Assembly: GCF_000014005.1 (NCBI RefSeq)
Contig: NC_008009.1
Coordinates: forward strand, 3,100,001-3,164,000
Source of the DNA: Candidatus Koribacter versatilis Ellin345
Lineage (GTDB): Bacteria > Acidobacteriota > Terriglobia > Terriglobales > Acidobacteriaceae
DNA length: 64,000 nt
Direction of reading: 5' to 3'
Numbering within the stretch: the first letter of the stretch is position 1; every line of letters begins with the position of its first letter. The notes under the pieces are model-generated. The model saw only the letters and a list, made by a program, of their open reading frames with translations, had not been told where the DNA came from and did no database searches. Shown one piece after another: positions 1 to 64,000 of this stretch. Made by a program: the position numbers and the translations under genes.

Positions 1-68
1 GTTTGACTTAGAGCAGGCTGGCAGGCGATACCCAGCGACAGCAGGAGCGCGGCGACGATTGGACGCAT
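1..68 (-). CDS. N-terminal fragment of a secreted protein (runs off the window)
   Basis: Reading leftward from an ATG at 68-66 gives 22 residues that look like a signal peptide: a short positive start (MRP), a hydrophobic stretch rich in Leu, Ala and Val, and a small-residue region around ALSQ where signal peptidase I could cut. A Cys at residue 16 is a weak lipobox alternative. The rest of the gene lies outside the window, so no function can be assigned. It is divergent from ygfZ and about 105 bp from it. Confidence 0.45.
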   Translation of the reverse strand, partial: MRPIVAALLLSLGIACQPALSQ

Positions 69-155
69 GGACACACCAAGATTAAAGCACAGCGCTCGAC
101 GGCAAGTGTTCGGAAAGCCCAAGGCTGGTTGGTCTCGAATCCTGCGGGCCTTCGT

Positions 156-161
156 TATAAT
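156..161 (+). promoter_or_regulatory. -10 element of the ygfZ operon
   Basis: A perfect TATAAT lies 12 nt before the ygfZ ATG at 174, so transcription would start about 5 nt upstream of the start codon. No good -35 hexamer is visible at 16-18 nt spacing. The position supports choosing 174 over the in-frame ATG at 129, which lies upstream of this hexamer. Confidence 0.5.
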
Positions 162-173
162 CAAAGGTTCTGT

Positions 174-1202
174 ATGCGTAATTCCTTGCTTCAAGAGAAA
201 ACCGCGCCGGCACGGATGGGCGAGTACCACGGTGCGCACGCAGCCGCCGTCTACACCGACGTCGCCCGCGAATTCGATGCCCTTCGTACCGGAGCCGCTG
301 TTTACGAAGCGACCTGGCGCGCAAAGATCGTCGCGACTGGCGAAGACCGCGTCCGCTGGCTCAATGGCATGATCACGAACAACGTTCGCGATCTCGCTGT
401 CAGCCGCGGCGTATACAGCTTTGTCCTTAACGCACAGGGCCGCATTCAGGGCGATCTCATCGCTTTTCAGCGTGGCGATTACATCCTGCTCGAAACCGAT
501 GAATCGCAGGCCGAGTCGCTGACCGCTCTGTTCGATCGCTTCATCATCATGGACGACGTTGAAATCGCGAATGTCAGCGAGAAGCTGGCCTCCATCGGTG
601 TAAAGGGACCGAAGGCCGCAGAGGTCCTTCGCGAAGCTGGTTTCCCTGCCGATCTCAAAGCACTCGATGTCGTGGATGCGACCTGGAACGGCGTCGGCAT
701 TTCCGTCGCCTGCGGCGCGAGCGAGCAGTTCCCCGAATTCGAAATCTGGTTCGCGCCGGAACATACCGTGGCCGTGTGGGACGCGCTGGTTTCCGCCGGA
801 GCTCAGCCCGTAGGCTACGAAGCCCTTGAGTTACATCGCATTGCGACCGGCATACCCGCCTTCGGACAGGACATTCGCGAGCGCGATCTCCCGCAGGAGA
901 CCGCGCAGAGTCACGCGCTACACTTCTCCAAGGGCTGCTACGTCGGCCAGGAGATCGTCGAGCGCATCCACTCGCGCGGCAATGTTCATCGCGGATTTAC
1001 TGGTTTCTCACTTTCGCAACTCGTAAACTCCGGGACAAAGCTCGTCAGAGACGGCAAAGAAGTTGGCGAGATCACCAGCGTTGCCGAACTGCCATCCAAG
1101 AAAATCATTGCCCTTGGCTATGTGCGCCGCGAGGCAGCTACCAGCGAGCTTGTTGCCGGTGACGCAACTGCCAAAGTACATCCCTTACCGTTTGAGTTTT
1201 AA
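174..1202 (+). CDS. ygfZ: Folate-binding protein YgfZ (tRNA modification / Fe-S repair)
   Basis: The protein has 342 residues and belongs to the aminomethyltransferase-fold YgfZ family. Members bind tetrahydrofolate and help maintain Fe-S enzymes such as MiaB in the cytoplasm. The family signature is present as KGCYVGQE at residues 253-260, including the conserved Cys255. The N-terminal half has the expected motifs DRVRWLNGMITNNV and QGRIQGDL. The start is set at 174 because an upstream in-frame ATG at 129 would precede the TATAAT at 156-161. It is the first gene of a four-gene run with spacings of 2, -1 and 5 bp (DUF1844, PhnP-like hydrolase, ribF). Assignment to the family is firm; the exact substrate in this organism is inferred. 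Confidence 0.9.
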   Translation: MRNSLLQEKTAPARMGEYHGAHAAAVYTDVAREFDALRTGAAVYEATWRAKIVATGEDRVRWLNGMITNNVRDLAVSRGVYSFVLNAQGRIQGDLIAFQRGDYILLETDESQAESLTALFDRFIIMDDVEIANVSEKLASIGVKGPKAAEVLREAGFPADLKALDVVDATWNGVGISVACGASEQFPEFEIWFAPEHTVAVWDALVSAGAQPVGYEALELHRIATGIPAFGQDIRERDLPQETAQSHALHFSKGCYVGQEIVERIHSRGNVHRGFTGFSLSQLVNSGTKLVRDGKEVGEITSVAELPSKKIIALGYVRREAATSELVAGDATAKVHPLPFEF

Positions 1203-1204
1203 TT

Positions 1205-1816
1205 ATGGCCGATAAGAAAAACGAAAGCTTCACCGTAACCGACCGCCGCAAGTTCACTATCGACGGCGATGTCCGTCCTGACGCTCCACGCGAAGAAGAG
1301 GCTCCCGCCGCACCACCCGCTCCGGAAGCGAAGCCCGATTCGAACGTGAAGGAGTTTCCCAAACGCGCCGTCGAGGCGCCCACCGCCGCGGCGGAAACAG
1401 AGCCCGAGCAACCCGATGCCGTGAGTATCGAAGAGACGCGCGAGTCGGCGGCTGCCTACAAGCAATCCATTGCCGACATCGACCAGCACCTCGCCGGACA
1501 GATGAAGGAACAGGGCCGCACGCCTAAAGACTTCGAAATGAACTTCGAGAAGTTGGTGGCCTCCCTGTACACGACGGCGATCATGCAGCTTGGCCTCGAT
1601 CCTGCCAGCGGCCAGATGAAGTACCAGCCGGATATCATCGCCGCGCGCCAGACCGTGGACATGCTCTCGATCCTGCAAGAGAAGACCAAGGGCAATCTCG
1701 ACGCGAAAGAGGGCCGCCTGCTCGACAGCATCCTCTACGAGCTGCGCATGGCCTACATCGAGATCACCAAGATGCTCACGCAGGCGCCGCCGCCCGGAGG
1801 ATCCGGCAAGCCCTGA
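1205..1816 (+). CDS. DUF1844 domain protein
   Basis: This 203-residue cytoplasmic protein has two parts. Residues 1-95 are rich in Ala, Pro and Glu and look disordered. Residues 105-190 match the DUF1844 family, with the motifs NFEKLVASLY and QTVDMLSILQEKTKGNL and a helical, amphipathic pattern. DUF1844 proteins have no established biochemical role. The gene starts 2 bp after ygfZ and its stop overlaps the next ATG by one base, so it is almost certainly co-transcribed and translationally coupled. Nothing in the sequence suggests enzymatic activity. Confidence 0.85.
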   Translation: MADKKNESFTVTDRRKFTIDGDVRPDAPREEEAPAAPPAPEAKPDSNVKEFPKRAVEAPTAAAETEPEQPDAVSIEETRESAAAYKQSIADIDQHLAGQMKEQGRTPKDFEMNFEKLVASLYTTAIMQLGLDPASGQMKYQPDIIAARQTVDMLSILQEKTKGNLDAKEGRLLDSILYELRMAYIEITKMLTQAPPPGGSGKP

Positions 1817-2598
1817 TGCGCGCCACTCTCACGGTCCTCGGAAGCGGCACGTCGATGGGCGTGCCGACGATCGGTTGCGACTGCGCGGTCTGCAGCTCCA
1901 GCGATCCGCATGACCGCAGGCTGCGCCCGTCAGTCATGGTGCAATACGACGGCAAGCTGGTGCTCATTGACACCACACCCGACTTCCGCGAACAGGCACT
2001 GCGCGAAGGCATTAAAAAGATCGACGCTATCGTCTATACGCATGGTCACGCCGATCACATCCTCGGCCTCGACGACGTGCGGCCACTCAGTTTTCCGCGC
2101 ATCACCGGCGGAGCGAGAGTGCCACTCTACGCCAACGAAAAAACCGAGCGCGTGCTGAAACACGTCTTCAAGTACATCTTTGACGACGACTACAAATTCG
2201 GCAGCATCGCGCAGGTGGAAATGCACCGCGTGCATCATGAGGCAATCGAACTGTTCGGCGCGAAATTCATCCCGGTGCCGGTGATCCATGGAGAAACCGA
2301 GATCTATGGCTACCGCTTTGGTTCGGCCGCGTACCTCACCGACTTCAGTTCGATACCCGATGCGTCCATGGAAATGCTGCGCGGTCTCGACATCCTGTTT
2401 CTCGACGCGCTGCGCCACAAGCCGCACCCCACGCACTCCACGCTCGACAATTCGGTTTCGATCGCTGAGAAGCTCAAGGCCAAACATACGTACTTCACGC
2501 ACATCTCCCACGATCTGCCGCACGAGGAAACCAACCGGCAGCTTCCCGCCGGGATTCAACTGGCCCATGACGGCCTGAAACTCGAATTCGAGCTCTGA
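1816..2598 (+). CDS. Metallo-beta-lactamase-fold hydrolase, PhnP-like
   Basis: The 260-residue protein carries the metal-binding motif THGHADH at residues 75-81 and downstream metal-site residues, including the HDLPH segment near the C-terminus. An N-terminal cluster with Cys21, Cys23 and Cys26 matches the extra structural zinc site described for the phosphodiesterase PhnP. The likely activity is hydrolysis of a phosphodiester, possibly a cyclic nucleotide-like or phosphonate-pathway intermediate. No phosphonate (phn) genes are nearby, so the physiological substrate is unknown and a housekeeping role is more likely. The start overlaps the DUF1844 stop codon by one base. Confidence 0.85.
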   Translation: MRATLTVLGSGTSMGVPTIGCDCAVCSSSDPHDRRLRPSVMVQYDGKLVLIDTTPDFREQALREGIKKIDAIVYTHGHADHILGLDDVRPLSFPRITGGARVPLYANEKTERVLKHVFKYIFDDDYKFGSIAQVEMHRVHHEAIELFGAKFIPVPVIHGETEIYGYRFGSAAYLTDFSSIPDASMEMLRGLDILFLDALRHKPHPTHSTLDNSVSIAEKLKAKHTYFTHISHDLPHEETNRQLPAGIQLAHDGLKLEFEL

Positions 2599-2603
2599 CC
2601 GCC

Positions 2604-3551
2604 ATGGACGTCTTCCGCAGCCTCGACGAAATCCCCGCCGGTTATGGACCGACTGTTGTTGCGATCGGCAATTTCGACGGCGTACATCGCGCCCATCAGC
2701 GGGTATTAAAAGCACTGGTCAATCGCGCCCACCACATCGGCGGCAAAGCAATTGCCATCACCTTCGACCCGCATCCTACGCGCATTCTGCGGCCTGATTC
2801 CGCCCCGAAACTTCTCACGCCGCTTGCGCTGAAGTTACGCTTGATGGCGGCTACTGGCGTGGACGCAACGCTGGTGCTTCCCTTCACTCGCGATCTTTCC
2901 AACCTCTCGCCGCGCGAGTTCGTGCAGCGCATTCTCGTGGAAAAACTCGCAACCAAAGAAGTGCACGAGGGCTATAACTTCCACTTCGGGCACAAAGCGT
3001 CGGGCAACATTCTCACGCTGGAAGAACTCGGCCGCGAGCTTGGTTTCGTGGTGAAGATCTATCCCGAGATGAAGCTGCGCCAGCACACCGTCTCGAGTAG
3101 CGAAGTCCGCAAACTCATTGCCGCCGGTGAGATGTCGCGTGCCCGAACGCTGCTCGGTCGATCGTTCAGCGTCGTCTCGCATCCCGGCCGTGGGCGCGGT
3201 TTCGGCCACAAATACACCGTGCCGACGATCAACCTCGTCGAATACAACGAGCAGGTTCCGGGCAATGGCGTTTACATCACCACGACGCGCGTCGCCAACG
3301 AGACATTTGATTCCGTAACCAACGTCGGCGTGCGCCCCACGTTCGGCGATGACGGCTTCGCGATCGAAACCCATCTTCTCAACTTCCATCCCATCGAACT
3401 GACCGCGCAGACAGAGGTCGAGATCACCTTCCTCAAGCGCATCCGCGACGAAATCAAGTTCCCCCACACCGATGCCCTCAAAGCGCAAATCGGTCGCGAC
3501 GTGAAGACAGCACTGCGGTATTTCAAGCTGCATACGCGCTACGCACGCTAA
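2604..3551 (+). CDS. ribF: Bifunctional riboflavin kinase / FAD synthetase
   Basis: The 315-residue product has the usual length and two-domain layout of RibF. The N-terminal FAD-synthetase nucleotidyltransferase domain shows GNFDGVH at residues 22-28 and a TFDPHP motif. The C-terminal riboflavin-kinase domain shows the glycine-rich loop GRGFGHKYTVPTINL, with the conserved PTxN. It phosphorylates riboflavin to FMN and adenylylates FMN to FAD in the cytoplasm. It is the last gene of the ygfZ operon, starting 5 bp after its neighbour. No FMN riboswitch is visible, and none is expected inside an operon. Confidence 0.95.
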   Translation: MDVFRSLDEIPAGYGPTVVAIGNFDGVHRAHQRVLKALVNRAHHIGGKAIAITFDPHPTRILRPDSAPKLLTPLALKLRLMAATGVDATLVLPFTRDLSNLSPREFVQRILVEKLATKEVHEGYNFHFGHKASGNILTLEELGRELGFVVKIYPEMKLRQHTVSSSEVRKLIAAGEMSRARTLLGRSFSVVSHPGRGRGFGHKYTVPTINLVEYNEQVPGNGVYITTTRVANETFDSVTNVGVRPTFGDDGFAIETHLLNFHPIELTAQTEVEITFLKRIRDEIKFPHTDALKAQIGRDVKTALRYFKLHTRYAR

Positions 3552-3560
3552 CTTCAAAAC

Positions 3561-3689
3561 CTTTCACCACGAAGGACACGAAGTAAACGAAGGTGGCTTT
3601 GTGTTGCAAGATCGACGGCTTCGGTCTACCGAAATCGTCAACCTAACCAACACAAACCCTTCGTGAACTTCGTGTCCTTCGTGGTTAAG
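3561..3689. repeat. MITE-like inverted repeat (CCACGAAGGACAC family)
   Basis: Two imperfect arms face each other. The left arm (3561-3604) begins CTTTCACCACGAAGGACACG and runs to a TTTGTGTTG. The right arm (about 3646-3689) starts with CAACACAAA and ends in CCTTCGTGGTTAAGG. The arms pair over about 40 bp around a short centre. Related arms occur at 13280-13312 (single) and 28823-28972 (facing pair). The element lies between ribF and an MFS gene and contains no ORF. Confidence 0.75.
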
Positions 3690-3701
3690 GCCTTTAGCAG
3701 T

Positions 3702-3707
3702 TAGAAT
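3702..3707 (+). promoter_or_regulatory. -10-like element, leaderless MFS gene
   Basis: TAGAAT ends 6 nt before the ATG at 3714, which would place the transcription start at or next to the start codon. No Shine-Dalgarno sequence is present between them. The -35 region is not recognisable. Confidence 0.45.
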
Positions 3708-3713
3708 CCCCGG

Positions 3714-4922
3714 ATGTTCTCGCAGGCCACTCCCGCGCAGCGCCGCACCTTGCTCGCCGCTGCGCTTGGCTGGGCACTGGATGCTTTCGACGTCATGCTC
3801 TACGCGATGGTCGTGGCATACGTCATGCGCGACCTCCGCATTGATAAGCCGACTGTCGGCCTGCTGAACACACTCACACTTCTTGCCAGCGGTATCGGCG
3901 GCCTGCTCTTCGGCTGGATCGCAGATCGCGTCGGCCGCACCCGTGCGCTGATGCTCAGCATCGCGACTTACTCGATCTGCTCCTTCGCCTCGGGACTTTC
4001 AACTTCGGTGCAGATGCTGGCTGCCTGCCGTTTCGTGCTCGGACTCGGCATGGGTGGCGAGTGGAACACCGGCGCTACGCTCGTAGCGGAAACTTGGCCG
4101 ACCCATCTTCGTGCGAAAGCCATCGCCGTAGTGCAAAGCTCGTGGGCATGGGGCTACGCTGCTGCGGCGCTCGTTGCCGGACTCACGCTGCAATATTCTC
4201 AGAACTGGCGTTATGTGTTCTTCGTGGGCATCGCGCCGGCTTTGCTTCTGCTGTGGATTCAAAAGGAAGTGCCGGAGTCCGAACTCTGGCAGAAACAGCA
4301 AACGAACAAAGCACCGAACGCGAAGCTTTCATCGGAACACGTGCGCAACGCGATCGTCTTGCTCGCTCTCAATTTCTTCGGCCTCTTCGCCTGGTGGGGG
4401 CTGTTTACCTGGATTCCGCCGTACCTCTCGCTTCCCGTCGAGCAAGGCGGACGCGGCTTCTCGCAACTTGGCACCACCGGACTGCTCGTCTTTCTAAATC
4501 TGGTTGGGATGTTCCCCGGCTACATCAGCTTCGGGTTCTTCGCCGATCGCATAGGACGCCGCTGGTCGTTCTTTCTTTATCTTTTCGCTGCCGCCTGCGT
4601 AGTTCCGATCTATGCAGCTGCGCGACAGCCGTGGCAGATTCTCGTCATGGGAGCGGTTGTCGCGTTCTTCGGAACCGGCTTCTTTTCCGGCTCCGGCATT
4701 GTTGGCTCAGAGCTATTTCCGACGCACGTCCGCGCTCGCGCGCTCGGACTGACCTATAACGGCGCACGCATGCTGAGCTGCGTTGCACCGTACGTCATCG
4801 GCTCGCTGAGCATGCACCGCGGACTGAGCGGAGCCTTCGTGGTTTGTGCGGTGGGATTCCTGCTGGCGGCTTTCACCGCGCTCCTGTTACCAGAAACGCG
4901 GGGCCGCGAACTTGCGAATTGA
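3714..4922 (+). CDS. MFS transporter, aromatic acid/sialic acid symporter type
   Basis: The 402-residue inner-membrane protein has about 12 hydrophobic segments. The loop 2-3 signature of the major facilitator superfamily is present as GWIADRVGRTRAL. The AAHS-like start (LLAAALGWALDAFDVMLYAM), with an acidic residue in the first helix, suggests a proton-coupled symporter for an organic acid. No adjacent catabolic genes reveal the substrate. The MITE-like repeat and a probable leaderless promoter precede it, so it is likely a single-gene unit. It ends 11 bp before the convergent gene at 4934. Confidence 0.85.
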   Translation: MFSQATPAQRRTLLAAALGWALDAFDVMLYAMVVAYVMRDLRIDKPTVGLLNTLTLLASGIGGLLFGWIADRVGRTRALMLSIATYSICSFASGLSTSVQMLAACRFVLGLGMGGEWNTGATLVAETWPTHLRAKAIAVVQSSWAWGYAAAALVAGLTLQYSQNWRYVFFVGIAPALLLLWIQKEVPESELWQKQQTNKAPNAKLSSEHVRNAIVLLALNFFGLFAWWGLFTWIPPYLSLPVEQGGRGFSQLGTTGLLVFLNLVGMFPGYISFGFFADRIGRRWSFFLYLFAAACVVPIYAAARQPWQILVMGAVVAFFGTGFFSGSGIVGSELFPTHVRARALGLTYNGARMLSCVAPYVIGSLSMHRGLSGAFVVCAVGFLLAAFTALLLPETRGRELAN

Positions 4923-4933
4923 AGGCGTAGCGC

Positions 4934-5365
4934 CTAATTCCCCACTATTGGCGACAACAAATACTGTGCTGCACCCGAATAGGTGAACTTCAGCATCTGT
5001 CCTTCGGGCGTGACGATGAGCAGCGACCCAAGAAACGCCGCCATCATCTGGCCTTCATGATCGAGAATTACCGAGCCCTCGTGCAGCGGCGAGCGATACA
5101 GAATCTGCCCATTTTCCTGGTCGAGCGTGAAGGTGAGCAAAGCCTGCAAGTGCCCCACCCGATGTACCTCGATGGTCTCGTCCTTGCGGCGAATACCCAG
5201 CACTTCTTTGCCGAGACTGTTATGCAGCACCACTTCGCGGTGCAGCGCCATTGAGAAATTGCGCCATCCCAGCGCGCAGCGTTCACTCACCTTCGCCAGG
5301 CGCCGCCAGCGCTGCTCGCGCCATTCATGACGTTCCTTGATGAGCCGTTCCAAAGCCGTATGCAT
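4934..5365 (-). CDS. Hypothetical protein, 143 aa
   Basis: The product has no signal peptide and no membrane segment. The N-terminal 40 residues are strongly charged and helical (RLIKERHEWREQRWRRL). The remainder alternates beta-type hydrophobic residues (EVVLHNSLGKEVLGI, GSVILDHEGQMMAAF), which suggests a small beta-rich domain. No family is recognised. The ATG is preceded by GAGG at suitable spacing. It is convergent with the MFS gene upstream. Confidence 0.7.
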   Translation of the reverse strand: MHTALERLIKERHEWREQRWRRLAKVSERCALGWRNFSMALHREVVLHNSLGKEVLGIRRKDETIEVHRVGHLQALLTFTLDQENGQILYRSPLHEGSVILDHEGQMMAAFLGSLLIVTPEGQMLKFTYSGAAQYLLSPIVGN

Positions 5366-5475
5366 GCCCGCACCTCGTGGTTAAGGGGGATTCGACCACT
5401 TGCTGCGATTACTTTGCATAATCGTGGGCTACGAAGTAAGCACGCGAATGGGACAAGAATCTTTTGAGTTACGAG

Positions 5476-6459
5476 TTACTCGATTGGGTCCACCACGATG
5501 GCAGGCGCAGTTCCGTCGGATCGCTGCACGAAAGAAATCGCGCTCAACACCACCGCCATCCCAGCCATTTGAACGAGCGTCACGGTTTCGCCGAGGAAGA
5601 TAGCGGCGATCACTACCGAGAACACCGGCTCCAGCGCGGCAGTCACGATCACCCGCGTCGCATCGAGATGATGCAGCCCGGCGAAGTACAGCGAGAACGG
5701 TACCGCCGCCGATGTGATCGAGAACAACACCATGAATGCGTACTGTTTTGGCGCGTAATGCGCGGCAATGATCTTCCACGGTGGGTTCACGATGATCCAG
5801 AAGAGCGCCGCGCCGAGTAGTGAGTTCGTCAGCACCGCCCAGCGATCGTAGACCTGCAGTAAGTGCCTTCCGTAGATGCTATAGAAGGCAAATGATACCG
5901 CCGCCACCTGCGCTGCCAGCACTCCCACGGTATTCAGCTTGATTCTTCCGGCAGCAATCGCAAGAAATGGAAAATGCCCCACGCCGGCGAACACGCCGAT
6001 CGCAAACACGCACCCCAACACCGCCAGCACCACGCCCCACACTCGCGAGGCCGTGGCGCGCTGCTGCCGGGTAAACACCATGTACAGCAGCACCCACACC
6101 GGCGCCACATATTGAAGAATGATCGCCGTCGCTACCGTCGTTTTCTGGATCGCCAGATAGTAAGCGTAATTCGAGAACGCCAGCCCGAACACGCCTAGCA
6201 GAAATGCCTGCAACATTTCGCGCCGCGGCAACTTCGTGCTCGATCGTCCGCGGAGCGTCCACAAGATCGGAGTCACCAGGAAGAATGCGATCGTCGTGCG
6301 TGCCTGCGCGAGGATTAGCGGATCAATTGGCCGCAACCCGCCGAGCAATTTCCCCGTAAACGCCGCACGTCCCAGGCTCGCGGAAATTCCCCAGCAGAGT
6401 GTGGCTGCGGCTACATACAAATATCCGCGCAGCGGATGCGAGCTGTGTTCTGAGGTCAA
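5476..6459 (-). CDS. EamA/DMT-family permease
   Basis: The 327-residue inner-membrane protein has about ten transmembrane helices in two related halves of five, as in drug/metabolite transporters of the EamA (RhaT-like) family. The opening YLYVAAATLCWGISASLGRAAF and the second-half motif SLYFAGLHHLDATRVIVTAALEPVFSVVIAAIFLGE are typical. It probably exports a small metabolite; the substrate cannot be read from the sequence. The start codon is TTG at 6459. The divergent sedolisin gene begins about 100 bp away, so the two may share a control region. Confidence 0.85.
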   Translation of the reverse strand: MTSEHSSHPLRGYLYVAAATLCWGISASLGRAAFTGKLLGGLRPIDPLILAQARTTIAFFLVTPILWTLRGRSSTKLPRREMLQAFLLGVFGLAFSNYAYYLAIQKTTVATAIILQYVAPVWVLLYMVFTRQQRATASRVWGVVLAVLGCVFAIGVFAGVGHFPFLAIAAGRIKLNTVGVLAAQVAAVSFAFYSIYGRHLLQVYDRWAVLTNSLLGAALFWIIVNPPWKIIAAHYAPKQYAFMVLFSITSAAVPFSLYFAGLHHLDATRVIVTAALEPVFSVVIAAIFLGETVTLVQMAGMAVVLSAISFVQRSDGTAPAIVVDPIE

Positions 6460-6559
6460 ACTTCAGGTGTATGGGAATCCGTGGCTCGCGTCAACCCGCG
6501 CTCAGCAAACTGCACGGTTCAGCATCGCAGTGCTACTCTCATCGCACCCGGTTAACCCC

Positions 6560-8128
6560 ATGACAGACGCCATTCCCCCAACTCGTCTCGATCTTGCCGA
6601 TCTGAATCGCGCTCCTCGCTCCGAGGAACAAGTCATCGGCCGCACCGCTCCTGATACCCAACTCTCGGTGACTATCGTCTTGCGCCGTGCTACTGACGCG
6701 GCGATGCGCGCCGCCGATCTCGCCGCCCTGCGCGACTTCTCCATACGACATAAGCTCGATCTCGAAGACTCCGGAGACCCGGACGACTTCGTAACCCTGT
6801 GCGGACGCGCGGCCGATTTCGAATATGCGTTTCACTTTGAGTTGCTCGACGTGGAACAGGATGGCGACCGTTATCGCCGCTATACAGAAACGCCGTCTCT
6901 ACGGCCGGGAATCCGCGAAGTGGTCGTCGGCATTTTCGGACTTCGCGACCGTCCCGCGCGTCCGCGTCCGCGGGTCGATCACGGCGGAACCACCGCGCCG
7001 TTCTGGACTGCAACCGACCTCGAGCGTGCGTACTCGTTTCCCGAAGGGACCGACGGTGCCGGCCAGACAATCGCACTCATCGAACTCGGTGGCGGCTACG
7101 ACCCGCAAGACATAGCAGACTTGCTCGCGAGCCTGGGCCGCCCGCTGCCACAGGTGACTTTCCGGCCCGTTGCGAACGCCCTCAACCAGCCTTGCGACGC
7201 GGACACGATTCAGCAGTGGCTCGATGTGATCGAAGGGCGCCTGCAATTGTCCGCTGTCGATCCGAAGGTACTCGAGGCCGCACAAGCCACCGCGGAAGTC
7301 ACCATGGACATCGAAGTCGCTGCCGCACTCGCTCCCGGCGCCCACCTCGTCGTCTACATGGCGCCGCCTACCGAGCAGGGCCTCTACAAAGCGCTTGACG
7401 CAGCGATCCACGACACGCCTCCGCTTGTGGATGTCGTCTCCATCAGTTGGGGCGAAGCTGAGCTCTATGTCTCCGACGCCTACAGAAAATCGCTCACGCA
7501 ACTGCTGGAAGACGCCGCCGCGCGCGGGATCACTGTCTGCGCGTCGTCGGGAGATAACGGCGCGTATGACGATCCGCCCAATCAGACTCTCTGCGTGAAC
7601 TTTCCCGCCAGTAGCCCACTCGTACTCGCCTGCGGCGGCACCACGATCGCAAGTTATAGTTCCGGAATCCAAAAAGAAGTCGTATGGAATTGCGGTGTGC
7701 ATGGCATCCACGCTGCCACCGGCGGTGGCGTCAGCGAACACTTCCCGCTGCCAACTTGGCAGGACGCGAAACTCGTCCCAGCATCCGCGAACGGATATCG
7801 CGGTCGCGGCGTGCCCGATGTCGCTGCTGTTGCCGATCCTCATAACGGCTGCGAGATTCTCGTGCGTGGAATTCGTTGCAGTTCGTTCGGCACCAGCGCC
7901 GTCGTGCCCTTCTGGGCTGCGCTCATCGCGCGTTGCAACCAAGCTTTGGGAAAACGCAGCGGCCAAATCCAGCCAAAACTGTACGAACTCGCCAAGTCCG
8001 AGAGTTCACCGTTCCGAGCGATTTTAGAGGGAGACAATTTCTTCTATCGTGCGGCGGCGGGATGGAACCCTTGCACAGGATTGGGAGCTCCAGATGGAAG
8101 CCGACTACTCACTGCTTTACGGAGTTGA
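6560..8128 (+). CDS. Sedolisin (peptidase S53), pro-kumamolisin type
   Basis: The 522-residue acid serine protease precursor has an N-terminal pro-domain (about 1-140) and a subtilisin-fold catalytic domain (about 145-520). Catalytic residues are identifiable: Glu246 and Asp250 in EVTMD, the oxyanion Asp332 in SGDNG, and the nucleophile Ser446 in FGTSA. The C-terminal calcium-site region is present as GWNPCTGLG at 501-509, with Asn where Asp is usual. The start at 6560 is chosen because a longer in-frame reading from 6236 would run through the divergent EamA gene. No classical signal peptide is visible, as in kumamolisin itself. The likely role is extracellular protein degradation at low pH. 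Confidence 0.9.
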   Translation: MTDAIPPTRLDLADLNRAPRSEEQVIGRTAPDTQLSVTIVLRRATDAAMRAADLAALRDFSIRHKLDLEDSGDPDDFVTLCGRAADFEYAFHFELLDVEQDGDRYRRYTETPSLRPGIREVVVGIFGLRDRPARPRPRVDHGGTTAPFWTATDLERAYSFPEGTDGAGQTIALIELGGGYDPQDIADLLASLGRPLPQVTFRPVANALNQPCDADTIQQWLDVIEGRLQLSAVDPKVLEAAQATAEVTMDIEVAAALAPGAHLVVYMAPPTEQGLYKALDAAIHDTPPLVDVVSISWGEAELYVSDAYRKSLTQLLEDAAARGITVCASSGDNGAYDDPPNQTLCVNFPASSPLVLACGGTTIASYSSGIQKEVVWNCGVHGIHAATGGGVSEHFPLPTWQDAKLVPASANGYRGRGVPDVAAVADPHNGCEILVRGIRCSSFGTSAVVPFWAALIARCNQALGKRSGQIQPKLYELAKSESSPFRAILEGDNFFYRAAAGWNPCTGLGAPDGSRLLTALRS

Positions 8129-8154
8129 TCCGCGATCGAGAGCGTTGAACGCGG

Positions 8155-8544
8155 CTACCAAATCGTGTGTACAGCATTACTCGCGCGAATAAGACGGTCG
8201 GCTGTGACCAGCGGCGCCCGATGGAAAAGCGCCGTTGCTCCAATCAATCGATCGGTCGGATCCGGAGGATACTCAGGAGGAAATTGGGCTGAAAGAGCGG
8301 CGATCTCGCGGGTGATCGGCAGCACCGCATATCGACTCGTCAGTTTTTCTAGAAACGCATCGATCGTTCCGGCATAGGACAGGCGTCCGCGGCGAAGTAG
8401 CCAAGCAATCTCGACCAGCGTGATCGCGGATATCCCCGCGCCCTCGACCGAGCCCCTTTGGTCTATGACGAGCGTGGCGGGCGCGCTCAACCTCTCTCGC
8501 GCCCCCGCTGCCCAAAGCGCTACATGCGTGTCGAGAACAATCAC
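8155..8544 (-). CDS. vapC: PIN-domain toxin, VapC family
   Basis: This 129-residue protein has the PIN-domain acidic set: Asp5 in VLDTH, Glu45, Asp98 (in DPTDRLI) and Asp116 in TADRLI. VapC toxins are magnesium-dependent endoribonucleases, usually cutting tRNA or rRNA. The start codon is GTG at 8544, overlapping the antitoxin stop in a GTGA arrangement, so translation is coupled. All key acidic residues are intact, so the toxin is probably active. It is convergent with the sedolisin gene. Confidence 0.92.
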   Translation of the reverse strand: MIVLDTHVALWAAGARERLSAPATLVIDQRGSVEGAGISAITLVEIAWLLRRGRLSYAGTIDAFLEKLTSRYAVLPITREIAALSAQFPPEYPPDPTDRLIGATALFHRAPLVTADRLIRASNAVHTIW

Positions 8545-8825
8545 CGCTTGTCCTTCTTCCCTTCAACCGGCGGGATAACAGGCTCGGTTCCAGAGACGAT
8601 GTCCCATGACTCCGTTGGATAGGCGGGACTCTCGATATCTCCGATAATCTCAAACTCCCCCTCCATAAAGCCGAGCAAGCTGCCCTTCTTCTTCGAATCG
8701 ATCGGAATCAGTTTCGCGACCGGCTTTCCGCGCTTCGTGATGAGCACCGGTTCGCCCGTCTCATTCACATCGTCCATCAACGCCAGGCACTGTGCCTTGA
8801 ACTTCCCTGCTGAAATCGTCTTCAT
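8541..8825 (-). CDS. Antitoxin, Phd/YefM type (partner of VapC)
   Basis: The 94-residue protein has the Phd/YefM N-terminal DNA-binding pattern (MKTISAGKFKAQCLALMDDV, then VLITKRGKPVAKLIPI). The C-terminal half (about 50-94) is loop-rich and would wrap the toxin. The start at 8825 is preferred over three upstream in-frame ATGs because AGGAG (complement of 8833-8837) lies 7 nt before it. A TAAAAT -10 (complement of 8848-8853) precedes it. Pairing a Phd-type antitoxin with a PIN toxin is common. Confidence 0.88.
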   Translation of the reverse strand: MKTISAGKFKAQCLALMDDVNETGEPVLITKRGKPVAKLIPIDSKKKGSLLGFMEGEFEIIGDIESPAYPTESWDIVSGTEPVIPPVEGKKDKR

Positions 8826-8862
8826 GACCATACTCCTGACCATGGTCATTTTATCATGACCA
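8825..8862. promoter_or_regulatory. Autoregulatory operator of the toxin-antitoxin operon
   Basis: A perfect 12-bp palindrome TGACCATGGTCA occupies 8837-8848. TGACCA repeats directly at 8825 and 8857, giving four half-sites in 38 bp. The palindrome touches the TAAAAT -10 (8848-8853) and covers the expected transcription start, where a bound antitoxin-toxin complex would repress. The role is inferred from position and symmetry. Confidence 0.65.
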
Positions 8863-9348
8863 CTTGGCCCGACCAACTGTTTACCTTCAAGATTCCTGCC
8901 GCTTTTCGGGTCGAAACCGGCTCCGATCGCTTGCAAAACCTGTGGAAATCGCAGTAAATTAGCGCTTGCTCTCGCGGTTCTCCCCTCCTTCGTGCTGTTT
9001 CCCACACATCTGAAATCCCGTGCGTCTAATCTGCGTTCCATTGCCCTCAGTGCAGGAAAGGGCGGCCGGATCTGCGCAATTGTCACATCTCCGGTACAAT
9101 TAGGTGGGGTTATCCACAAGCAGGCCCAAGATTTAGCGGGTCTGTGCTTGACTCCGCCAGTTCAGCCCGGTAGATTACGTTCAATCACGCAGCGGCGCCC
9201 TGCTCGCCGTATGCCCTGTTTGAGTGGCCGGTTGAATTCGGTTCTGTTGATCGCGCCTCAGCAACGCGGCCAGGAGAACACAAACTGTCAGCATCTGTCC
9301 TTCGCTCCCCAGCCCGGGCGTGGGCAAGGCTGCTCCAAGGAGTAGAAG
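8863..9348. other. 486-bp intergenic region before smc
   Basis: No convincing gene is seen here. One forward ORF (8992-9345) has unlikely composition and no homology pattern. The smc ribosome binding site AAGGAG lies at 9337-9342. A TACAAT at 9094-9099 could be a -10 element, but it lacks a good -35 partner. Confidence 0.5.
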
Positions 9349-13275
<3,927 letters not shown>

Positions 13276-13279
13276 CAGC

Positions 13280-13312
13280 TTTCACCACGAAGGACATGAA
13301 GTGCACGAAGGG
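13280..13312. repeat. Single arm of the CCACGAAGGACAC repeat
   Basis: This stretch begins CTTTCACCACGAAGGACATG and closely matches the left arm at 3561-3593. No facing arm follows. It lies just after the smc stop codon and runs into the smc terminator, so it may be a decayed half-element. Confidence 0.7.
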
Positions 13313-13338
13313 GGATTGGAAATTCCAGTCCCCTTTTT
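13310..13338 (+). terminator. Rho-independent terminator of smc
   Basis: An 11-bp stem, GGGGATTGGAA pairing with TTCCAGTCCCC (one G-T wobble), is followed by five T residues. It lies 35 bp after the smc stop codon. Confidence 0.8.
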
Positions 13339-13396
13339 CTTTTTCTGATTTGGAGTTCCAGTGTGGAACGCAGTCCCACGCAAGTATCGACCCATT

Positions 13397-14101
13397 TTAA
13401 ATCCGCCGGTATTGGCTCTTGACGCCCTTCCTATAAAGGACCAGCGCTCCGTCGCTCATGAAGGCAAACGGCGTCTTTTCATCCTCGACTGGATTGGCTT
13501 GCCGCATGACGATGTCGCTACCCTGCACCGAATAGTAATGGCGAAAGGAGCGAGGAGCCGTGTCAGAAAGGACGGTGTAAATAAGCTGGCCGTTCGGCAG
13601 AAATCGCATCTGGACTCGTCCATACTTCTGAATTCCCTCTCCATCACCCGGTTGCGACTCCCAAACCCCTAGCAAGCTCGCCCTTTCACTCGACTGATTG
13701 AGCCACAAAAGCCGAGGGACCTCGGCAATACCAATGGCGAAAAAGAGTACACCTAGCGCCTCTACTTTAAAAATGGCTGTCGGGCGATCCGAGGGCGTGC
13801 TCATCCAGCGTCCCGCAGAGAATAAAGCCGCGCCGGTCGCAGCGAAAATCAGGCAGTTCTTAATGCTTCGCTGACTGATCCCATTCCGCCATAGATAAAG
13901 CGCAAACAACGAGGGCAGTGCGACGGCGATCGCATAAAAAAACGCTATAGCAGGGAGCGGGTGTTCCGAGGTCTTAGGATCCACACTGAATTTGGGCCAA
14001 AAGATCATGAAAACGATCAGCACCCCAATCGCTATCGTTGAAACCCCGATCGCGTTAGCCTTCCAGTCGTCGCGCGTTAGGGGCACGGGCTGTCGCTTCA
14101 T
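13397..14101 (-). CDS. Hypothetical membrane protein with C-terminal beta domain
   Basis: The 234-residue protein has about four transmembrane helices in residues 15-140 (for example IGVSTIAIGVLIVFMIFW and LPAIAFFYAIAVALPSLFALYLW). A soluble C-terminal part of about 90 residues follows (LLGVWESQPGDG through VLYRKGVKSQYRRI). The LGVWES...RMQFLPNGQLIY-like pattern resembles lipocalin-like stress domains in which a small beta barrel begins with a G-W motif, but this is only a resemblance. It stands alone, convergent with smc and divergent from the hydrolase gene. Confidence 0.7.
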   Translation of the reverse strand: MKRQPVPLTRDDWKANAIGVSTIAIGVLIVFMIFWPKFSVDPKTSEHPLPAIAFFYAIAVALPSLFALYLWRNGISQRSIKNCLIFAATGAALFSAGRWMSTPSDRPTAIFKVEALGVLFFAIGIAEVPRLLWLNQSSERASLLGVWESQPGDGEGIQKYGRVQMRFLPNGQLIYTVLSDTAPRSFRHYYSVQGSDIVMRQANPVEDEKTPFAFMSDGALVLYRKGVKSQYRRI

Positions 14102-14216
14102 CGGCCAGAGACCTTATCACACGCCGCCGGGTATTTGAACTCATCCCTTGTTCTCGCGATTCATCCCATCCCTCTTCCGTATTCTGCGTCTAACCACTAT
14201 CTTGGACTCGCCCATC

Positions 14217-15626
14217 ATGCGACGCTTCCTCGCCGCTTTCCTGCTCACGGCCGCGGTTTCCTTTGCGCAGAACTTTGCCAACAACCTGCCGCATGGAACT
14301 GTGATCGAGCGCGTGGAGTGCAAGGCTGATCCGTCCTCCAGTTACGCCGCGTACCTGCCCTCGAACTTCACGCCCGAGAAAAAGTGGCCGATCGTGTTTG
14401 CCTTCGATCCTGGAGGCCGTGGCGCCATGCCAATCAAGCTCTACAAAGACACTGCCGAGAAATACGGCTTCATCTTTGTCGCCTCCAACGACTCGCGCAA
14501 TTTCTCCGCCGCCGACTCCGATCGCGGCACTCGCGCCATGTGGCTCGACACCCACGACCGCTTCCCGATCGACGAGAACCGTGTGTACACCACGGGCTTC
14601 TCCGGCGGCGCGCGCATGGCCGGTCACGTCGCCCTTGCCTGTACCGGATGCAAGATCGCGGGCGTCATTGCCCACGGTGCCGGATATCCGGTCAGCATCC
14701 GTCCGACCGACAAGAATGGCCCCGCCTACTTCCTTATGGTGGGTGATGTTGACTTCAACTGGCAGGAAGTTATCAAGATCCGCCAGCAGCGCGAGGACCA
14801 GGGCTACGCATATCGTGTCGAGACCTTCCACGGGCCGCACCAATGGGGTCCTCCTGAGCTGTTCGAGGCGGCCATGCGGTGGATGCAACTGAAAGCCATG
14901 CAGCAAAACCGCATGCCACGCGAGCAGGCATTCATTGACTTGTTCTACAAAGGCGAAGAGCTTCGCGCTGTCGAAGCCCAACAGCAACATGACACTCTGG
15001 CCCTACTGGCCGCCTACCGCTCGCTCGTCTCCGATTTCGAAGGCCTGAAAGACAACGCCGATTACGCGAAGAAACTGGCTGCACTCAAGTCGTCAAAAGA
15101 TTTGAAAGAAGCGCTCAAGAAAGAAAATGAGCAAATCACACAACAGGCCGAGGCCACTACTGACGCCGATACCGCGCTCGCAAAACTCGGAGCCGCCAGC
15201 TCTCCCTCCGACCGCAACACCGCCATCAGCGACGCCACCGCCGCGATGAAGACCCTCAAAGACCAAGTCGAGCGCACGAAGTCCGGTACTAAGTCGCTCG
15301 TGCTGCAACGCGCGTTCGCCGAGGTCTTCGCCAACACCATCGAGCGTGGGCAGGCGCAGTTAGAAAACAAGAAGTACGACAACGCGGAGATGTACTTTAC
15401 GTTGATCGCAACCGTCAGCGACGAGCCCTGGCCGCAACTCCTGCTCGCCGACGCCCGCGCTGAGCAAGGGAATCGCAAAGGCTCGCTACAAGCGCTCGAC
15501 AAGTGCATTAAGTCCGGGTTGAAGAATCCCAAGGCACTCGAAACCGACGCCCACCTCCAGTCGCTTCGAGCCGATCCAGAGTTCCAGCGCCTCGTTGCTT
15601 CGCTGCAGAATTCCGGCCAGAAGTAG
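14217..15626 (+). CDS. Secreted alpha/beta hydrolase with C-terminal helical repeats
   Basis: The 469-residue protein starts at 14217, giving a clear signal peptide (MRRFLAAFLLTAAVSFAQ). Residues 25-225 form an esterase/PHB-depolymerase-like alpha/beta hydrolase with the nucleophile elbow GFSGG (Ser129), a candidate acid at Asp177 or Asp179 in VGDVDFNW, and His205 or His208 in FHGPHQW. Residues about 260-460 are helical and resemble TPR-like repeats, which suggests binding of a partner or polymer. The substrate is unknown; an ester is likely. An upstream in-frame start at 14148 would spoil the signal peptide. Confidence 0.82.
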   Translation: MRRFLAAFLLTAAVSFAQNFANNLPHGTVIERVECKADPSSSYAAYLPSNFTPEKKWPIVFAFDPGGRGAMPIKLYKDTAEKYGFIFVASNDSRNFSAADSDRGTRAMWLDTHDRFPIDENRVYTTGFSGGARMAGHVALACTGCKIAGVIAHGAGYPVSIRPTDKNGPAYFLMVGDVDFNWQEVIKIRQQREDQGYAYRVETFHGPHQWGPPELFEAAMRWMQLKAMQQNRMPREQAFIDLFYKGEELRAVEAQQQHDTLALLAAYRSLVSDFEGLKDNADYAKKLAALKSSKDLKEALKKENEQITQQAEATTDADTALAKLGAASSPSDRNTAISDATAAMKTLKDQVERTKSGTKSLVLQRAFAEVFANTIERGQAQLENKKYDNAEMYFTLIATVSDEPWPQLLLADARAEQGNRKGSLQALDKCIKSGLKNPKALETDAHLQSLRADPEFQRLVASLQNSGQK

Positions 15627-15696
15627 CGCGAATTCGCGATATGCTGTTGCCCCGCTCCACGCGGGGTTCGCGAATCTACGCTGGCAGGAAGTGCCT

Positions 15697-16227
15697 ATGG
15701 CCATCTCCCCTCTGACCGTTGATCCGATTGCGCGTCGCATGGCGCTCGTCGACGAACACGTCCGCTGCGAAAACGCCCACGACCTCGACGGCGTGATCGC
15801 CACTTTCGGCGCCGGCGCCCGCTACGACGATGAACCCTGGGCCGAACATCACGAGGGCCTCGATGGCGTCCGCCACTTCTACAGCTCACTGATGGGCGCC
15901 GTTCCCGACCTCACCATCGAGATCCTCAAGCGCTATGTTTCTGCCGACAACATCATTCTCGAGGTCGTCATCCGCGGCACGCACCTCGGCGCCTGGCGCG
16001 GCCTTCCGGCCACTGGACGCAAACTCGCCATCCCTCTTTGCGGGATTTACACCTTCGACGCCGACGATCGCCTCGCCGGCGAACGCATCTACTACGACCG
16101 CGCTACCGTGCTGCGCCAACTCGGCGTCTTCCACGAGCCGCAAACGTTCATCGGCGATGCGACCACATTCCTCACCCATCCGTGGACGATCGCAAAAGCT
16201 CTCGCTCGCAAGCTGGGCGGAAAGTAG
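15697..16227 (+). CDS. SnoaL-like / ester cyclase family protein
   Basis: This 176-residue protein has the NTF2-like cone fold pattern of SnoaL polyketide cyclases (DEHVRCENAHDLDGVIATF, then GVRHFYSSLMGAVPDLTIEI and KLAIPLCGIYTFDADDRLAGERIYYD). Family members range from cyclases to proteins of unknown role, so the reaction cannot be stated. The start is ATG 15697 with AGGAAG 5 nt upstream. It lies downstream of the hydrolase gene on the same strand, about 70 bp away, and converges on the Kelch gene. Confidence 0.82.
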   Translation: MAISPLTVDPIARRMALVDEHVRCENAHDLDGVIATFGAGARYDDEPWAEHHEGLDGVRHFYSSLMGAVPDLTIEILKRYVSADNIILEVVIRGTHLGAWRGLPATGRKLAIPLCGIYTFDADDRLAGERIYYDRATVLRQLGVFHEPQTFIGDATTFLTHPWTIAKALARKLGGK

Positions 16228-16230
16228 CGT

Positions 16231-17331
16231 TCACGGCTGGTAGATCCATGCCTTGTCGGTAGCGGTCATGCTCGTCGAGTACCCGCCGAGCAGCAGCACC
16301 TCGCCGTTCTTGAGCGTGGTCTCGCTCAAGTACCACTGCGGCGTTTCCGTGCCGCTGTTCAACGAATTGAAGCTTCCGCGCTTGGGATCGAAGATCTCCG
16401 CTTTCGCAGCGCCGCCAGCAATCAGCACGCTGCCATCTGGTAACAACGCCGCTTCGTCGGAGAGTTTGAAACGCTTCTCCGCCATTTCCTGCGTCGGAGT
16501 GAAGCTCCGCTTCGCGGGATCATAGACCTCGGCTTCGGCCAGCATTCCCTTCCAGTCGCGATCATCCGAGCCACCCGCGATCAAGACACGCCCGTCTGCC
16601 AGCATTTGCGCCGTGTGCTTATACCGCTCCTGCCGCATCGGCCCGACAACGGAAAACTTATTTGTCTTCGGATCGAAAACCTCCGCGCTCGCCACTGAGT
16701 GGTGGTCGGACATCCCACCAGCAATAAGCACTGTCCTATCGTGCAGCAGCGTTGCGGTATGCGCGGTACGACCATCTTTCATATCGCCCACTGCCGTGAA
16801 CTTCATCGTCGCCGGATCGAATATCTCTGCTGCTTTCTGCCCGCTGCGATCATCGGCGCGCGCTCCGCCCGTCACCAGCACCCGCCCATCTTGCAGTGTC
16901 GTCGCCGTTGCTCGAGCTCGCGGGACTGTCATCGGAATTTCGTTCGTGAAGCGATCTGTCTTCGGGTCATAGATCTCTGCCGTCGTGGCGATTCCACCGG
17001 TCCAGCCACCGACTATGAACAGGCGCCCATCTTTGAGCAGTGCAGCCGTCTGCCCAACGCGCTTTATTTTCATGTGTGCGCCGCTGGCCGTAAACGAACG
17101 CTTTGCGGGATCGTAGAATTCCGCGCTGTCGAGGAACTCACCATTCCTCACCATGCCGCCGACAATGAGCACACGCCCATCGTTGAGCAGAGTGGCTGTG
17201 TGTCCAGATCGTGGCGCGAGCATATGTCCCGCCTCAACGACTTTTCCGAAATGCGGCTGTGGACGATCGGCTGAAAGGGTGGACACTAAGACGAATACGA
17301 GAGCGGGGGCCCAGTGGTGAGTGCGCAGCAT
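16231..17331 (-). CDS. Secreted Kelch-repeat beta-propeller protein
   Basis: The 366-residue protein has an N-terminal signal peptide (APALVFVLVSTLSAD) followed by about six Kelch repeats of roughly 50 residues. Each carries a version of HTATLLNDGRVLIVGG and then a YDPAKRSF-type strand. It should form a six-bladed propeller outside the cytoplasm. Such proteins bind ligands or act in galactose-oxidase-like enzymes, but no copper-site residues can be assigned. It is separate from the much larger Kelch protein at 44551. Confidence 0.85.
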   Translation of the reverse strand: MLRTHHWAPALVFVLVSTLSADRPQPHFGKVVEAGHMLAPRSGHTATLLNDGRVLIVGGMVRNGEFLDSAEFYDPAKRSFTASGAHMKIKRVGQTAALLKDGRLFIVGGWTGGIATTAEIYDPKTDRFTNEIPMTVPRARATATTLQDGRVLVTGGARADDRSGQKAAEIFDPATMKFTAVGDMKDGRTAHTATLLHDRTVLIAGGMSDHHSVASAEVFDPKTNKFSVVGPMRQERYKHTAQMLADGRVLIAGGSDDRDWKGMLAEAEVYDPAKRSFTPTQEMAEKRFKLSDEAALLPDGSVLIAGGAAKAEIFDPKRGSFNSLNSGTETPQWYLSETTLKNGEVLLLGGYSTSMTATDKAWIYQP

Positions 17332-17397
17332 TCGGCACCTCCCGGCGCATGCATTGTATGGCTAGACGCCCCAGCCCTCCGAAGGTTTGTCCGAATT

Positions 17398-18639
17398 CTA
17401 AGCAGCTGCTGCTTCCGGTTGCCGGCGGCTGCGTAAAAACATCCAGCCTGCCGCGGCAATGACCACCAGTACTGCCGAACACACGGCAAACAGCCGCTGC
17501 ATCCCGAGCCGTTGCGCCGCCGAGCCGCTAAGGAGCAACCCGAACACCTGCGCAATCGAGATCATCGACATGAACGTGCTGCTCACGCGGCCTACCATCT
17601 GCGGCGGCGTTTCCTGTTGCGACATCGTCTGCGCCGGAATGAGCACCATTGCAATCGAGAAGCCCATGAGAAAAGTGCTCACGCCCGCCTGGAACGGAAT
17701 TCGCGAAGTCGCCAGCACCGCCGTCGCTACTCCCAGCGATAGCAGGCCCATCACCACCACGCCCGGCCGCGCCTTGCCTCGCGAGATCTTCGTCACCAGC
17801 GTGGTGCCGAGAATCATGCCGAACCCGACGCACGAGCTCACCACGCCGTAGGTCCGCGTTGCTCCGTGCAGCACATCGCGCACAAAGATCGATATCAGCG
17901 GCATGAACGAGCTCATCACGAACATCGCAATCGCCATGGCGAGGAACACAAACGACAGTCCCGGATGGGTGAAGATGAACCGGTTCCCTTCCGCGAAATC
18001 CTTGCTCAAACCGCTTAGTGTCTTATCCGCGCCCTCGCGCGGTGGACGATGAATCGTTAGCGTCGCAATCATTAGCGCCGAGAACACGAAGCTTCCCGAA
18101 TCAATGTAGAAACACGCCTTCTCCGAGAGCGCGCTCACAATAGCCGCCGCTACCAGCGGCGAAATAATGCGGATCAGGTAAAACGCCTGCATCAGCATGG
18201 CATTCGCTTGCAACAAGCGCTCGCGCGGAATCAGCGTCCGCACCGCAATCGACTGCGCCGGCACGAACAGACTCGACGCGCAACCCAGTGCGAACAACAC
18301 CATGCCGATCTGCCAGGAGTTCGTCATCCACGCCAGAAGGACGGCGATCACCGCTCGCGACAGGTCGCTGCCAATCATCACCCGCTTCACGTTCCAGTGG
18401 TCCACGAGAACGCCCGCCGGAGGCCCGATTATTGCCAGCGGCACGAGGGCGAGCGTAATCGCAATGGTCACTTGCGTCGCCGAGCCGTGCCAGCGAAACG
18501 TAATCATGCTGACGACTGCGAAGATCGCGACGAAATCGCCAAAGATGCTGACGAATTGCCCCATCCAGATCGTGCGGAAGGCCGGAAGTGAAAACACGCT
18601 TCCCTGGGGTGCGGCTTGGGGCTGAGGAGAAGAGGCCAT
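17398..18639 (-). CDS. MFS transporter, EntS/MefA-like efflux type
   Basis: The 413-residue inner-membrane protein has 12 predicted helices and the MFS_3 pattern at its start (PAFRTIWMGQFVSIFGDFVAIFAVV), followed by PPAGVLVDHWNVKRVMIGSDLSRA. Members export siderophores or macrolides. No siderophore genes lie nearby, so the cargo is unknown. The start is ATG 18639, with a TAAAAT 10 nt upstream. It lies 67 bp upstream of the Kelch gene on the same strand and could be co-transcribed with it. Confidence 0.85.
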   Translation of the reverse strand: MASSPQPQAAPQGSVFSLPAFRTIWMGQFVSIFGDFVAIFAVVSMITFRWHGSATQVTIAITLALVPLAIIGPPAGVLVDHWNVKRVMIGSDLSRAVIAVLLAWMTNSWQIGMVLFALGCASSLFVPAQSIAVRTLIPRERLLQANAMLMQAFYLIRIISPLVAAAIVSALSEKACFYIDSGSFVFSALMIATLTIHRPPREGADKTLSGLSKDFAEGNRFIFTHPGLSFVFLAMAIAMFVMSSFMPLISIFVRDVLHGATRTYGVVSSCVGFGMILGTTLVTKISRGKARPGVVVMGLLSLGVATAVLATSRIPFQAGVSTFLMGFSIAMVLIPAQTMSQQETPPQMVGRVSSTFMSMISIAQVFGLLLSGSAAQRLGMQRLFAVCSAVLVVIAAAGWMFLRSRRQPEAAAA

Positions 18640-18649
18640 CGGTTGGATG

Positions 18650-18655
18650 ATTTTA
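18650..18655 (-). promoter_or_regulatory. -10-like element of the MFS efflux gene
   Basis: On the minus strand TAAAAT ends 10 nt before the ATG at 18639. It fits a very short leader without a Shine-Dalgarno sequence. Confidence 0.4.
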
Positions 18656-18669
18656 TCGCGAGAAGAGAG

Positions 18670-19710
18670 TTAGCGCGGGTCGCGTTCGCCAGAAGCCTGC
18701 ACTGGATCGTATGTCCCTTTGTTGCCGGCCAGGGTTGTAACGTAACCGTCACTTCCAATTCGGCGCACCATCATCGGGCCGGCATCCACGAAATACATCA
18801 AATCGCCGGCGATCGTGATCGACACTGGCTGCCGTACCCGGATCGCCGCGGGTAGATGGTTATCGTCGCGCTCGCCATACGGCCCTTTGCCCAGGAAGAG
18901 CCGTACGTATCCGCTGTGGTCCACCACGCGGATGCATTCGGATTCACCGAGGTACACGTTGCTGTCGTCGTCTACGGCAATCGCGAAGATCGGGCTCGCC
19001 GCATATCCGGCCGGAATGCCATCGGTATCCAGGCCGCCGTAAATGTTGCCTACCAGCGTCGAGATATACCCATCGCCATTTACCACGCGCACCAGCGTCC
19101 CGTCCACGATGTACACGTTTCCATCACGATCGAGTGCGAGGCTGGTCGGCTCGTGCAGCCTCGCTTCGCGTGCCTGCCGTCCATCGCCGGTCATACCGTC
19201 TTTGCCGTTGCCCGCAATCAGGTCGCGCTTGCCATCCCAATCGAGCATGTAAACCTGGTGGTTTTCGCTGACGGTATAAAACGTGTTCCCGTTGCCGTCT
19301 GCCGCCAACCCGCTCACCTTCGACGCGTCCGCCAACAGCGTGTACTTCTGCCCATCGGGATAGAGCCGCGTCAGCCCGTTGTCATCAAGGAGGGTGATGT
19401 TGTCATCGGCATCCACCAGCAGCGCCCGCGGACGCTTTGGAGTGTACGGCGTGTTCTTGCCGCCGAAGATGCGAACGATCCCCAGGTCGGTGACGGTGTA
19501 AACGCAATTTTCTGCTATGAAAAAAGCGCGGCCGTCCGGATCGGCGGCCACGCCCAGGAATCCATCGTATTTCGACTTAAGCTTGCACTCGGGAACAAGG
19601 CCGTCGTCAGGAGCGCGGCGGCCCTGCACCCATGGATTGTGCGCCTCCAACTGCGCGAACCCATCCACGCAGAGGAGAAGAAAAATAACTACATTCAGCA
19701 AAAGGCGCAT
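18670..19710 (-). CDS. Secreted NHL-repeat beta-propeller protein
   Basis: The 346-residue product begins with a signal peptide (MRLLLNVVIFLLLCVDGFAQ); this start at 19710 is preferred over an upstream ATG at 19773 that adds 21 polar residues. The body has repeated NHL-type blades such as EPTSLALDRDGNVYIVDG and PIFAIAVDDDSNVYLGES, enough for a six-bladed propeller. NHL propellers bind proteins, RNA or ligands; no enzyme site is seen. It lies between the zinc-dehydrogenase gene and the MFS gene, all on the minus strand. Confidence 0.83.
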   Translation of the reverse strand: MRLLLNVVIFLLLCVDGFAQLEAHNPWVQGRRAPDDGLVPECKLKSKYDGFLGVAADPDGRAFFIAENCVYTVTDLGIVRIFGGKNTPYTPKRPRALLVDADDNITLLDDNGLTRLYPDGQKYTLLADASKVSGLAADGNGNTFYTVSENHQVYMLDWDGKRDLIAGNGKDGMTGDGRQAREARLHEPTSLALDRDGNVYIVDGTLVRVVNGDGYISTLVGNIYGGLDTDGIPAGYAASPIFAIAVDDDSNVYLGESECIRVVDHSGYVRLFLGKGPYGERDDNHLPAAIRVRQPVSITIAGDLMYFVDAGPMMVRRIGSDGYVTTLAGNKGTYDPVQASGERDPR

Positions 19711-19775
19711 ACAGAATCCAGAGCGAGCTTCTCCCATTGGACGCCGCAAGGGCAAGAAAAGAAGCGTAGACAAAG

Positions 19776-20795
19776 TTACGGGTTGAGGACGACTTTCCCG
19801 AACTGCTCGCCCTTTTCCAAATAGGAATGCGCCGCCGCTGCTTCGCGCAGAGCAAACGAACGATCCACCACCGGCTTCAGTGCGCCCGAGAACACATATT
19901 TCAGTGCCTCGTTCAGGTCATCGAAGGTTCCCATGAACGAGCCCATGAACGTCAATTGCCGCGTGAAGAGCACGCGTAGATCGAGCTTCGCTTCCGGACC
20001 CGTGGTCGCACCGCAGGTCACCAGCGTTCCACCCACGCGCATGGATCGCAGGCTCTCCGGCCACGTCTTTTCGCCGGTATGCTCAAAGACTACGTCCACA
20101 CCGCCCTTCACGATCTTCTTTACCTCGTCCGACACCTTCTGCTTGTAGTGATCGATCGTGTAGTCTGCGCCGAGTTCCCAGGCCAGGTCGAGTTTGCGCT
20201 CACCGCCGGCGGTCGTAATAACCGTGCAGCCCATCAGCTTGCAGATCTGAATCGCTGCCGTTCCTACGCCCGATCCCGCGCCCCACACCAGCACGGTCTG
20301 TCCGTGCTTGATCTTCGCCCGCGACACCAGCATGTGCCACGCCGTCAGAAAAACCAGCGGCACGCTCGCCGCCTCGTCGTAGGTCAGCGATTCAGGAATC
20401 GGAATCACCTCCACCCGCGGCACCGCCACATACTCGCAATCGCCGCCATCGAAGCGCGTCCCCCGCACCGCAAATTGCGCACAGAAACTATGCTCTCCGC
20501 GCAGGCAAAATTCGCAGTGGTAGCACGCTCGCATCGGCGCCAGCAGCACTCGCTGCCCTTCCTTCAGATCGGTGATGTACTCTTCCACCTTCGCCACCAC
20601 GCCACTAACATCGCTCCCCAAAATCAGCGGCGGCTTGATCCCCGGAATCCCCTTGCGCACGAACAAATCCAGATGGTTCAGCGCGCACGCCTTCACCTGC
20701 ACCAGCACCTGGTCTTTGCGCAACTCCGGCTCCGGCACGTCTTCATATTTCAAAACTTCAGGCCCGCCAAACCCATGAATACGAATGGCTTTCAT
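19776..20795 (-). CDS. Zinc-type alcohol dehydrogenase / quinone oxidoreductase (MDR family)
   Basis: The 339-residue cytoplasmic enzyme has the GroES-like N-terminal domain and an NAD(P)-binding Rossmann domain (VLVWGAGSGVGTAAIQIC). A structural zinc site is complete: Cys91, Cys94, Cys97 and Cys105. The catalytic zinc site is doubtful: Cys37 is present, but the usual GHE motif is replaced by GSDVSG. It may therefore reduce quinones or enones using NADPH and not oxidise alcohols. Family assignment is firm; the substrate is not known. Confidence 0.88.
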   Translation of the reverse strand: MKAIRIHGFGGPEVLKYEDVPEPELRKDQVLVQVKACALNHLDLFVRKGIPGIKPPLILGSDVSGVVAKVEEYITDLKEGQRVLLAPMRACYHCEFCLRGEHSFCAQFAVRGTRFDGGDCEYVAVPRVEVIPIPESLTYDEAASVPLVFLTAWHMLVSRAKIKHGQTVLVWGAGSGVGTAAIQICKLMGCTVITTAGGERKLDLAWELGADYTIDHYKQKVSDEVKKIVKGGVDVVFEHTGEKTWPESLRSMRVGGTLVTCGATTGPEAKLDLRVLFTRQLTFMGSFMGTFDDLNEALKYVFSGALKPVVDRSFALREAAAAHSYLEKGEQFGKVVLNP

Positions 20796-20902
20796 CTTGT
20801 GCTCCTGGAGAGAACCAAGAAATGTAGCACGGGCCCCTGTCGATTTCTCCTTTCCTCAATCGACTCACTCCTGTGACTAGCAATTCGTCGCAAGGAGGCG
20901 TT

Positions 20903-21601
20903 ATGAAGAAAATCGACATCGGCCCAGCGGGAAAGCTCTGTATCACCTTTGTGCTGGCGTTCGTAGCCACCGCACAGTCCCAAACCACGCCGTATCCGAG
21001 CATGGCGCCCGCCGAGCAGTACCAAATGGCGCGGGATGCCGAAATCTCAATGGCTCGGAGCGCCGCTCCCCCGTCAGTCTCGCAGGACGCCGAAATCCTC
21101 GTCCTCGGGCAAAAGGGTTACGAAGTTGCCGCCAAGGGCAGCAACGGATTCACCTGCCTGGTGCAGCGTTCCTGGGCGGCTGGCGTCGATTTCCCGGAAT
21201 TCTGGAATCCCAAGCTCCGCGCGCCCATCTGCCTGAACGCCGAAGCCACCCGTTCCATCCTTCCGCACTTTACGTCGAAAGCCGAATGGGCGCTGGCAGG
21301 CCTGACCAAGGAGCAGATCGCCGAGCGAATCAAAGCTGCTCTCCACTCCCCGAAGTTCCCTGACGTCGAACCCGGTGCGATGTGTTACATGATGTCCAAG
21401 GACCAATACCTGAACGACCGCGCCGTTCACTGGCATCCGCACCTGATGTTCTTCAGCGCAGCCGTCGATCCCGCGACTTGGGGCGCCAATCTAAAGGAAT
21501 CTCCGCTGATCGCGGATACCGACAAATCGGAGAATGTCACGATCTTCATGCTGACCGTCAGCAAGTGGTCCGACGGCACACCGGATAAACCGATGGAGTG
21601 A
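20903..21601 (+). CDS. Hypothetical secreted protein, 232 aa
   Basis: The start at 20903 follows AAGGAGG with good spacing. An N-terminal signal peptide (about 1-26, ending TAQSQ) indicates export. The mature part contains KGYEVAAKGSNGFTCLVQRSW and PGAMCYMMSKDQYLNDRAVHWHPHLMFF, with three Cys and an HWHPH stretch that could bind metal. No named family is recognised. It appears to be a single-gene unit. Confidence 0.75.
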   Translation: MKKIDIGPAGKLCITFVLAFVATAQSQTTPYPSMAPAEQYQMARDAEISMARSAAPPSVSQDAEILVLGQKGYEVAAKGSNGFTCLVQRSWAAGVDFPEFWNPKLRAPICLNAEATRSILPHFTSKAEWALAGLTKEQIAERIKAALHSPKFPDVEPGAMCYMMSKDQYLNDRAVHWHPHLMFFSAAVDPATWGANLKESPLIADTDKSENVTIFMLTVSKWSDGTPDKPME

Positions 21602-21610
21602 GAGGCTTGA

Positions 21611-21868
21611 TCTACTAAGTGCGACGTTCGGCGCGGGCCGTACTGGTGCTACGATATTGCGCACCGGAGGCCTTCCACGCCGGACCCGAAATGCCCTCGC
21701 CGCAGTGCTATCAGCACCCTTGCGTCCGCGCTCAGGCGCCTCGATCGCCGCGTCATCGGCCGCAACCCTGAGCCGCCCGAGGATCCCTACGCCTACGTCA
21801 TGGCGCCGAAGAAGCGCCCCCCGCTCGGACGCAGTGCCGCCGCTGTTCTGGAATTGCCGGATGAGTAG
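21611..21868 (+). pseudogene. Open frame without start codon, possible gene remnant
   Basis: This frame is open from after the TGA at 21608 to the TAG at 21868, but has no ATG, GTG or TTG until an ATG only 22 codons from the end. The last 50 residues look protein-like (STLASALRRLDRRVIGRNPE, DPYAYVMAPKKRPPLGRSAA, then AVLELPDE). It could be the 3' part of a degraded or frameshifted gene, or a gene with a rare start codon. Its stop overlaps the start of the next gene (ATGAGTAG). Confidence 0.35.
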
Positions 21869-22385
21869 GAATTGGTTGCGATCGAAGCTTGTGCGAATCA
21901 TCGCAGCATTGTTCTTACTCGGGTTATCTTGCGTGGCCCAACCGAAGCCTTCGTCTCCGCGCGATGTCACTGTCGACGATCTTCTGGACCATCCTACGGA
22001 ATATGACGGCGAACTTGTGAGAGTGATTGCAGACTACGTTCCTGGTAATCCGAGCGGCCATTTTCTCTACCGCTCTAACATCAAATTGGAATTCGACCTG
22101 CTCGGAGAGATCGTCGGTCCGCGTTTTTTCCTTGTGGATACAAGGAGTTCAGAATCCAGCAAGGAACCGAGGAAGCGCTTCTTCAGTCCGCCGCGCGTTC
22201 TTCTTTACAACTCCCCTGCTCATCTAGGAGCCGATTCAAAACTTCCCGTCGGCGTTGCAGTGGTGGCCACGTTCACCGGCCACTTCCACTTCGTCGCAGC
22301 GGAAGCGATATCCGGAAGTCCTCTTCAGCTTGAATTAATAGCAGTGACGAACAACGAATCCGACCAACAACTGAACGTCGACTAG
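21861..22385 (+). CDS. Hypothetical secreted protein, 174 aa
   Basis: The start at 21861 gives a signal peptide (MSRNWLRSKLVRIIAALFLL, then GLSCVAQ). The mature domain begins RDVTVDDLLDHPTEYDGELV and continues with beta-type segments such as LPVGVAVVATFTGHFHFVAA. The 'DLLDHPTEYDGELVRV' pattern resembles small OB-like exported domains found upstream of other genes, but no function is known. It ends 22 bp before xdhC. The -10-like hexamer within that gap suggests a separate xdhC promoter. Confidence 0.7.
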   Translation: MSRNWLRSKLVRIIAALFLLGLSCVAQPKPSSPRDVTVDDLLDHPTEYDGELVRVIADYVPGNPSGHFLYRSNIKLEFDLLGEIVGPRFFLVDTRSSESSKEPRKRFFSPPRVLLYNSPAHLGADSKLPVGVAVVATFTGHFHFVAAEAISGSPLQLELIAVTNNESDQQLNVD

Positions 22386-22395
22386 CGGCATGGAA

Positions 22396-22401
22396 TAAAA
22401 T
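22396..22401 (+). promoter_or_regulatory. -10-like element, leaderless xdhC operon
   Basis: TAAAAT ends exactly 6 nt before the ATG at 22408. No Shine-Dalgarno sequence lies between, so the mRNA probably begins at the start codon. Confidence 0.5.
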
Positions 22402-22407
22402 ACCCTC

Positions 22408-23253
22408 ATGGACCTCTACGAGGAGATCGTAGCCCTCCGACGCTCCGGACGCCGTGGCGCCATCGCCACCATCATCAACGTCCGCGGCTCGATCCCGTCC
22501 TTTCGCACCGCGAAGATGCTTGTGCGCGATGATGGATCGATCATTGGCACCATCGGCGGCGGCTGCGTTGAGGCCGAAGTGTGGCAGGCGGCGCGCGAGG
22601 TGATGGAAGAAGAAAAGCCGCGCACCCTCGTCTTCAATCTCAACAACAATCCCAAGTACGATACCGGCCTCGTCTGTGGCGGCACCCTGGAGATCTTTGT
22701 GGAACCCGTCCTTCCGCCCGCGCTGCTCTACATCTTCGGCGCCGGTCACGTCGCCTACAGCCTCTACCAGATCGCGCAGATCGCAGGCTTCGACATCGCC
22801 GTTATCGACGACCGTGAGAGCTACGCCAACACCGAGCGCTTCCCCACCGCGCGCCAGGTCATCGCCGACGATTTCGAAAACGCCTGCACCCATCTCGAAG
22901 TCACCGACAACGCCTACATCGTCATCGTCACCCGCGGCCATCGCGACGATATGCGCGTGCTCCGCTGGGCGGTGAACACGCCGGCACGCTACGTCGGCAT
23001 GATCGGCTCGAAACGCAAGGTCATCACAACCTACAAAGAGCTCGAGAAGGAAGGCGTTCCGCTCTCGAAGTTCGAGAACGTGCACGCGCCTGTGGGCCTG
23101 GAGATCGGCGCTATCACGCCGGAAGAGATCGCGGTCTCCATCGTCGCGGAGATGATCGCCCTTCGCCGCGGCGCGTTGCCCGAGACTCAAGGCAAGGCCT
23201 ATCGCGTGATGATCACCGGCGAAGACGTGGAAACAGAAAAGGCGAAACTATGA
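22408..23253 (+). CDS. xdhC: XdhC/CoxI family molybdoenzyme maturation factor
   Basis: The 281-residue cytoplasmic protein has the XdhC/CoxI N-terminal domain (RGSIPSFRTAKMLV, GTIGGGCVEAEV, CGGTLEIFVEP) and a C-terminal Rossmann domain (LLYIFGAGHVAYSLYQIA). XdhC-family proteins bind molybdenum cofactor, promote its sulfuration and insert it into xanthine-dehydrogenase-type enzymes. It overlaps mocA by 4 bp (ATGA). No molybdoenzyme structural gene is present within the window, so its client lies elsewhere. Confidence 0.9.
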   Translation: MDLYEEIVALRRSGRRGAIATIINVRGSIPSFRTAKMLVRDDGSIIGTIGGGCVEAEVWQAAREVMEEEKPRTLVFNLNNNPKYDTGLVCGGTLEIFVEPVLPPALLYIFGAGHVAYSLYQIAQIAGFDIAVIDDRESYANTERFPTARQVIADDFENACTHLEVTDNAYIVIVTRGHRDDMRVLRWAVNTPARYVGMIGSKRKVITTYKELEKEGVPLSKFENVHAPVGLEIGAITPEEIAVSIVAEMIALRRGALPETQGKAYRVMITGEDVETEKAKL

Positions 23254-23891
23254 CCCGCGCACCCGGATTCTGCGGCGTAATTCTCTCTGCCGGCGCCAGC
23301 TCGCGCATGGGCCGCGACAAAGCCCTGCTCCCTTGGCCCGCCGACCTCGTTCATCCCACGACCTGGCGACAAACGTTCCTCGGCGCGGCGATTGATATGC
23401 TCCGCCCCCACACCGATCTCGTCATCGTCGTCGCCGGAGCCAACGAGCGCGCCATCACGCCGATCATCTATGCGGCAGGGGCGTTCCTCGTCACCAATCC
23501 CAATCCCGAGCGCGGACAATTCAGCTCGCTGCAGATCGGTTTGCAGGAAGTCCTCAACCGCGGCCGCGATGCCGCGATGGTCGCACTCGTTGACCGTCCC
23601 CCGGTGCAGCCGAAAACCGTCGAAGCCCTTCGCGCGGCGTTCATCGCCGCCCCCGATAACATCTGGTCGGTAGTGCCGCAGTTCGAAGGCAAGCACGGTC
23701 ACCCCTACGTCATCGGCCGCGAGATGATCGAGGCTTTCCTCCGCGCCCCCGCCGACGCCACCGCCCGCGACGTCGAGCATGCCCACGAGGACCACATCTT
23801 TTATCAGCCCGTTAACGATCCCGGCGTATGCTCGAACATCGATACCCCCGCGGATTATCAGCAGCTTTCAATCACTGGACCAGCGCATTGA
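23250..23891 (+). CDS. mocA: Molybdenum cofactor nucleotidyltransferase, MocA/MobA-like
   Basis: The 213-residue protein is a MobA-like NTP transferase with the signature GVILSAGASSRMGRDKALLPW at its N-terminus and VALVDRPPVQPKTVEAL in the middle. MocA attaches CMP to molybdopterin for enzymes of the xanthine dehydrogenase family. Pairing with XdhC strongly favours MocA over a sugar nucleotidyltransferase. Translation is coupled at both ends by 4-bp overlaps with xdhC and the HAD gene. Confidence 0.87.
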   Translation: MTRAPGFCGVILSAGASSRMGRDKALLPWPADLVHPTTWRQTFLGAAIDMLRPHTDLVIVVAGANERAITPIIYAAGAFLVTNPNPERGQFSSLQIGLQEVLNRGRDAAMVALVDRPPVQPKTVEALRAAFIAAPDNIWSVVPQFEGKHGHPYVIGREMIEAFLRAPADATARDVEHAHEDHIFYQPVNDPGVCSNIDTPADYQQLSITGPAH

Positions 23892-24604
23892 GTACTCCGA
23901 TCTCCGAACAGCTCTCTGAACGCGCCGAAAAGTTTGTCTCTTCGGTGCTCGCCCTCGACCTCAAGCTCGCCGTCTTCGATTGCGACGGCACTCTCTGGCA
24001 GCACGACAGCGGTTCGCTCTTCTTCGCCTGGGAGCAGAAGCGGGGCCTCGTCCCGCAGGAAGCGCTCGACTGGATCCTCCCCCGCTACGCCGCCTACAAA
24101 GAAACCAGCGCTATCGCCGAAGAAGTCATGTGCGGCGACATGGTCACCATCCACCACGGCCTCGACGAAGAACTACTGCGCCGCGAAGCGGAGACGTTCT
24201 GGCACGAGCAGATCCATGGCTGCATCTTTCCGGAGATGTTCAAGCTCACCCACGCGCTTAAAGATCGCGGTGTAGATCTCTGGGCCGTCTCTTCAACCAA
24301 CAACTGGGTGGTCGAAGTCGGCGCCGAATACTACGGCATCCCGCGTGAGCACGTGCTCGCCGCCGAAGTGCACGTGGAAAACGGCAAGGCCACCGATCGC
24401 CTCGTCCGTGTCCCCTCCGGCCCCGACAAGAAGGTCGCCATCAACGAGGTCATCAAGCGCCGCCCCGACGCCGTCTTTGGCAACTCGGTCCACGATCTGC
24501 ACATGCTTGAGATCGCGCGCCATCCGTTCGTCATCCATCCCAATCCGGACCTTCGTGCCATCGCCGAAGAGCGCCAGTGGCCGATTTACGAGCCCTTGGG
24601 GTAA
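23888..24604 (+). CDS. HAD-superfamily phosphatase, SerB-like
   Basis: Starting at TTG 23888, which overlaps the mocA stop as TTGA, the product has 238 residues. An ATG at 23828 would lie 60 bp inside mocA and is less likely. HAD motif I is visible as VFDCDGTLW, motif II as WAVSSTNNW, and the last motif as GNSVHDLHML. The helical cap between motifs I and II fits subclass IB (phosphoserine-phosphatase-like). Why a phosphatase should be coupled to cofactor genes is unclear. Confidence 0.82.
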   Translation: MSTPISEQLSERAEKFVSSVLALDLKLAVFDCDGTLWQHDSGSLFFAWEQKRGLVPQEALDWILPRYAAYKETSAIAEEVMCGDMVTIHHGLDEELLRREAETFWHEQIHGCIFPEMFKLTHALKDRGVDLWAVSSTNNWVVEVGAEYYGIPREHVLAAEVHVENGKATDRLVRVPSGPDKKVAINEVIKRRPDAVFGNSVHDLHMLEIARHPFVIHPNPDLRAIAEERQWPIYEPLG

Positions 24605-24607
24605 GAT
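24602..24607 (+). promoter_or_regulatory. -10-like element of the cytochrome c gene
   Basis: TAAGAT overlaps the stop codon of the HAD gene and ends 9 nt before the ATG at 24617. It fits a nearly leaderless transcript. Confidence 0.35.
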
Positions 24608-24616
24608 GCTGCTCTC

Positions 24617-24910
24617 ATGAAAACTTCACTTCTGCTCGCCTGCTGTCTCGTCGCGTCCGCAGCCTTCGCGCAGTCCACACTCTCATCCGATCCGAGCTAC
24701 CAAAAGCAATGCGCCAAATGCCACGGCAAGAACGCCGATGGCCGTCACCCATTCGGTGGCCCATCGCTTCAGACCACGCAGTTAAATGTGGATGAGATCA
24801 AGGCCGTAATCGAGAGCGGCAAAGGAAAAATGCCGGCCTTCAAAGGCAAGCTAACCGACGACCGTATCTTCGCGCTCGCCGCAGAAATCAAAGACCTAAG
24901 CAAGAAGTAA
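24617..24910 (+). CDS. Small periplasmic cytochrome c
   Basis: The 97-residue protein has a signal peptide (MKTSLLLACCLVASAAFAQ) and one haem motif CAKCH at about residues 33-37. A distal Met ligand is likely in KGKMPAF. This is the class I cytochrome c layout in its shortest form. It would carry electrons in the periplasm, possibly to a terminal oxidase or from a molybdoenzyme served by the upstream genes; that link is inferred only from position. Confidence 0.9.
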   Translation: MKTSLLLACCLVASAAFAQSTLSSDPSYQKQCAKCHGKNADGRHPFGGPSLQTTQLNVDEIKAVIESGKGKMPAFKGKLTDDRIFALAAEIKDLSKK

Positions 24911-24916
24911 GCGCTC

Positions 24917-24965
24917 TGTCATCCTGAGCGCAGCCGCGGAGCGGCGCAGTCGAAGGACCCCTATC
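24917..24965. repeat. GTCATCCTGAGC-family dispersed repeat
   Basis: The element begins CTGTCATCCTGAGCGCAGCC, has an internal GC-rich palindrome (GCCGCGGAGCGGC) and ends with GTCGAAGGACCCCTATCGG. Very similar copies occur at 42238-42297 and 50214-50273, and shorter ones at 27319-27456. It lies between convergent genes. Confidence 0.75.
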
Positions 24966-24986
24966 GGTTCCACTCCCGCCTGCGCT

Positions 24987-25349
24987 CTAAGCTTTTGCCA
25001 GCTCTTTCCAAAGCTCACTCGCCGCATCCAGCGCGAGGTGCACTGCGTGCCCCGAAGCCTGCGGCACGCTCTCCACTTCGCGCAATACATCTTCCCGCCG
25101 AATCTTCAACAGTTGCGCAACCGATTGACCCTGAATCAGCGTCGCGATCGCCGACCCGCATGCCATCGCTGGAACGCATCCCTTCGCGCGGAACCGAATT
25201 TCGCGCACCACGCCCTCGTGAATCTCGGCCGCGAGTTCGAGTATGTCCCCGCAAGCGGGGTTCTCAATTCGCACCTTCGCGGTCGCCCCTGGCAACTCCC
25301 CCGCATAGCGCGGATTCTCAAAGTGGTCCAGCAACCGGGCCGAATACAT
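24987..25349 (-). CDS. IscU/NifU-like Fe-S scaffold protein lacking the third cysteine
   Basis: The 120-residue protein matches the IscU fold: LLDHFENPRYAGELP at the start, ENPACGD with Cys33 and Asp35, and KGCVPAMACGSAIA with Cys58. The third ligand of canonical IscU, the Cys in the HCS-LA motif, is replaced by Ala102 (GHAVHLALDAA), while the neighbouring His101 is kept. An extra Cys64 is present. It may still bind iron or a labile cluster, or act as a specialised scaffold. No IscS or SufS gene is adjacent. Its promoter gives a leaderless start at 25349. Confidence 0.85.
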   Translation of the reverse strand: MYSARLLDHFENPRYAGELPGATAKVRIENPACGDILELAAEIHEGVVREIRFRAKGCVPAMACGSAIATLIQGQSVAQLLKIRREDVLREVESVPQASGHAVHLALDAASELWKELAKA

Positions 25350-25355
25350 AGCGCT

Positions 25356-25361
25356 ATTTTA
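25356..25361 (-). promoter_or_regulatory. -10-like element, leaderless IscU-like gene
   Basis: On the minus strand TAAAAT ends exactly 6 nt before the ATG at 25349. No ribosome binding site is present between them. Confidence 0.5.
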
Positions 25362-25398
25362 CAGAGGTTCGTATCAGCCGATATTTTGCCGAGGGTTC

Positions 25399-25460
25399 GT
25401 ATCAGGGCATCGCTTCAGCGATGCCGAAAACGCACATCTGATTTTGGGCTTTAGCCCCTG
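25399..25460. repeat. Two-hairpin REP-like module, single copy
   Basis: The palindrome GGCATCGC-TTCA-GCGATGCC lies at 25406-25425 in the sequence GTATCAG...CGAAAA. It is followed after about 25 bp by a second hairpin, GGGCTTTAGCCCC, ending at 25460. The same two-part arrangement occurs near 41.13 kb, at 50344-50415 and as the last unit of the array at 55262-55775. It lies between two divergent genes. Confidence 0.8.
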
Positions 25461-25511
25461 CCGCGCCCGGCCTCGCGAAACCCGCTTCCTCATGCCACAA
25501 TCAAATCGACC

Positions 25512-26324
25512 ATGCCTCCCCATGCCCCAACCCGCGTAGCCTCCCTCCAACCCAGCGTTACCGTCACCCTCGACCGCCTGGGCCTCCTCGAGCACGTCGT
25601 CGCCTGCACCAAGTATTGCCGCGATGTAGTCCCCGCCATCGTCGAGAGCAAAGCGCACATCATCCACGACTCCTGGACCTCCAAAGCCGACGAAATCCTC
25701 GCGGCGGGCCCGGACATCGTCATCGCGTCGGTCCCCTATCAACTCGAAGCCATCGGCGAAATCCTCAAAGCCGGTATCCGCTTCGTCGGTCTCGCCCCGC
25801 ACTCCCTCAACGACATCTACGGCGACATCGCCACCATCGCCGCGCTGATGAACGTACCCGACCGCGGCCAGCGCCTCATCGAAGAAATGCAAACCGAAAT
25901 CGCATCGGCTCGCGACAAAACTCGCAATCTCCCCAAGCAGACTGTTTTCGCCGAAGAGTGGGGTAAGCCCATCATCCACTCGCAACCATGGATCGCCGAA
26001 CTCATCGAAGCCGCTGGCGGCGAGTTCATCGGCAAAGCGGGCGCTCACACCGAAGCCACCACCATCGCCAAAGAAAATCCCGACGTCATCCTCGCCGCCT
26101 GGTGCGGTGCCGGAGACCGTGTCCCGCTCGAAAAGATCGTTCGCGATCGCCAATGGATCGACCTCACGGCAGTCCGCAATCGCCGCGTCTTCTGCGTCAA
26201 TGACGAGCTCTTCAATACCCCCGGCCCCACCCTCATCCCCGGCCTGCAAGCCATTCTGTGGGCCCTACATCCCGAACATTTCCCGCCCGTCGCGGGCATC
26301 CGGCGCATCTCCGGCGATCTCTGA
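25512..26324 (+). CDS. Cobalamin-binding / BtuF-like periplasmic-binding-fold protein
   Basis: The 270-residue protein has the two-lobe helical-backbone fold of BtuF/FhuD-type binding proteins. Recognisable segments are RVASLQPSVTVTLDRLGLLE, ILAAGPDIVIASVPYQLEAI and TIAKENPDVILAAWCGAG. No signal peptide is visible, so it may be cytoplasmic or the start may be mis-set. It lacks adjacent ABC permease and ATPase genes, and no cobalamin riboswitch is seen upstream. The ligand (corrinoid or iron chelate) is therefore unproven. It is followed closely by the GAF and MutT genes. Confidence 0.75.
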   Translation: MPPHAPTRVASLQPSVTVTLDRLGLLEHVVACTKYCRDVVPAIVESKAHIIHDSWTSKADEILAAGPDIVIASVPYQLEAIGEILKAGIRFVGLAPHSLNDIYGDIATIAALMNVPDRGQRLIEEMQTEIASARDKTRNLPKQTVFAEEWGKPIIHSQPWIAELIEAAGGEFIGKAGAHTEATTIAKENPDVILAAWCGAGDRVPLEKIVRDRQWIDLTAVRNRRVFCVNDELFNTPGPTLIPGLQAILWALHPEHFPPVAGIRRISGDL

Positions 26325-26332
26325 CCTTATGG

Positions 26333-26338
26333 TTAAAT
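26333..26338 (+). promoter_or_regulatory. -10-like element of the GAF gene
   Basis: TTAAAT ends 6 nt before the ATG at 26345, so a leaderless transcript could start here in addition to read-through from upstream. Confidence 0.35.
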
Positions 26339-26344
26339 AAATCT

Positions 26345-26836
26345 ATGCAGTTAACCCAGACCCGCGAGCAGCTCACCGCGCAACTGAAGACCATGGCAGA
26401 GACGGCGCCCACCGTCGAAGACCTCATGACCGACATCGTCGGCCGCCTCCAGCAATACCTGCCGCACTACAACTGGGTCGGCTTCTACATGATTGAGAAG
26501 AGCCTGCTTCCGGGCGTGGATCCCGTCCTCGTCCTCGGCCCCTACGTAGGCGCACCCACCACGCACACGCGCATTCCGCTCAACGAAGGCATCTGCGGCG
26601 CAGCCGTCACCACCGGCGACACCGTCATCGTGGACGACGTCAACTCCGATCCTCGCTACCTCGCCTGCTCGCTCGAAACAAAATCCGAAATCGTCGTCCC
26701 CATCCGCATGAAGGGCGAAATCGTCGGCGAACTCGATATCGACAGCCACGACGCTGCCGCCTTCGGTGACGAAGACCGCACGTTCTGCGAATTCTGTGCA
26801 AAGCTAGTCGGCGAATACCTCGAGCGCACCACGTAA
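26345..26836 (+). CDS. GAF-domain protein, free methionine-R-sulfoxide reductase-like
   Basis: This 163-residue single GAF domain matches the fRMsr family: NWVGFYMIE, then RIPLNEGICGAA with Cys84 and YLACSLETKSEIVVPI with Cys108. The 24-residue spacing of these two equals that of Cys94 and Cys118 in the E. coli enzyme. The third active-site Cys (E. coli Cys84) is replaced by His74. It could still reduce free methionine sulfoxide with altered regeneration chemistry, or be a sensor. It starts 21 bp after the upstream gene and abuts mutT. Confidence 0.8.
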   Translation: MQLTQTREQLTAQLKTMAETAPTVEDLMTDIVGRLQQYLPHYNWVGFYMIEKSLLPGVDPVLVLGPYVGAPTTHTRIPLNEGICGAAVTTGDTVIVDDVNSDPRYLACSLETKSEIVVPIRMKGEIVGELDIDSHDAAAFGDEDRTFCEFCAKLVGEYLERTT

Positions 26837-27256
26837 ATGAGCGAACCGTCTGCCGCTGTAAAGGTGAAGCGCGTCGTCGCCGGCATTCTCGTCCGCGGAG
26901 ACGAAATCCTCTGCTGCCAGCGCTCGCACAACGATCCCATGTCGCTCAAATGGGAGTTCCCCGGCGGCAAAATCGAGCCCAACGAAACCGCCGAAGCCGC
27001 CCTCGCCCGCGAGCTCGTCGAAGAGCTCAACCTCGCCGCTGAAATCGGCCCGTTAGTCGAAACCATCCGCCACAGCTATACCGCAGGCGTCATCATCGAG
27101 CTCTACTTCTTCCGCATCGACCGCTGGCAAGGCGAGCCCGAAAACCGCGTCTTCGCCGACATCCGCTGGGTGCCTCGCATAGAAATGCCAAAGCTCGATT
27201 TCCTCGAAGCAGATTTAGGCTTAGTAAAAGAAATTGCCGAAGGCAAGAGGCTGTAA
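26837..27256 (+). CDS. mutT: NUDIX hydrolase, MutT-like
   Basis: The 139-residue protein has the Nudix box as GGKIEPNETAEAALARELVE followed by ELNL, with all catalytic Glu residues but Asn in place of the usual Gly near the end. Similarity to MutT/CTP pyrophosphohydrolases (WEFPGGKIE) suggests removal of oxidised nucleotides such as 8-oxo-dGTP. Its ATG immediately follows the TAA of the GAF gene. A methionine-sulfoxide-type reductase plus MutT would make an oxidative-damage repair pair. Confidence 0.87.
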   Translation: MSEPSAAVKVKRVVAGILVRGDEILCCQRSHNDPMSLKWEFPGGKIEPNETAEAALARELVEELNLAAEIGPLVETIRHSYTAGVIIELYFFRIDRWQGEPENRVFADIRWVPRIEMPKLDFLEADLGLVKEIAEGKRL

Positions 27257-27318
27257 GGCGGAAGCCCAGAAATGCATCGCGGGAGCCACCCCACCGTCTT
27301 TGTATCCACTGCCCTCTC

Positions 27319-27456
27319 TTGTCATCCAGAGGAGCGAAGCGACGTGGGATCTGCTGTTCGCGTCGCGGTCAGCTCGCGTCGCGGTCAGCTCGCGTCGCAG
27401 CCCGTACCACCACCGCCGTCTCCTGTCATCCTGAGCGCAGCGAAGGATCTGCTGTT
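27319..27456. repeat. Degenerate GTCATCC-family copies and a 16-bp tandem repeat
   Basis: A variant copy (GTCATCCAGAGGAGCGAAGC, then GACGTGGGATCTGCTG) starts at 27319 and a shorter one (CCTGTCATCCTGAGCGCAGC, then GAAGGATCTGCTG) at 27421. Between them, at 27358-27399, a 16-bp unit built on CGTCGCGGTCAGCTCG repeats about 2.6 times. Nothing coding is seen between mutT and the NRAMP gene. Confidence 0.65.
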
Positions 27457-27516
27457 GCTAGAGCAGCGCCACTTACGCAAATAGCGTGAACCTTTACGCA
27501 TGTTGCGTAGATGCCC

Positions 27517-28764
27517 TTACTTCCCCAAGCTCCCAAACCAAGCGACGGTCAGCCCAACCATGATCGCGGTCGTCGCCCACGCAATCCAGTTGAACACCCG
27601 CCCATTCACGTGCTTGCCCATCAGCTCATGCTTGTTTGCCAGCAGCACCATGAACACGAGTACAAACGGCAGCACAGCGCCGTTCACTACCTGCGACAGA
27701 ATGCTAATTCTCACGAGCGGCAAGTTCGGAATCAGAATGACGGCAGCGCCCGCGGCTATCAGGATCGTGTACAGCCAGTAGAAAAACGGCGCCTCGCCGA
27801 ATGACTTATCTACGCCCGACTCAAACCCCAGCCCCTCGCACACCGTGTAGGCCGTGGACAAAGGCAAGATCGACGCCGCAAACAGCGACGCATTGAATAA
27901 CCCTACGGCGAACAATATGAATGCATACTGCCCGGCCAGCGGTGCCAGCGCCTTCGCCGCATCCGCGCCGGTATTGATTGTCCGGAAGCCGTGCACAAAC
28001 AGCGTCGCGGCGCACGCCACGATGATGAACCATGCCACCACGTCGGTGAAAATGCACCCGATGATCACGTCCCACCGCGACGTCTTATACTGCTTGGCCG
28101 TAATCCCCTTCTCCACAATCGACGCCTGCAAATAGAACTGCATCCACGGCGCAATCGTCGTACCGACCAATCCGATGATCGTGTACACGTAATCTTTATC
28201 GCGGAAGTTCACATTGCTCGATGGCTTCACCGTCGCGACGAGTGCTTCCTTCCATGCCGGACCGGCCCACCATCCCGCCACGATATAGGCGAAGTACACG
28301 AACGACGCGGCCAGGAACACCTTTTCCACGTTCTTGTAGTTCCCCTTCACAATCAGGAGCCACACGATGAGCGCGCACACCGGTACGCTGATGTACTTCG
28401 AGACGTTGAACAGTTCCAGGCTGCTCGCGATCCCCGCGAACTCCGCCACCACGTTGCCGAAGTTGCAGATCACCAACCCCAGCATCATGAAGAACGTGAT
28501 CCGCAGCCCATACTCCTCGCGGATGAGATCGGACAGGCCTTTCCCCGTGATCGCGCCTAGTCGGGCGGCCATCTCCTGCACAACAATCAGCGCGATGGTA
28601 GTGGGAAGCAGCGTCCAGAGCAGGCCATAGCCGAACTGCGCGCCCGCCGCGGAATATTGAAAAATTCCGCCAGCGTCGTTATCGACATTAGCCGTGATGA
28701 AGCCCGGGCCTATGACCGCAAAAATCAGCAGCAGCCGGGTCTTCCAGTGCCTGGTCCATTTCAT
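27517..28764 (-). CDS. NRAMP-like divalent metal transporter with non-canonical metal site
   Basis: The 415-residue inner-membrane protein has about 11 helices and the NRAMP opening LLLIFAVIGPGFITANVDND. The signature of Mn/Fe-NRAMPs in helix 1 (DPGN) is replaced by DNDAGG at residues 28-33, and the helix 6 MPH motif by APW in GTTIAPWMQF. Proteins with altered motifs can have altered metal preference, as shown for Mg-type NRAMP-related transporters. It lies downstream of a PRC/MgtE-N/CBS gene on the same strand, which suggests a magnesium- or manganese-linked role. The MITE-like repeat sits between the two genes. Confidence 0.88.
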   Translation of the reverse strand: MKWTRHWKTRLLLIFAVIGPGFITANVDNDAGGIFQYSAAGAQFGYGLLWTLLPTTIALIVVQEMAARLGAITGKGLSDLIREEYGLRITFFMMLGLVICNFGNVVAEFAGIASSLELFNVSKYISVPVCALIVWLLIVKGNYKNVEKVFLAASFVYFAYIVAGWWAGPAWKEALVATVKPSSNVNFRDKDYVYTIIGLVGTTIAPWMQFYLQASIVEKGITAKQYKTSRWDVIIGCIFTDVVAWFIIVACAATLFVHGFRTINTGADAAKALAPLAGQYAFILFAVGLFNASLFAASILPLSTAYTVCEGLGFESGVDKSFGEAPFFYWLYTILIAAGAAVILIPNLPLVRISILSQVVNGAVLPFVLVFMVLLANKHELMGKHVNGRVFNWIAWATTAIMVGLTVAWFGSLGK

Positions 28765-28822
28765 TCATTTCACGTAAGCGGTAGGATGCGACGACTTTCC
28801 AGAATAAACGAAAAAACAAAAT

Positions 28823-28972
28823 CTTTAACCACGAAGGACACAAAGGCTCACGAAGGATAACTAGGTCTTGTTGTTCCCGTGTAACGAATCTCAGGTGCAC
28901 CGAGCCGGCAATCTTCTCCAACACAATACTCAAAAAGCCTTCGTGCCCCTTCGTGTCCTTAGTGGTGAAAAG
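28823..28972. repeat. MITE-like inverted repeat between NRAMP and MgtE-N/CBS genes
   Basis: The left arm at 28823-28857 begins CTTTAACCACGAAGGACACA. The right arm at 28938-28972 begins CCTTCGTGCCCCTTCGTGTC and ends GTGGTGAAAAGG. The arms resemble those at 3561-3689. The 80-bp centre has only weak similarity to the first copy. Between two same-strand genes the RNA hairpin could act as an attenuator. Confidence 0.72.
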
Positions 28973-28975
28973 GTT

Positions 28976-30214
28976 TTAAAGCTTGCTACGCAGCAAACTG
29001 ATCACATCATCGGCGGTGATGACCCCTGTCAGCACTCCACTGTCATCGACGACCGGGAGCGTCAGCAGGTTGTATTTATCGAACAACTCCGCCACTTCCC
29101 TCTCATCCGCATCCGGATGGCACGAGATATGGCTGCCCTCACTCAGGTCCGACAGCGGCGCCGCCGAATTCGCCAAGACCAGCCTCGCCAGCGGAACGGA
29201 TCCAACGAGCTTCTCGTCTTTGTCCACCAGGTAAATCGTGCTCATGCTCTCCAGCGGCCCGTCGAAGTGCCGCAGCATCTCGATCGCATACGCCACCCGC
29301 GCCGTCGGCAGCAGGGCCATGTAGTCCGTGGTCATACGGCCGGCCGCCGTATCTTCCTCGAACTCCATCAGCTCTTCTACTTCCTGCCGCTCTTCCGGCT
29401 GCATCTCGCTCAAAATCTGCTCGGAGTGCTCCGCCGGCAACTCAGAGAGCAAGTCGGCCGCGGCATCGGGATCCATCTCCTCCACAATGTCGGCCGCATG
29501 CTCGGTATCGAGCGAGCTCAGAATGGAAGCCTGCAGCTTGGGATCGACCTCCTCCAGCGCCTCGGCCGCCACTTCTTCGTCGAGTGTCTGGAAGAGCGCC
29601 TCACGCTCCGCTGGCGCCAGTTCCTCGATAATGTCGGCCAAATCGGCGGGGTGGAGCTTCTCCAGCTTGTCGCCCGAAATCTTCAGCCGCACGCGCCGCG
29701 CCGGATCGGTTTCGATCAGGTCCACGAACTCCCAGGGAATCAGCTTCGACGAGAGCTTCCGCAGGAACGCATTCAGCGCCGCCCGCGGCACCAGCCCCTT
29801 CAGCAGCCGACGCGCCGCCCCGCGCGCCCCAATATCAACGCCACCGACCTTGAGGACGAACGGATCGCTCGCCTCGCCGATCAGCTCGACATCATTCACG
29901 CGCACCACTTTGCGCCCATTGGTGTCGATAATCTGCTGGTCGAGCAGGTCGCGCGAGAGCATCAGCATGCCCTCGGAGCTGCCCAACTCGGCAAACTCCG
30001 TCGCGGCAACGGTCGCCTTAATCCCGCCGTTGATCCCCGCAATTTGCGCCGACGCCATCAACCGCACGCCCGCGCGCGTCTTCAGCACCAAGGCCGCAAT
30101 CTTGCTCACATCCTGCTGCGGGACAATGGCCAGCTCGCGCACACGTCCGGCCTGCGCGCCCGTCGAGTCGTAGACGGCAGCGCCAATCAGGTCCGAAAGT
30201 GGATAGTTGGCCAT
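28976..30214 (-). CDS. PRC-barrel / MgtE N-domain / CBS-pair protein
   Basis: The 412-residue soluble protein has three parts. Residues 1-150 hold PRC-barrel-like beta segments (LIGAAVYDSTGAQAGRVREL, then IDTNGRKVVRVNDVEL). Residues about 170-285 are the helical MgtE N domain (LHPADLADIIEELAPAEREA and further amphipathic repeats ending AAGRMTTDYMAL). Residues 290-412 form a CBS pair. It lacks the MgtE channel helices, so it is the magnesium-sensing cytosolic part without a pore. It is encoded directly upstream of the NRAMP-like gene, and the likely role is metal-dependent gating or regulation of that transporter (inferred). Confidence 0.88.
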   Translation of the reverse strand: MANYPLSDLIGAAVYDSTGAQAGRVRELAIVPQQDVSKIAALVLKTRAGVRLMASAQIAGINGGIKATVAATEFAELGSSEGMLMLSRDLLDQQIIDTNGRKVVRVNDVELIGEASDPFVLKVGGVDIGARGAARRLLKGLVPRAALNAFLRKLSSKLIPWEFVDLIETDPARRVRLKISGDKLEKLHPADLADIIEELAPAEREALFQTLDEEVAAEALEEVDPKLQASILSSLDTEHAADIVEEMDPDAAADLLSELPAEHSEQILSEMQPEERQEVEELMEFEEDTAAGRMTTDYMALLPTARVAYAIEMLRHFDGPLESMSTIYLVDKDEKLVGSVPLARLVLANSAAPLSDLSEGSHISCHPDADEREVAELFDKYNLLTLPVVDDSGVLTGVITADDVISLLRSKL

Positions 30215-30327
30215 TTAGAAGTTCTCTCTTTGCAGCATAACCCTAAGATGAAAATTTGGGGTGCGCGAAAATGCAGATTGGATGAACTTCCGTTACCGGA
30301 TAGGGTTCGCGGGGGATGCTAGCGTGC

Positions 30328-30813
30328 TCAGTTCGTGCACGCCCCGTGCAACTCAAGCACGAACTCCGATTCGCCCCAGCGCCGGTCTTTGGGGAACGAT
30401 CTCTTAATCAGGCTCGGACACGGCCGCGAGTAAATAACACCCGAACAGTCCGCACGAGCGAATTTGACCCCCCACAACTCACCGCCCGGATCCACAACTG
30501 CCACGTCGTTAACCGGGCTGGTGACGGAAAAACCGAGGCGCTGAAGCTTCAGAGGCAGGTCCGTTCTCGCGAATTCGACGTCATCAAATGGAACTCGATG
30601 GTGGAAGACGTACGAATGGTCGGCAAAAAACTGGACCGGTGCGTCCTCTCCATAGTTGCTGTGGGAGTTGCGATTCACGTCCATGCCGACATACACGAAT
30701 CCTTCGAAAACCGTTACGAACCCGCCATCTGCGGGAACTGTATGGACTCTGCAGGAACATTGCAGCAAAACCCCGCAAACGATCAGCACAACTAGACCAT
30801 GCGTTTTTTTCAT
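30328..30813 (-). CDS. Hypothetical lipoprotein-like protein
   Basis: Starting at ATG 30813 the 161-residue product has a signal-like segment (MKKTHGLVVLIVCGVLLQCSC) that ends in a Cys pair, suggesting a lipoprotein although the lipobox is imperfect. The mature part has beta-type segments (GGFVTVFEGFVYVGMDV, SYVFHHRVPFDDVEF). No family is recognised. It stands alone on the minus strand. Confidence 0.65.
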   Translation of the reverse strand: MKKTHGLVVLIVCGVLLQCSCRVHTVPADGGFVTVFEGFVYVGMDVNRNSHSNYGEDAPVQFFADHSYVFHHRVPFDDVEFARTDLPLKLQRLGFSVTSPVNDVAVVDPGGELWGVKFARADCSGVIYSRPCPSLIKRSFPKDRRWGESEFVLELHGACTN

Positions 30814-30882
30814 GTACCAACATCCATTGCCGGCCCTCACCCTAGCGACTATTGCCTTAGGCGAATAGCTGGGCAGCGGGGT

Positions 30883-31047
30883 CTACGAGATGTATCTGAC
30901 CAGTTCAACAGCTCCCACCACGGCCAACAGGATTGCCCCAAACCAGATCAGAAACTGCGAACCGGCTAACAGGCCAAAAGTTACGAACACGACCGCGAGG
31001 ATTGCGGCCACTTTGCTTGAAAAACGTTTGTCGCCTCTCAATGACAA
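30883..31047 (-). CDS. Small two-helix membrane protein
   Basis: A start at TTG 31047 gives 54 residues with a basic N-terminus (LSLRGDKRFSSK) and two hydrophobic helices (AAILAVVFVTFGLLAG and LIWFGAILLAVVGAVELV). The pattern resembles small inner-membrane proteins of unknown role. It lies 16 bp after the next hypothetical membrane-protein gene on the same strand and is probably co-transcribed with it. Confidence 0.45.
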   Translation of the reverse strand: MSLRGDKRFSSKVAAILAVVFVTFGLLAGSQFLIWFGAILLAVVGAVELVRYIS

Positions 31048-31063
31048 AATCGGCCCTCGTCGA

Positions 31064-31819
31064 TCACTGCACGTAGGCTTGGGGAACCTTGCCCGAAAGG
31101 TCCACGTCCCGAAACGACGTCGTCTTCCCACGAGCCATTACGTCAACATTCCAGTTTCCGGACGCCTCGGGGTGGAAGACGATCTCGCTCAATCCGCGTA
31201 CTCGGCATTCGACCAGCTTCGTGCTGCCTTTCTTAAACCGGGCAACGAGCCAACCCGTTCCAAGGTTGTACAGACGATAAGTCCAGTAGCCCCTCCAGAA
31301 GTTTCCCGTCGAGAATTCGAGAACGTCAGGCTCGGAGCGCCTTGCGACTCGCTGAATCAGAGCGTCCACCTGCTCGCGTTCTTCACGCCAGGAATCTCCG
31401 TTGACCACCGCATAACGATGAGCCGTAACGACGATCGCACAGCCCCAATACAAAAACATCAGGCTCAGACCGCTGCCGTAGAACCAATCCATCGGCCTCT
31501 TGTGCGCTTCCTGATACTGCCACAGAATCCCACTTGCTCCGAACACCAGGCACAGCGCTGCCACGACATAAAGTTTGTACCGCCACTCTGTCCAAAGGGC
31601 GACCAATGCGAGCAAAGCGGAAGCGGACACTATGCCTATCAAAACGGTCTCGAGACGCGATGCCTCACTGGAGACAGTAAGCAGAATGCAGATTGGCACC
31701 ACAAAGAGCAATGGGGTACGCGCTCGCGAAAGCCACGACACAGTCGACAATACTTTGGCTACTGCGTCCAGCCGCTCAACGCGCAGATTCTGTTTCTCAA
31801 GCTCCATCTCGACCAGCAC
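31064..31819 (-). CDS. Hypothetical membrane protein, 251 aa
   Basis: About four transmembrane helices occupy residues 33-150 (for example LLFVVPICILLTV and LYVVAALCLVFGASGIL). A soluble C-terminal domain of about 100 residues follows, rich in Trp, Arg and Gly (FWRGYWTYRLYNLGTGWLVA). An N-terminal charged helix precedes the membrane part. No family is recognised. It is upstream of the two-helix protein. Confidence 0.68.
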   Translation of the reverse strand: MLVEMELEKQNLRVERLDAVAKVLSTVSWLSRARTPLLFVVPICILLTVSSEASRLETVLIGIVSASALLALVALWTEWRYKLYVVAALCLVFGASGILWQYQEAHKRPMDWFYGSGLSLMFLYWGCAIVVTAHRYAVVNGDSWREEREQVDALIQRVARRSEPDVLEFSTGNFWRGYWTYRLYNLGTGWLVARFKKGSTKLVECRVRGLSEIVFHPEASGNWNVDVMARGKTTSFRDVDLSGKVPQAYVQ

Positions 31820-31905
31820 TCTACGTCATTTCAAATCGAAGTTCCACGTCTGTTAACGGGTCGATCCTCGTCGCATCGCAAATTGGAACTGCCGATCCAT
31901 CCGCT

Positions 31906-33567
31906 CTACAACTCCCCCGCCTTAGCCTTCCCCGCAATCCGTTCTGCCGCCCGATAAGCCAGCGCCTGGATCGTCGCCGTTGGTTGCTGTCGTCCTGAGG
32001 TCACGAAGTTGCTTCCGTCCACGATGAACAGGTTCGGCACATCGTGGGCGTGGCCGAAGGGATCCACGACTGATTTTTTCGGGTCGCGTCCCATGCGGCA
32101 AGTTCCAATCAGGTGCCGAGACGGCATCAGGTTCGGCTGCGCCGGTTCCACCGGGAACGACCATACTTTCTGTGCTCCCGCTACCTGCAAAATCTCGCGT
32201 TCCCTTTCGACGAGCCACTTCATGTTCGCGATATCATCCGGATGCCAGTCGAAGGTGATGCGCACCGCCGGCAATCCCCATGCATCTTTCATCTGCGGGT
32301 CGAGCGAGACACTGTTCGTTTCGCGCGGCAGCGAAGTGGCATGCGCGAGCAGAGTCATGGTACGCGTGAAGTACTTGCCAACCGTTTTCTTGAATTCCAG
32401 TCCCCAGGTCGGAGCATCGTCCGGCAGCCCGGTAAGCGCGAAGGTGATGGGATAGAAATCGAAGCGCGCGTCGATGCCTCCGCCGCCGTAAAAGCCTCGC
32501 TTTCGATCGGCATCGTAGTAATCGTGAATCACGCGCGTGACCTGCACGCTCTTGAATTCGTTCAGCGGGTGTTCAAACAGCCCGCTCGATTCCGTGCCGT
32601 TGTCCCACATCAGGTTCTTGCCCACCAGCCCGCTTGAATTCGCGAGCCCCTGCGGGAACCGGTTCGACTTCGACATCAGCAGCAGCTTCGCCGACTCCAC
32701 ACCGTTGGCGCAAAGCACCACCGCCTTGGCGCGCTGCAGCACCTCTTGCTTCTGCGCGTCGAAATAGATCACCCCGGTTACGCGGCCGGAGGCGTCGGTT
32801 TCCAACTTGCGCACGTAGGAATTGGGGCGGATCTCGCAGCGTCCGCTCTTCTCCGCAATCGGAATGACGCTGACCAGCGTGCTCGACTTCGCTTTCATCT
32901 CGCAGCCAAAGAGTTCACACATGCCGCAGTGCACGCACGCGCCGCTTCCGCGATACGGCTGCGAGAGTACCGCCACCGGCGCAGGATACGGATGCAGCCC
33001 CATCTTCTTCGTCGCCCGCTCGAACAGCACACCCGAGGACTTGACCGGCATCGGCGGCAGCGGATACGGCTTCGACCGCGGCGCCTCGAACGGGTTCGCC
33101 CCACCCAGGCCCGAGATGCCCAGCTCCTCTTCCGCCTTGGTGTAATAGGGTTCCAGGTCGCCGTAGCGAATCGGCCAGTCGTCGAACGTCGAGCCTTGCA
33201 CCTCGCCCCAAAGACTGCGCTCGTGGAAATCGCTCTCATGCAGACGCCAGTAATTCGCCGTGAAGTGTACCGACCCGCCGCCCACCTGCCGCCCGTATTC
33301 AATGGCCTTGAACGGCTTCGCAACCTCGGCTTCGGTCTTGCGATAGGTGATGGGCTGGATCTTCGTATCGTTGGTCAGTTTCTTCTGGATGGCGAACTTG
33401 ATCTCGTCGTGTCCGAAGTCCTCCTCGCTCAGATACGGCCCCTGCTCCAGCACCACCAGGCTGAAGCCCGCGACGGCCAGCTCCTTCGCCATAACACCGC
33501 CGGCCGCTCCCGCGCCTACCACGATGAAGTCAACGGTTTCAGAGTTTCGAAACTGTGGTCCCTTCAC
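31906..33567 (-). CDS. GMC oxidoreductase, gluconate 2-dehydrogenase large-subunit type
   Basis: The 553-residue flavoprotein begins with the FAD-binding motif DFIVVGAGAAGGVMAKELAV and contains EYGRQVGGGSVHFTANYW, where FAD is often attached. The C-terminal GMC region is intact (HLIGTCRMG and NLFIVDGSNFVTSGRQQPTA). An N-C-x2-C pattern (CVHCGMCELFGC) in the middle is typical of membrane-bound sugar-acid dehydrogenases. It starts in a 4-bp overlap with the subunit 3 gene, so the two form a complex. The usual cytochrome c subunit is not encoded next to them. Confidence 0.9.
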   Translation of the reverse strand: MKGPQFRNSETVDFIVVGAGAAGGVMAKELAVAGFSLVVLEQGPYLSEEDFGHDEIKFAIQKKLTNDTKIQPITYRKTEAEVAKPFKAIEYGRQVGGGSVHFTANYWRLHESDFHERSLWGEVQGSTFDDWPIRYGDLEPYYTKAEEELGISGLGGANPFEAPRSKPYPLPPMPVKSSGVLFERATKKMGLHPYPAPVAVLSQPYRGSGACVHCGMCELFGCEMKAKSSTLVSVIPIAEKSGRCEIRPNSYVRKLETDASGRVTGVIYFDAQKQEVLQRAKAVVLCANGVESAKLLLMSKSNRFPQGLANSSGLVGKNLMWDNGTESSGLFEHPLNEFKSVQVTRVIHDYYDADRKRGFYGGGGIDARFDFYPITFALTGLPDDAPTWGLEFKKTVGKYFTRTMTLLAHATSLPRETNSVSLDPQMKDAWGLPAVRITFDWHPDDIANMKWLVEREREILQVAGAQKVWSFPVEPAQPNLMPSRHLIGTCRMGRDPKKSVVDPFGHAHDVPNLFIVDGSNFVTSGRQQPTATIQALAYRAAERIAGKAKAGEL

Positions 33568-34112
33568 TTGGCCTCCGCGTCGTAATAGCCGAATGGAGGT
33601 TCGAAGAATCCAGCGTCATCGAAACCGATGTATTTCCACCCCACGCTCTTCCGGTTCCCACCGTATTCCGGGCTTCCGAGCCACGCCATCACGGTGAGCG
33701 TCTTGAGCAGTCCGAAGAAGTCAGTCTTCTCGATCGCACGCAGCAGTTGCAGCTGTTGCTCTTTCGTCAGTGCAGCAAACGACGTTGAACCGGGAAACAT
33801 CTGTAGCCGCCGTTTGGATAGCTCCGCCATTCCCGAGCGAAAATCCGTCGCCTGACCGGCAGCGAAAGTCGTAAGCGCGCGGTCGAAGAAATACACCGCT
33901 CCCGCTTCGGTCGCCCCCGGGCCATCGTCTGAGGGAACGATCTGCGCCGCGATGGCGGTCACATCACCAGCTGTCGCGGCATCAAGGAAACCGAGCGAGG
34001 CAGATTCAGGGTTCGCAACCGCAAGGTGCGCATGTTGCTGCGCGGACGCGACCGCCGCCCACCCCGCCACGCTAAGGGAGCCCAGTAGCCATTCACGGCG
34101 AGTGATTGTCAT
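33564..34112 (-). CDS. Gluconate 2-dehydrogenase subunit 3 family protein
   Basis: Starting at ATG 34112, the 182-residue protein has a Tat-like signal (TRREWLLGSLSVAGWAAVASAQ). The mature domain fits the small subunit of gluconate dehydrogenase (ATAGDVTAIAAQIVPSDDGP, GAVYFFDRAL, YYDAEAK end). It would help export and anchor the folded flavoprotein encoded by the next gene. An ATG 42 bp upstream is in frame but would bury the twin-arginine region. Confidence 0.87.
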   Translation of the reverse strand: MTITRREWLLGSLSVAGWAAVASAQQHAHLAVANPESASLGFLDAATAGDVTAIAAQIVPSDDGPGATEAGAVYFFDRALTTFAAGQATDFRSGMAELSKRRLQMFPGSTSFAALTKEQQLQLLRAIEKTDFFGLLKTLTVMAWLGSPEYGGNRKSVGWKYIGFDDAGFFEPPFGYYDAEAK

Positions 34113-34240
34113 CGGAGTCCCCGCATCTTGCCCGACGGGCGCGCGACTATGCAACCAAAATATCTCTTACTCTCCCCCTTCAATACGTAAGTTCAATAGA
34201 CACTGCCACGATCTCAGCTACCCTAAGCGCAGGGGTTGCC

Positions 34241-35986
34241 ATGCCTTCTCTCATCTCCGTCAATGTCGGACTTCCGCGCGATGTCGAGTGGCAGGGCAAC
34301 ATCGTCCATACCGCGATCTGGAAGAAGCCGGTATCCGGCAAGGTGCTGGCGCGCCGTCTCAACCTCGCGGGCGACGGCCAAGGCGATCTCGCCGGCCATG
34401 GAGGTGAGCATCGCGCCGTCATGGTCTACCAGCTCGACTCCTATCGCTACTGGCAGGAGCAACTTCACCGCGACGCCTTCGAGTACGGCCAGTTCGGCGA
34501 GAACTTCACCGTCGATGGCCTGCCCGACACCGAGGTCTGCATAGGCGACCGCTATCGCATCGGCTCCGCGCTCTTCGAAGTCACTCAGCCGCGCGTCACC
34601 TGCTATCGAGTCGGCATACGCATGAACGAGCCGCAGATGGCGGCACTCCTCGTCTCCCACAAGCGTCCCGGCTTCTACCTGCGCGTGATCGAAGAAGGCG
34701 AAGTCTCCGCTGGCGATGCGATCGTCAAAGTCGCCGACGGCCCCGAGCACGTCACTGTTGCCGACATCGATGCCCTGCTCTATCTCCCGGGCCACTCGCG
34801 TGAAGTGTTGAAACGCGCACTACAGGTACCTGCGCTCAGCAATGGCTGGAAGTCATCGCTCGAAGCGATGCTGAACTCAGACCAGCCGAATGGAAGCGCC
34901 GGCCTGATAACGGTTGCGCCGCCTCCGGCGTGGCGGGGCTTTCGTCCCCTGCGCGTCGCGGAGGTCCATCGCGAAACCGCCGACGTCCTCTCCTTCGTTC
35001 TCGCATCGCCCGATGGAGAGCCCTTGCCAGTGCCCCTCGCGGGCCAATTCCTTATTTTCAAACTTGAGCCGGGAGCGCATTCCGCGCCCATCCTCCGCAA
35101 CTATTCCATCTCCAGCGCAAATGGCGAGGGCACGTATCGAGTCAGCGTCAAACGCGATTCGGGCGACGGCAGCCGCTACTTCCACGACCACATTCACGCC
35201 GGCGATGTCATCCAGGTCGGCGCTCCTCGCGGCACCTTCACCCTCGCGCACGATGAGAAACCCATCGTCCTGTTAAGCGCAGGCATCGGCGCCACCCCAG
35301 TACTCTCCATGCTCTACTCCCTCGTAGCCACCGATACCGCGCGGGAAATCTGGTGGTGTTATGGCGCGCGCAATAGCCAGGAGCATCCCTTCGCCTCGGA
35401 AGTTCACGCACTCTTAAGCAAGCTGCCGAACAGCCACTCCATCGTTGCCTACAGCAAGCCCCTCGAAACCGACCGCCCCGGCACCGACTACAACGATCAC
35501 GGCCATCTCGATCGTTCGCTATTGGAAGCGCATCACGTCCCCAAACTCGCGGATTTCTATCTCTGTGGTCCATCCGCTTTCATGGCGCAGATCACCGCAA
35601 CCCTCCAGGCCTGGGGAGTGCCCTCCGACTGCATTCATTCGGAGATCTTTGGCACCGTGGGCGCCATCACTCCCGGCATCGCCGCCACCACGCTGCCGCC
35701 GCCGCATCCACCATCTGGCGCCATCGGAACAGGCCACATCGTCGCGTTCACGCGCAGCGGACTCACCGTTCCGTGGAACGAAAAATACAAAAGCCTTCTT
35801 GAATTCGCCGAAGCCTGCGCGGTTCCCGTTCGCTGGTCGTGCCGCACCGGCGTCTGCCACATGTGCGAGTCCGGCCTCATCGCCGGAACCGTGAAGTACG
35901 CACCCGACCCTCTCGATCCTCCCGCGGATGGCAACATCCTGCTCTGCTGCTCCACACCACTCTCAGAAATCGAACTCGATCTCTGA
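34241..35986 (+). CDS. MOSC - ferredoxin reductase - 2Fe-2S ferredoxin fusion
   Basis: The 581-residue protein joins three modules. Residues 1-165 are a YiiM-type MOSC domain, with the conserved Cys121 in TQPRVTCYRVG, followed by a short helical segment to about 210. Residues about 225-465 are an FAD/NAD(P)-binding reductase of the FNR family (RNYSISSANGEGTYRVSVKR, LLSAGIGATPVLSML). The C-terminus is a plant-type ferredoxin with Cys534, Cys539, Cys542 and a CC pair at 569-570. MOSC domains use molybdenum cofactor to reduce N-hydroxylated compounds; this polypeptide could pass electrons from NAD(P)H through FAD and 2Fe-2S to the MOSC site. The start is ATG 34241. It is divergent from the gluconate-dehydrogenase pair. 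Confidence 0.9.
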   Translation: MPSLISVNVGLPRDVEWQGNIVHTAIWKKPVSGKVLARRLNLAGDGQGDLAGHGGEHRAVMVYQLDSYRYWQEQLHRDAFEYGQFGENFTVDGLPDTEVCIGDRYRIGSALFEVTQPRVTCYRVGIRMNEPQMAALLVSHKRPGFYLRVIEEGEVSAGDAIVKVADGPEHVTVADIDALLYLPGHSREVLKRALQVPALSNGWKSSLEAMLNSDQPNGSAGLITVAPPPAWRGFRPLRVAEVHRETADVLSFVLASPDGEPLPVPLAGQFLIFKLEPGAHSAPILRNYSISSANGEGTYRVSVKRDSGDGSRYFHDHIHAGDVIQVGAPRGTFTLAHDEKPIVLLSAGIGATPVLSMLYSLVATDTAREIWWCYGARNSQEHPFASEVHALLSKLPNSHSIVAYSKPLETDRPGTDYNDHGHLDRSLLEAHHVPKLADFYLCGPSAFMAQITATLQAWGVPSDCIHSEIFGTVGAITPGIAATTLPPPHPPSGAIGTGHIVAFTRSGLTVPWNEKYKSLLEFAEACAVPVRWSCRTGVCHMCESGLIAGTVKYAPDPLDPPADGNILLCCSTPLSEIELDL

Positions 35987-36020
35987 CCCGCCCGTCATCC
36001 GCGCAACCCAAGGAGCTTTT

Positions 36021-36962
36021 ATGATCGCCCCTGATTTCCAGAACACCAGAATTCCGCTCCACCACGGCGCCGGACATATCCCGGCACTCGGCTTCGGCAC
36101 CCTGATCGCCGACCCAGCACTGACCATCACAGCCACGCGAGACGCGCTCGCCGCCGGCTTCCGCCACTTCGATTGTGCGGAACGCTACCGCAACGAGCGT
36201 GAAGTCGGCGAAGCCTTACGTGCAGGACGCGCCGCCGGAAACATTGCTCGCGAGGAAATCTTCGTCACCACCAAGCTGTGGAACACCAACCATCGACCCG
36301 AGCGCGTCGAACCAGCGTTCGAAGCAAGCCTCGACCGCCTCGGGCTCGACTACCTTGATCTTTATCTCATCCACACGCCGTTTGCCTTCCAACCCGGAGA
36401 CGAGCAGGATCCGCGCGATCAAAATGGCAGCGTGATTTACGACGAAGGCGTAACCCTGCGCGAAACCTGGAGTGCACTCGAAAACCTCGTAGACCGCGGC
36501 CGCTGTCGCGCCATCGGACTCTCTGACATCTCGATGGACCGCCTCGCGCCCATCTACGAAGCGGCGCGCATCAAGCCCGCCGTGGTGCAGGTCGAATCGC
36601 ACCCGTATCTACCGGAAACCGAACTGCTGGAATTCTGCAAGCGGAACGGCATCGTCCTGCTCGCCTTCGCCCCACTCGGTCACGGAATGCGCCCGGGGCT
36701 GCTCGAAGATCCCGTGATCACATCCGTCTCCGAACGCGTGGGGAAAACCGCGGCGCAAGTGCTCCTCTCATGGGCGGTGCAGCGCGGAACTGCATTACTC
36801 ACCACACCCAGATCCGCAGCGCGCGCAAAAGAAAACTTCGACATCTCCCCGCTACCCGAGGAAGCCTTCAACGAGATCAATCGCATTCAAACCCGGCAGA
36901 GGCTGAACCCGGTGGTGAGCACCGGCGTGCCCGGTTTCATTCCCCGACCGGAGTCGGCATGA
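36021..36962 (+). CDS. Aldo/keto reductase
   Basis: The 313-residue NADPH-dependent enzyme has the AKR catalytic tetrad positions: Asp in HFDCAERY, Tyr in the same motif, Lys in VTTKLW and His in LYLIHTP. The barrel ends with AQVLLSWAVQRG and the NADP-binding TTPRSAARAKENF. It is of usual length. The start is ATG 36021 with AAGGAG upstream. It lies 34 bp after the MOSC fusion gene and is probably co-transcribed. The physiological carbonyl substrate is unknown. Confidence 0.9.
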   Translation: MIAPDFQNTRIPLHHGAGHIPALGFGTLIADPALTITATRDALAAGFRHFDCAERYRNEREVGEALRAGRAAGNIAREEIFVTTKLWNTNHRPERVEPAFEASLDRLGLDYLDLYLIHTPFAFQPGDEQDPRDQNGSVIYDEGVTLRETWSALENLVDRGRCRAIGLSDISMDRLAPIYEAARIKPAVVQVESHPYLPETELLEFCKRNGIVLLAFAPLGHGMRPGLLEDPVITSVSERVGKTAAQVLLSWAVQRGTALLTTPRSAARAKENFDISPLPEEAFNEINRIQTRQRLNPVVSTGVPGFIPRPESA

Positions 36963-36971
36963 ACTGCTAGC

Positions 36972-37559
36972 CTACTTCTCCACAAACACCAATTGCCCAT
37001 GCTCCACCCGCATGTCCGCAATAAACTCCGGCAACTTAAGTCTTTCTTTCTGTTGCGGCTCCGCCAGTCTCTGCTGCAACCGCGGGTTAATCATCGACAC
37101 CGGCACATCCAGGTTTCCGATCTTGGCGCTGGTCAGCTCGAGGTTCGCGTAGCCATCTTTCGCTGAGAGGTGCGCCTTCATCGTGATGTAAATGTCTTTC
37201 CCATAGCGCGGCACGATGAACTGCCCCACCGCCTCATCGCCAATAAAATTCACGCCGACGATTTTGACCTCCGCATCCTCGGCGCGCCCGGTGCCCATCA
37301 CGGTCTCGGCGTTGGCGGTCATGTCCTGAATGCCGGCGTTCACCTCTTCGGCCGTGAAGCTCTCAGTCTGCCCGTGCACACCCTCTTGCTTGGCTGCTTC
37401 CAGGTGTTCGAGTTTCTGCTCGAACTGGCCGGCCAGTTGTTTCTGCAATCCACCGCCAATTCGTGGCGATGGCCGTTTTGGGGTGCTCAGCATTAGCACC
37501 ATTACCAGCACCAGTCCCACCAGGATGAACCACCGCGTCACGTTCCAGAATTTTTTCAT
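36972..37559 (-). CDS. Hypothetical membrane-anchored protein, 195 aa
   Basis: One N-terminal transmembrane segment (RWFILVGLVLVMVLML) is followed by an extracytoplasmic domain. The domain has a charged helix (QFEQKLEHLEAAKQEG) and then beta-type strands (DIYITMKAHLSAKDGYANLE, NLDVPVSMINPRLQQRL). It has no recognised family, although the layout resembles small lipid-binding or scaffold proteins. It is convergent with the aldo/keto reductase gene, 9 bp apart. Confidence 0.7.
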   Translation of the reverse strand: MKKFWNVTRWFILVGLVLVMVLMLSTPKRPSPRIGGGLQKQLAGQFEQKLEHLEAAKQEGVHGQTESFTAEEVNAGIQDMTANAETVMGTGRAEDAEVKIVGVNFIGDEAVGQFIVPRYGKDIYITMKAHLSAKDGYANLELTSAKIGNLDVPVSMINPRLQQRLAEPQQKERLKLPEFIADMRVEHGQLVFVEK

Positions 37560-37663
37560 CCCCTACCTTCGTATTGGGTCAGACATCCGGCAGCCACTTA
37601 CGCCAATCTAACCAATTGCCGTCCCATGCTGTCGGGCGGACTTCCCTTGCCTACAGAGGTCCC

Positions 37664-38437
37664 ATGCCGCACTTTGTCAAAGACGTTGAAGAAATCCGCC
37701 GTCGGGCCGCGCAGAAAATCGAAGATGGAGCGGTCACCGATGAATACAAGCTCGACAAGGACAAAACCGTCGAGATCCTGAACGAAGCGCTCGCTACCGA
37801 AATCGTCTGCGTTTTGCGCTATATGCACCACTACTTTATGGCCACCGGTGTGCACGGCAAAGCAGTTTCTGAGGAATTCAAAGAGCACGCCGACGAGGAG
37901 CGCGAACACGCCGACATGATCGCCGAACGTATCCAGCAGCTCGGCGGCAAGCCCGATTACAACCCCAAGACCCTGCTCGAGCGCTCCGTCTCCCACTACG
38001 TGGAAGGCGAAACCCTCGAAGATATGATCAAGGAAGACCTCATCGCCGAGCGCGTCGTCATTGACGTCTATCAGCGCATGATCGAATACTTCGGCGAGAA
38101 AGACCCGACCACCCGCCGCATGATTGAAGAGATCAAGGCCAAAGAAGAAGAGCACGCCAGCGATCTTTCCGATCTGATGTTCATCGTCAACCCGGAAACC
38201 GGCGAAGACGAAGGCGAAGATCCCGGCGTCAATCCGCTCCAAAAAGAAGCCGCGACCAAAGCCAATAACGCCGCGGCGAAAGACAACAAGCCCGAAAAAG
38301 AGGATACGAAAAAAGCGCCGGAGCCTTTCTCCGGCCGCGGTACCGTCATCGAACCCGCTGCGATTCGGGCCGGCGCGACCAAACCCAATACCTCATCCAA
38401 ACCCAACGGCAAAAACCGCAAAGGCAAAGTCGCGTAA
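37664..38437 (+). CDS. Ferritin-like di-iron protein with long basic tail
   Basis: The 257-residue protein has a four-helix ferritin core in residues 30-175. Di-iron ligands are visible as Glu46, the pair Glu79 and His82 (in EEREH), Glu129, and Glu161 with His164 (EEEH). It resembles bacterioferritins and Dps-like proteins that store iron or detoxify peroxide. Residues 180-257 form a low-complexity tail rich in Lys, Glu, Ala and Pro, ending NRKGKVA, which is absent from standard bacterioferritin and might bind DNA. The start is ATG 37664. A strong terminator follows. Confidence 0.85.
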   Translation: MPHFVKDVEEIRRRAAQKIEDGAVTDEYKLDKDKTVEILNEALATEIVCVLRYMHHYFMATGVHGKAVSEEFKEHADEEREHADMIAERIQQLGGKPDYNPKTLLERSVSHYVEGETLEDMIKEDLIAERVVIDVYQRMIEYFGEKDPTTRRMIEEIKAKEEEHASDLSDLMFIVNPETGEDEGEDPGVNPLQKEAATKANNAAAKDNKPEKEDTKKAPEPFSGRGTVIEPAAIRAGATKPNTSSKPNGKNRKGKVA

Positions 38438-38459
38438 CTTCGCGGTCCAAGAATCAAAG

Positions 38460-38486
38460 GGCGGCCTCATCGGCCGCCTTTTTCTT
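38460..38486 (+). terminator. Rho-independent terminator of the ferritin-like gene
   Basis: A 7-bp stem, GGCGGCC and GGCCGCC with loop TCATC, is followed by TTTTTCTT. It lies 22 bp after the stop codon. Confidence 0.85.
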
Positions 38487-38521
38487 GAAGCCGCACGCTT
38501 TCTCTACCCGCTCCCAATCGC

Positions 38522-38527
38522 TACAAT
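38522..38527 (+). promoter_or_regulatory. -10-like element of the multihaem cytochrome gene
   Basis: TACAAT ends 8 nt before a GTG at 38536. This position supports the GTG start over the in-frame ATG at 38485, which lies upstream of the hexamer and within the terminator tail. Confidence 0.45.
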
Positions 38528-38535
38528 CGCTCACC

Positions 38536-40149
38536 GTGAAGGTGGGCCAAATATTTCCGCGTTCTCAGGCGGCGCTACTCTTCCTCGTCGTCCTTCTCGT
38601 TGCGTCTTCCGTCGCCCAGTCCCCCTGCGCCAAGTGCCACGCCGACATCGTCCGCTCCTACAGCACCACTGCCATGGCCAATGCCAGCGGCCCGGCCTCG
38701 CTGAATCCGCTCACCGGCGCATTCCATCACGAACCGTCCGACGTAAATTACAAAATCGAATTGCGCGATGGCCATCTCTTCCTCACCTACGCACGCACCA
38801 ACGATGTCCACGGCCAGCGCGAGTTGCTCTACTACATCGGCCAGGGCCGCCGCGGACGCACCTATCTCTTCGCCGATGACGGCTTCCTCTTCGAATCTCC
38901 CGTCAACTGGTACGCCGACGAAAAGAAGTGGGACGTCGCCCCCGGCTACACCGCGTCGCGCGAAATCCCCATGAACCTCCCCGCGCTGCCGAGTTGTCTC
39001 GAGTGCCACACCAGCAACTTCCGCCCGCCCATCGCCGGCACCGAGAACCGCTACACGCTCCCGGTCTTCACCGCGACCGGGATCACCTGCGAGCGCTGCC
39101 ACGGCCCGTCTGACGCACACGCGAACGGCAAGGGTGCGATCCTAAATCCCGCCAAACTTCCCGCCGATCGACGCGACCAGATCTGCATGCAATGCCATCT
39201 CGAAGGCGACGCCGCCATCGAGCGACCCGGCAAACATCTCTACGACTTCCGGCCCGGCGACGACCTTTCCCAATTCGTCCGCTACTACGTTATGGCTGAT
39301 GAGCACGGCTCTTCCCTGCGCGCCGCCAGCCAATTCGAAGCCCTCGCGCAAAGCACATGCAAAAAGAAATCGGGCGACAAGCTCTGGTGCGGAACCTGCC
39401 ACGATCCGCACCGAACCATCGCCCCCGAAGAACGCGTCTCGTTCTACCGCTCAAAATGTCTGAGCTGTCATAGTGCAGAATTTAGTGCCAAGCACCACAC
39501 TGAGAATCCCGACTGCACCGCCTGCCACATGCCCGCGTCGCAGAGCAAAGACGTCGCCCACACCGAGGTCACAGACCACCGCATCCTGCGCCGTCCCGCA
39601 GCGCCGCCGGCGCCGCCAACTTCGCTTCCGAAACTCGTTCCGTTCCCCTACTCCGCGGAAGCCGACAACGATGCTCGCGACAAAGGCCTCGCGTGGCAGG
39701 CGATCGTCAACTCCGGCATGACCGACGCGCAGCCCGAAGCCGAACGCTGGCTCCGCAAAGCATCGGAATACGACAAGAACGATCCCGCCGTCCTCTCCGC
39801 GCTCGCCTTCCTCTCCCAGAAGCGTGGCGACACCGAGACTGCCCGCGCCCTCTACACCAGCGCGCTCTCGTTGAACCCGAGTGAACTCGACGCCGAAAAC
39901 AATCTCGCCATCCTCGAAGCCCGCGCTGGCCACACCCGCCGCGCCGTCGAACTCTGGGAAGACGCCTTCCGCCGCGCCCCCGGCCACAGCGGCATCGGCA
40001 TGAACCTGGCGCTAGCCTTCTGCAGCACAGGCCAATACGACGCAGCGCGTCAGTTCACCACACGTGTTTTGGAATTCAATCCAGACCTGCCGGCAGCCAG
40101 GCACCTGTTGAGTGGCCTCAACGCCTCGCCGCCAAAATGTGCTCCGTGA
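38536..40149 (+). CDS. Seven-haem cytochrome c with C-terminal TPRs
   Basis: The 537-residue protein starts at GTG 38536 and has a signal peptide (ALLFLVVLLVASSVAQS). Seven CxxCH haem motifs are visible: CAKCH, CLECH, CERCH, CMQCH, CGTCH, CLSCH and CTACH, within residues 30-340. The C-terminal 170 residues form tetratricopeptide repeats (AEADNDARDKGLAWQAIVNS and later blocks). It would be a periplasmic or membrane-associated electron carrier that also docks a partner protein. Similar architectures occur in cytochrome c554-like proteins of Acidobacteriota; the electron donor is unknown. Confidence 0.9.
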   Translation: MKVGQIFPRSQAALLFLVVLLVASSVAQSPCAKCHADIVRSYSTTAMANASGPASLNPLTGAFHHEPSDVNYKIELRDGHLFLTYARTNDVHGQRELLYYIGQGRRGRTYLFADDGFLFESPVNWYADEKKWDVAPGYTASREIPMNLPALPSCLECHTSNFRPPIAGTENRYTLPVFTATGITCERCHGPSDAHANGKGAILNPAKLPADRRDQICMQCHLEGDAAIERPGKHLYDFRPGDDLSQFVRYYVMADEHGSSLRAASQFEALAQSTCKKKSGDKLWCGTCHDPHRTIAPEERVSFYRSKCLSCHSAEFSAKHHTENPDCTACHMPASQSKDVAHTEVTDHRILRRPAAPPAPPTSLPKLVPFPYSAEADNDARDKGLAWQAIVNSGMTDAQPEAERWLRKASEYDKNDPAVLSALAFLSQKRGDTETARALYTSALSLNPSELDAENNLAILEARAGHTRRAVELWEDAFRRAPGHSGIGMNLALAFCSTGQYDAARQFTTRVLEFNPDLPAARHLLSGLNASPPKCAP

Positions 40150-40155
40150 AACGGC

Positions 40156-40935
40156 CTACTTCGCCGCTTCTGTCTTCTCCACAAACGACACCCGCTTCAC
40201 CAGCGCGCGCACATACTTCTGCTCGCCGTCGCTGCCCCGCACCACGATCTCCGATTCACTCACCGCAATCACGTCTCCGGAAATAATCGTGCCATCGCGT
40301 AACTCAACCGTGTCGTGCAGCGCTCCACCAAGTTCGAAGGAATACGTCTTCCCCGCGGCCTGGTCGGCCGCAACGCTGAGTGTCGCCGTGTCGCCTGCGA
40401 ATCCATCTTTGCTGAACGCGATCGCGTGGCTCCCCACCGCGACGCTCATCGTCACCGGCGTCTTCCCCGCCGCCGTGCCATCCACGGTCAGGTTCGCCCC
40501 CGACGGGATCGTCTCAATCGTCACGCTCGTGGTCGTCGGCCCATTGAGATAAGCGAGTTCCTGCGGCAAATGGTCTGCCGCCACGGCAAACTCCACCGGC
40601 ACGCCAACCACCTGGCTCGTGATCACCGATTTCACCGTCGCGCCCGGATCCACGTTGGTAAGCGTGACCCAATGCTCGGCAATCCGCGTCTTCTGTGCGT
40701 CGAGCAGATAAAGGTGAAAGGTCGCGTACGAAATCCGCGTCGCCGAAACGTTCTTCGTCACTACATCAATGTTGAAGACGTTCCGGTTGCCAAACGATCC
40801 GGCCTTATTGAACTTGCCGATCTCGAAATGCAGTACCGGCTTGTCCGCTGGCCAGTCGAGCGCCGCGTCCGCAGCAAACAAAATTGTGGAAGAAAGGGCG
40901 AGCAGGATCACCGCCGCCCATCGAAAACGAGCCAT
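40156..40935 (-). CDS. Secreted PEGA-domain protein
   Basis: Starting at ATG 40935, the 259-residue protein has a signal peptide (MARFRWAAVILLALSSTILF, then AADAA). Residues about 145-205 form a PEGA domain (SVTIETIPSGANLTVDGTAA, then KTPVTMSVAVGSHAIAFSKD). The C-terminus has SH3-like strands (VELRDGTIISGDVIAVSESE). PEGA domains probably bind cell-surface polymers. A TACAAA lies 7 nt before the start codon. It is convergent with the multihaem cytochrome gene. Confidence 0.8.
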   Translation of the reverse strand: MARFRWAAVILLALSSTILFAADAALDWPADKPVLHFEIGKFNKAGSFGNRNVFNIDVVTKNVSATRISYATFHLYLLDAQKTRIAEHWVTLTNVDPGATVKSVITSQVVGVPVEFAVAADHLPQELAYLNGPTTTSVTIETIPSGANLTVDGTAAGKTPVTMSVAVGSHAIAFSKDGFAGDTATLSVAADQAAGKTYSFELGGALHDTVELRDGTIISGDVIAVSESEIVVRGSDGEQKYVRALVKRVSFVEKTEAAK

Positions 40936-40942
40936 GCCGCAC

Positions 40943-40948
40943 TTTGTA
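40943..40948 (-). promoter_or_regulatory. -10-like element of the PEGA gene
   Basis: On the minus strand TACAAA ends 7 nt before the ATG at 40935, and an in-frame ATG at 40965 lies upstream of it. This supports 40935 as the start of a leaderless gene. Confidence 0.4.
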
Positions 40949-41023
40949 CCATACCCCAAGCCCACCCCGTGAGATAACCACCAGCAGTTACCACCGTAAA
41001 TGGCTGTGGAGTGCCCGTTTTAG

Positions 41024-41187
41024 CTTTGTATCGCCGGAAATGCTTCGTATCGCCGGAAATGCTTCATCTCGCCGGGAATGCTTCGTATCGTGGCAAGCGC
41101 CTTGTGTCGCCGAAAGTGGCCTTGTATCAGGGCATCGCTTTAGCGATGCCGAAAAGCGCCCGAAAGAAAAGGGGCTTCAGCCCCTGC
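41024..41187. repeat. 19-bp tandem repeat running into a REP-like hairpin module
   Basis: A unit containing TCGCCGGAAATGCTTCGTA recurs with an exact 19-bp period: its TCG sits at 41031, 41050, 41069, 41088 and 41107, and TCA at 41126. The last unit continues as GGCATCGC-TTTA-GCGATGCC and then GGGGCTTCAGCCCC, the same two-hairpin module seen elsewhere. The region lies between the PEGA gene and the DapA-family gene. Confidence 0.78.
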
Positions 41188-41189
41188 GT

Positions 41190-42185
41190 TCATCCCCGCA
41201 AATCCCCCAACAATCCTTCAATCTCCGCCCTCACCTCGCTGCTCACCGGCAACAACGGCAGCCGCGGATTCCCCCCGTAATACCCATTGAAATCCATCCC
41301 ATACTTCACGCCCGCAACGCCCAACTGTGACGCAATCCTCGTCGCCGGCCCCACGATCTTCTCTTGCGCGGCCTTCGCCTTCTCGATGTCTCCCGCACGA
41401 AACGCCTTGTGAACCTCGACGCAAGCCACCGGCGCCACGCACCCAAACGCCAGCACCGCACCCGAGGCCCCTGCCTCCAGCGACGGCAGCATCTTCTGCG
41501 CCGATCCCGCCAGGATCTGGAACCCAACCTCTTGCGTTCTCTCTTCGACGACCGTCGAGGTCCCAGCCAGCGCGCTCACCGACACGACATCGCGCCGCCC
41601 CGTACTCCGCCGCAGCGTCGCCGAAACGGTCCGTCGCACATGCGCGGTCTCCTTCGCCATCTGCGCAATCTTCTCCACCGAACCGCTCGACTCCTTGATA
41701 CCAATGACGTTCGGATGGTCCGCCAATTCCTTCACCACTTCTGTCGGAATGTCGTAGCCCGTGAATGGCGGCACGCTGTAAATCAGCACCGGCAACGCCG
41801 ACCGGTCGGCCACCGTGCGATAAAAATTCGCCATCACTGCCGTCGTCATCTGGCTCTTGTAGTAATGCGGCGTCCGCACCAGCGCGGCATCATAGCCAAA
41901 CTCCGCCGCCGCCTCCGTCATCTCCAGCGTTCCGCGGACGCTCTCCGCGCCCGTCCCCGCAATCATGATCTTGTTCCCGCCCGCCGCCTCGATCGCGCCC
42001 AGCAAAATCTCGCGCCGCTCGCCGTCGCTCAGCATCACCACTTCGCCGGTTGATCCCAGCACGACAAAGCCGGCGATGTCGGTCAGCGAATACTTCGCGA
42101 CGTTATGTTCAAGCTTGCGAAAATAAATCCGGCCATCGGGATAAAACGGAGTAGTAATCGCAGGAAATACGCCTTGCAGCAACAT
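41190..42185 (-). CDS. DapA-family aldolase (dihydrodipicolinate synthase-like)
   Basis: The 331-residue class I aldolase has the family motifs VLGSTGE near residue 45, LIYSVP with the catalytic Tyr, and the Schiff-base Lys in IGIKESSG. It is longer than the usual 290-300 residues because of about 25-30 extra residues after the Lys (TVSATLRRSTGRRDVVSVSA region). It may act as 4-hydroxy-2-oxoglutarate aldolase or a sugar-acid aldolase and not in lysine synthesis. The start is ATG 42185 because GTGAGG lies 6 nt upstream; an upstream GTG at 42195 is less likely. Confidence 0.88.
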   Translation of the reverse strand: MLLQGVFPAITTPFYPDGRIYFRKLEHNVAKYSLTDIAGFVVLGSTGEVVMLSDGERREILLGAIEAAGGNKIMIAGTGAESVRGTLEMTEAAAEFGYDAALVRTPHYYKSQMTTAVMANFYRTVADRSALPVLIYSVPPFTGYDIPTEVVKELADHPNVIGIKESSGSVEKIAQMAKETAHVRRTVSATLRRSTGRRDVVSVSALAGTSTVVEERTQEVGFQILAGSAQKMLPSLEAGASGAVLAFGCVAPVACVEVHKAFRAGDIEKAKAAQEKIVGPATRIASQLGVAGVKYGMDFNGYYGGNPRLPLLPVSSEVRAEIEGLLGDLRG

Positions 42186-42237
42186 GACAGGCCTCACGAT
42201 GCAGAGTATCTATCAGAATAGTCTGCAGACTTGCGCT

Positions 42238-42297
42238 CTGTCATCCTGAGCGGAGCACGCGCAGCGTGCGCAGTCGAAGGACCCCTATCGGTCTCAC
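42238..42297. repeat. GTCATCCTGAGC-family dispersed repeat
   Basis: This copy reads CTGTCATCCTGAGCGGAGCA, then a palindrome GCACGCGCAGCGTGCG, then GTCGAAGGACCCCTATCGG. It matches the copy at 24917-24965 at both ends but has a different central hairpin. It lies between the DapA and TerC genes. Confidence 0.78.
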
Positions 42298-42304
42298 AAA
42301 TCGC

Positions 42305-43252
42305 CTACGCATGTTTCTTCTTCGGCACCACCAGCGACAACGCCACCGTCACCAGCAACACTCCAATCACCACGCCCAGCGAAATCGCAATCGGGATCTC
42401 GAAGTAATGCGCGCCCAACATCTTCACGCCAATAAATATCAGCACTACGCTCAGTCCGTAGTGCAGCAGATGGAACAAATCCATCAGTCCGGCCAGCGCA
42501 AAATACATCGACCTCAGCCCGAGAATCGCGAACACATTCGACGTGAACACGATGAACGCATCGCGCGAAATTGCCAGTACTGCCGGGATCGAGTCCACTG
42601 CGAAGATCACGTCGGTGGTTTCCACCATCAGCAGTACTACCGCCAGCGGTGTGGCATAGCGAACGCCATTGCGCACCGTGAAAAACTTCTCGCCATCAAA
42701 GTCCGGCGTTACCGGAAAAACTTTGCGGAACAACTTCACGATCGCGTTCTCGTGCGGCGCGTTGTCCCCCGACTCGAACAGCAGCTTCACGCCCACATAA
42801 ATCAGGAACACACCGAACACATACTCAATCCACGCAAACTTCCGGATCAGCGCCACGCCCGCAAAAATAAAAACGGCGCGCATAATCAGCGCCCCGACAA
42901 TCCCCCACGTCAGCACCTTCCTCTGTAATTCACCCGGCACGTTGAACATGCGGAACAGCAGCAGGAACACAAACAAATTGTCGACGCTCAGCGACAGCTC
43001 AATCACGTATCCCGTGATGAATTGCAACGACAGCTGCCGGTTCGACAGCACCGAGTCCGCCGCCATCCGCTGCCCGTGGTGATACAGCAGCAGCGAAAAC
43101 AGCCCCGCCAGCGAGATCCACACCACCGTCCACGTCATCGCCTCGCGAAAACTGATCGTGTGCTTCGTGCGCTGAAACACGCCCAAATCGAGCGCCATCA
43201 TCAGCACTACAAAGAAGAGAAATCCCGCCCAAAAAAGATAGTTGGAAGGCAT
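42305..43252 (-). CDS. TerC family integral membrane protein (Alx/TerC-like)
   Basis: The 315-residue inner-membrane protein has about nine hydrophobic helices and the TerC motifs ELSLSVDNLFVFLLLF and VETTDVIFAVDSIPAVLAI, with the conserved acidic residues. TerC/Alx proteins are linked to manganese efflux and tellurite or alkali stress. The start is set at ATG 43252 because a TACAAT lies 7 nt before it, which would make the upstream ATG (43261) part of the -10. No yybP-ykoY riboswitch is apparent upstream. Confidence 0.9.
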   Translation of the reverse strand: MPSNYLFWAGFLFFVVLMMALDLGVFQRTKHTISFREAMTWTVVWISLAGLFSLLLYHHGQRMAADSVLSNRQLSLQFITGYVIELSLSVDNLFVFLLLFRMFNVPGELQRKVLTWGIVGALIMRAVFIFAGVALIRKFAWIEYVFGVFLIYVGVKLLFESGDNAPHENAIVKLFRKVFPVTPDFDGEKFFTVRNGVRYATPLAVVLLMVETTDVIFAVDSIPAVLAISRDAFIVFTSNVFAILGLRSMYFALAGLMDLFHLLHYGLSVVLIFIGVKMLGAHYFEIPIAISLGVVIGVLLVTVALSLVVPKKKHA

Positions 43253-43259
43253 CGCAGCC

Positions 43260-43265
43260 ATTGTA
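43260..43265 (-). promoter_or_regulatory. -10-like element, leaderless TerC gene
   Basis: On the minus strand TACAAT ends 7 nt before the ATG at 43252. Its last two bases belong to the upstream in-frame ATG, which would thus not be transcribed. Confidence 0.45.
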
Positions 43266-43320
43266 CGGGAGACCGGTACTTGAGTATGGAGTGCCCTTGA
43301 GCCGCGGCAAACGCGCGGCC

Positions 43321-43701
43321 TTAACGGGACTCAAGCCCCGGTATGTGCTCCAAATGTTCTACGTCGGGCCGAAGCTGGATTTCCAAATTCTTTTCGAGAT
43401 CCATCTCAGTCCAATAGACCTTGCAGTAAGGCGCAAATCCGGACGCGGTGAATAGCACCGCATAATGTCCGTCCGGCAACTTCACGGAGAACCGCCCTTC
43501 CGCGTCCGTGATGGTGCTGAACGTTCTCTCCCCATCCGCTTCATGCACCCAGATGCGAGTTTTGGCAATTGGCGCTTTCATCGGATCAGCAACCGTGCCT
43601 GCGAATGTACGAGTCGCGCGAGAATCAAGCTGGGGGTGAGCACCCGCACAATAGGTCAGCACAACGATCATCAGAACAAATAATCTTTTCCAATTTCGCA
43701 T
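43321..43701 (-). CDS. Small secreted carboxypeptidase-regulatory-like protein
   Basis: The 126-residue product has a signal peptide (RLFVLMIVVLTYCAGA) and then a single carboxypeptidase-regulatory-like domain (TFAGTVADPMKAPIAKTRIW, TDAEGRFSVKLPDGHYAVLF). The same fold opens the two giant receptors at 51704 and 56301, but here it stands alone. Such domains are transthyretin-like and may bind surface polymers or other proteins. It follows mtgA in reverse order on the minus strand, separated from TerC by a short gap. Confidence 0.82.
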   Translation of the reverse strand: MRNWKRLFVLMIVVLTYCAGAHPQLDSRATRTFAGTVADPMKAPIAKTRIWVHEADGERTFSTITDAEGRFSVKLPDGHYAVLFTASGFAPYCKVYWTEMDLEKNLEIQLRPDVEHLEHIPGLESR

Positions 43702-43713
43702 GGTCGTCCTCTG

Positions 43714-44424
43714 CTACCACCCCACCTGCTTCATCCTCTCCAATATCAAATCGCTGTAATCATTCATCCGCTCCGGCTTCCTACGCCGCGGCGCCGGCAA
43801 AATCGCCGCCAATCGCGCTGCCTGATCTTTCCCAATGTTGTGCGCGGAGGTTTTGTACCAGGTATGGCACGCCGCATCCGCCCCATACACTCCCGGTCCC
43901 CACTCCACCACGTTGAGATACAGCTCCAGGATCCGCTGCTTTCCCAACACGAACTCCGCCACCGGAACCAGCGTCACTTCGGCTCCCTTGCGCACGAACG
44001 ACCGCTCCGTCCCGAAGAACAAATTCTTTACCAGCTGCTCCGTCAGGGTCGACGCCCCGCGAATTTTCCCACCGTCCATATCGTTTTCGTAAGCCAGTTG
44101 GATCTGGTGCCAATCGAACCCATGATGCTGATAGAAGCGAGCATCCTCCGCCGAGATCACGGCATGTTGCAGATGAGGAGAAATCTGCGCCAGCGGCACA
44201 AACTTATATTGTTTGCGATACGGCTTACTCGATGTCCACGACTGCATCCGACGCTGCGTCTGCACCGCAGTAGTTGGTGGATCCACCCAGCGCAGCAGCA
44301 CCAGCGTCAAAGCCGCTCCCAGCCACAACGCGACAAGCCCCACCAAAACCCATCGCAGCGCGAACTTCAAAAAACTCATGCGCGTCAATGTCTTTTTCTT
44401 AGGTGTCTCAGCCGATCCAGCCAC
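43714..44424 (-). CDS. mtgA: Monofunctional peptidoglycan glycosyltransferase
   Basis: The 236-residue enzyme has one N-terminal transmembrane helix (LRWVLVGLVALWLGAALTLV) and a GT51 domain with the catalytic Glu in ISAEDARFYQHHGFDW and the motif GASTLTEQLVKNLFFG. It polymerises lipid II glycans without a transpeptidase domain. A much longer reading extends to 45417, but the start at GTG 44424 is supported by a TATTCT exactly 6 nt upstream and by the normal family length. It lies just upstream of the small regulatory-like gene. Confidence 0.9.
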   Translation of the reverse strand: MAGSAETPKKKTLTRMSFLKFALRWVLVGLVALWLGAALTLVLLRWVDPPTTAVQTQRRMQSWTSSKPYRKQYKFVPLAQISPHLQHAVISAEDARFYQHHGFDWHQIQLAYENDMDGGKIRGASTLTEQLVKNLFFGTERSFVRKGAEVTLVPVAEFVLGKQRILELYLNVVEWGPGVYGADAACHTWYKTSAHNIGKDQAARLAAILPAPRRRKPERMNDYSDLILERMKQVGW

Positions 44425-44430
44425 GTTTTG

Positions 44431-44436
44431 AGAATA
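44431..44436 (-). promoter_or_regulatory. -10-like element, leaderless mtgA
   Basis: On the minus strand TATTCT ends exactly 6 nt before GTG 44424. It decides the mtgA start and rules out the long upstream extension as part of the gene. Confidence 0.5.
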
Positions 44437-44550
44437 GCAGCCTGAAGCGGGCCAATCCGAATTGGAACACCGCGCAACTACTCGCCCTTTTTCATGAGCG
44501 CCCGCTCGCCGCAGCACTACCCTGTGCCTATCTCGTCTTTGGAGGTCCAC

Positions 44551-47325
44551 TTGACACTCCTTCGCTGTGCTCTCATACTTTTCTCGTTTCTCACTTCTCT
44601 CCACGCCATCACCAACGCCCCCGCGATTCTCACCAGCCCCACTCCGGGCAGCACTCTCTCCGGCACCAGTGCGACTTTCGTTTGGACCACTGGAACCGGC
44701 GTCACTGAATACTCGCTCTACATCGGCACCACCCCGCACGCGCACGACATTGCCTTCTTCAACCCGAAGTCCGCAAACTCGTACTCCGCGTCCAATCTCC
44801 CCTCGCACGGCGGCACGTTCTACGTCGATCTTTTCTCGCGCATCAGCAACACCTGGCAACGGCAGTCGTACACCTTCATCGCCACCGGCACCGCTGTATC
44901 CGCCACGATGAGTGCGCCAGCCACTGGCGCGACACTCGCAGGATCCGCGCAAACCTTCACGTGGTCCAGCGGCAGCGGCGTCACCAGCTACAGCCTCTAC
45001 ATCGGAACCACCCACGGCGCGCACGATCTCTACTTCAAGAACACCACCGCGACATCGGCGAGCGTCACCGGCCTGCCCATGGATGGTCGCCCGGTCTACG
45101 TCACGCTCTATTCGCTCATCGCGGGGGTGTGGCAGTACCACGCCTACACGTTTATCGCGTGGGCACCCGGCCTCACCAGCCCGAAGCCCGGCAGCAAGTT
45201 GGACAGCACGAGCACAACTTTCACTTGGAATCTCGGTACCGGAATCACCGACTATTCGCTCTACGTCGGCACCACGCCGCACAAGCACAACCTCGAATTC
45301 TTCACCACGAGATCGGCGAGTTCTCACACCGTCTCCGGTCTCCCGTCGAACGGCGGGACCTTCTACGTGGATTACTTCACCCGCAAAAACGGCGTTTGGA
45401 ATCGGACATCGTACCAATACATCGCCAGCGGCACCCCCGGTGCTGCCACCATCCTGACGCCCACTCCCGCCTCAACTCTCGGCGGCACTTCGCAAACTTT
45501 TACCTGGAGCGCAGGCACGGGGGTCACGGAGTACTCGCTCTACGTCGGCACCGCTCCGCGCACTCACGATCTCTACTTCGTCAACACGACCACCGGAAAC
45601 TCGGCAACCGTCACCGGCCTGCCCAACGACGCCAGCACGCTCTACGTCACTCTCTATTCGCTTGTCGATGGTGTCTGGCGAGCCAACGCATATACCTACA
45701 CCGCGTGGTCGCTCACTGTTAAGTCCATCGAGGTAACCGGGCTCAGCTCCGAAGTCGCCATGGACGGCACTTTACAACTGACGGCCACTGCAACGTATTC
45801 AGACGGCAGCACCAAGAACATCACCGACACCGCATGGTGGAGTTCTACTGGCGAGGAATTTGCCACCGTCTTGAACGGTGGCCCAAACTCCGGTCTTGTA
45901 ACGGGAATTTACCTCGGTGCCGCAAACATTCACGCCTCAGTCGGCGCTGTTGCTAGCCCCTCGTTCACGGTTACCGTCACTGGCGATCTGCCCGGGCAGT
46001 GGACGTGGATCACTGGCAGCAATGAAAAAGATCGGCCTGGCGTTTACGGAACTCTCGGCGTCGCTTCCGCCGGCAACTCTCCGGGGGCTCGACAGGGCGC
46101 CGGCATGTGGAGAGACAAGTTCGGCAAGCTCTGGATATTCGGAGGGTGGGGCACAGGCGAAATCCTCGACATCTTTCTGATCAACGACCTTTGGTCATTC
46201 GATCCGGCCACCAAGTTGTGGACCTGGATGAGTGGCAGCAAATCCGTCAACCATCTGGGTATCTACGGAACCAAGGGTGTGCCCGCCACTGAGAACACTC
46301 CCGGCTCCCGCACCCAACCGGTTACCTGGACCGACGACAAGGGGAACTTGTGGCTCTTTGGCGGAACAGGGAATGACAGCCATGGGGGCGCTACCCTCAA
46401 CGATCTCTGGAAATACGACCCAGCAACCCATCAATGGACGTGGATGAGCGGCAGCAGTGACGGCAATCAGCCCGGTGTTTATGGTACGAAGGGCGTGCCC
46501 GCCGCCGCGAACCATCCCGGCGCTCGCTTGCTCTCCGCCGGTTGGACCGACTCAGGTGGCAAGCTCTGGCTCTTCGGCGGATTCAGCTTCGCCGACGGAA
46601 AACTCAACGATCTCTGGATGTTCGACCCTACGACCACGCAGTGGACGTGGGTCAGTGGCAGCAGCGGGGTCAACGACCCTGGCGTATATGGCACCCTTGG
46701 TGTTCCTGACGCGGCGAATGTTCCACCAGCTAGGGCTGCGTTCCCCGGTTGGATCGACAACGCGGGACGATTCTGGATCTTCGGCGGTATGACCCAATCC
46801 GGCCAGTCCGACATCTACATCAATGACCTCTGGCGTTTCGACCCCAGCACGAAAATGTGGACGTGGATGAGCGGAGGCAACTCTCAAGTCGCAGGTATTT
46901 ACGGCACCTTGGGAATCCCTGATGCCGCCAACGTTCCAGGCGCGCGCGCTTATGACGTCGGCTGGACCGATAAGAATGGGAAACTCTGGCTCTTCGGCGG
47001 AAGCGGCGTCGACTCCACCGGGAGTTCGGCCTTCCTCGATGACCTCTGGCAATGGGATCCTGCAACCAGCAAATGGACGTGGATGAGCGGATGGAAGACG
47101 ATTCGTCATCCCGGCGTATGGGGAACTAAAGGCGTGACTGCCCCTACGAACGTCCCTGACACACGCAGTGGGGCATCCGGAGTCGCCGACGCAACCGGAA
47201 AACTCTGGCTCTTCGGCGGGTGGGGCTGGGATTTCGAAATGGACATGACGCCGGGACAACACAACGACCTGTGGAACTATCAACTAATTCCACCATCCAT
47301 GCCTGAGCATCAGACCGAGCATTAG
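44551..47325 (+). CDS. Secreted protein with FN3-like, BIG2 and Kelch repeats
   Basis: Starting at TTG 44551, 5 nt after GGAGG, the product has 924 residues and a signal peptide ending SLHA. Residues about 25-385 are four tandem beta-sandwich repeats of about 90 residues, each with TGVTEYSLYIGTTPHAHDLY-like text. A BIG2-type Ig domain follows (about 390-480). The rest is about six Kelch-like blades with the repeated motifs WTWMSGS, PGVYGTKGVP and GKLWLFGG. It is probably a cell-surface or secreted adhesin or polymer-binding protein. The internal repeats are also similar at the DNA level, suggesting recent duplication. An ATG at 44494 is an alternative start. Confidence 0.85.
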   Translation: MTLLRCALILFSFLTSLHAITNAPAILTSPTPGSTLSGTSATFVWTTGTGVTEYSLYIGTTPHAHDIAFFNPKSANSYSASNLPSHGGTFYVDLFSRISNTWQRQSYTFIATGTAVSATMSAPATGATLAGSAQTFTWSSGSGVTSYSLYIGTTHGAHDLYFKNTTATSASVTGLPMDGRPVYVTLYSLIAGVWQYHAYTFIAWAPGLTSPKPGSKLDSTSTTFTWNLGTGITDYSLYVGTTPHKHNLEFFTTRSASSHTVSGLPSNGGTFYVDYFTRKNGVWNRTSYQYIASGTPGAATILTPTPASTLGGTSQTFTWSAGTGVTEYSLYVGTAPRTHDLYFVNTTTGNSATVTGLPNDASTLYVTLYSLVDGVWRANAYTYTAWSLTVKSIEVTGLSSEVAMDGTLQLTATATYSDGSTKNITDTAWWSSTGEEFATVLNGGPNSGLVTGIYLGAANIHASVGAVASPSFTVTVTGDLPGQWTWITGSNEKDRPGVYGTLGVASAGNSPGARQGAGMWRDKFGKLWIFGGWGTGEILDIFLINDLWSFDPATKLWTWMSGSKSVNHLGIYGTKGVPATENTPGSRTQPVTWTDDKGNLWLFGGTGNDSHGGATLNDLWKYDPATHQWTWMSGSSDGNQPGVYGTKGVPAAANHPGARLLSAGWTDSGGKLWLFGGFSFADGKLNDLWMFDPTTTQWTWVSGSSGVNDPGVYGTLGVPDAANVPPARAAFPGWIDNAGRFWIFGGMTQSGQSDIYINDLWRFDPSTKMWTWMSGGNSQVAGIYGTLGIPDAANVPGARAYDVGWTDKNGKLWLFGGSGVDSTGSSAFLDDLWQWDPATSKWTWMSGWKTIRHPGVWGTKGVTAPTNVPDTRSGASGVADATGKLWLFGGWGWDFEMDMTPGQHNDLWNYQLIPPSMPEHQTEH

Positions 47326-47346
47326 CCCGGGGCAAAAACACCGGGT

Positions 47347-47387
47347 GCCCCCATTTCTCGCGTTTTTCGAGAAGTGGGGCTTTTATT
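47347..47387. terminator. Bidirectional terminator between Kelch and DinB genes
   Basis: A long stem pairs GCCCCCATTTCTCG with CGAGAAGTGGGGC around CGTTTTT and is followed by TTTTATTT. It serves convergent genes; the DinB stop codon lies inside the T-run. A second similar hairpin is at 47999-48033, so it is also a dispersed repeat. Confidence 0.75.
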
Positions 47388-47940
47388 TCGCCGCCGGTCG
47401 ACTCGCCGGCGGCACAATCCCATTCATCCGCAAATACTCGACGAGTTGCCCGTAGTGATCCGCCAGATGCCACACGGCCAAATACGTCATCCCGAGTCGC
47501 GAATTCGGCCCGCCGTAAGGCCCATCGATGGGCTCCATCATGTTCTTCTCGGTCGTCGCGTTGATCTCGTCGTTCAACATCGCGAACGAATCCCGCAGAT
47601 ACTTCATGATCTCCGCTTTCGACTTCGCCGGATTCGGGCCGCCCTTCTCGCAACCCTCCGGAGGCGTCGCCCCGCGCATCTCTTTCGCGAAGGCAACATT
47701 CGCGCAAGCCACGTGCTTCACCTGCTCCGCGAACGTCCGCACATCTTTGAACCCCGCACCCGTTGGCTTGAAGTTCCACTTCGCCTCCGGCATAGCATCG
47801 GCAAGACTAACGAAATCCCGTTCCTCGTCTGCCCACATGGAGTTAATCGATTCCGCAACCGTCGCCGGACGCTTCTCCCCTTGCGCCGCGCAAACCACCG
47901 CCATCGCGAGCCAAACCACAACTCCACACGCGATCTTCAT
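47383..47940 (-). CDS. Secreted DinB-like protein
   Basis: The 185-residue product starts at ATG 47940 with a signal peptide (MKIACGVVVWLAMAVVCAAQ). The mature domain has the four-helix DinB/YfiT-like pattern, with HVACANVAFAKEM and YLAVWHLADHYGQLVEYLRM supplying His residues at metal-ligand positions. DinB-like proteins are probably thiol- or metal-dependent transferases; the function here is unknown. Export of such a domain is common in Acidobacteriota. Confidence 0.82.
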   Translation of the reverse strand: MKIACGVVVWLAMAVVCAAQGEKRPATVAESINSMWADEERDFVSLADAMPEAKWNFKPTGAGFKDVRTFAEQVKHVACANVAFAKEMRGATPPEGCEKGGPNPAKSKAEIMKYLRDSFAMLNDEINATTEKNMMEPIDGPYGGPNSRLGMTYLAVWHLADHYGQLVEYLRMNGIVPPASRPAAK

Positions 47941-47965
47941 CCCACTTCTCCCCACATCATCAGGT

Positions 47966-48290
47966 AGATCATCGGGTGGATCATCGGGTGGATCATCGGG
48001 TGCCCCGCGTCTCGCGGTTTTCGAGACGTGGGATTCACGAATCTCGCCCCCCCATATAGCCGACCAACTTGGGATTTACGAATCTCGACCCCACACTAAA
48101 GCAAGGCCGAAGGCCGACCAACTTGGGATTCACGAATCTCGACCCCCGACATACAGCAAGGCCGGAGGCCGACCATGCTTCTAAGCACGACGCGACAGCG
48201 TCGTGAAAGCGTCCGGAATATTCTCCAAGCCTCTTCAGAGGCGGCGCGGCCGTTGCTCGCGATGCGCCAGCTTCGCGAGACAACGCGAGA
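47966..48290. repeat. Composite repeat region before the symporter gene
   Basis: Four elements lie here without a gene. GGATCATCGGGT repeats three times at about 47966-48001. A hairpin related to 47347-47387 follows. A 54-bp tandem repeat (units starting ACTTGGG at 48067 and 48121) comes next. A structured element at 48177-48290 includes the palindromes GCCTCTTCAGAGGC (48229-48242) and CTCGCGA...TCGCGAG; it matches 60005-60172. Confidence 0.75.
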
Positions 48291-48304
48291 CAGCGGGAAG
48301 GAAA

Positions 48305-50104
48305 TTAGCTACTCAGCGTATCCCACCCTCTTCGGTTCAAATCCCAGAACAAGAACCACAAGCAGAACGCCGCAATCGCCAGCAGCACAAACCCTTGCCA
48401 CACCGGCCCGAAGATCAATCGCCCAATCCCAAACAGCGAGCAATAGATCATGCCGCAACCCATCACCCAATCCACGGCCGACCACAGCAGGCTCTGCTTC
48501 GAGGTTTCACCCTCGAGTTCCGCAATTCGCCGCCACCCAAATGCGGAGGGCTGCACCTTGCGATAGAACTCGCGTAGCTTCGCTTCCGGCTCCGGCTTCG
48601 TTAGGAAGGTCACTACCAGCCAGCTGATTGTCGTAATCCCGGTCGTCAGCAGCATTACCCACGCAAATCCATGCGGGGTGCTGCTGTCGAGCGGACCCGG
48701 ATCAAGCTTCGGATCGAAGCGCCGGAAGATCTCCACCACGCCGGTCGCGAACCGCGATTGCAGGAACAGCGACGAAGTTGCCGCCGCCGTCATTGCCCCC
48801 ACTTCGCTCCACGCGTTGATGCGCCACCAGAACCAGCGCAGCATGAACACCAGTCCCGCGCCTGCGCCTATCGAGATCAAAAACTTCCACGCGCCCTCAA
48901 TCGAATGCATGTAGTACGTTGCCACCGCCGAGAGCACGGTCACGAAGACCGTCGCCAGTCTCGACGCCACCACGTAATGCTTCTCACTCTCGCTTGGCTT
49001 CATGAAACGCCGATAGAAGTCGTTGATCAAGTACGACGCGCCAAGGTTTATGTGCGTGCCGATCGTGGACATATACGCCGCCGCAAATCCTGCCAGCATC
49101 AGCCCGCGCAGGCTAGGCGGCAAATACGCGATCATCACCTTGATGTATCCGGTCTCGGGATCTTTCAACCCCGGGAACATCACCACCGCCACCAACGCCG
49201 CCAGAATCCACGGCCACGGACGCAATGCGTAATGCGCGAAGTTGAACCACAACGTTGCGCCCAGCGAGTTCTTCTCGTCCTTCGCGGAGAAAATTCGTTG
49301 CGCGATATATCCGCCGCCGCCCGGCTCTGCCCCCGGATACCAGCTCGCCCACCAGTTAATACTGAGATAGACGAGGAACATCACCATCCATCCCGACGTC
49401 CAATCCGGCACAAATGCCAGGTACGAGGTCCCAATCGTCGGATGCTGCGTCGCCAGCGCCGTCTTGATCGCTCCAATGCCGCCAATCGCCTTCACCGCGA
49501 AAACGGCGAGCGCAATCACCATGCTCATCTTCAGAATGAACTGCAGCAGGTCCGTCCACAGCACCGCCCACAATCCCGAGATCGCCGCATACAGCAGCGT
49601 CATCGCCAGGCAGAACATCACCGCGTTCATCTTGTGGATGCCCAGCGTGAGTTCCAGCACCTTCGCCATCGCCAGGTTCACCCAACCCATGATGATCGTG
49701 TTCACCGGCAACGCGAGATACAGCGCGCGGAACCCGCGCAGGAACGCTGCGGGCTTCCCTGCATAGCGAAGCTCGGCAAACTCCATGTCGGTGAGCACGC
49801 CCGAGCGCCGCCACAATCGCGCGAAGAAGAAGACCGTCAGCATCCCGCTCAGCGCCAGGTTCCACCACAGCCAGTTGCCGGCGATGCCGTACTTGAAGAT
49901 CATCCCCGTCACCACCAGCGGGGTATCGGCGCCAAACGTCGTCGCCACCATCGAAGTTCCTGCCAGCCACCACGACACCTCGCGTCCCGAGATAAAGAAT
50001 TCATCCACGGAACTGCCGGCTTTGCGGGCGTAGTAGAACCCGATCAGGAGATTGACGCTGAAATAAGCGACAATGACGATCCAATCAATGAGCGTAAGTT
50101 GCAT
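48305..50104 (-). CDS. Sodium:solute symporter family transporter
   Basis: The 599-residue inner-membrane protein has about 13-14 helices and the SSS family pattern (LIDWIVIVAYFSVNLLIGFY, FISGREVSWWLAGTSMVATT, TFGADTPLVVTGMIFKYG). It imports a solute with sodium. The SSS family covers sugars, amino acids, acetate and urea; the substrate cannot be told from sequence alone. It is divergent from the Rieske gene, and the 370-bp gap is filled with repeats. Confidence 0.88.
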   Translation of the reverse strand: MQLTLIDWIVIVAYFSVNLLIGFYYARKAGSSVDEFFISGREVSWWLAGTSMVATTFGADTPLVVTGMIFKYGIAGNWLWWNLALSGMLTVFFFARLWRRSGVLTDMEFAELRYAGKPAAFLRGFRALYLALPVNTIIMGWVNLAMAKVLELTLGIHKMNAVMFCLAMTLLYAAISGLWAVLWTDLLQFILKMSMVIALAVFAVKAIGGIGAIKTALATQHPTIGTSYLAFVPDWTSGWMVMFLVYLSINWWASWYPGAEPGGGGYIAQRIFSAKDEKNSLGATLWFNFAHYALRPWPWILAALVAVVMFPGLKDPETGYIKVMIAYLPPSLRGLMLAGFAAAYMSTIGTHINLGASYLINDFYRRFMKPSESEKHYVVASRLATVFVTVLSAVATYYMHSIEGAWKFLISIGAGAGLVFMLRWFWWRINAWSEVGAMTAAATSSLFLQSRFATGVVEIFRRFDPKLDPGPLDSSTPHGFAWVMLLTTGITTISWLVVTFLTKPEPEAKLREFYRKVQPSAFGWRRIAELEGETSKQSLLWSAVDWVMGCGMIYCSLFGIGRLIFGPVWQGFVLLAIAAFCLWFLFWDLNRRGWDTLSS

Positions 50105-50185
50105 CTGCGCGATGGCCTCAGGGAGCTATATAGCTCTTTCGTATTTATAAAGGAACAAAGAACAAACACAAAGCACAATCTGCGC

Positions 50186-50415
50186 CCCTGTCATCCTGAA
50201 CGGGGAAACGCCCCTCTCTGTCATCCTGAGCGGAGCGACCGAAGGCCGCGAAGTCGAAGGACCCCTGTCCTCACCAACAATGCCTCCCCGTCCTCACCAA
50301 CAATGCCTCCCCGCAGCAACACCCTGACAACTCCACAACACCCGCCTTGTATCAGGGCAGCGCTTCAGCGCTGCCGAAACCCGCCGCTCGAAACCCTGGG
50401 CTTTAGCCCCTGTGA
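50186..50415. repeat. Repeat cluster: GTCATCC copies, tandem 23-mer, REP-like module
   Basis: Two GTCATCCTGA copies occur at 50189 and 50220, the second ending GTCGAAGGACCCCTG. A 23-bp unit (TCCTCACCAACAATGCCTCC, then CCG) repeats twice at about 50269-50314. A REP-like module with changed stem bases, GGCAGCGC-TTCA-GCGCTGCC, lies at 50353-50372 and is followed by GGGCTTTAGCCCC. The T-to-G and A-to-C changes in the stem are compensatory. Confidence 0.78.
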
Positions 50416-50477
50416 CGGCAATTCCCGGACATCCTACGCCCCAAACTCGCAATCCATCTAAAGGATTCGGAGGCCCC

Positions 50478-51290
50478 ATGCGTTCGCGCGCCCACATTTC
50501 GTCGCACCCCATCCATCCCATGCTCGTGTCGCTTCCCATCGGCCTCTGGATCGGCGCCTTCGTCTTCAGCCTCATCGGATATCTCACCGACCGTTCCCTG
50601 CTCAACGCGGCCGGCTTCTACACTCTCATCGCCGGATGTGTCGGCGCAGCGCTTGCCGCTGTTCCCGGTGTCATCGATCTCTTTACTGTCGTTCCCGATC
50701 GCTCCAGCGCGCGCAGCCGCGGATACATTCACGGCTCCGTCAACATCGTTGCCCTCTTCCTGTTCCTCTACGCCGCAGCACGCCAGGGCAGTCCTTTCGA
50801 CGCCCCCGATCAAACGGTTCTCATCGTCGAATTTCTCGGCATCTGCTGCATTGGCTATTCCGGATGGCTCGGCGGCACGCTCGCCTATCGCAATCAAATT
50901 GGCGTCGAACACCTCTACGCGAATGCCGGCAAATTGAAAGAACGTACCGTTGACGGTTTCGAGCGTCCAGTCTGCAATCAATCCGAACTCGCGGATGGCC
51001 AGGCCATGCTGGTGCACATCGGTGGTGAACGCATCGCCGTTGCGCGTTGCTCCGAAGGCATCTTTGCTTTCAGCGATCGCTGCACTCACAAAGGCGGCCC
51101 GCTCTCCGACGGCGCCATCGTCGGCTGCGCCGTGCAATGTCCGTGGCATGGATCGCAATTTGATATTCGTAACGGCCGCGTAATCGCGGGCCCAGCCGAA
51201 GACCATCTCAAGACTTACGCCATCGAAATCACTGCCGGCGAAGTTTACATTCGACGCCAGCCCAGTATTCCCGATCGCAAAGCCGCGTAG
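50478..51290 (+). CDS. DUF2231 membrane domain fused to a Rieske 2Fe-2S domain
   Basis: The 270-residue protein has four transmembrane helices in residues 10-140 (DUF2231: HPIHPMLVSLPIGLWIGAFV) and a C-terminal Rieske domain in about 165-260. The cluster ligands are in RCTHKGG and CPWHGSQF, and the domain resembles bacterial Rieske ferredoxins. It would transfer electrons at the membrane, probably from a cytoplasmic donor to an oxygenase or quinone. The start is ATG 50478 with GGAGG 4 nt upstream. No oxygenase is adjacent. Confidence 0.9.
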   Translation: MRSRAHISSHPIHPMLVSLPIGLWIGAFVFSLIGYLTDRSLLNAAGFYTLIAGCVGAALAAVPGVIDLFTVVPDRSSARSRGYIHGSVNIVALFLFLYAAARQGSPFDAPDQTVLIVEFLGICCIGYSGWLGGTLAYRNQIGVEHLYANAGKLKERTVDGFERPVCNQSELADGQAMLVHIGGERIAVARCSEGIFAFSDRCTHKGGPLSDGAIVGCAVQCPWHGSQFDIRNGRVIAGPAEDHLKTYAIEITAGEVYIRRQPSIPDRKAA

Positions 51291-51703
51291 CGAGAACTCT
51301 GCTTTGTGTTGAATCGTCAGCGCAAGTGCGCTTTACGTAATATTCAGTAACTCCGCATAGAATGCGGCCCCACGCATCGTCACGTTATGTATTTCCAAAT
51401 TCCAAGTTCACCATCCTCCGCGATTACGTAGTTACACACTCCGTTCACTTCCGGACATTCAGCCCATTTTCTCCACCTGATCGCTTCCCACATCTGGCAC
51501 GTCGGTTCCAATTTCACCACTTCCCTCCGACACCTCTCCCCACTCCGTGCCAACTTCGCCCACACGTGCCACTCCGCAGCCAATCCCAAATTTAGAAGCG
51601 TCGTCCCACGATATTCAAGTTTAAGCCCTGAATCCGCGCCTCTCCGAATGGCCACCGCCTTGCTCCTCCCTATCGGTTCTCCTCCTGCCAGGAGAACAAT
51701 TCT
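51291..51703 (+). promoter_or_regulatory. 413-bp C-rich, G-poor leader of the first giant receptor gene
   Basis: No gene is recognised. In 51421-51600 C is about 41% and G about 14%, far from the balance in nearby genes. A reading frame at 51362-51595 is open but is explained by this bias. A C-rich, G-poor, unstructured leader is the kind of RNA bound by Rho factor. A ribosome binding site (GGAG) lies at 51691-51694. Confidence 0.45.
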
Positions 51704-54700
51704 TTGAAAGGTCGTCCTGCACGCATGAAGTTAAAGTTCTGGGCCCTTGCTTTCCCGCTTCTTCTCTTACTAACTTCATTTTCTGTCGCGCAAAACGTCG
51801 TCACTGGCGACGTCTCTGGTACCGTCACTGATCCGTCCGGCGCCGTAGTGCCCAACTCCAAAGTCGAGCTAAAGAGTTCTGAAACCGGCTTCGACAAAGT
51901 TGTCACCACCAGCAATGCCGGAGATTTCCGCTTCTCTCTCCTGAAGCCCGGTCCTTACACCATCACCATCAGCAACTCGTCATTCACCACGGTCACGCGA
52001 CATCTCACCGTGAATCTCGGACAAATCACCAACGCCTCGACTGCCCTCAGTGTCGGCGCCAGCACCACCACGGTCGAAGTCAGTGGTGAAGCTCCTCTCC
52101 TGCAGACGGAAAACGGCAACATCGCGACGACCTTCGACAGCCGTGCCGTTGCGCAGCTTCCCAATCCCGGCGGCGACATCACCTACTATGCGCAGACAGC
52201 CCCCGGTATCGCGATGAACACCAGCGGTGGCGGCTACGGAAACTTCTCCGCCTTCGGTCTCCCCGCCACGTCGAATCTCTTCACCGAAAACGGTAACGAC
52301 GAAAACGATCCCTTCCTCAACCTCAACAATTCCGGCTCTTCGAACCTTCTTCTCGGAAAGAATGAGATCCAGGAAGTCGCCGTCGTCACCAACGGCTACA
52401 CCGGCCAGTACGGACGCATGGCCGGAGCCAACGTGAACTACACCACCAAGAGCGGCACCAACCAGTACCACGGCTCAGCCACGTACGATTGGAATGGCGG
52501 CGTGATGAACGCCAACGAGTGGTTCAACAAGGGCCAGGGCAATCCGCGGCCATTCGCCAACAGCAATCAGTGGGGCGCAGATTTCGGCGGTCCCATCGTG
52601 AAGAACAAAACGTTCTTCTACGTCGATACCGAAGGCATCCGCTACATTCTGCCGTCCACGCAGAATATCTATATGCCGACGCCGGCTTTCGCCACCTCCG
52701 TGCTTGCAAACATCGGCGCGAACTCGCCGAGTCAGCTTCCCTTCTATCAGCAGATGATGGGTCTCTATCAAAGCTCCGCGCCTTACGGTCAGATGAAGCC
52801 CTTCAACGCTTCACCCGCATCTGCCACCGATAACACTGGCGGTTGCGGCGACATCTCCGCCTCCACCGGCTTCGGCGCCGGCAATCCTTGCGTCGGATAC
52901 TTCCTCGCCTCCGGCAAGAACCTCAACAAAGAGTGGCTGCTCACCGCGCGTGTGGACCAGAACATCGGAACGAAAGATGTTCTCTTCGGCCGCTTCAAGA
53001 TGGACCGCGGCACTCAGCCCACTTCCACCGACATCATCAACAACGATCTCTTCGGATCGCACAGTGTGCAGCCTTCCTACGAAGGTCAGTTGAACGAGAC
53101 CCACACCTTCAGCCCGAACATGGTCAACAGCCTCATCCTCAGCGGACAGTGGTACTCCGCCATCTTCGTCCGCAACAGCGGCGAACCCGCTGGACTCGCG
53201 GCGTTACCGTACAGCTCCGTGCTCTTCGGCGCCAACCCGCTGTCCACGCTCGGTGGCACCAGCACGCCCGATTACTTTTTCCCGCAAGGTCGTAACGTCA
53301 CGCAGTACCAGATAACTGACGATCTCTCCTACACCAAGGGCAGGCACGAACTCAAAGTCGGCGCGAACGTCCGTCGTAACGACATCTCGAATTACGACGT
53401 GCAGACACTGACCAGCGGCTTCCTGAATTTCGGCAGCATGGCCGACTTCTATAACGGCGCCGTCAACATCAACAATGGCGATTACTTCTACCAGGCGTTC
53501 TCGAATGCCAATCGTGTTCCACTCGCCATCTACAGCCTCGGCGTCTACGCGCAAGACACCTGGAAAGTGAAGCCCAACCTCACGCTCACCCTCGCAATCC
53601 GCGCCGATCGCAATTCCAACGCGGTCTGCCAAACCGATTGCTACGCCAACCTCGCCGCGCCCTTCGACAGCCTCTCGCACGACTCGACCATCCCTTACAA
53701 CCAGGCCATCAACACCGGCTTGCATCGTCCGTTCTACGACATCGAAGCCGCTGCCATTCAACCGCGTTTCGGCTTCTCCTATAACCCGAGCTTCGCGCAC
53801 AACACCGTGCTGCGCGGTGGTATCGGACTCTTCTCCGATCTCTATCCCGGCGTGCTCCTCGACAACATCATTCAGAACCCGCCGAACTACAACAGCTTCT
53901 TAACCTACGGCATGGGCTCCGGCGTCACCGCAGCTCCGGGTTTGGCCACCAGCGCCTCTTCGCTCGCGGCGCAATCCAACTCGTCGTTCCTCACCGGTTT
54001 CGCCAACGGCGCAACCTTGGCCGACATCACCGCGACGAACCGGTTCTTCACACCGCCCAATGTCTTCTCACCAGCCGGCACCATTCACAACCCGAAATAC
54101 ATTGAGTGGAACTTCCAGATCCAGCAGGAGATCGGTGCGTCGAACGTGCTGTCGCTCAACTACGTCGGCAATCACGGATACGACCTGCTCATCAACAACC
54201 CGGGGTTGAACATCAACAACGCCGGACTCGCGCTCGCAAATGTTCCAGATGTTTCACCCGACATTCGCTTCGGCACCGTCACCGGCCTCGCCAGCGACGG
54301 CATCTCCAACTACAACGGACTCGTCACCAGCTTCTCGCACCGCTTCTCGCGCGGATTCCAGGCGCAAGTGAACTACACCTGGAGCCACGCTCTCGACGAG
54401 CTCACCTCGCTGCCGGCCACTCCGTATAACTACGGCGAAGCCGCCAGCATCACCACGCAGTTGGATCCCAATTGTCTGCGCTGCCTCAACTACGCCAGCT
54501 CCGACGCTGACGTTCGCCACAACCTCACCTTCAATTATGTTTGGGATCTTCCTTTCAAATTCGGGAACAGATTCGTCAACCAGGTCCTCGGCGGATGGCA
54601 GTTTGCCCAGACCCTCTTCCTTCGCAGCGGCACGCCCTACTCTGTCATTGACACAGCGGCGGCCAACCAACTCTCGGGATCGTTCAGCGGTGGCACGTTC

Positions 54701-55123
54701 CTCGCGAGTTGGGCCAACGATCCCAACGGCCCCGGCGGCGTGAGCTTCGGCGATTGCAGCACGCCCGGCACCGGCGCAACTCCAAATCAGTGCCTCAGCG
54801 CTGGTTCATTCCTTGGTCCCGGTGCGGAATCCTCGTTCGGCAACGTTAGCCGCAACGCCTTCCGCGGCCCCGGCTACTTCGATAGCGACTTCAACGCCAT
54901 GAAGAACTTCAACCTCACCGAACGCGTGAAGCTGCGCGTCGGCGCGAACTTCTTCAACATCTTCAACCACCCCAACTTCCAAAACCCGGTCAACGACATC
55001 GCCTCAGGATCGTTCGGCCAGATCCTGGCCACGGTCTCCCCCGCCACCAGCCCCTACGGATCCTTCCAGGGCGCCGGCGTCTCAGGCCGCTTGATCCAGT
55101 TGGAAGCCCACATCCAGTTCTAA
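51704..55123 (+). CDS. Giant TonB-dependent receptor-like outer membrane protein
   Basis: The 1139-residue protein starts at TTG 51704 (9 nt after GGAG; ATG 51725 is an alternative). It has a signal peptide (FWALAFPLLLLLTSFSVAQ). A carboxypeptidase-regulatory-like domain follows at about 30-120 (DVSGTVTDPSGAVVPNSKVE). A plug-like region at about 125-260 and a large beta-barrel part come next, with the C-terminal Phe typical of outer-membrane barrels (EAHIQF). This Oar-like architecture is characteristic of Acidobacteriota. It probably imports or binds a large substrate; no SusD partner is present. A terminator follows. Confidence 0.9.
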   Translation: MKGRPARMKLKFWALAFPLLLLLTSFSVAQNVVTGDVSGTVTDPSGAVVPNSKVELKSSETGFDKVVTTSNAGDFRFSLLKPGPYTITISNSSFTTVTRHLTVNLGQITNASTALSVGASTTTVEVSGEAPLLQTENGNIATTFDSRAVAQLPNPGGDITYYAQTAPGIAMNTSGGGYGNFSAFGLPATSNLFTENGNDENDPFLNLNNSGSSNLLLGKNEIQEVAVVTNGYTGQYGRMAGANVNYTTKSGTNQYHGSATYDWNGGVMNANEWFNKGQGNPRPFANSNQWGADFGGPIVKNKTFFYVDTEGIRYILPSTQNIYMPTPAFATSVLANIGANSPSQLPFYQQMMGLYQSSAPYGQMKPFNASPASATDNTGGCGDISASTGFGAGNPCVGYFLASGKNLNKEWLLTARVDQNIGTKDVLFGRFKMDRGTQPTSTDIINNDLFGSHSVQPSYEGQLNETHTFSPNMVNSLILSGQWYSAIFVRNSGEPAGLAALPYSSVLFGANPLSTLGGTSTPDYFFPQGRNVTQYQITDDLSYTKGRHELKVGANVRRNDISNYDVQTLTSGFLNFGSMADFYNGAVNINNGDYFYQAFSNANRVPLAIYSLGVYAQDTWKVKPNLTLTLAIRADRNSNAVCQTDCYANLAAPFDSLSHDSTIPYNQAINTGLHRPFYDIEAAAIQPRFGFSYNPSFAHNTVLRGGIGLFSDLYPGVLLDNIIQNPPNYNSFLTYGMGSGVTAAPGLATSASSLAAQSNSSFLTGFANGATLADITATNRFFTPPNVFSPAGTIHNPKYIEWNFQIQQEIGASNVLSLNYVGNHGYDLLINNPGLNINNAGLALANVPDVSPDIRFGTVTGLASDGISNYNGLVTSFSHRFSRGFQAQVNYTWSHALDELTSLPATPYNYGEAASITTQLDPNCLRCLNYASSDADVRHNLTFNYVWDLPFKFGNRFVNQVLGGWQFAQTLFLRSGTPYSVIDTAAANQLSGSFSGGTFLASWANDPNGPGGVSFGDCSTPGTGATPNQCLSAGSFLGPGAESSFGNVSRNAFRGPGYFDSDFNAMKNFNLTERVKLRVGANFFNIFNHPNFQNPVNDIASGSFGQILATVSPATSPYGSFQGAGVSGRLIQLEAHIQF

Positions 55124-55161
55124 CGCGTGTCGCATCGTTAGATTGCTGAACTCACAAACCA

Positions 55162-55188
55162 GGGCGCTCGCAAGAGCGCCCCTTTTTT
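55162..55188 (+). terminator. Rho-independent terminator of the first receptor gene
   Basis: An 8-bp stem, GGGCGCTC and GAGCGCCC with loop GCAA, is followed by six T residues. It lies about 40 bp after the stop codon. Confidence 0.88.
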
Positions 55189-55261
55189 CTTCTCCGCTTG
55201 TTTAGGGCATCCGCTTTTTCTCAGGCCTTCCGCTTTGTATTCAGGCTTTCCCGGTTTGTAT

Positions 55262-55775
55262 CAGGGCATCGCTTCAGCGATGCCGAAAGCCGCCCCTTCC
55301 CCGGGTTTGTATCAGGGCATCGCTTTAGCGATGCCGAAAGCCGCCCCTTCCCCGGGTTTTGTGTCAGGGCATCGCTTTAGCAATGCCGAAAGCCACAGCT
55401 TCCCGGTTTGTATCAGGGCATCGCTTCAGCGATGCCGAAAACCACCCCTTCCCCGGGTTTGTGTCAGGGCATCGCTTCAGCAATGCCGAAAGCCACAGCT
55501 TCCCGGTTTGTATCAGGGCATCGCTTCAGCGATGCCGAAAACCACCCCTTCCCCGGGTTTGTGTCAGGGCATCGCTTCAGCAATGCCGAAAGCCACAGCT
55601 TCCCGGTTTGTATCAGGGCATCGCTTCAGCGATGCCGAAAACCACCCCTTCCCCGGGTTTGTGTCAGGGCATCGCTTCAGCAATGCCGAAAGCCACAGCT
55701 TCCCGGTTTGTATCAGGGCATCGCTTCAGCGATGCCGAAAACCGCCACCAAAACTATTCGGGGCTTTAGCCCCTG
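55262..55775. repeat. Ten-unit palindrome array with 100-bp higher-order period
   Basis: Ten units start with TCAGGGCATCGCTTCAGC at 55262, 55312, 55364, 55413, 55464, 55513, 55564, 55613, 55664 and 55713. Each contains an 8-bp stem GGCATCGC-TTCA-GCGATGCC (some with TTTA). Units 3, 5, 7 and 9 carry GCAATGCC, which leaves one mismatch. Units 4-5, 6-7 and 8-9 form an exact 100-bp period (55413, 55513, 55613, 55713). The array ends with GGGGCTTTAGCCCC, as in the isolated copies. All three forward frames are nearly free of stops because of the repeat; no gene is inferred. Confidence 0.92.
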
Positions 55776-55799
55776 CCGCCTCCATCGCCTCCGTACCAT

Positions 55800-56300
55800 C
55801 CGTCGTTAATCCATCCCGTAACCCCCTCGTGAAGCCGACACCACGTTCATCACTCCGAGACCGCGCTTCATCCCCAATTTTGCCACCGCTCTACTCTTTT
55901 CCGTAGGCTCCACATTCAGGAACTATGAATTCCCATACAAATACGCCCTCTACTTCGCCCTTGGCATAGCCAAAAGTATCGCCCTACGAACACCAAAGTG
56001 GTGCGTCAACTAGCCACTGTTCGAAAGAACACCCCTTTCATTGACCTTCTCTCCTCTATCGCGGCCTCCAAGTCCCCCCTGAGCGCCTTAACAGTCCCCA
56101 CGCTTCATTTTCCCTACGGATTCACATACCGTTACACAGAAGTGCCTGTCAATAACAAGGCTAAGTCTTTCCCTTTCAACCACTCTGTCCCGCTACTACT
56201 TCGGACGCCAAATTGCATCCGCCCCCGCCAGCACCCTCAGCTCGCTTTTGTACGGGTGTGTGCTCGCACCAAACATACAACTGAATAGTAGGAGGCTCGA
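55800..56300 (+). promoter_or_regulatory. 500-bp C-rich, G-poor leader of the second giant receptor gene
   Basis: No gene is recognised. In 55921-56220 C is about 36% and G about 15%. The composition resembles the leader of the first receptor although the sequences do not obviously align. A weak ORF at 55998-56288 is attributed to the bias. A strong AGGAGG lies before the ATG at 56301. Confidence 0.45.
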
Positions 56301-59300
56301 ATGAGCAAGACTCGGAGGCAGGTCCAAGTCTTGATGTTGATGTTCTCTATCCTCTTCTTCGTTAGCGCCCTGTTCGCCCAGGAAACTACGGGCGGTTTGC
56401 AAGGCACTGTCAAAGACCCGAGTGGCGCCGTCGTTCCTGGCGCAAAGGTCGTCCTCACTGCCCCTAATCTTCCGGGCTCAAAAGAAACCACGAGCGACTC
56501 CAACGGCTATTACCGCTTAACCAACCTTCCACCCTCCACCTACACCGTCACCGTCAACAAAGAAAATTTCGCAACTCTCAAGCGTGAAGGCGTGACCATC
56601 GAAGTCGGCCACCTCCCCACCCTTGATCTACCTCTACAAGTGGGCGGGAGCGGCACCGTCGTCGAAGTCACCGAAGAAGCGCCGCTGATCGACGTGACCA
56701 GTACGCGGACCATGACGAACATCACCCAGGACGTCATTCAAGACGTTCCCCACGGGCGTTCATTCCAGTCCGTGATTCAGTTCGCTCCGTCCGCTCGCAA
56801 CGAGCCTCTGGCCGGCAATGCCGTGCAAAGTAACGGCAGCGGCGGTTCCTCGCCCGGCAGCACCACCAACGGCAGCGATCACGGATTCCAGGTTGCCGGC
56901 GGTTCTGATTCCGAGAACTCCTACCTCGTCGAAGGCCAGGAGACCGCCAACATCATCGGCGGCTACTCGCACACCAACGTTCCCTTCGATTTCATTCAGG
57001 AAGTGCAGACCAAGAGCTCTGGCATCGAAGCGGAGCACGGCGGCGCACTCGGTGGCGTAGTCAACGTCATCATGAAGAAAGGCACCAACCAGTATCACGG
57101 CACCGCGTTCTTGCAGTTTGAGAACGACTCCATGGACGGATCTCCAGTCGCATACTCGCGTTACGATCCGCAATCCTCTGGAACCCCGCTCTCCTGGGGC
57201 ACCGCCGATCCGGCCTACCAGAACTACCAACCGATCAAGCCGCACACCAGCGACTTCTTCCCTGGCTTCACCTTCGGTGGGCCGATCTGGAAGGACAAGA
57301 TTTTTGGTTTCCTCGCCTTCAACCCTGAGATGAACCGCTACGAACGCTTCGTGAACTACGGGCCTTCCGCTGGTGGAATTCTGCCGTTCAGCACCAACAC
57401 CAACACCTACTACACGACCGCGCGTATCGATTCCACGATCACCCAAAAGATCCGCGTTTACGGATCGTGGCTCTATCAGTATCAGCGTCAGAACGGCCAG
57501 GCACTGCCCGGCTCTGACTCCGTCAATGGGCTCTTCAACGTGAGCTCCGGCTGTTATGGAAGAACCGACCAGCCCTGTTCAACGGGAATCCCTACGTTTG
57601 CCTTCGCTCACAACCTCGGGTACGCAGCACCGAACAGCACAACCAATGTCGGCGCTGATTGGACCATCACCAACACCTTGGTCTCCACCACCCGTTTTGG
57701 ATACTACTTCGAGAACTATCACGACTTCGGATATCCAACCACCGGCACGATCGACGCGTTCTCAAGCAGCGGTACCGGAACGACTGAGGACACCAACGGC
57801 AATCTCATCAGTAACTCGGCTCCGCAGTTGGCGCACGACACTGGTTTCTTCAATCTTGCCCAAAATCAGAACTTCACCACCCACAATGCGAACAAGGCAA
57901 TCCAGTTCGATCAGGACATTGCCTGGTTCAAATCTGGTTGGGGTGGAACCCATAACTTTAAGTTCGGGTACCAGATGAATCGGCTCTCGAACGACATCAA
58001 CCAGCACTACAACACGCCGTACGTTTCGGTCTACCCCGGCACCGCTGTCCCCTACAGCCCGCAAGGCAAGACCGGCGGCGACAACTGTGCGACGGTTGAA
58101 GGGATCACCGGTTCCAGCGATTGCGTCGGTACCTACGGTGTGGTAAACGTTCTGGATTACGGCTCCAGCGGCAAAGCGACCAGCTACAACCACGCTTTCT
58201 TCGCCCAGGATGCATGGACGATCGGGCACGGCATCACCATCAACGCCGGCATCCGTTTCGAGCATGAATACCTGCCCGCTGAGAATCAGCCCAGTGGTTC
58301 CAGTTCCAAGCCGATCAACTTCGGGTGGGGAGACAAGATCGCACCCCGTATTGGCGCGGCATGGGATGTCTTTAAAGACGGCCGCATGAAGGTCTTCGGC
58401 AGCTATGGTCAGTTCTACGACCAAATGAAGCTGAACCTTGCCATCAGCTCATACGGCGGCCAGTATTGGCAGAACTGCTATTACGCCCTGATGACCCCGG
58501 ACCTCAGCTCTGTCAGCCCGATCTTCGACGGCAGCAATCGCTATTGTTCCGGTCCAGACTCATCTAGCCAGGCGAACTTTGCGACTCCGCCTACGTCTAG
58601 TCAGTTGATCTTCCTTGAGAACCAGAACTTCCGTACCTTCCCCACGAGTTGCTCCACTTGTAGCTCGAGCGCTGAAGGCACGGCCCCTGGTATCAAGCCC
58701 TATAAACAGCACGAATCCGTTTTCGGTGTGGATTACGAGATCAGCCGCAGACTTGGCTTCGAAGCACGTTGGGACCGCCGTCGCGTCGACAACGTGATCG
58801 AGGATTCAGCCATCTACAACTCCAACGTCGGCGAGACGTTCGTCATCGTCAACCCCGGTGAGGGCGTCGACTCAACCTTCTCGAAGTTCTGGAGCTTCCT
58901 CTATCCTGGAGCTCCCCTCACTGCGGCAGATTGCGCTCCCAACCCTTGCCCCGGCAACATCGTCAAAGCGTCTCGTGCGTATGACGGCCTGGAGTTCCGC
59001 CTGACCAAAGCCCAAAGCAATCACTGGTTCGGCATGTTCTCCTACACGTACAGCAAGCTGCGTGGCAACTACACCGGTCTCACCAGCACCGACGTCGCTG
59101 ATGGCGGCGGTGGCCGGAATGCTCCCAACAACAGCCGTTCGTTCGACGAGCCGATGTTCTCCTGGAACGCCCTCGGCGGTTCCTCGAGTGGCCTGCTCCC
59201 GACCGACCGTCCGAATGCCTTCAAGGGCTACGCTTATTACGAGCTGCCTTGGCTGAAGCACTTCACAACTGACTTCGGTATCTTCCAGTTTGCGTATAGC

Positions 59301-59867
59301 GGAACCCCGCTCACCAGCTACGCTGACGTGGGCTACGGATTCCCCGGCGCATTCCCGGTAGACATCGTGGATCGCGGCAAGTGGGTTGACATAACCCAGG
59401 ATCCAACGACCGGTGCAATCTCGGTCAGCAATCCGTACACTCGCCGCACGCCGTGGTACACGCAAACTGATTTCAACCTGCAGCAGACCTGGAAGATCAG
59501 CGAAAGCAAGGCGCTGAGCTTCTCAGCAACCTTCACCAACCTCTGGAACCAGCACGCGACCGTCTCCTATGGCCAGCAGGTTGATTCCAACTTCACCCAA
59601 CAGTGGATCAACCCGCAGAACGCGGGTTGCGGTACTGCCAATCAGGGCCTGTTCGGCGATCCGCTCGGCGGTGACTGTTACGTATTCGACGGAGCAGTAG
59701 CCTACGCGGCGTACGCTCAGCCTTACGACTACAAGGCGCTGCTCAACCAGTCCGCTCTGATTTCGCAGAACGGCGGCGGACCGATCACGAACAACACCCA
59801 GTATGGCAAGCCGTACCTCTTCCAACAGCCCCGTGGCATCCGCCTCGGACTGCGTTTCACCTTCTAG
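56301..59867 (+). CDS. Second giant TonB-dependent receptor-like protein
   Basis: The 1188-residue protein starts at ATG 56301 after AGGAGG. A signal peptide (LMLMFSILFFVSALFAQ) precedes a carboxypeptidase-regulatory-like domain at about 28-115 (GGLQGTVKDPSGAVVPGAKV). Plug-like text follows at about 120-265 (DVIQDVPHGRSFQSVIQFAP, EAEHGGALGGVVNVIMKKGT). The barrel ends RLGLRFTF, with the C-terminal Phe. No clear TonB box is seen, as is common for the Oar group. It is a paralogue of the receptor at 51704 in architecture but diverged in the barrel. It likely handles large soil polymers or their fragments. Confidence 0.9.
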   Translation: MSKTRRQVQVLMLMFSILFFVSALFAQETTGGLQGTVKDPSGAVVPGAKVVLTAPNLPGSKETTSDSNGYYRLTNLPPSTYTVTVNKENFATLKREGVTIEVGHLPTLDLPLQVGGSGTVVEVTEEAPLIDVTSTRTMTNITQDVIQDVPHGRSFQSVIQFAPSARNEPLAGNAVQSNGSGGSSPGSTTNGSDHGFQVAGGSDSENSYLVEGQETANIIGGYSHTNVPFDFIQEVQTKSSGIEAEHGGALGGVVNVIMKKGTNQYHGTAFLQFENDSMDGSPVAYSRYDPQSSGTPLSWGTADPAYQNYQPIKPHTSDFFPGFTFGGPIWKDKIFGFLAFNPEMNRYERFVNYGPSAGGILPFSTNTNTYYTTARIDSTITQKIRVYGSWLYQYQRQNGQALPGSDSVNGLFNVSSGCYGRTDQPCSTGIPTFAFAHNLGYAAPNSTTNVGADWTITNTLVSTTRFGYYFENYHDFGYPTTGTIDAFSSSGTGTTEDTNGNLISNSAPQLAHDTGFFNLAQNQNFTTHNANKAIQFDQDIAWFKSGWGGTHNFKFGYQMNRLSNDINQHYNTPYVSVYPGTAVPYSPQGKTGGDNCATVEGITGSSDCVGTYGVVNVLDYGSSGKATSYNHAFFAQDAWTIGHGITINAGIRFEHEYLPAENQPSGSSSKPINFGWGDKIAPRIGAAWDVFKDGRMKVFGSYGQFYDQMKLNLAISSYGGQYWQNCYYALMTPDLSSVSPIFDGSNRYCSGPDSSSQANFATPPTSSQLIFLENQNFRTFPTSCSTCSSSAEGTAPGIKPYKQHESVFGVDYEISRRLGFEARWDRRRVDNVIEDSAIYNSNVGETFVIVNPGEGVDSTFSKFWSFLYPGAPLTAADCAPNPCPGNIVKASRAYDGLEFRLTKAQSNHWFGMFSYTYSKLRGNYTGLTSTDVADGGGGRNAPNNSRSFDEPMFSWNALGGSSSGLLPTDRPNAFKGYAYYELPWLKHFTTDFGIFQFAYSGTPLTSYADVGYGFPGAFPVDIVDRGKWVDITQDPTTGAISVSNPYTRRTPWYTQTDFNLQQTWKISESKALSFSATFTNLWNQHATVSYGQQVDSNFTQQWINPQNAGCGTANQGLFGDPLGGDCYVFDGAVAYAAYAQPYDYKALLNQSALISQNGGGPITNNTQYGKPYLFQQPRGIRLGLRFTF

Positions 59868-59888
59868 TTTCAAACTTGCAGTACTTTT

Positions 59889-59920
59889 GGGAGCCGGTTC
59901 GCCGGTTCCCTTCTTTTTGC
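59889..59920 (+). terminator. Rho-independent terminator of the second receptor gene
   Basis: A 9-bp stem, GGGAGCCGG and CCGGTTCCC (one G-T wobble) with loop TTCG, is followed by TTCTTTTT. It lies 21 bp after the stop codon. Confidence 0.85.
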
Positions 59921-60004
59921 CCGTTTGATCTCGCCCCGTTTGATCGCGCTGTGTGCGGCGTCACGATAAAGCCCGAACGCCCCTCCGACAGGCCGCAGGC
60001 CGAT

Positions 60005-60172
60005 GAGGCTCTTCAGCACGACGCGCCCACCGGGGTCCCCACCGAGCGCCGCTCTTGCGCTTGGTGGGGGCGGTCGAGCGTCGTGAACGGCGCCCTCAAG
60101 ATCCCCAAGCCCCTTCAGGGGCGGCGCGGCCTCTGCTCGCGATGTGCCAGCTTCGCGAGCCGCTGCGATCAC
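60005..60172. repeat. Structured dispersed element (second copy of 48177-48290)
   Basis: The element shares AGCACGACGCG, AGCGTCGTGAA, GGCGGCGCGGCC and GCCAGCTTCGCGAG with the copy at 48177-48290. Its middle hairpin is GCCCCTTCAGGGGC (60110-60123) against GCCTCTTCAGAGGC in the other copy, a compensatory pair change. The first hairpin has an extra 12-bp stem inserted in its loop (CCCCACCGAGCGC...GCGCTTGGTGGGG). Confidence 0.78.
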
Positions 60173-60426
60173 TCAGAATTCCTCACCACGCCACCGAAAT
60201 GCCCTAAGAATGGTGCATTTCTGCCATTCCGCGACCGTCGCGAAACGGGGCCCAGGCACCCAAATCACCGGTGTTCTGAGGAGAAAATACGGGGGCAAAA
60301 TCGACGCGCAAACCGTGTCTCGCGGAAAATGTGAGCTCGTTCGAGCGCCTATCCATGCGGGTTTGCGCAATTATCTTCGGGGTTTGTGGTAAGTTATCCT
60401 CGTAATCTACCTGTTTTCTGGAATAA

Positions 60427-60452
60427 CAAAACCCGCCTAATGGCGGGTTTTG
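60427..60452 (-). terminator. Rho-independent terminator of ctpA
   Basis: The perfect 11-bp inverted repeat CAAAACCCGCC-TAAT-GGCGGGTTTTG lies 21 bp beyond the ctpA stop codon, and on the minus strand it ends in GGGTTTTG followed by TTATT. The symmetry also allows function in the other direction. Confidence 0.85.
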
Positions 60453-60472
60453 TTGAAACTACAGCCACTTAC

Positions 60473-62089
60473 CTACTGGTTCTGGTTCGCTGCAACCTTC
60501 GCACCTGACGCAGTCGCGGTCCCCGCGGATTTCTCCGCAATCGTCTTCCGCGCGTTGTCCGCCAGTTGCTTCGCCTGGGGCAGTAAGTCCAAGCCTTTCA
60601 ACACCATCGGGTCGGTCTCCGCATGGACGCGAAGCCCTTCCTGCGCACCGAACTGGTTCACGAAAAGTTCCGCCTTGATGTTGCCGCGAATCCATTCGTC
60701 GTTGTCCTTCAGCTCCGCCTCGTTGAACGCAATCTTCTGCTCATCGAGGAACTTCCGGAACTCCTGCATCACCGCATCATCCACGTTAAATCCTTTATCT
60801 ACCGTGTGATGCAGCGCCATGTAGTGTTTCGAGAAGTTGAAGAACGCGTACTTGATGAGCAGGCGATCCTGGAAGGGATTGCCTTTTTGCGGAGCAATTT
60901 TCACGTCGGGCGTAATGCCGCCGCCGCCGTAAACCGTTCGCCCACTATCAGTTAGCTTCACTTCCTTGTTGGCGTTGTTATCGTTGTCGGCGGGGTTGTA
61001 GTAGTAGTCGTAAAGCGACACGCCCGCGTATTCACGCTGGATCAGGCGTCCGCTCGGCGTGTAGTAGTGCGCGGTGGTCAGCGCCAAACCGGTGTTCTCC
61101 GAAAGCGGATAAACCGTTTGTACTAAACCCTTTCCGAACGTGGTTTCGCCGGCGATCAGGCCGCGATCGTGGTCCTGGATCGCGCCGCTGACAATCTCAG
61201 CTGCCGAGGCGGTGCCGCGATTGACCAGCACTACCAGCGGATAATCGCGCCCATTGTTGCCGTGCGGCGCGCGGTAGATCTTCTCCGGGCTGCTGCGGCC
61301 GTGGTGCGAGACGATGACCTGTCCCTTCTTCAGGAACTTGTCGGCCACGCCCACGCCTTCGCTCAACAGGCCGCCGGGGTTCTGGCGCAGGTCGAGGATC
61401 AGGCCTTTCAAATCGCCCATCTGGTCGAGGGCTTCCTGCACTTCGTGCTCGGTCGTTTCCTGGAAGCCGGAGACGTGCATGTAGCCAATGCCCGGACGAA
61501 TCATGAAGTGAACATCTACGGAGTAGCGAGGAATCTCGTCGCGAATGACGCTGAACTCGAGCGGCTTTTCGCTGCCCTCGCGGATGACCGCGATGCGAAC
61601 CGTGGTGCCCTTCGGCCCTTTAAGCAGGTCAGCGACGTCACTGGTGCTCATGTTGTCGGTGGGCTTGCCGTCCACGGCGATGATGACGTCACCGGGGCGG
61701 ATACCGGCGCGGTAGGCCGGCGCGCCCGCGAACGGCGCGATTACGATGACCTTGTTATTGCGCGGGCCAACCTGCATACCGACGCCGTAGTATTTGCCGC
61801 GCTGCTCTTCACGCAGCAGGGCGTATTGCTTCGGGTCGAAGAAATTGGAGTGCGGATCGAGGACGCGAAGCATGCCAGGGATGGCGCCGTTGTAGATGGC
61901 TTTATCGGCGCTGACCGGTTCCGCGTAATTCTGCTCGACAACGTCGTAGACGCTGGAGAAGGTGCGCAGATCGTCGCGAATTTCGTTGTCGCTGGCGCCA
62001 GTGATCTTCTGTCCGAAGAGCATGCCGAGGCAGCCGCAAGCGAGGAGAATCAATACAACAAGGAAGATAGTGCGACGTGAACTACGCAT
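60473..62089 (-). CDS. ctpA: C-terminal processing protease (peptidase S41)
   Basis: The 538-residue protein starts at ATG 62089 with AAGGA 6 nt upstream, and has one N-terminal signal or anchor helix (RRTIFLVVLILLACGCLGML). A PDZ domain spans about 100-180 (AYRAGIRPGDVIIAVDGKPT). The catalytic dyad is Ser295 in RGTASAAEIVS and Lys320 in TTFGKGLVQT, with the 25-residue spacing typical of tail-specific proteases. The C-terminal 150 residues are helical and family-specific. It processes or degrades periplasmic proteins. A strong terminator follows. Confidence 0.93.
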   Translation of the reverse strand: MRSSRRTIFLVVLILLACGCLGMLFGQKITGASDNEIRDDLRTFSSVYDVVEQNYAEPVSADKAIYNGAIPGMLRVLDPHSNFFDPKQYALLREEQRGKYYGVGMQVGPRNNKVIVIAPFAGAPAYRAGIRPGDVIIAVDGKPTDNMSTSDVADLLKGPKGTTVRIAVIREGSEKPLEFSVIRDEIPRYSVDVHFMIRPGIGYMHVSGFQETTEHEVQEALDQMGDLKGLILDLRQNPGGLLSEGVGVADKFLKKGQVIVSHHGRSSPEKIYRAPHGNNGRDYPLVVLVNRGTASAAEIVSGAIQDHDRGLIAGETTFGKGLVQTVYPLSENTGLALTTAHYYTPSGRLIQREYAGVSLYDYYYNPADNDNNANKEVKLTDSGRTVYGGGGITPDVKIAPQKGNPFQDRLLIKYAFFNFSKHYMALHHTVDKGFNVDDAVMQEFRKFLDEQKIAFNEAELKDNDEWIRGNIKAELFVNQFGAQEGLRVHAETDPMVLKGLDLLPQAKQLADNARKTIAEKSAGTATASGAKVAANQNQ

Positions 62090-62412
62090 CGGCCGTCCTT
62101 CAGGGGTGGAATGCACCATTGACGAGGCATCCGCTCAGGGTAATCGGAGTATAACCGAATTTCGGGCACCAGGAAGTCAACAAAGGTGCACCCTTCTGAG
62201 ATGCTGGGGATGAACCTTAGGGTGCGAGAAATCGGGTACTTCCCTCCGTTCTGACGAGCGGCAATCCGAGTTGTAAGCGGGAAATAACTAATCATTTGGG
62301 ACGTGACGGCTCATGAAGCTTGTTCGTCTGTCTTCGCCGCTCGTGAAGGGCAAAACGATAAATACTCGGCATGCCCTATCATGTTGCGCAAGGAGCGGTA
62401 TCCATCCCCATC
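62090..62412. other. Intergenic region between ctpA and the glycoside hydrolase
   Basis: No gene is supported. It contains the divergent control regions of ctpA and the family 9 hydrolase. An in-frame ATG at 62371, preceded by an AT-rich hexamer (TAAATA at 62359-62364), could be an earlier start of the hydrolase. No repeat family is seen. Confidence 0.5.
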
Positions 62413-64000
62413 ATGTTCGCGCGAATCAGAATTTGTCTCCTCTTCGCCCTGATCTCGTCTCAAGCCTTGTATGGCGGAGATTTCGCCATGAAGGTGAACG
62501 ACAAGAATTACCTCGATACGCAGGGGTTCAGCGTTTTTCTTTACGACAGTACGTACCACCCTGTGTTTGTGGACCAGAAGAACACGGCCATGGAGATGAT
62601 TCTTCACGGCCAGCGCATCGCCACCAACGGCGACGTGCGCCTGATGCCAACCCCGGAACAGTGGGACCTGGTGGCAACGCTCAAAGGCCGGCATGCGGAT
62701 AAGGCGAACAGTCGGCTCTCCGCCGACCTTGCCTTCCCTACCTTCGACCTGAGCTACACGCTGGAGGTTGCAGCGGAGCCCGGCGGCGTTAGGGTCAGCA
62801 TCAATCTCGACAAGCCGCTGTCGCAGAAGCTGATTGGGCGAGCAGGGTTCAACCTGGAGTTCCTGCCTTCGATCTACATGGGCAAGGCGTACCTGGTGGA
62901 CGGAACGAAAGCCGGCATCTTCCCGCGCACGCCGAACGATGCGATGACGAAGGTTTTGCCGCTCTCCGACGAACCGAAGAAGGCGTACTACCTCGAAGAT
63001 TGGGACAAGGCCAAGGGGTACACGCAACCGCTGCCGTTCGCGGAGGGCAAGAGCATCACGCTGGGGATCGACGACGCGCTGGCCCGGGTGAATGTAGTTT
63101 CGGATACGGCCAACCTCATGCTGTTCGATGGACGCGATCGTGCACAGAACGGCTGGTTTGTGTTGCGCTCGCTGATCCCGGCGGGCAAAACGACCGGCGC
63201 GATCGTCTGGCACATCAGGCCGGATGTGATTCCGAACTGGACGCGGCCGCCGATGATCGCGCATAGCCAGGTCGGTTACGATCCGCGCTTCTCAAAGGTC
63301 GCAGTGCTTGAACTCGACCCGAATTACAACGCTCCGAAAACGGCGAGAGTACTTCGTCTGATGGAGGATGGAACTTACAAGCAGGTGCTTGAGGGTCCGA
63401 TCCCGCCGGCAACTCCGTGGCTGCGTTACGTGTACTCGAAATTCGACTTCACTGCGGTGAAGGAGCCTGGGCTGTATGTGATCGAGTATGGTGGGCAGCG
63501 GACGGCGCCCTTCCCGATCTCAGAGAACGCCTACGCCAACATCTGGCAGGACAGCCTGGATCATCACATCGCTGCACAGATGGACCATGTTGCCGTTCGC
63601 GAAGGCTACCGCATGTGGCATGGTGCTTCGCATCTGGATGATGGCCGCATGGCACCGGTTGTCGGAGAGCAATTCGATAACTGGAACCAGGTTTCGGCAA
63701 CCGATGGGAAGTACAAAGGCGGTGATCGCATCCCGGGGATGAACGTGGGCGGCTGGTACGATGCCGGCGACTTCGACCTCGAGGAACCGGCACAGCTCAG
63801 CGTGATTCAGAGCCTCGCGCTGGCGTATCGCGAATTCAATCTCAATTACGACGAGCTTACGGTAGATGAAGCCGCGCGAGCCGTGGAGATGCACCGTCCT
63901 GATGGCGTGCCGGATACGGTGCAGCAAGTGAAGCACGGCGCACTGCTGATCCTGGCGCAGTTCCACAACATCGGTCACGCTATCCGCGGCACTCACGAGC
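62413..64000 (+). CDS. Glycoside hydrolase family 9 enzyme (cellulase-like), 5' part
   Basis: The frame is open from ATG 62413 (alternative 62371) to the end of the window, 529 codons. A signal peptide is likely (RICLLFALISSQALYGG). Residues about 25-275 form a beta-rich region without clear family assignment. Then comes the cellulase N-terminal Ig-like domain (HSQVGYDPRFSKVAVLELDP) at about 278-370. The GH9 catalytic domain begins after that, with the hallmark GGWYDAGDFD containing Asp450 and Asp453. Family 9 enzymes cleave beta-1,4-glucans with inversion. The gene continues outside the window, so the acid Glu is not seen. Confidence 0.88.
   Translation, partial: MFARIRICLLFALISSQALYGGDFAMKVNDKNYLDTQGFSVFLYDSTYHPVFVDQKNTAMEMILHGQRIATNGDVRLMPTPEQWDLVATLKGRHADKANSRLSADLAFPTFDLSYTLEVAAEPGGVRVSINLDKPLSQKLIGRAGFNLEFLPSIYMGKAYLVDGTKAGIFPRTPNDAMTKVLPLSDEPKKAYYLEDWDKAKGYTQPLPFAEGKSITLGIDDALARVNVVSDTANLMLFDGRDRAQNGWFVLRSLIPAGKTTGAIVWHIRPDVIPNWTRPPMIAHSQVGYDPRFSKVAVLELDPNYNAPKTARVLRLMEDGTYKQVLEGPIPPATPWLRYVYSKFDFTAVKEPGLYVIEYGGQRTAPFPISENAYANIWQDSLDHHIAAQMDHVAVREGYRMWHGASHLDDGRMAPVVGEQFDNWNQVSATDGKYKGGDRIPGMNVGGWYDAGDFDLEEPAQLSVIQSLALAYREFNLNYDELTVDEAARAVEMHRPDGVPDTVQQVKHGALLILAQFHNIGHAIRGTHE

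Follow-up and report, generated by a model that had tools for sequence, protein, structure and literature searches.

RAYT-type genes flanked by inverted repeats of a non-GTAG kind form a well-defined acidobacterial group according to Di Nocera and others (2013; PMC3733652), whose text lists three of them for Koribacter versatilis (ORFs 1552, 2776 and 3477) and reports that the repeats of ORF1552 alone constitute a repeated family. Atypical structures beside other Acidobacteria genes are mentioned in PMC6006769. For the group-3 RAYT of Marinomonas, T, T and A are needed at loop positions 1, 2 and 4 while position 3 is free, a mismatch in the stem seriously reduces cleavage, and the last letters of the foot help to choose the CT at which the strand is cut (PMC8266576). 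Here we analyse a conspicuous palindrome array in Candidatus Koribacter versatilis Ellin345, which most likely arose when the left half of a REP-like, RAYT-linked mobile element, comprising the foot and hairpin 1, was amplified locally in tandem.

The window analysed, a stretch of 64,000 nucleotides, comprises bases 3,100,001-3,164,000 of a chromosome that is represented by a single contig of 5,650,368 bases. A first-pass annotation of this DNA had described ten copies of a 20-base palindrome lying directly after a terminator and between two genes for outer-membrane (OMP) proteins. Indeed, gene calls and a terminator scan place them there (Table 1), and both a pattern search and Tandem Repeats Finder recover them as a real array. 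The region 55246-55776 contains ten hairpins, six perfect and four mismatched, as found by sequence inspection and pattern search. Their 20-base consensus, referred to as hairpin 1, is GGCATCGC-TTYA-GCRATGCC, and successive units are spaced by 51, 52, 49, 51, 49, 51, 49, 51 and 49 bases. The 20-base palindrome pattern has 22 exact matches chromosome-wide, ten of which are in the array, versus none for a control pattern read backwards, and the array is therefore not a matter of chance. In units 3, 5, 7 and 9 a C.A mismatch weakens the hairpin, computed as single-strand DNA, from -9.6 to -4.0 kcal/mol. Since units 1 and 2 are both perfect, the strict alternation of perfect and mismatched hairpins that had been proposed begins only with unit 2; the overall order is perfect, perfect, mismatched, and then perfect and mismatched by turns, ending with a perfect unit.

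The proposal of an exact 100-bp period with three repeats held up. The 100-mers that begin at 55400, 55500 and 55600 are identical, and likewise yield three 100% matches, and the sequence, compared with itself after a shift of 100, matches exactly over 265 bases (55379-55643), so that the periodicity covers 55379-55743. Tandem Repeats Finder reports both a period of 100 with 5.0 copies and 96% matches and a period of 51 with 9.9 copies (55246-55743/55740). Downstream of the last hairpin 1 stands a single copy of a different hairpin, hairpin 2 (GGGGCTTTAGCCCC), at 55760-55773, and the array thus consists of ten copies of hairpin 1 ahead of one hairpin 2. This junction had been noticed earlier as a half unit joined to GGGGCTTTAGCCCC; the join is there, and the supposed half unit is in fact one complete two-hairpin element.

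Table 1. Features of the window (positions count from its first base)
Feature	Position	Strand	Basis
Single dispersed element copy	25390..25461	+	covariance model, 75.3 bits
Single dispersed element copy; before it, a short tandem repeat of GTATC-bearing 19-mers at 41023-41112	41115..41187	+	covariance model, 83.4 bits
Single dispersed element copy, GCGC stem subfamily	50340..50413	+	covariance model, 75.9 bits
Flanking gene, CarboxypepD_reg-like / OMP_b-brl_4 outer-membrane protein, 1139 aa	51704..55123	+	
Intrinsic-terminator-like hairpin (55162-55181) with T-rich tail, 3′ of first OMP gene; also at the congener's syntenic site	55162..55192	+	
Tandem array, 10 units of 49-52 bp, each GTATCAG/GTGTCAG foot + hairpin 1	55246..55743	+	Tandem Repeats Finder, pattern search, self-match
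Hairpin 1, unit 1, perfect	55265..55284	+	
Hairpin 1, unit 2, perfect	55316..55335	+	
Hairpin 1, unit 3, C.A mismatch	55368..55387	+	
Exact 100-bp periodic stretch, dimer of perfect + mismatched hairpin unit	55379..55743	+	self-match
Hairpin 1, unit 4, perfect	55417..55436	+	
Hairpin 1, unit 5, C.A mismatch	55468..55487	+	
Hairpin 1, unit 6, perfect	55517..55536	+	
Hairpin 1, unit 7, C.A mismatch	55568..55587	+	
Hairpin 1, unit 8, perfect	55617..55636	+	
Hairpin 1, unit 9, C.A mismatch	55668..55687	+	
Complete two-hairpin element closing the array (foot, hairpin 1, spacer, hairpin 2, TGC)	55701..55776	+	covariance model, 85.0 bits
Hairpin 1, unit 10, perfect, belongs to the complete element	55717..55736	+	
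Hairpin 2 (GGGGCTTTAGCCCC), once	55760..55773	+	
Flanking gene, CarboxypepD_reg-like / OMP_b-brl_4 outer-membrane protein, 1188 aa	56301..59867	+	

A search of positions 54900-56300 against Rfam returned just two chance matches, both below threshold (19.0 and 18.3 bits, where the gathering scores are 100 and 75), and no promoters were found in 54900-56350. Open reading frames of 133-223 aa traverse the array; a coding role was nevertheless rejected, since 100 is not divisible by 3 and a codon-based finder predicts no gene at this position. Nor is the array CRISPR-like, with identical repeats and unrelated spacers, because its spacers are repeated as well.

The chromosome-wide search for the palindrome, which the first-pass annotation had recommended, also revealed that it is not peculiar to this locus but belongs, as hairpin 1, to a dispersed, RAYT-linked element. 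A pattern that fixes the flanks alone (TTTGTATCAGGGC...GCCGAAA) has 38 matches in the chromosome with several different stem sequences, and at these sites a second, constant hairpin, GGGGC-TTYA-GCCCC, can be read about 20 bases 3′ of hairpin 1. The complete element, of about 74 nt, runs from GNTTTGTATCAG through hairpin 1 (8-bp stem, TTNA loop), GAAA and a further 20 nt or so to hairpin 2 (GGGGC-TTYA-GCCCC) and a final TGC. With a covariance model built from 43 aligned copies we obtained 138 matches at E<=0.1 in the 5.65-Mb chromosome, which fall into 102 clusters once neighbours within 1 kb are merged. The edges are sharp: in 87 profiled copies position -5 is a G and is followed by NTTT-GTATCAG, hairpin 2 is followed by TGC, and the sequence outside carries no information. 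The foot GTATC, whose TCAG adjoins the stem, is present in 100% of these 87 copies, which had been selected on GT[AG]TC or GC[AG]TC.

Hairpin 1 is conserved as a structure. Compensatory changes occur at four of its eight stem pairs in the 43 aligned copies (rows picked for intact stems), and among 125 copies anchored by the foot only, a less biased sample, 100 keep all eight Watson-Crick pairs despite several stem types. The loops of these 125 copies are TTCA (94), TTTA (24), TTGA (3), TTAA (2), TTCG (1) and TCCA (1), so that 123 conform to TTNA; the source copies of the model had TTYA loops, which slightly biases the 138-match and 125-copy counts towards TTYA. Loops of hairpin 2 conform to TTNA in 86 of the 87 copies.

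Other repeats are also dispersed here. One (TGTCATCCTGAGCGGAGCACGCGCAGCGTGCGCAGTCGAAGGACCCCTAT and its complement) lies at 42235-42290 of the window, has matches of 85-98% at many sites of a congeneric genome, and recurs at locus L205, positions 1520-1570. A distinct type of TTCA-tipped hairpin (AAGCC..CTTCAG..GGCGGCGCGGCC..TTGCTCGCGA) is found near 48233 and near 60113 as well as in L045, L158 and L175, and is perhaps another RAYT-type family.

The element copies are extragenic almost without exception, since of 104 same-strand clusters 103 lie between genes and one lies inside a predicted gene, as judged with a home-made codon-based gene finder that is imperfect (81% coding across 62 loci; the RAYT gene was missed). 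Read in the frame of the element, the gene contexts are ++ 41, +- 28, -- 21 and -+ 12, with one undefined, against -- 88, ++ 77, -+ 70 and +- 41 for all 276 gaps above 100 bp in the same loci. The upstream gene is thus co-directional in 69 of 102 contexts, and convergent contexts outnumber divergent ones by 28 to 12 (41 to 70 in background gaps). Copies therefore lean to the 3′ ends of genes. A bias towards one replication strand, suspected from a strand-sorted match list, was discarded when counts per 300 kb showed local runs alone (dnaA at 1.1 kb).

The chromosome encodes four Y1-transposase genes (PF01797), and one of them, on the minus strand at chromosome positions 1900206-1900718, sits where elements cluster most densely: a + copy overlaps its 3′ end, and a - copy stands 3 nt away from its start. 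No such pair flanks the other three genes, of which one has a match about 1.1 kb away and two have none within 1.5 kb. The product of the first gene belongs to the RAYTs and not to the IS200 transposases, as it scores 107.9 bits with NCBIfam NF047646 (cut-off 80) and 43.4 with the IS200 model (cut-off 55). The HuH, W-Q, Y and NP motif columns are conserved across 24 aligned proteins, and the profile of these 24 relatives finds E. coli TnpA-REP (4er8) as its first solved structure (5e-19). Beside this gene, at 1899865-1900099 of the chromosome, there is a second ladder, with five overlapping model matches, a 40-bp period and one terminal hairpin 2. The Y1 genes at 1.900, 3.290 and 4.102 Mb fit the positions of ORFs 1552, 2776 and 3477, and the element family is therefore probably the ORF1552 repeat family of PMC3733652.

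This association extends to relatives. When one RAYT locus was taken from each of 30 genomes, elements were detected at 28 (cmsearch, E<=0.01; the weakest matches, at about 18 bits, are uncertain) and no element at two. A + copy lies within 200 nt to the left of the gene at 25 loci and a - copy within 200 nt to the right at 23, both forming an inverted pair at 21 of the 30. Across 80 genomes, this one included, a RAYT protein match at E<=1e-8 was present in 45 and elements in 48, the element numbers per genome being lower bounds with about 61 candidates scored in each. Elements occur in 29 of 30 genomes with a RAYT match of at least 85 bits versus 19 of the 50 others (Fisher 5.8e-8, kinship ignored). 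Eight of the 80 have elements and no RAYT match at E<=1e-8, among them G035, whose count, a lower bound, stands at the top of those listed.

The type of foot also follows the type of transposase. In 49 flanking copies from 27 loci, hand-picked as nearest from 92 matches, the foot GTATC is found in all 17 copies that flank the closest RAYTs (nine loci) and in none of 32 at the 18 other loci. Other RAYT clades have feet such as GTGGAAG, TTTGAAAG and GGTGGA, and the two sides of a gene mostly carry the same one. A perfect stem of at least five pairs is present in 38 of the 49 copies, with loops that are all TTCA or TTTA, and 11 lack such a stem. Taken with the co-occurrence across genomes, the agreement between foot and transposase would fit element copies that are mobilised by RAYT. 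The RAYT closest to that of Koribacter outside the genus (66% identical; L098 in G079) comes from another family of the class and has the same GTATCAG foot, which is a hint of horizontal transfer of the RAYT/element pair.

In a congener (G001) the same two OMP genes are 466 bp apart, as compared with 1163 bp here, and their junction keeps the terminator and has no hairpin of the array type, so the array arose, or was lost in the congener, after the split. Similarly, a hairpin scan of the 292-bp congener stretch syntenic to the element at 50340..50413 found none. The congener has at least 55 elements and a 48-residue stretch 60% identical to RAYT, which is perhaps a relic of that gene. It also has 14 copies of a GAGGTAG sister family with the same hairpin 2, of which none occurs in five other genomes searched, this one included. 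When three gaps were aligned between the two genomes, the element block was absent at site 1, while sites 2 and 3 aligned poorly; clean empty sites are unreadable because the congener flanks are just 70-90% identical, approximately, at the element sites compared. At two further syntenic sites (L328 in G001:C142 versus chromosome positions 5541984-5542575) hairpin 2 is common to both genomes, and hairpin 1 and foot differ (GTATCAG here, GAGGTAG in the congener), which indicates that replacement in place occurs too. The surroundings of the array are likewise variable: against G001:C189, window positions 40501-60500 show that the congener lacks most of the first OMP gene and several kb around 43.2-47.4 kb, and hence that the region varies beyond the array.

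Iteration on one side is not confined to the array. We inspected 89 dispersed loci, that is, the 104 clusters less 15 (eight without a foot, three of the RAYT locus, three short ones and the window array). Within 300 nt of these elements GTATCAGG occurs 55 times upstream and never downstream, and hairpin-2 cores three times upstream and never downstream; GTATC within 250 nt occurs 91 times upstream versus 10 downstream (Wilcoxon 1.6e-7). Hairpin 1 or the foot is iterated upstream, whereas hairpin 2 is usually single at the 3′ end, the exceptions being successive whole elements. Foot ladders are found at 41 of the 89 loci. Flanks that agree at 60% or more are seen in 24 of 88 pairs of successive units at these other loci, as against 126 of 20000 random locus pairs, and the units of the array carry a local spacer; both observations indicate growth in place. 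Where at least one pair exceeds 60% flank identity, a cut set post hoc, 10 of 11 ladders have a last pair that is more similar than the first one, but over all 23 ladders with at least two pairs the corresponding counts are 13 up, nine down and one equal.

How the array grew can be pictured as follows. Copies would spread when RAYT cuts a folded single strand beside the hairpins; one copy may have inserted between the two OMP genes after the split from the congener, and the array would then have lengthened where it stood, through slippage during replication or through unequal recombination at the hairpins, presumably with single 51-bp units first and the 100-bp dimer later. A recent local duplication of this sort, by unequal crossing-over or slippage, is what the first-pass annotation had suspected, and it is borne out by the three identical 100-bp units, the locus-specific spacers and the congener without the array. 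Its further suggestion that the hairpins seed recombination is putative and compatible with local duplications. The array is explained most economically by slippage or by unequal recombination at the hairpins, and our best reading is a lineage-specific, in-situ tandem amplification within the acidobacterial REP/'TIRtron' family. The grounds for it lie in the sequence, namely sharp edges, dispersed intergenic copies, compensatory stems, the inverted pair at the RAYT gene of this genome and of relatives, the congener without the array and the identical 100-bp units. As a stem mismatch lowers cleavage by the Marinomonas group-3 enzyme, the four mismatched units are predicted to be poor RAYT substrates.

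The transposase itself might instead have built the array, through incomplete reactions in which a one-sided cut 5′ of hairpin 1 is followed by rejoining, with the 5′-only foot ladders as products of the same process; we think this unlikely. The upstream excess of GTATCAGG and GTATC would fit it, as would the iteration of hairpin 1 beside a hairpin 2 that stands mostly once at the 3′ end. The joints of the array can moreover be drawn at C|T, the dinucleotide cut by characterised TnpA-REP enzymes (PMC8266576), although the phase of a joint is arbitrary in any tandem repeat. Some of the upstream feet derive from a module that recurs in the neighbourhood, and not from duplication. The asymmetry is also not seen in the four relatives sampled, where GTATC within 300 nt of 41 top-scoring copies counts 8 upstream and 5 downstream in G033, 8 and 7 in G035, 0 and 0 in G001 and 0 and 1 in G047 (the 40 relative regions examined were chosen from the best-scoring copies), and G033 iterates whole elements instead. 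Its tandem array of complete two-hairpin elements (L316, G033:C78:12486-14400) has a long unit with further hairpins. A wider form of the idea, which we hold to be similarly improbable, is that RAYT elements in this genome grow from one end, with foot or foot plus hairpin-1 modules added beside a complete element, older ones pushed 5′ and decaying, and hairpin 2 capping the 3′ end. If this were true, the array and the foot ladders at 41 of 89 loci could be read as the history of repeated one-sided RAYT reactions. The 55-to-0 count of GTATCAGG and the 10 of 11 ladders with a more similar last pair speak for it, and the tally over all 23 ladders, the post hoc cut and the four relatives that lack the asymmetry speak against it.

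A role in RNA, as a back-up terminator, a transcript-stabilising 3′ end or a processing site between the genes, appears less likely still, even though the array follows a co-directional gene and its terminator and copies of the family stand mostly behind genes. The first-pass annotation had suggested a block to read-through, for which we found no support: on the + strand neither hairpin is followed by a T-run, and a terminator scan gave two sites versus 1.6 +/- 1.4 in shuffled sequence, these two being the terminator ahead of the array and hairpin 2 read on the - strand, with no + strand site inside the array. The weakened stem in four of ten units and the congener junction without the array also speak against such a role, as does the fact that a preference for gene 3′ ends is described for REPs at large (PMC3733652). 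The regular spacing of 49-52 bp, and the binding of gyrase and other proteins to E. coli REPs (PMC3733652), might favour a site that acts as DNA, for example for a nucleoid protein or gyrase, and is kept since many in-phase copies help. This we regard as very improbable, given that the array is not conserved in the congener, that the unit type alternates, and that its layout is unmatched in other clusters of the chromosome except the 40-bp ladder beside the RAYT gene. There is, finally, only a slight chance that the copy number is an artefact of assembly or cloning; three identical 100-bp units are difficult for short-read assembly, but the genome is a single contig, units differ at either end of the array, and a similar ladder stands beside the RAYT gene. 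Local amplification of a mobile element thus remains our preferred reading, and most likely the array has no selected function at this spot and is an overgrown copy of a known kind of genomic hitch-hiker, not a new gene-control device.

A conspicuous acidobacterial palindrome array has thereby been given a concrete identity, and RAYT-linked repeats of its kind are common in the group (elements in 48 of the 80 genomes). Loop letters that match in-vitro needs and a foot type that matches the transposase clade make these repeats a good natural data set on how RAYTs, as domesticated transposases, recognise folded single-stranded DNA, and if the enzyme made the one-sided foot ladders, they would represent a footprint of a new kind. 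The array itself is not turned into a new device by any of these points.

Among known systems, the TIR repeats of TIRYT genes ('TIRtrons') of the Acidobacteria group (PMC3733652) likewise have a RAYT-type gene within inverted non-GTAG repeats that form a dispersed family; the text of that paper, its sequence figure being outside the comparison, does not describe a two-hairpin make-up, TTNA loops, a hairpin-1 array or 5′-sided ladders. Canonical REPs and REPtrons (E. coli, Stenotrophomonas, Marinomonas) are likewise short intergenic palindromes with an unpaired, conserved 5′ foot, copies beside a RAYT gene and tandem clusters (PMC8266576). Their foot is GT[AG]G, however, whereas each element here has a GTATCAG foot and two different hairpins in the same orientation. 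The family was therefore not classed as a canonical GTAG-type REP, and among the genomes searched the GAGGTAG sister family occurs in the congener alone. The loop alphabet TTNA nonetheless equals the in-vitro requirement of the Marinomonas group-3 RAYT. BIMEs and REPINs are two-hairpin composites with tandem copies as well (PMC8266576, PMC3116915), but as described there they join one REP to an inverted second copy of itself; we rejected an inverted-dimer reading because hairpin 1 and hairpin 2 differ and share their orientation. The head-to-tail REP clusters used for typing Stenotrophomonas maltophilia consist similarly of clustered palindromic units, the number of which varies per locus (PMC2613905); compared with that account, this array is distinguished by its alternating units and by the one hairpin 2 at its end. 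In the open-licence literature searched, which leaves aside a figure that possibly shows the repeat, we did not meet the two-hairpin make-up, the loop alphabet, the iteration of hairpin 1 or the one-sided ladders. What is new is therefore a set of details, namely the iteration of hairpin 1 but not hairpin 2, the 5′-only pile-up of feet and the TTNA loops, in an array that is itself of a known kind and no new system.
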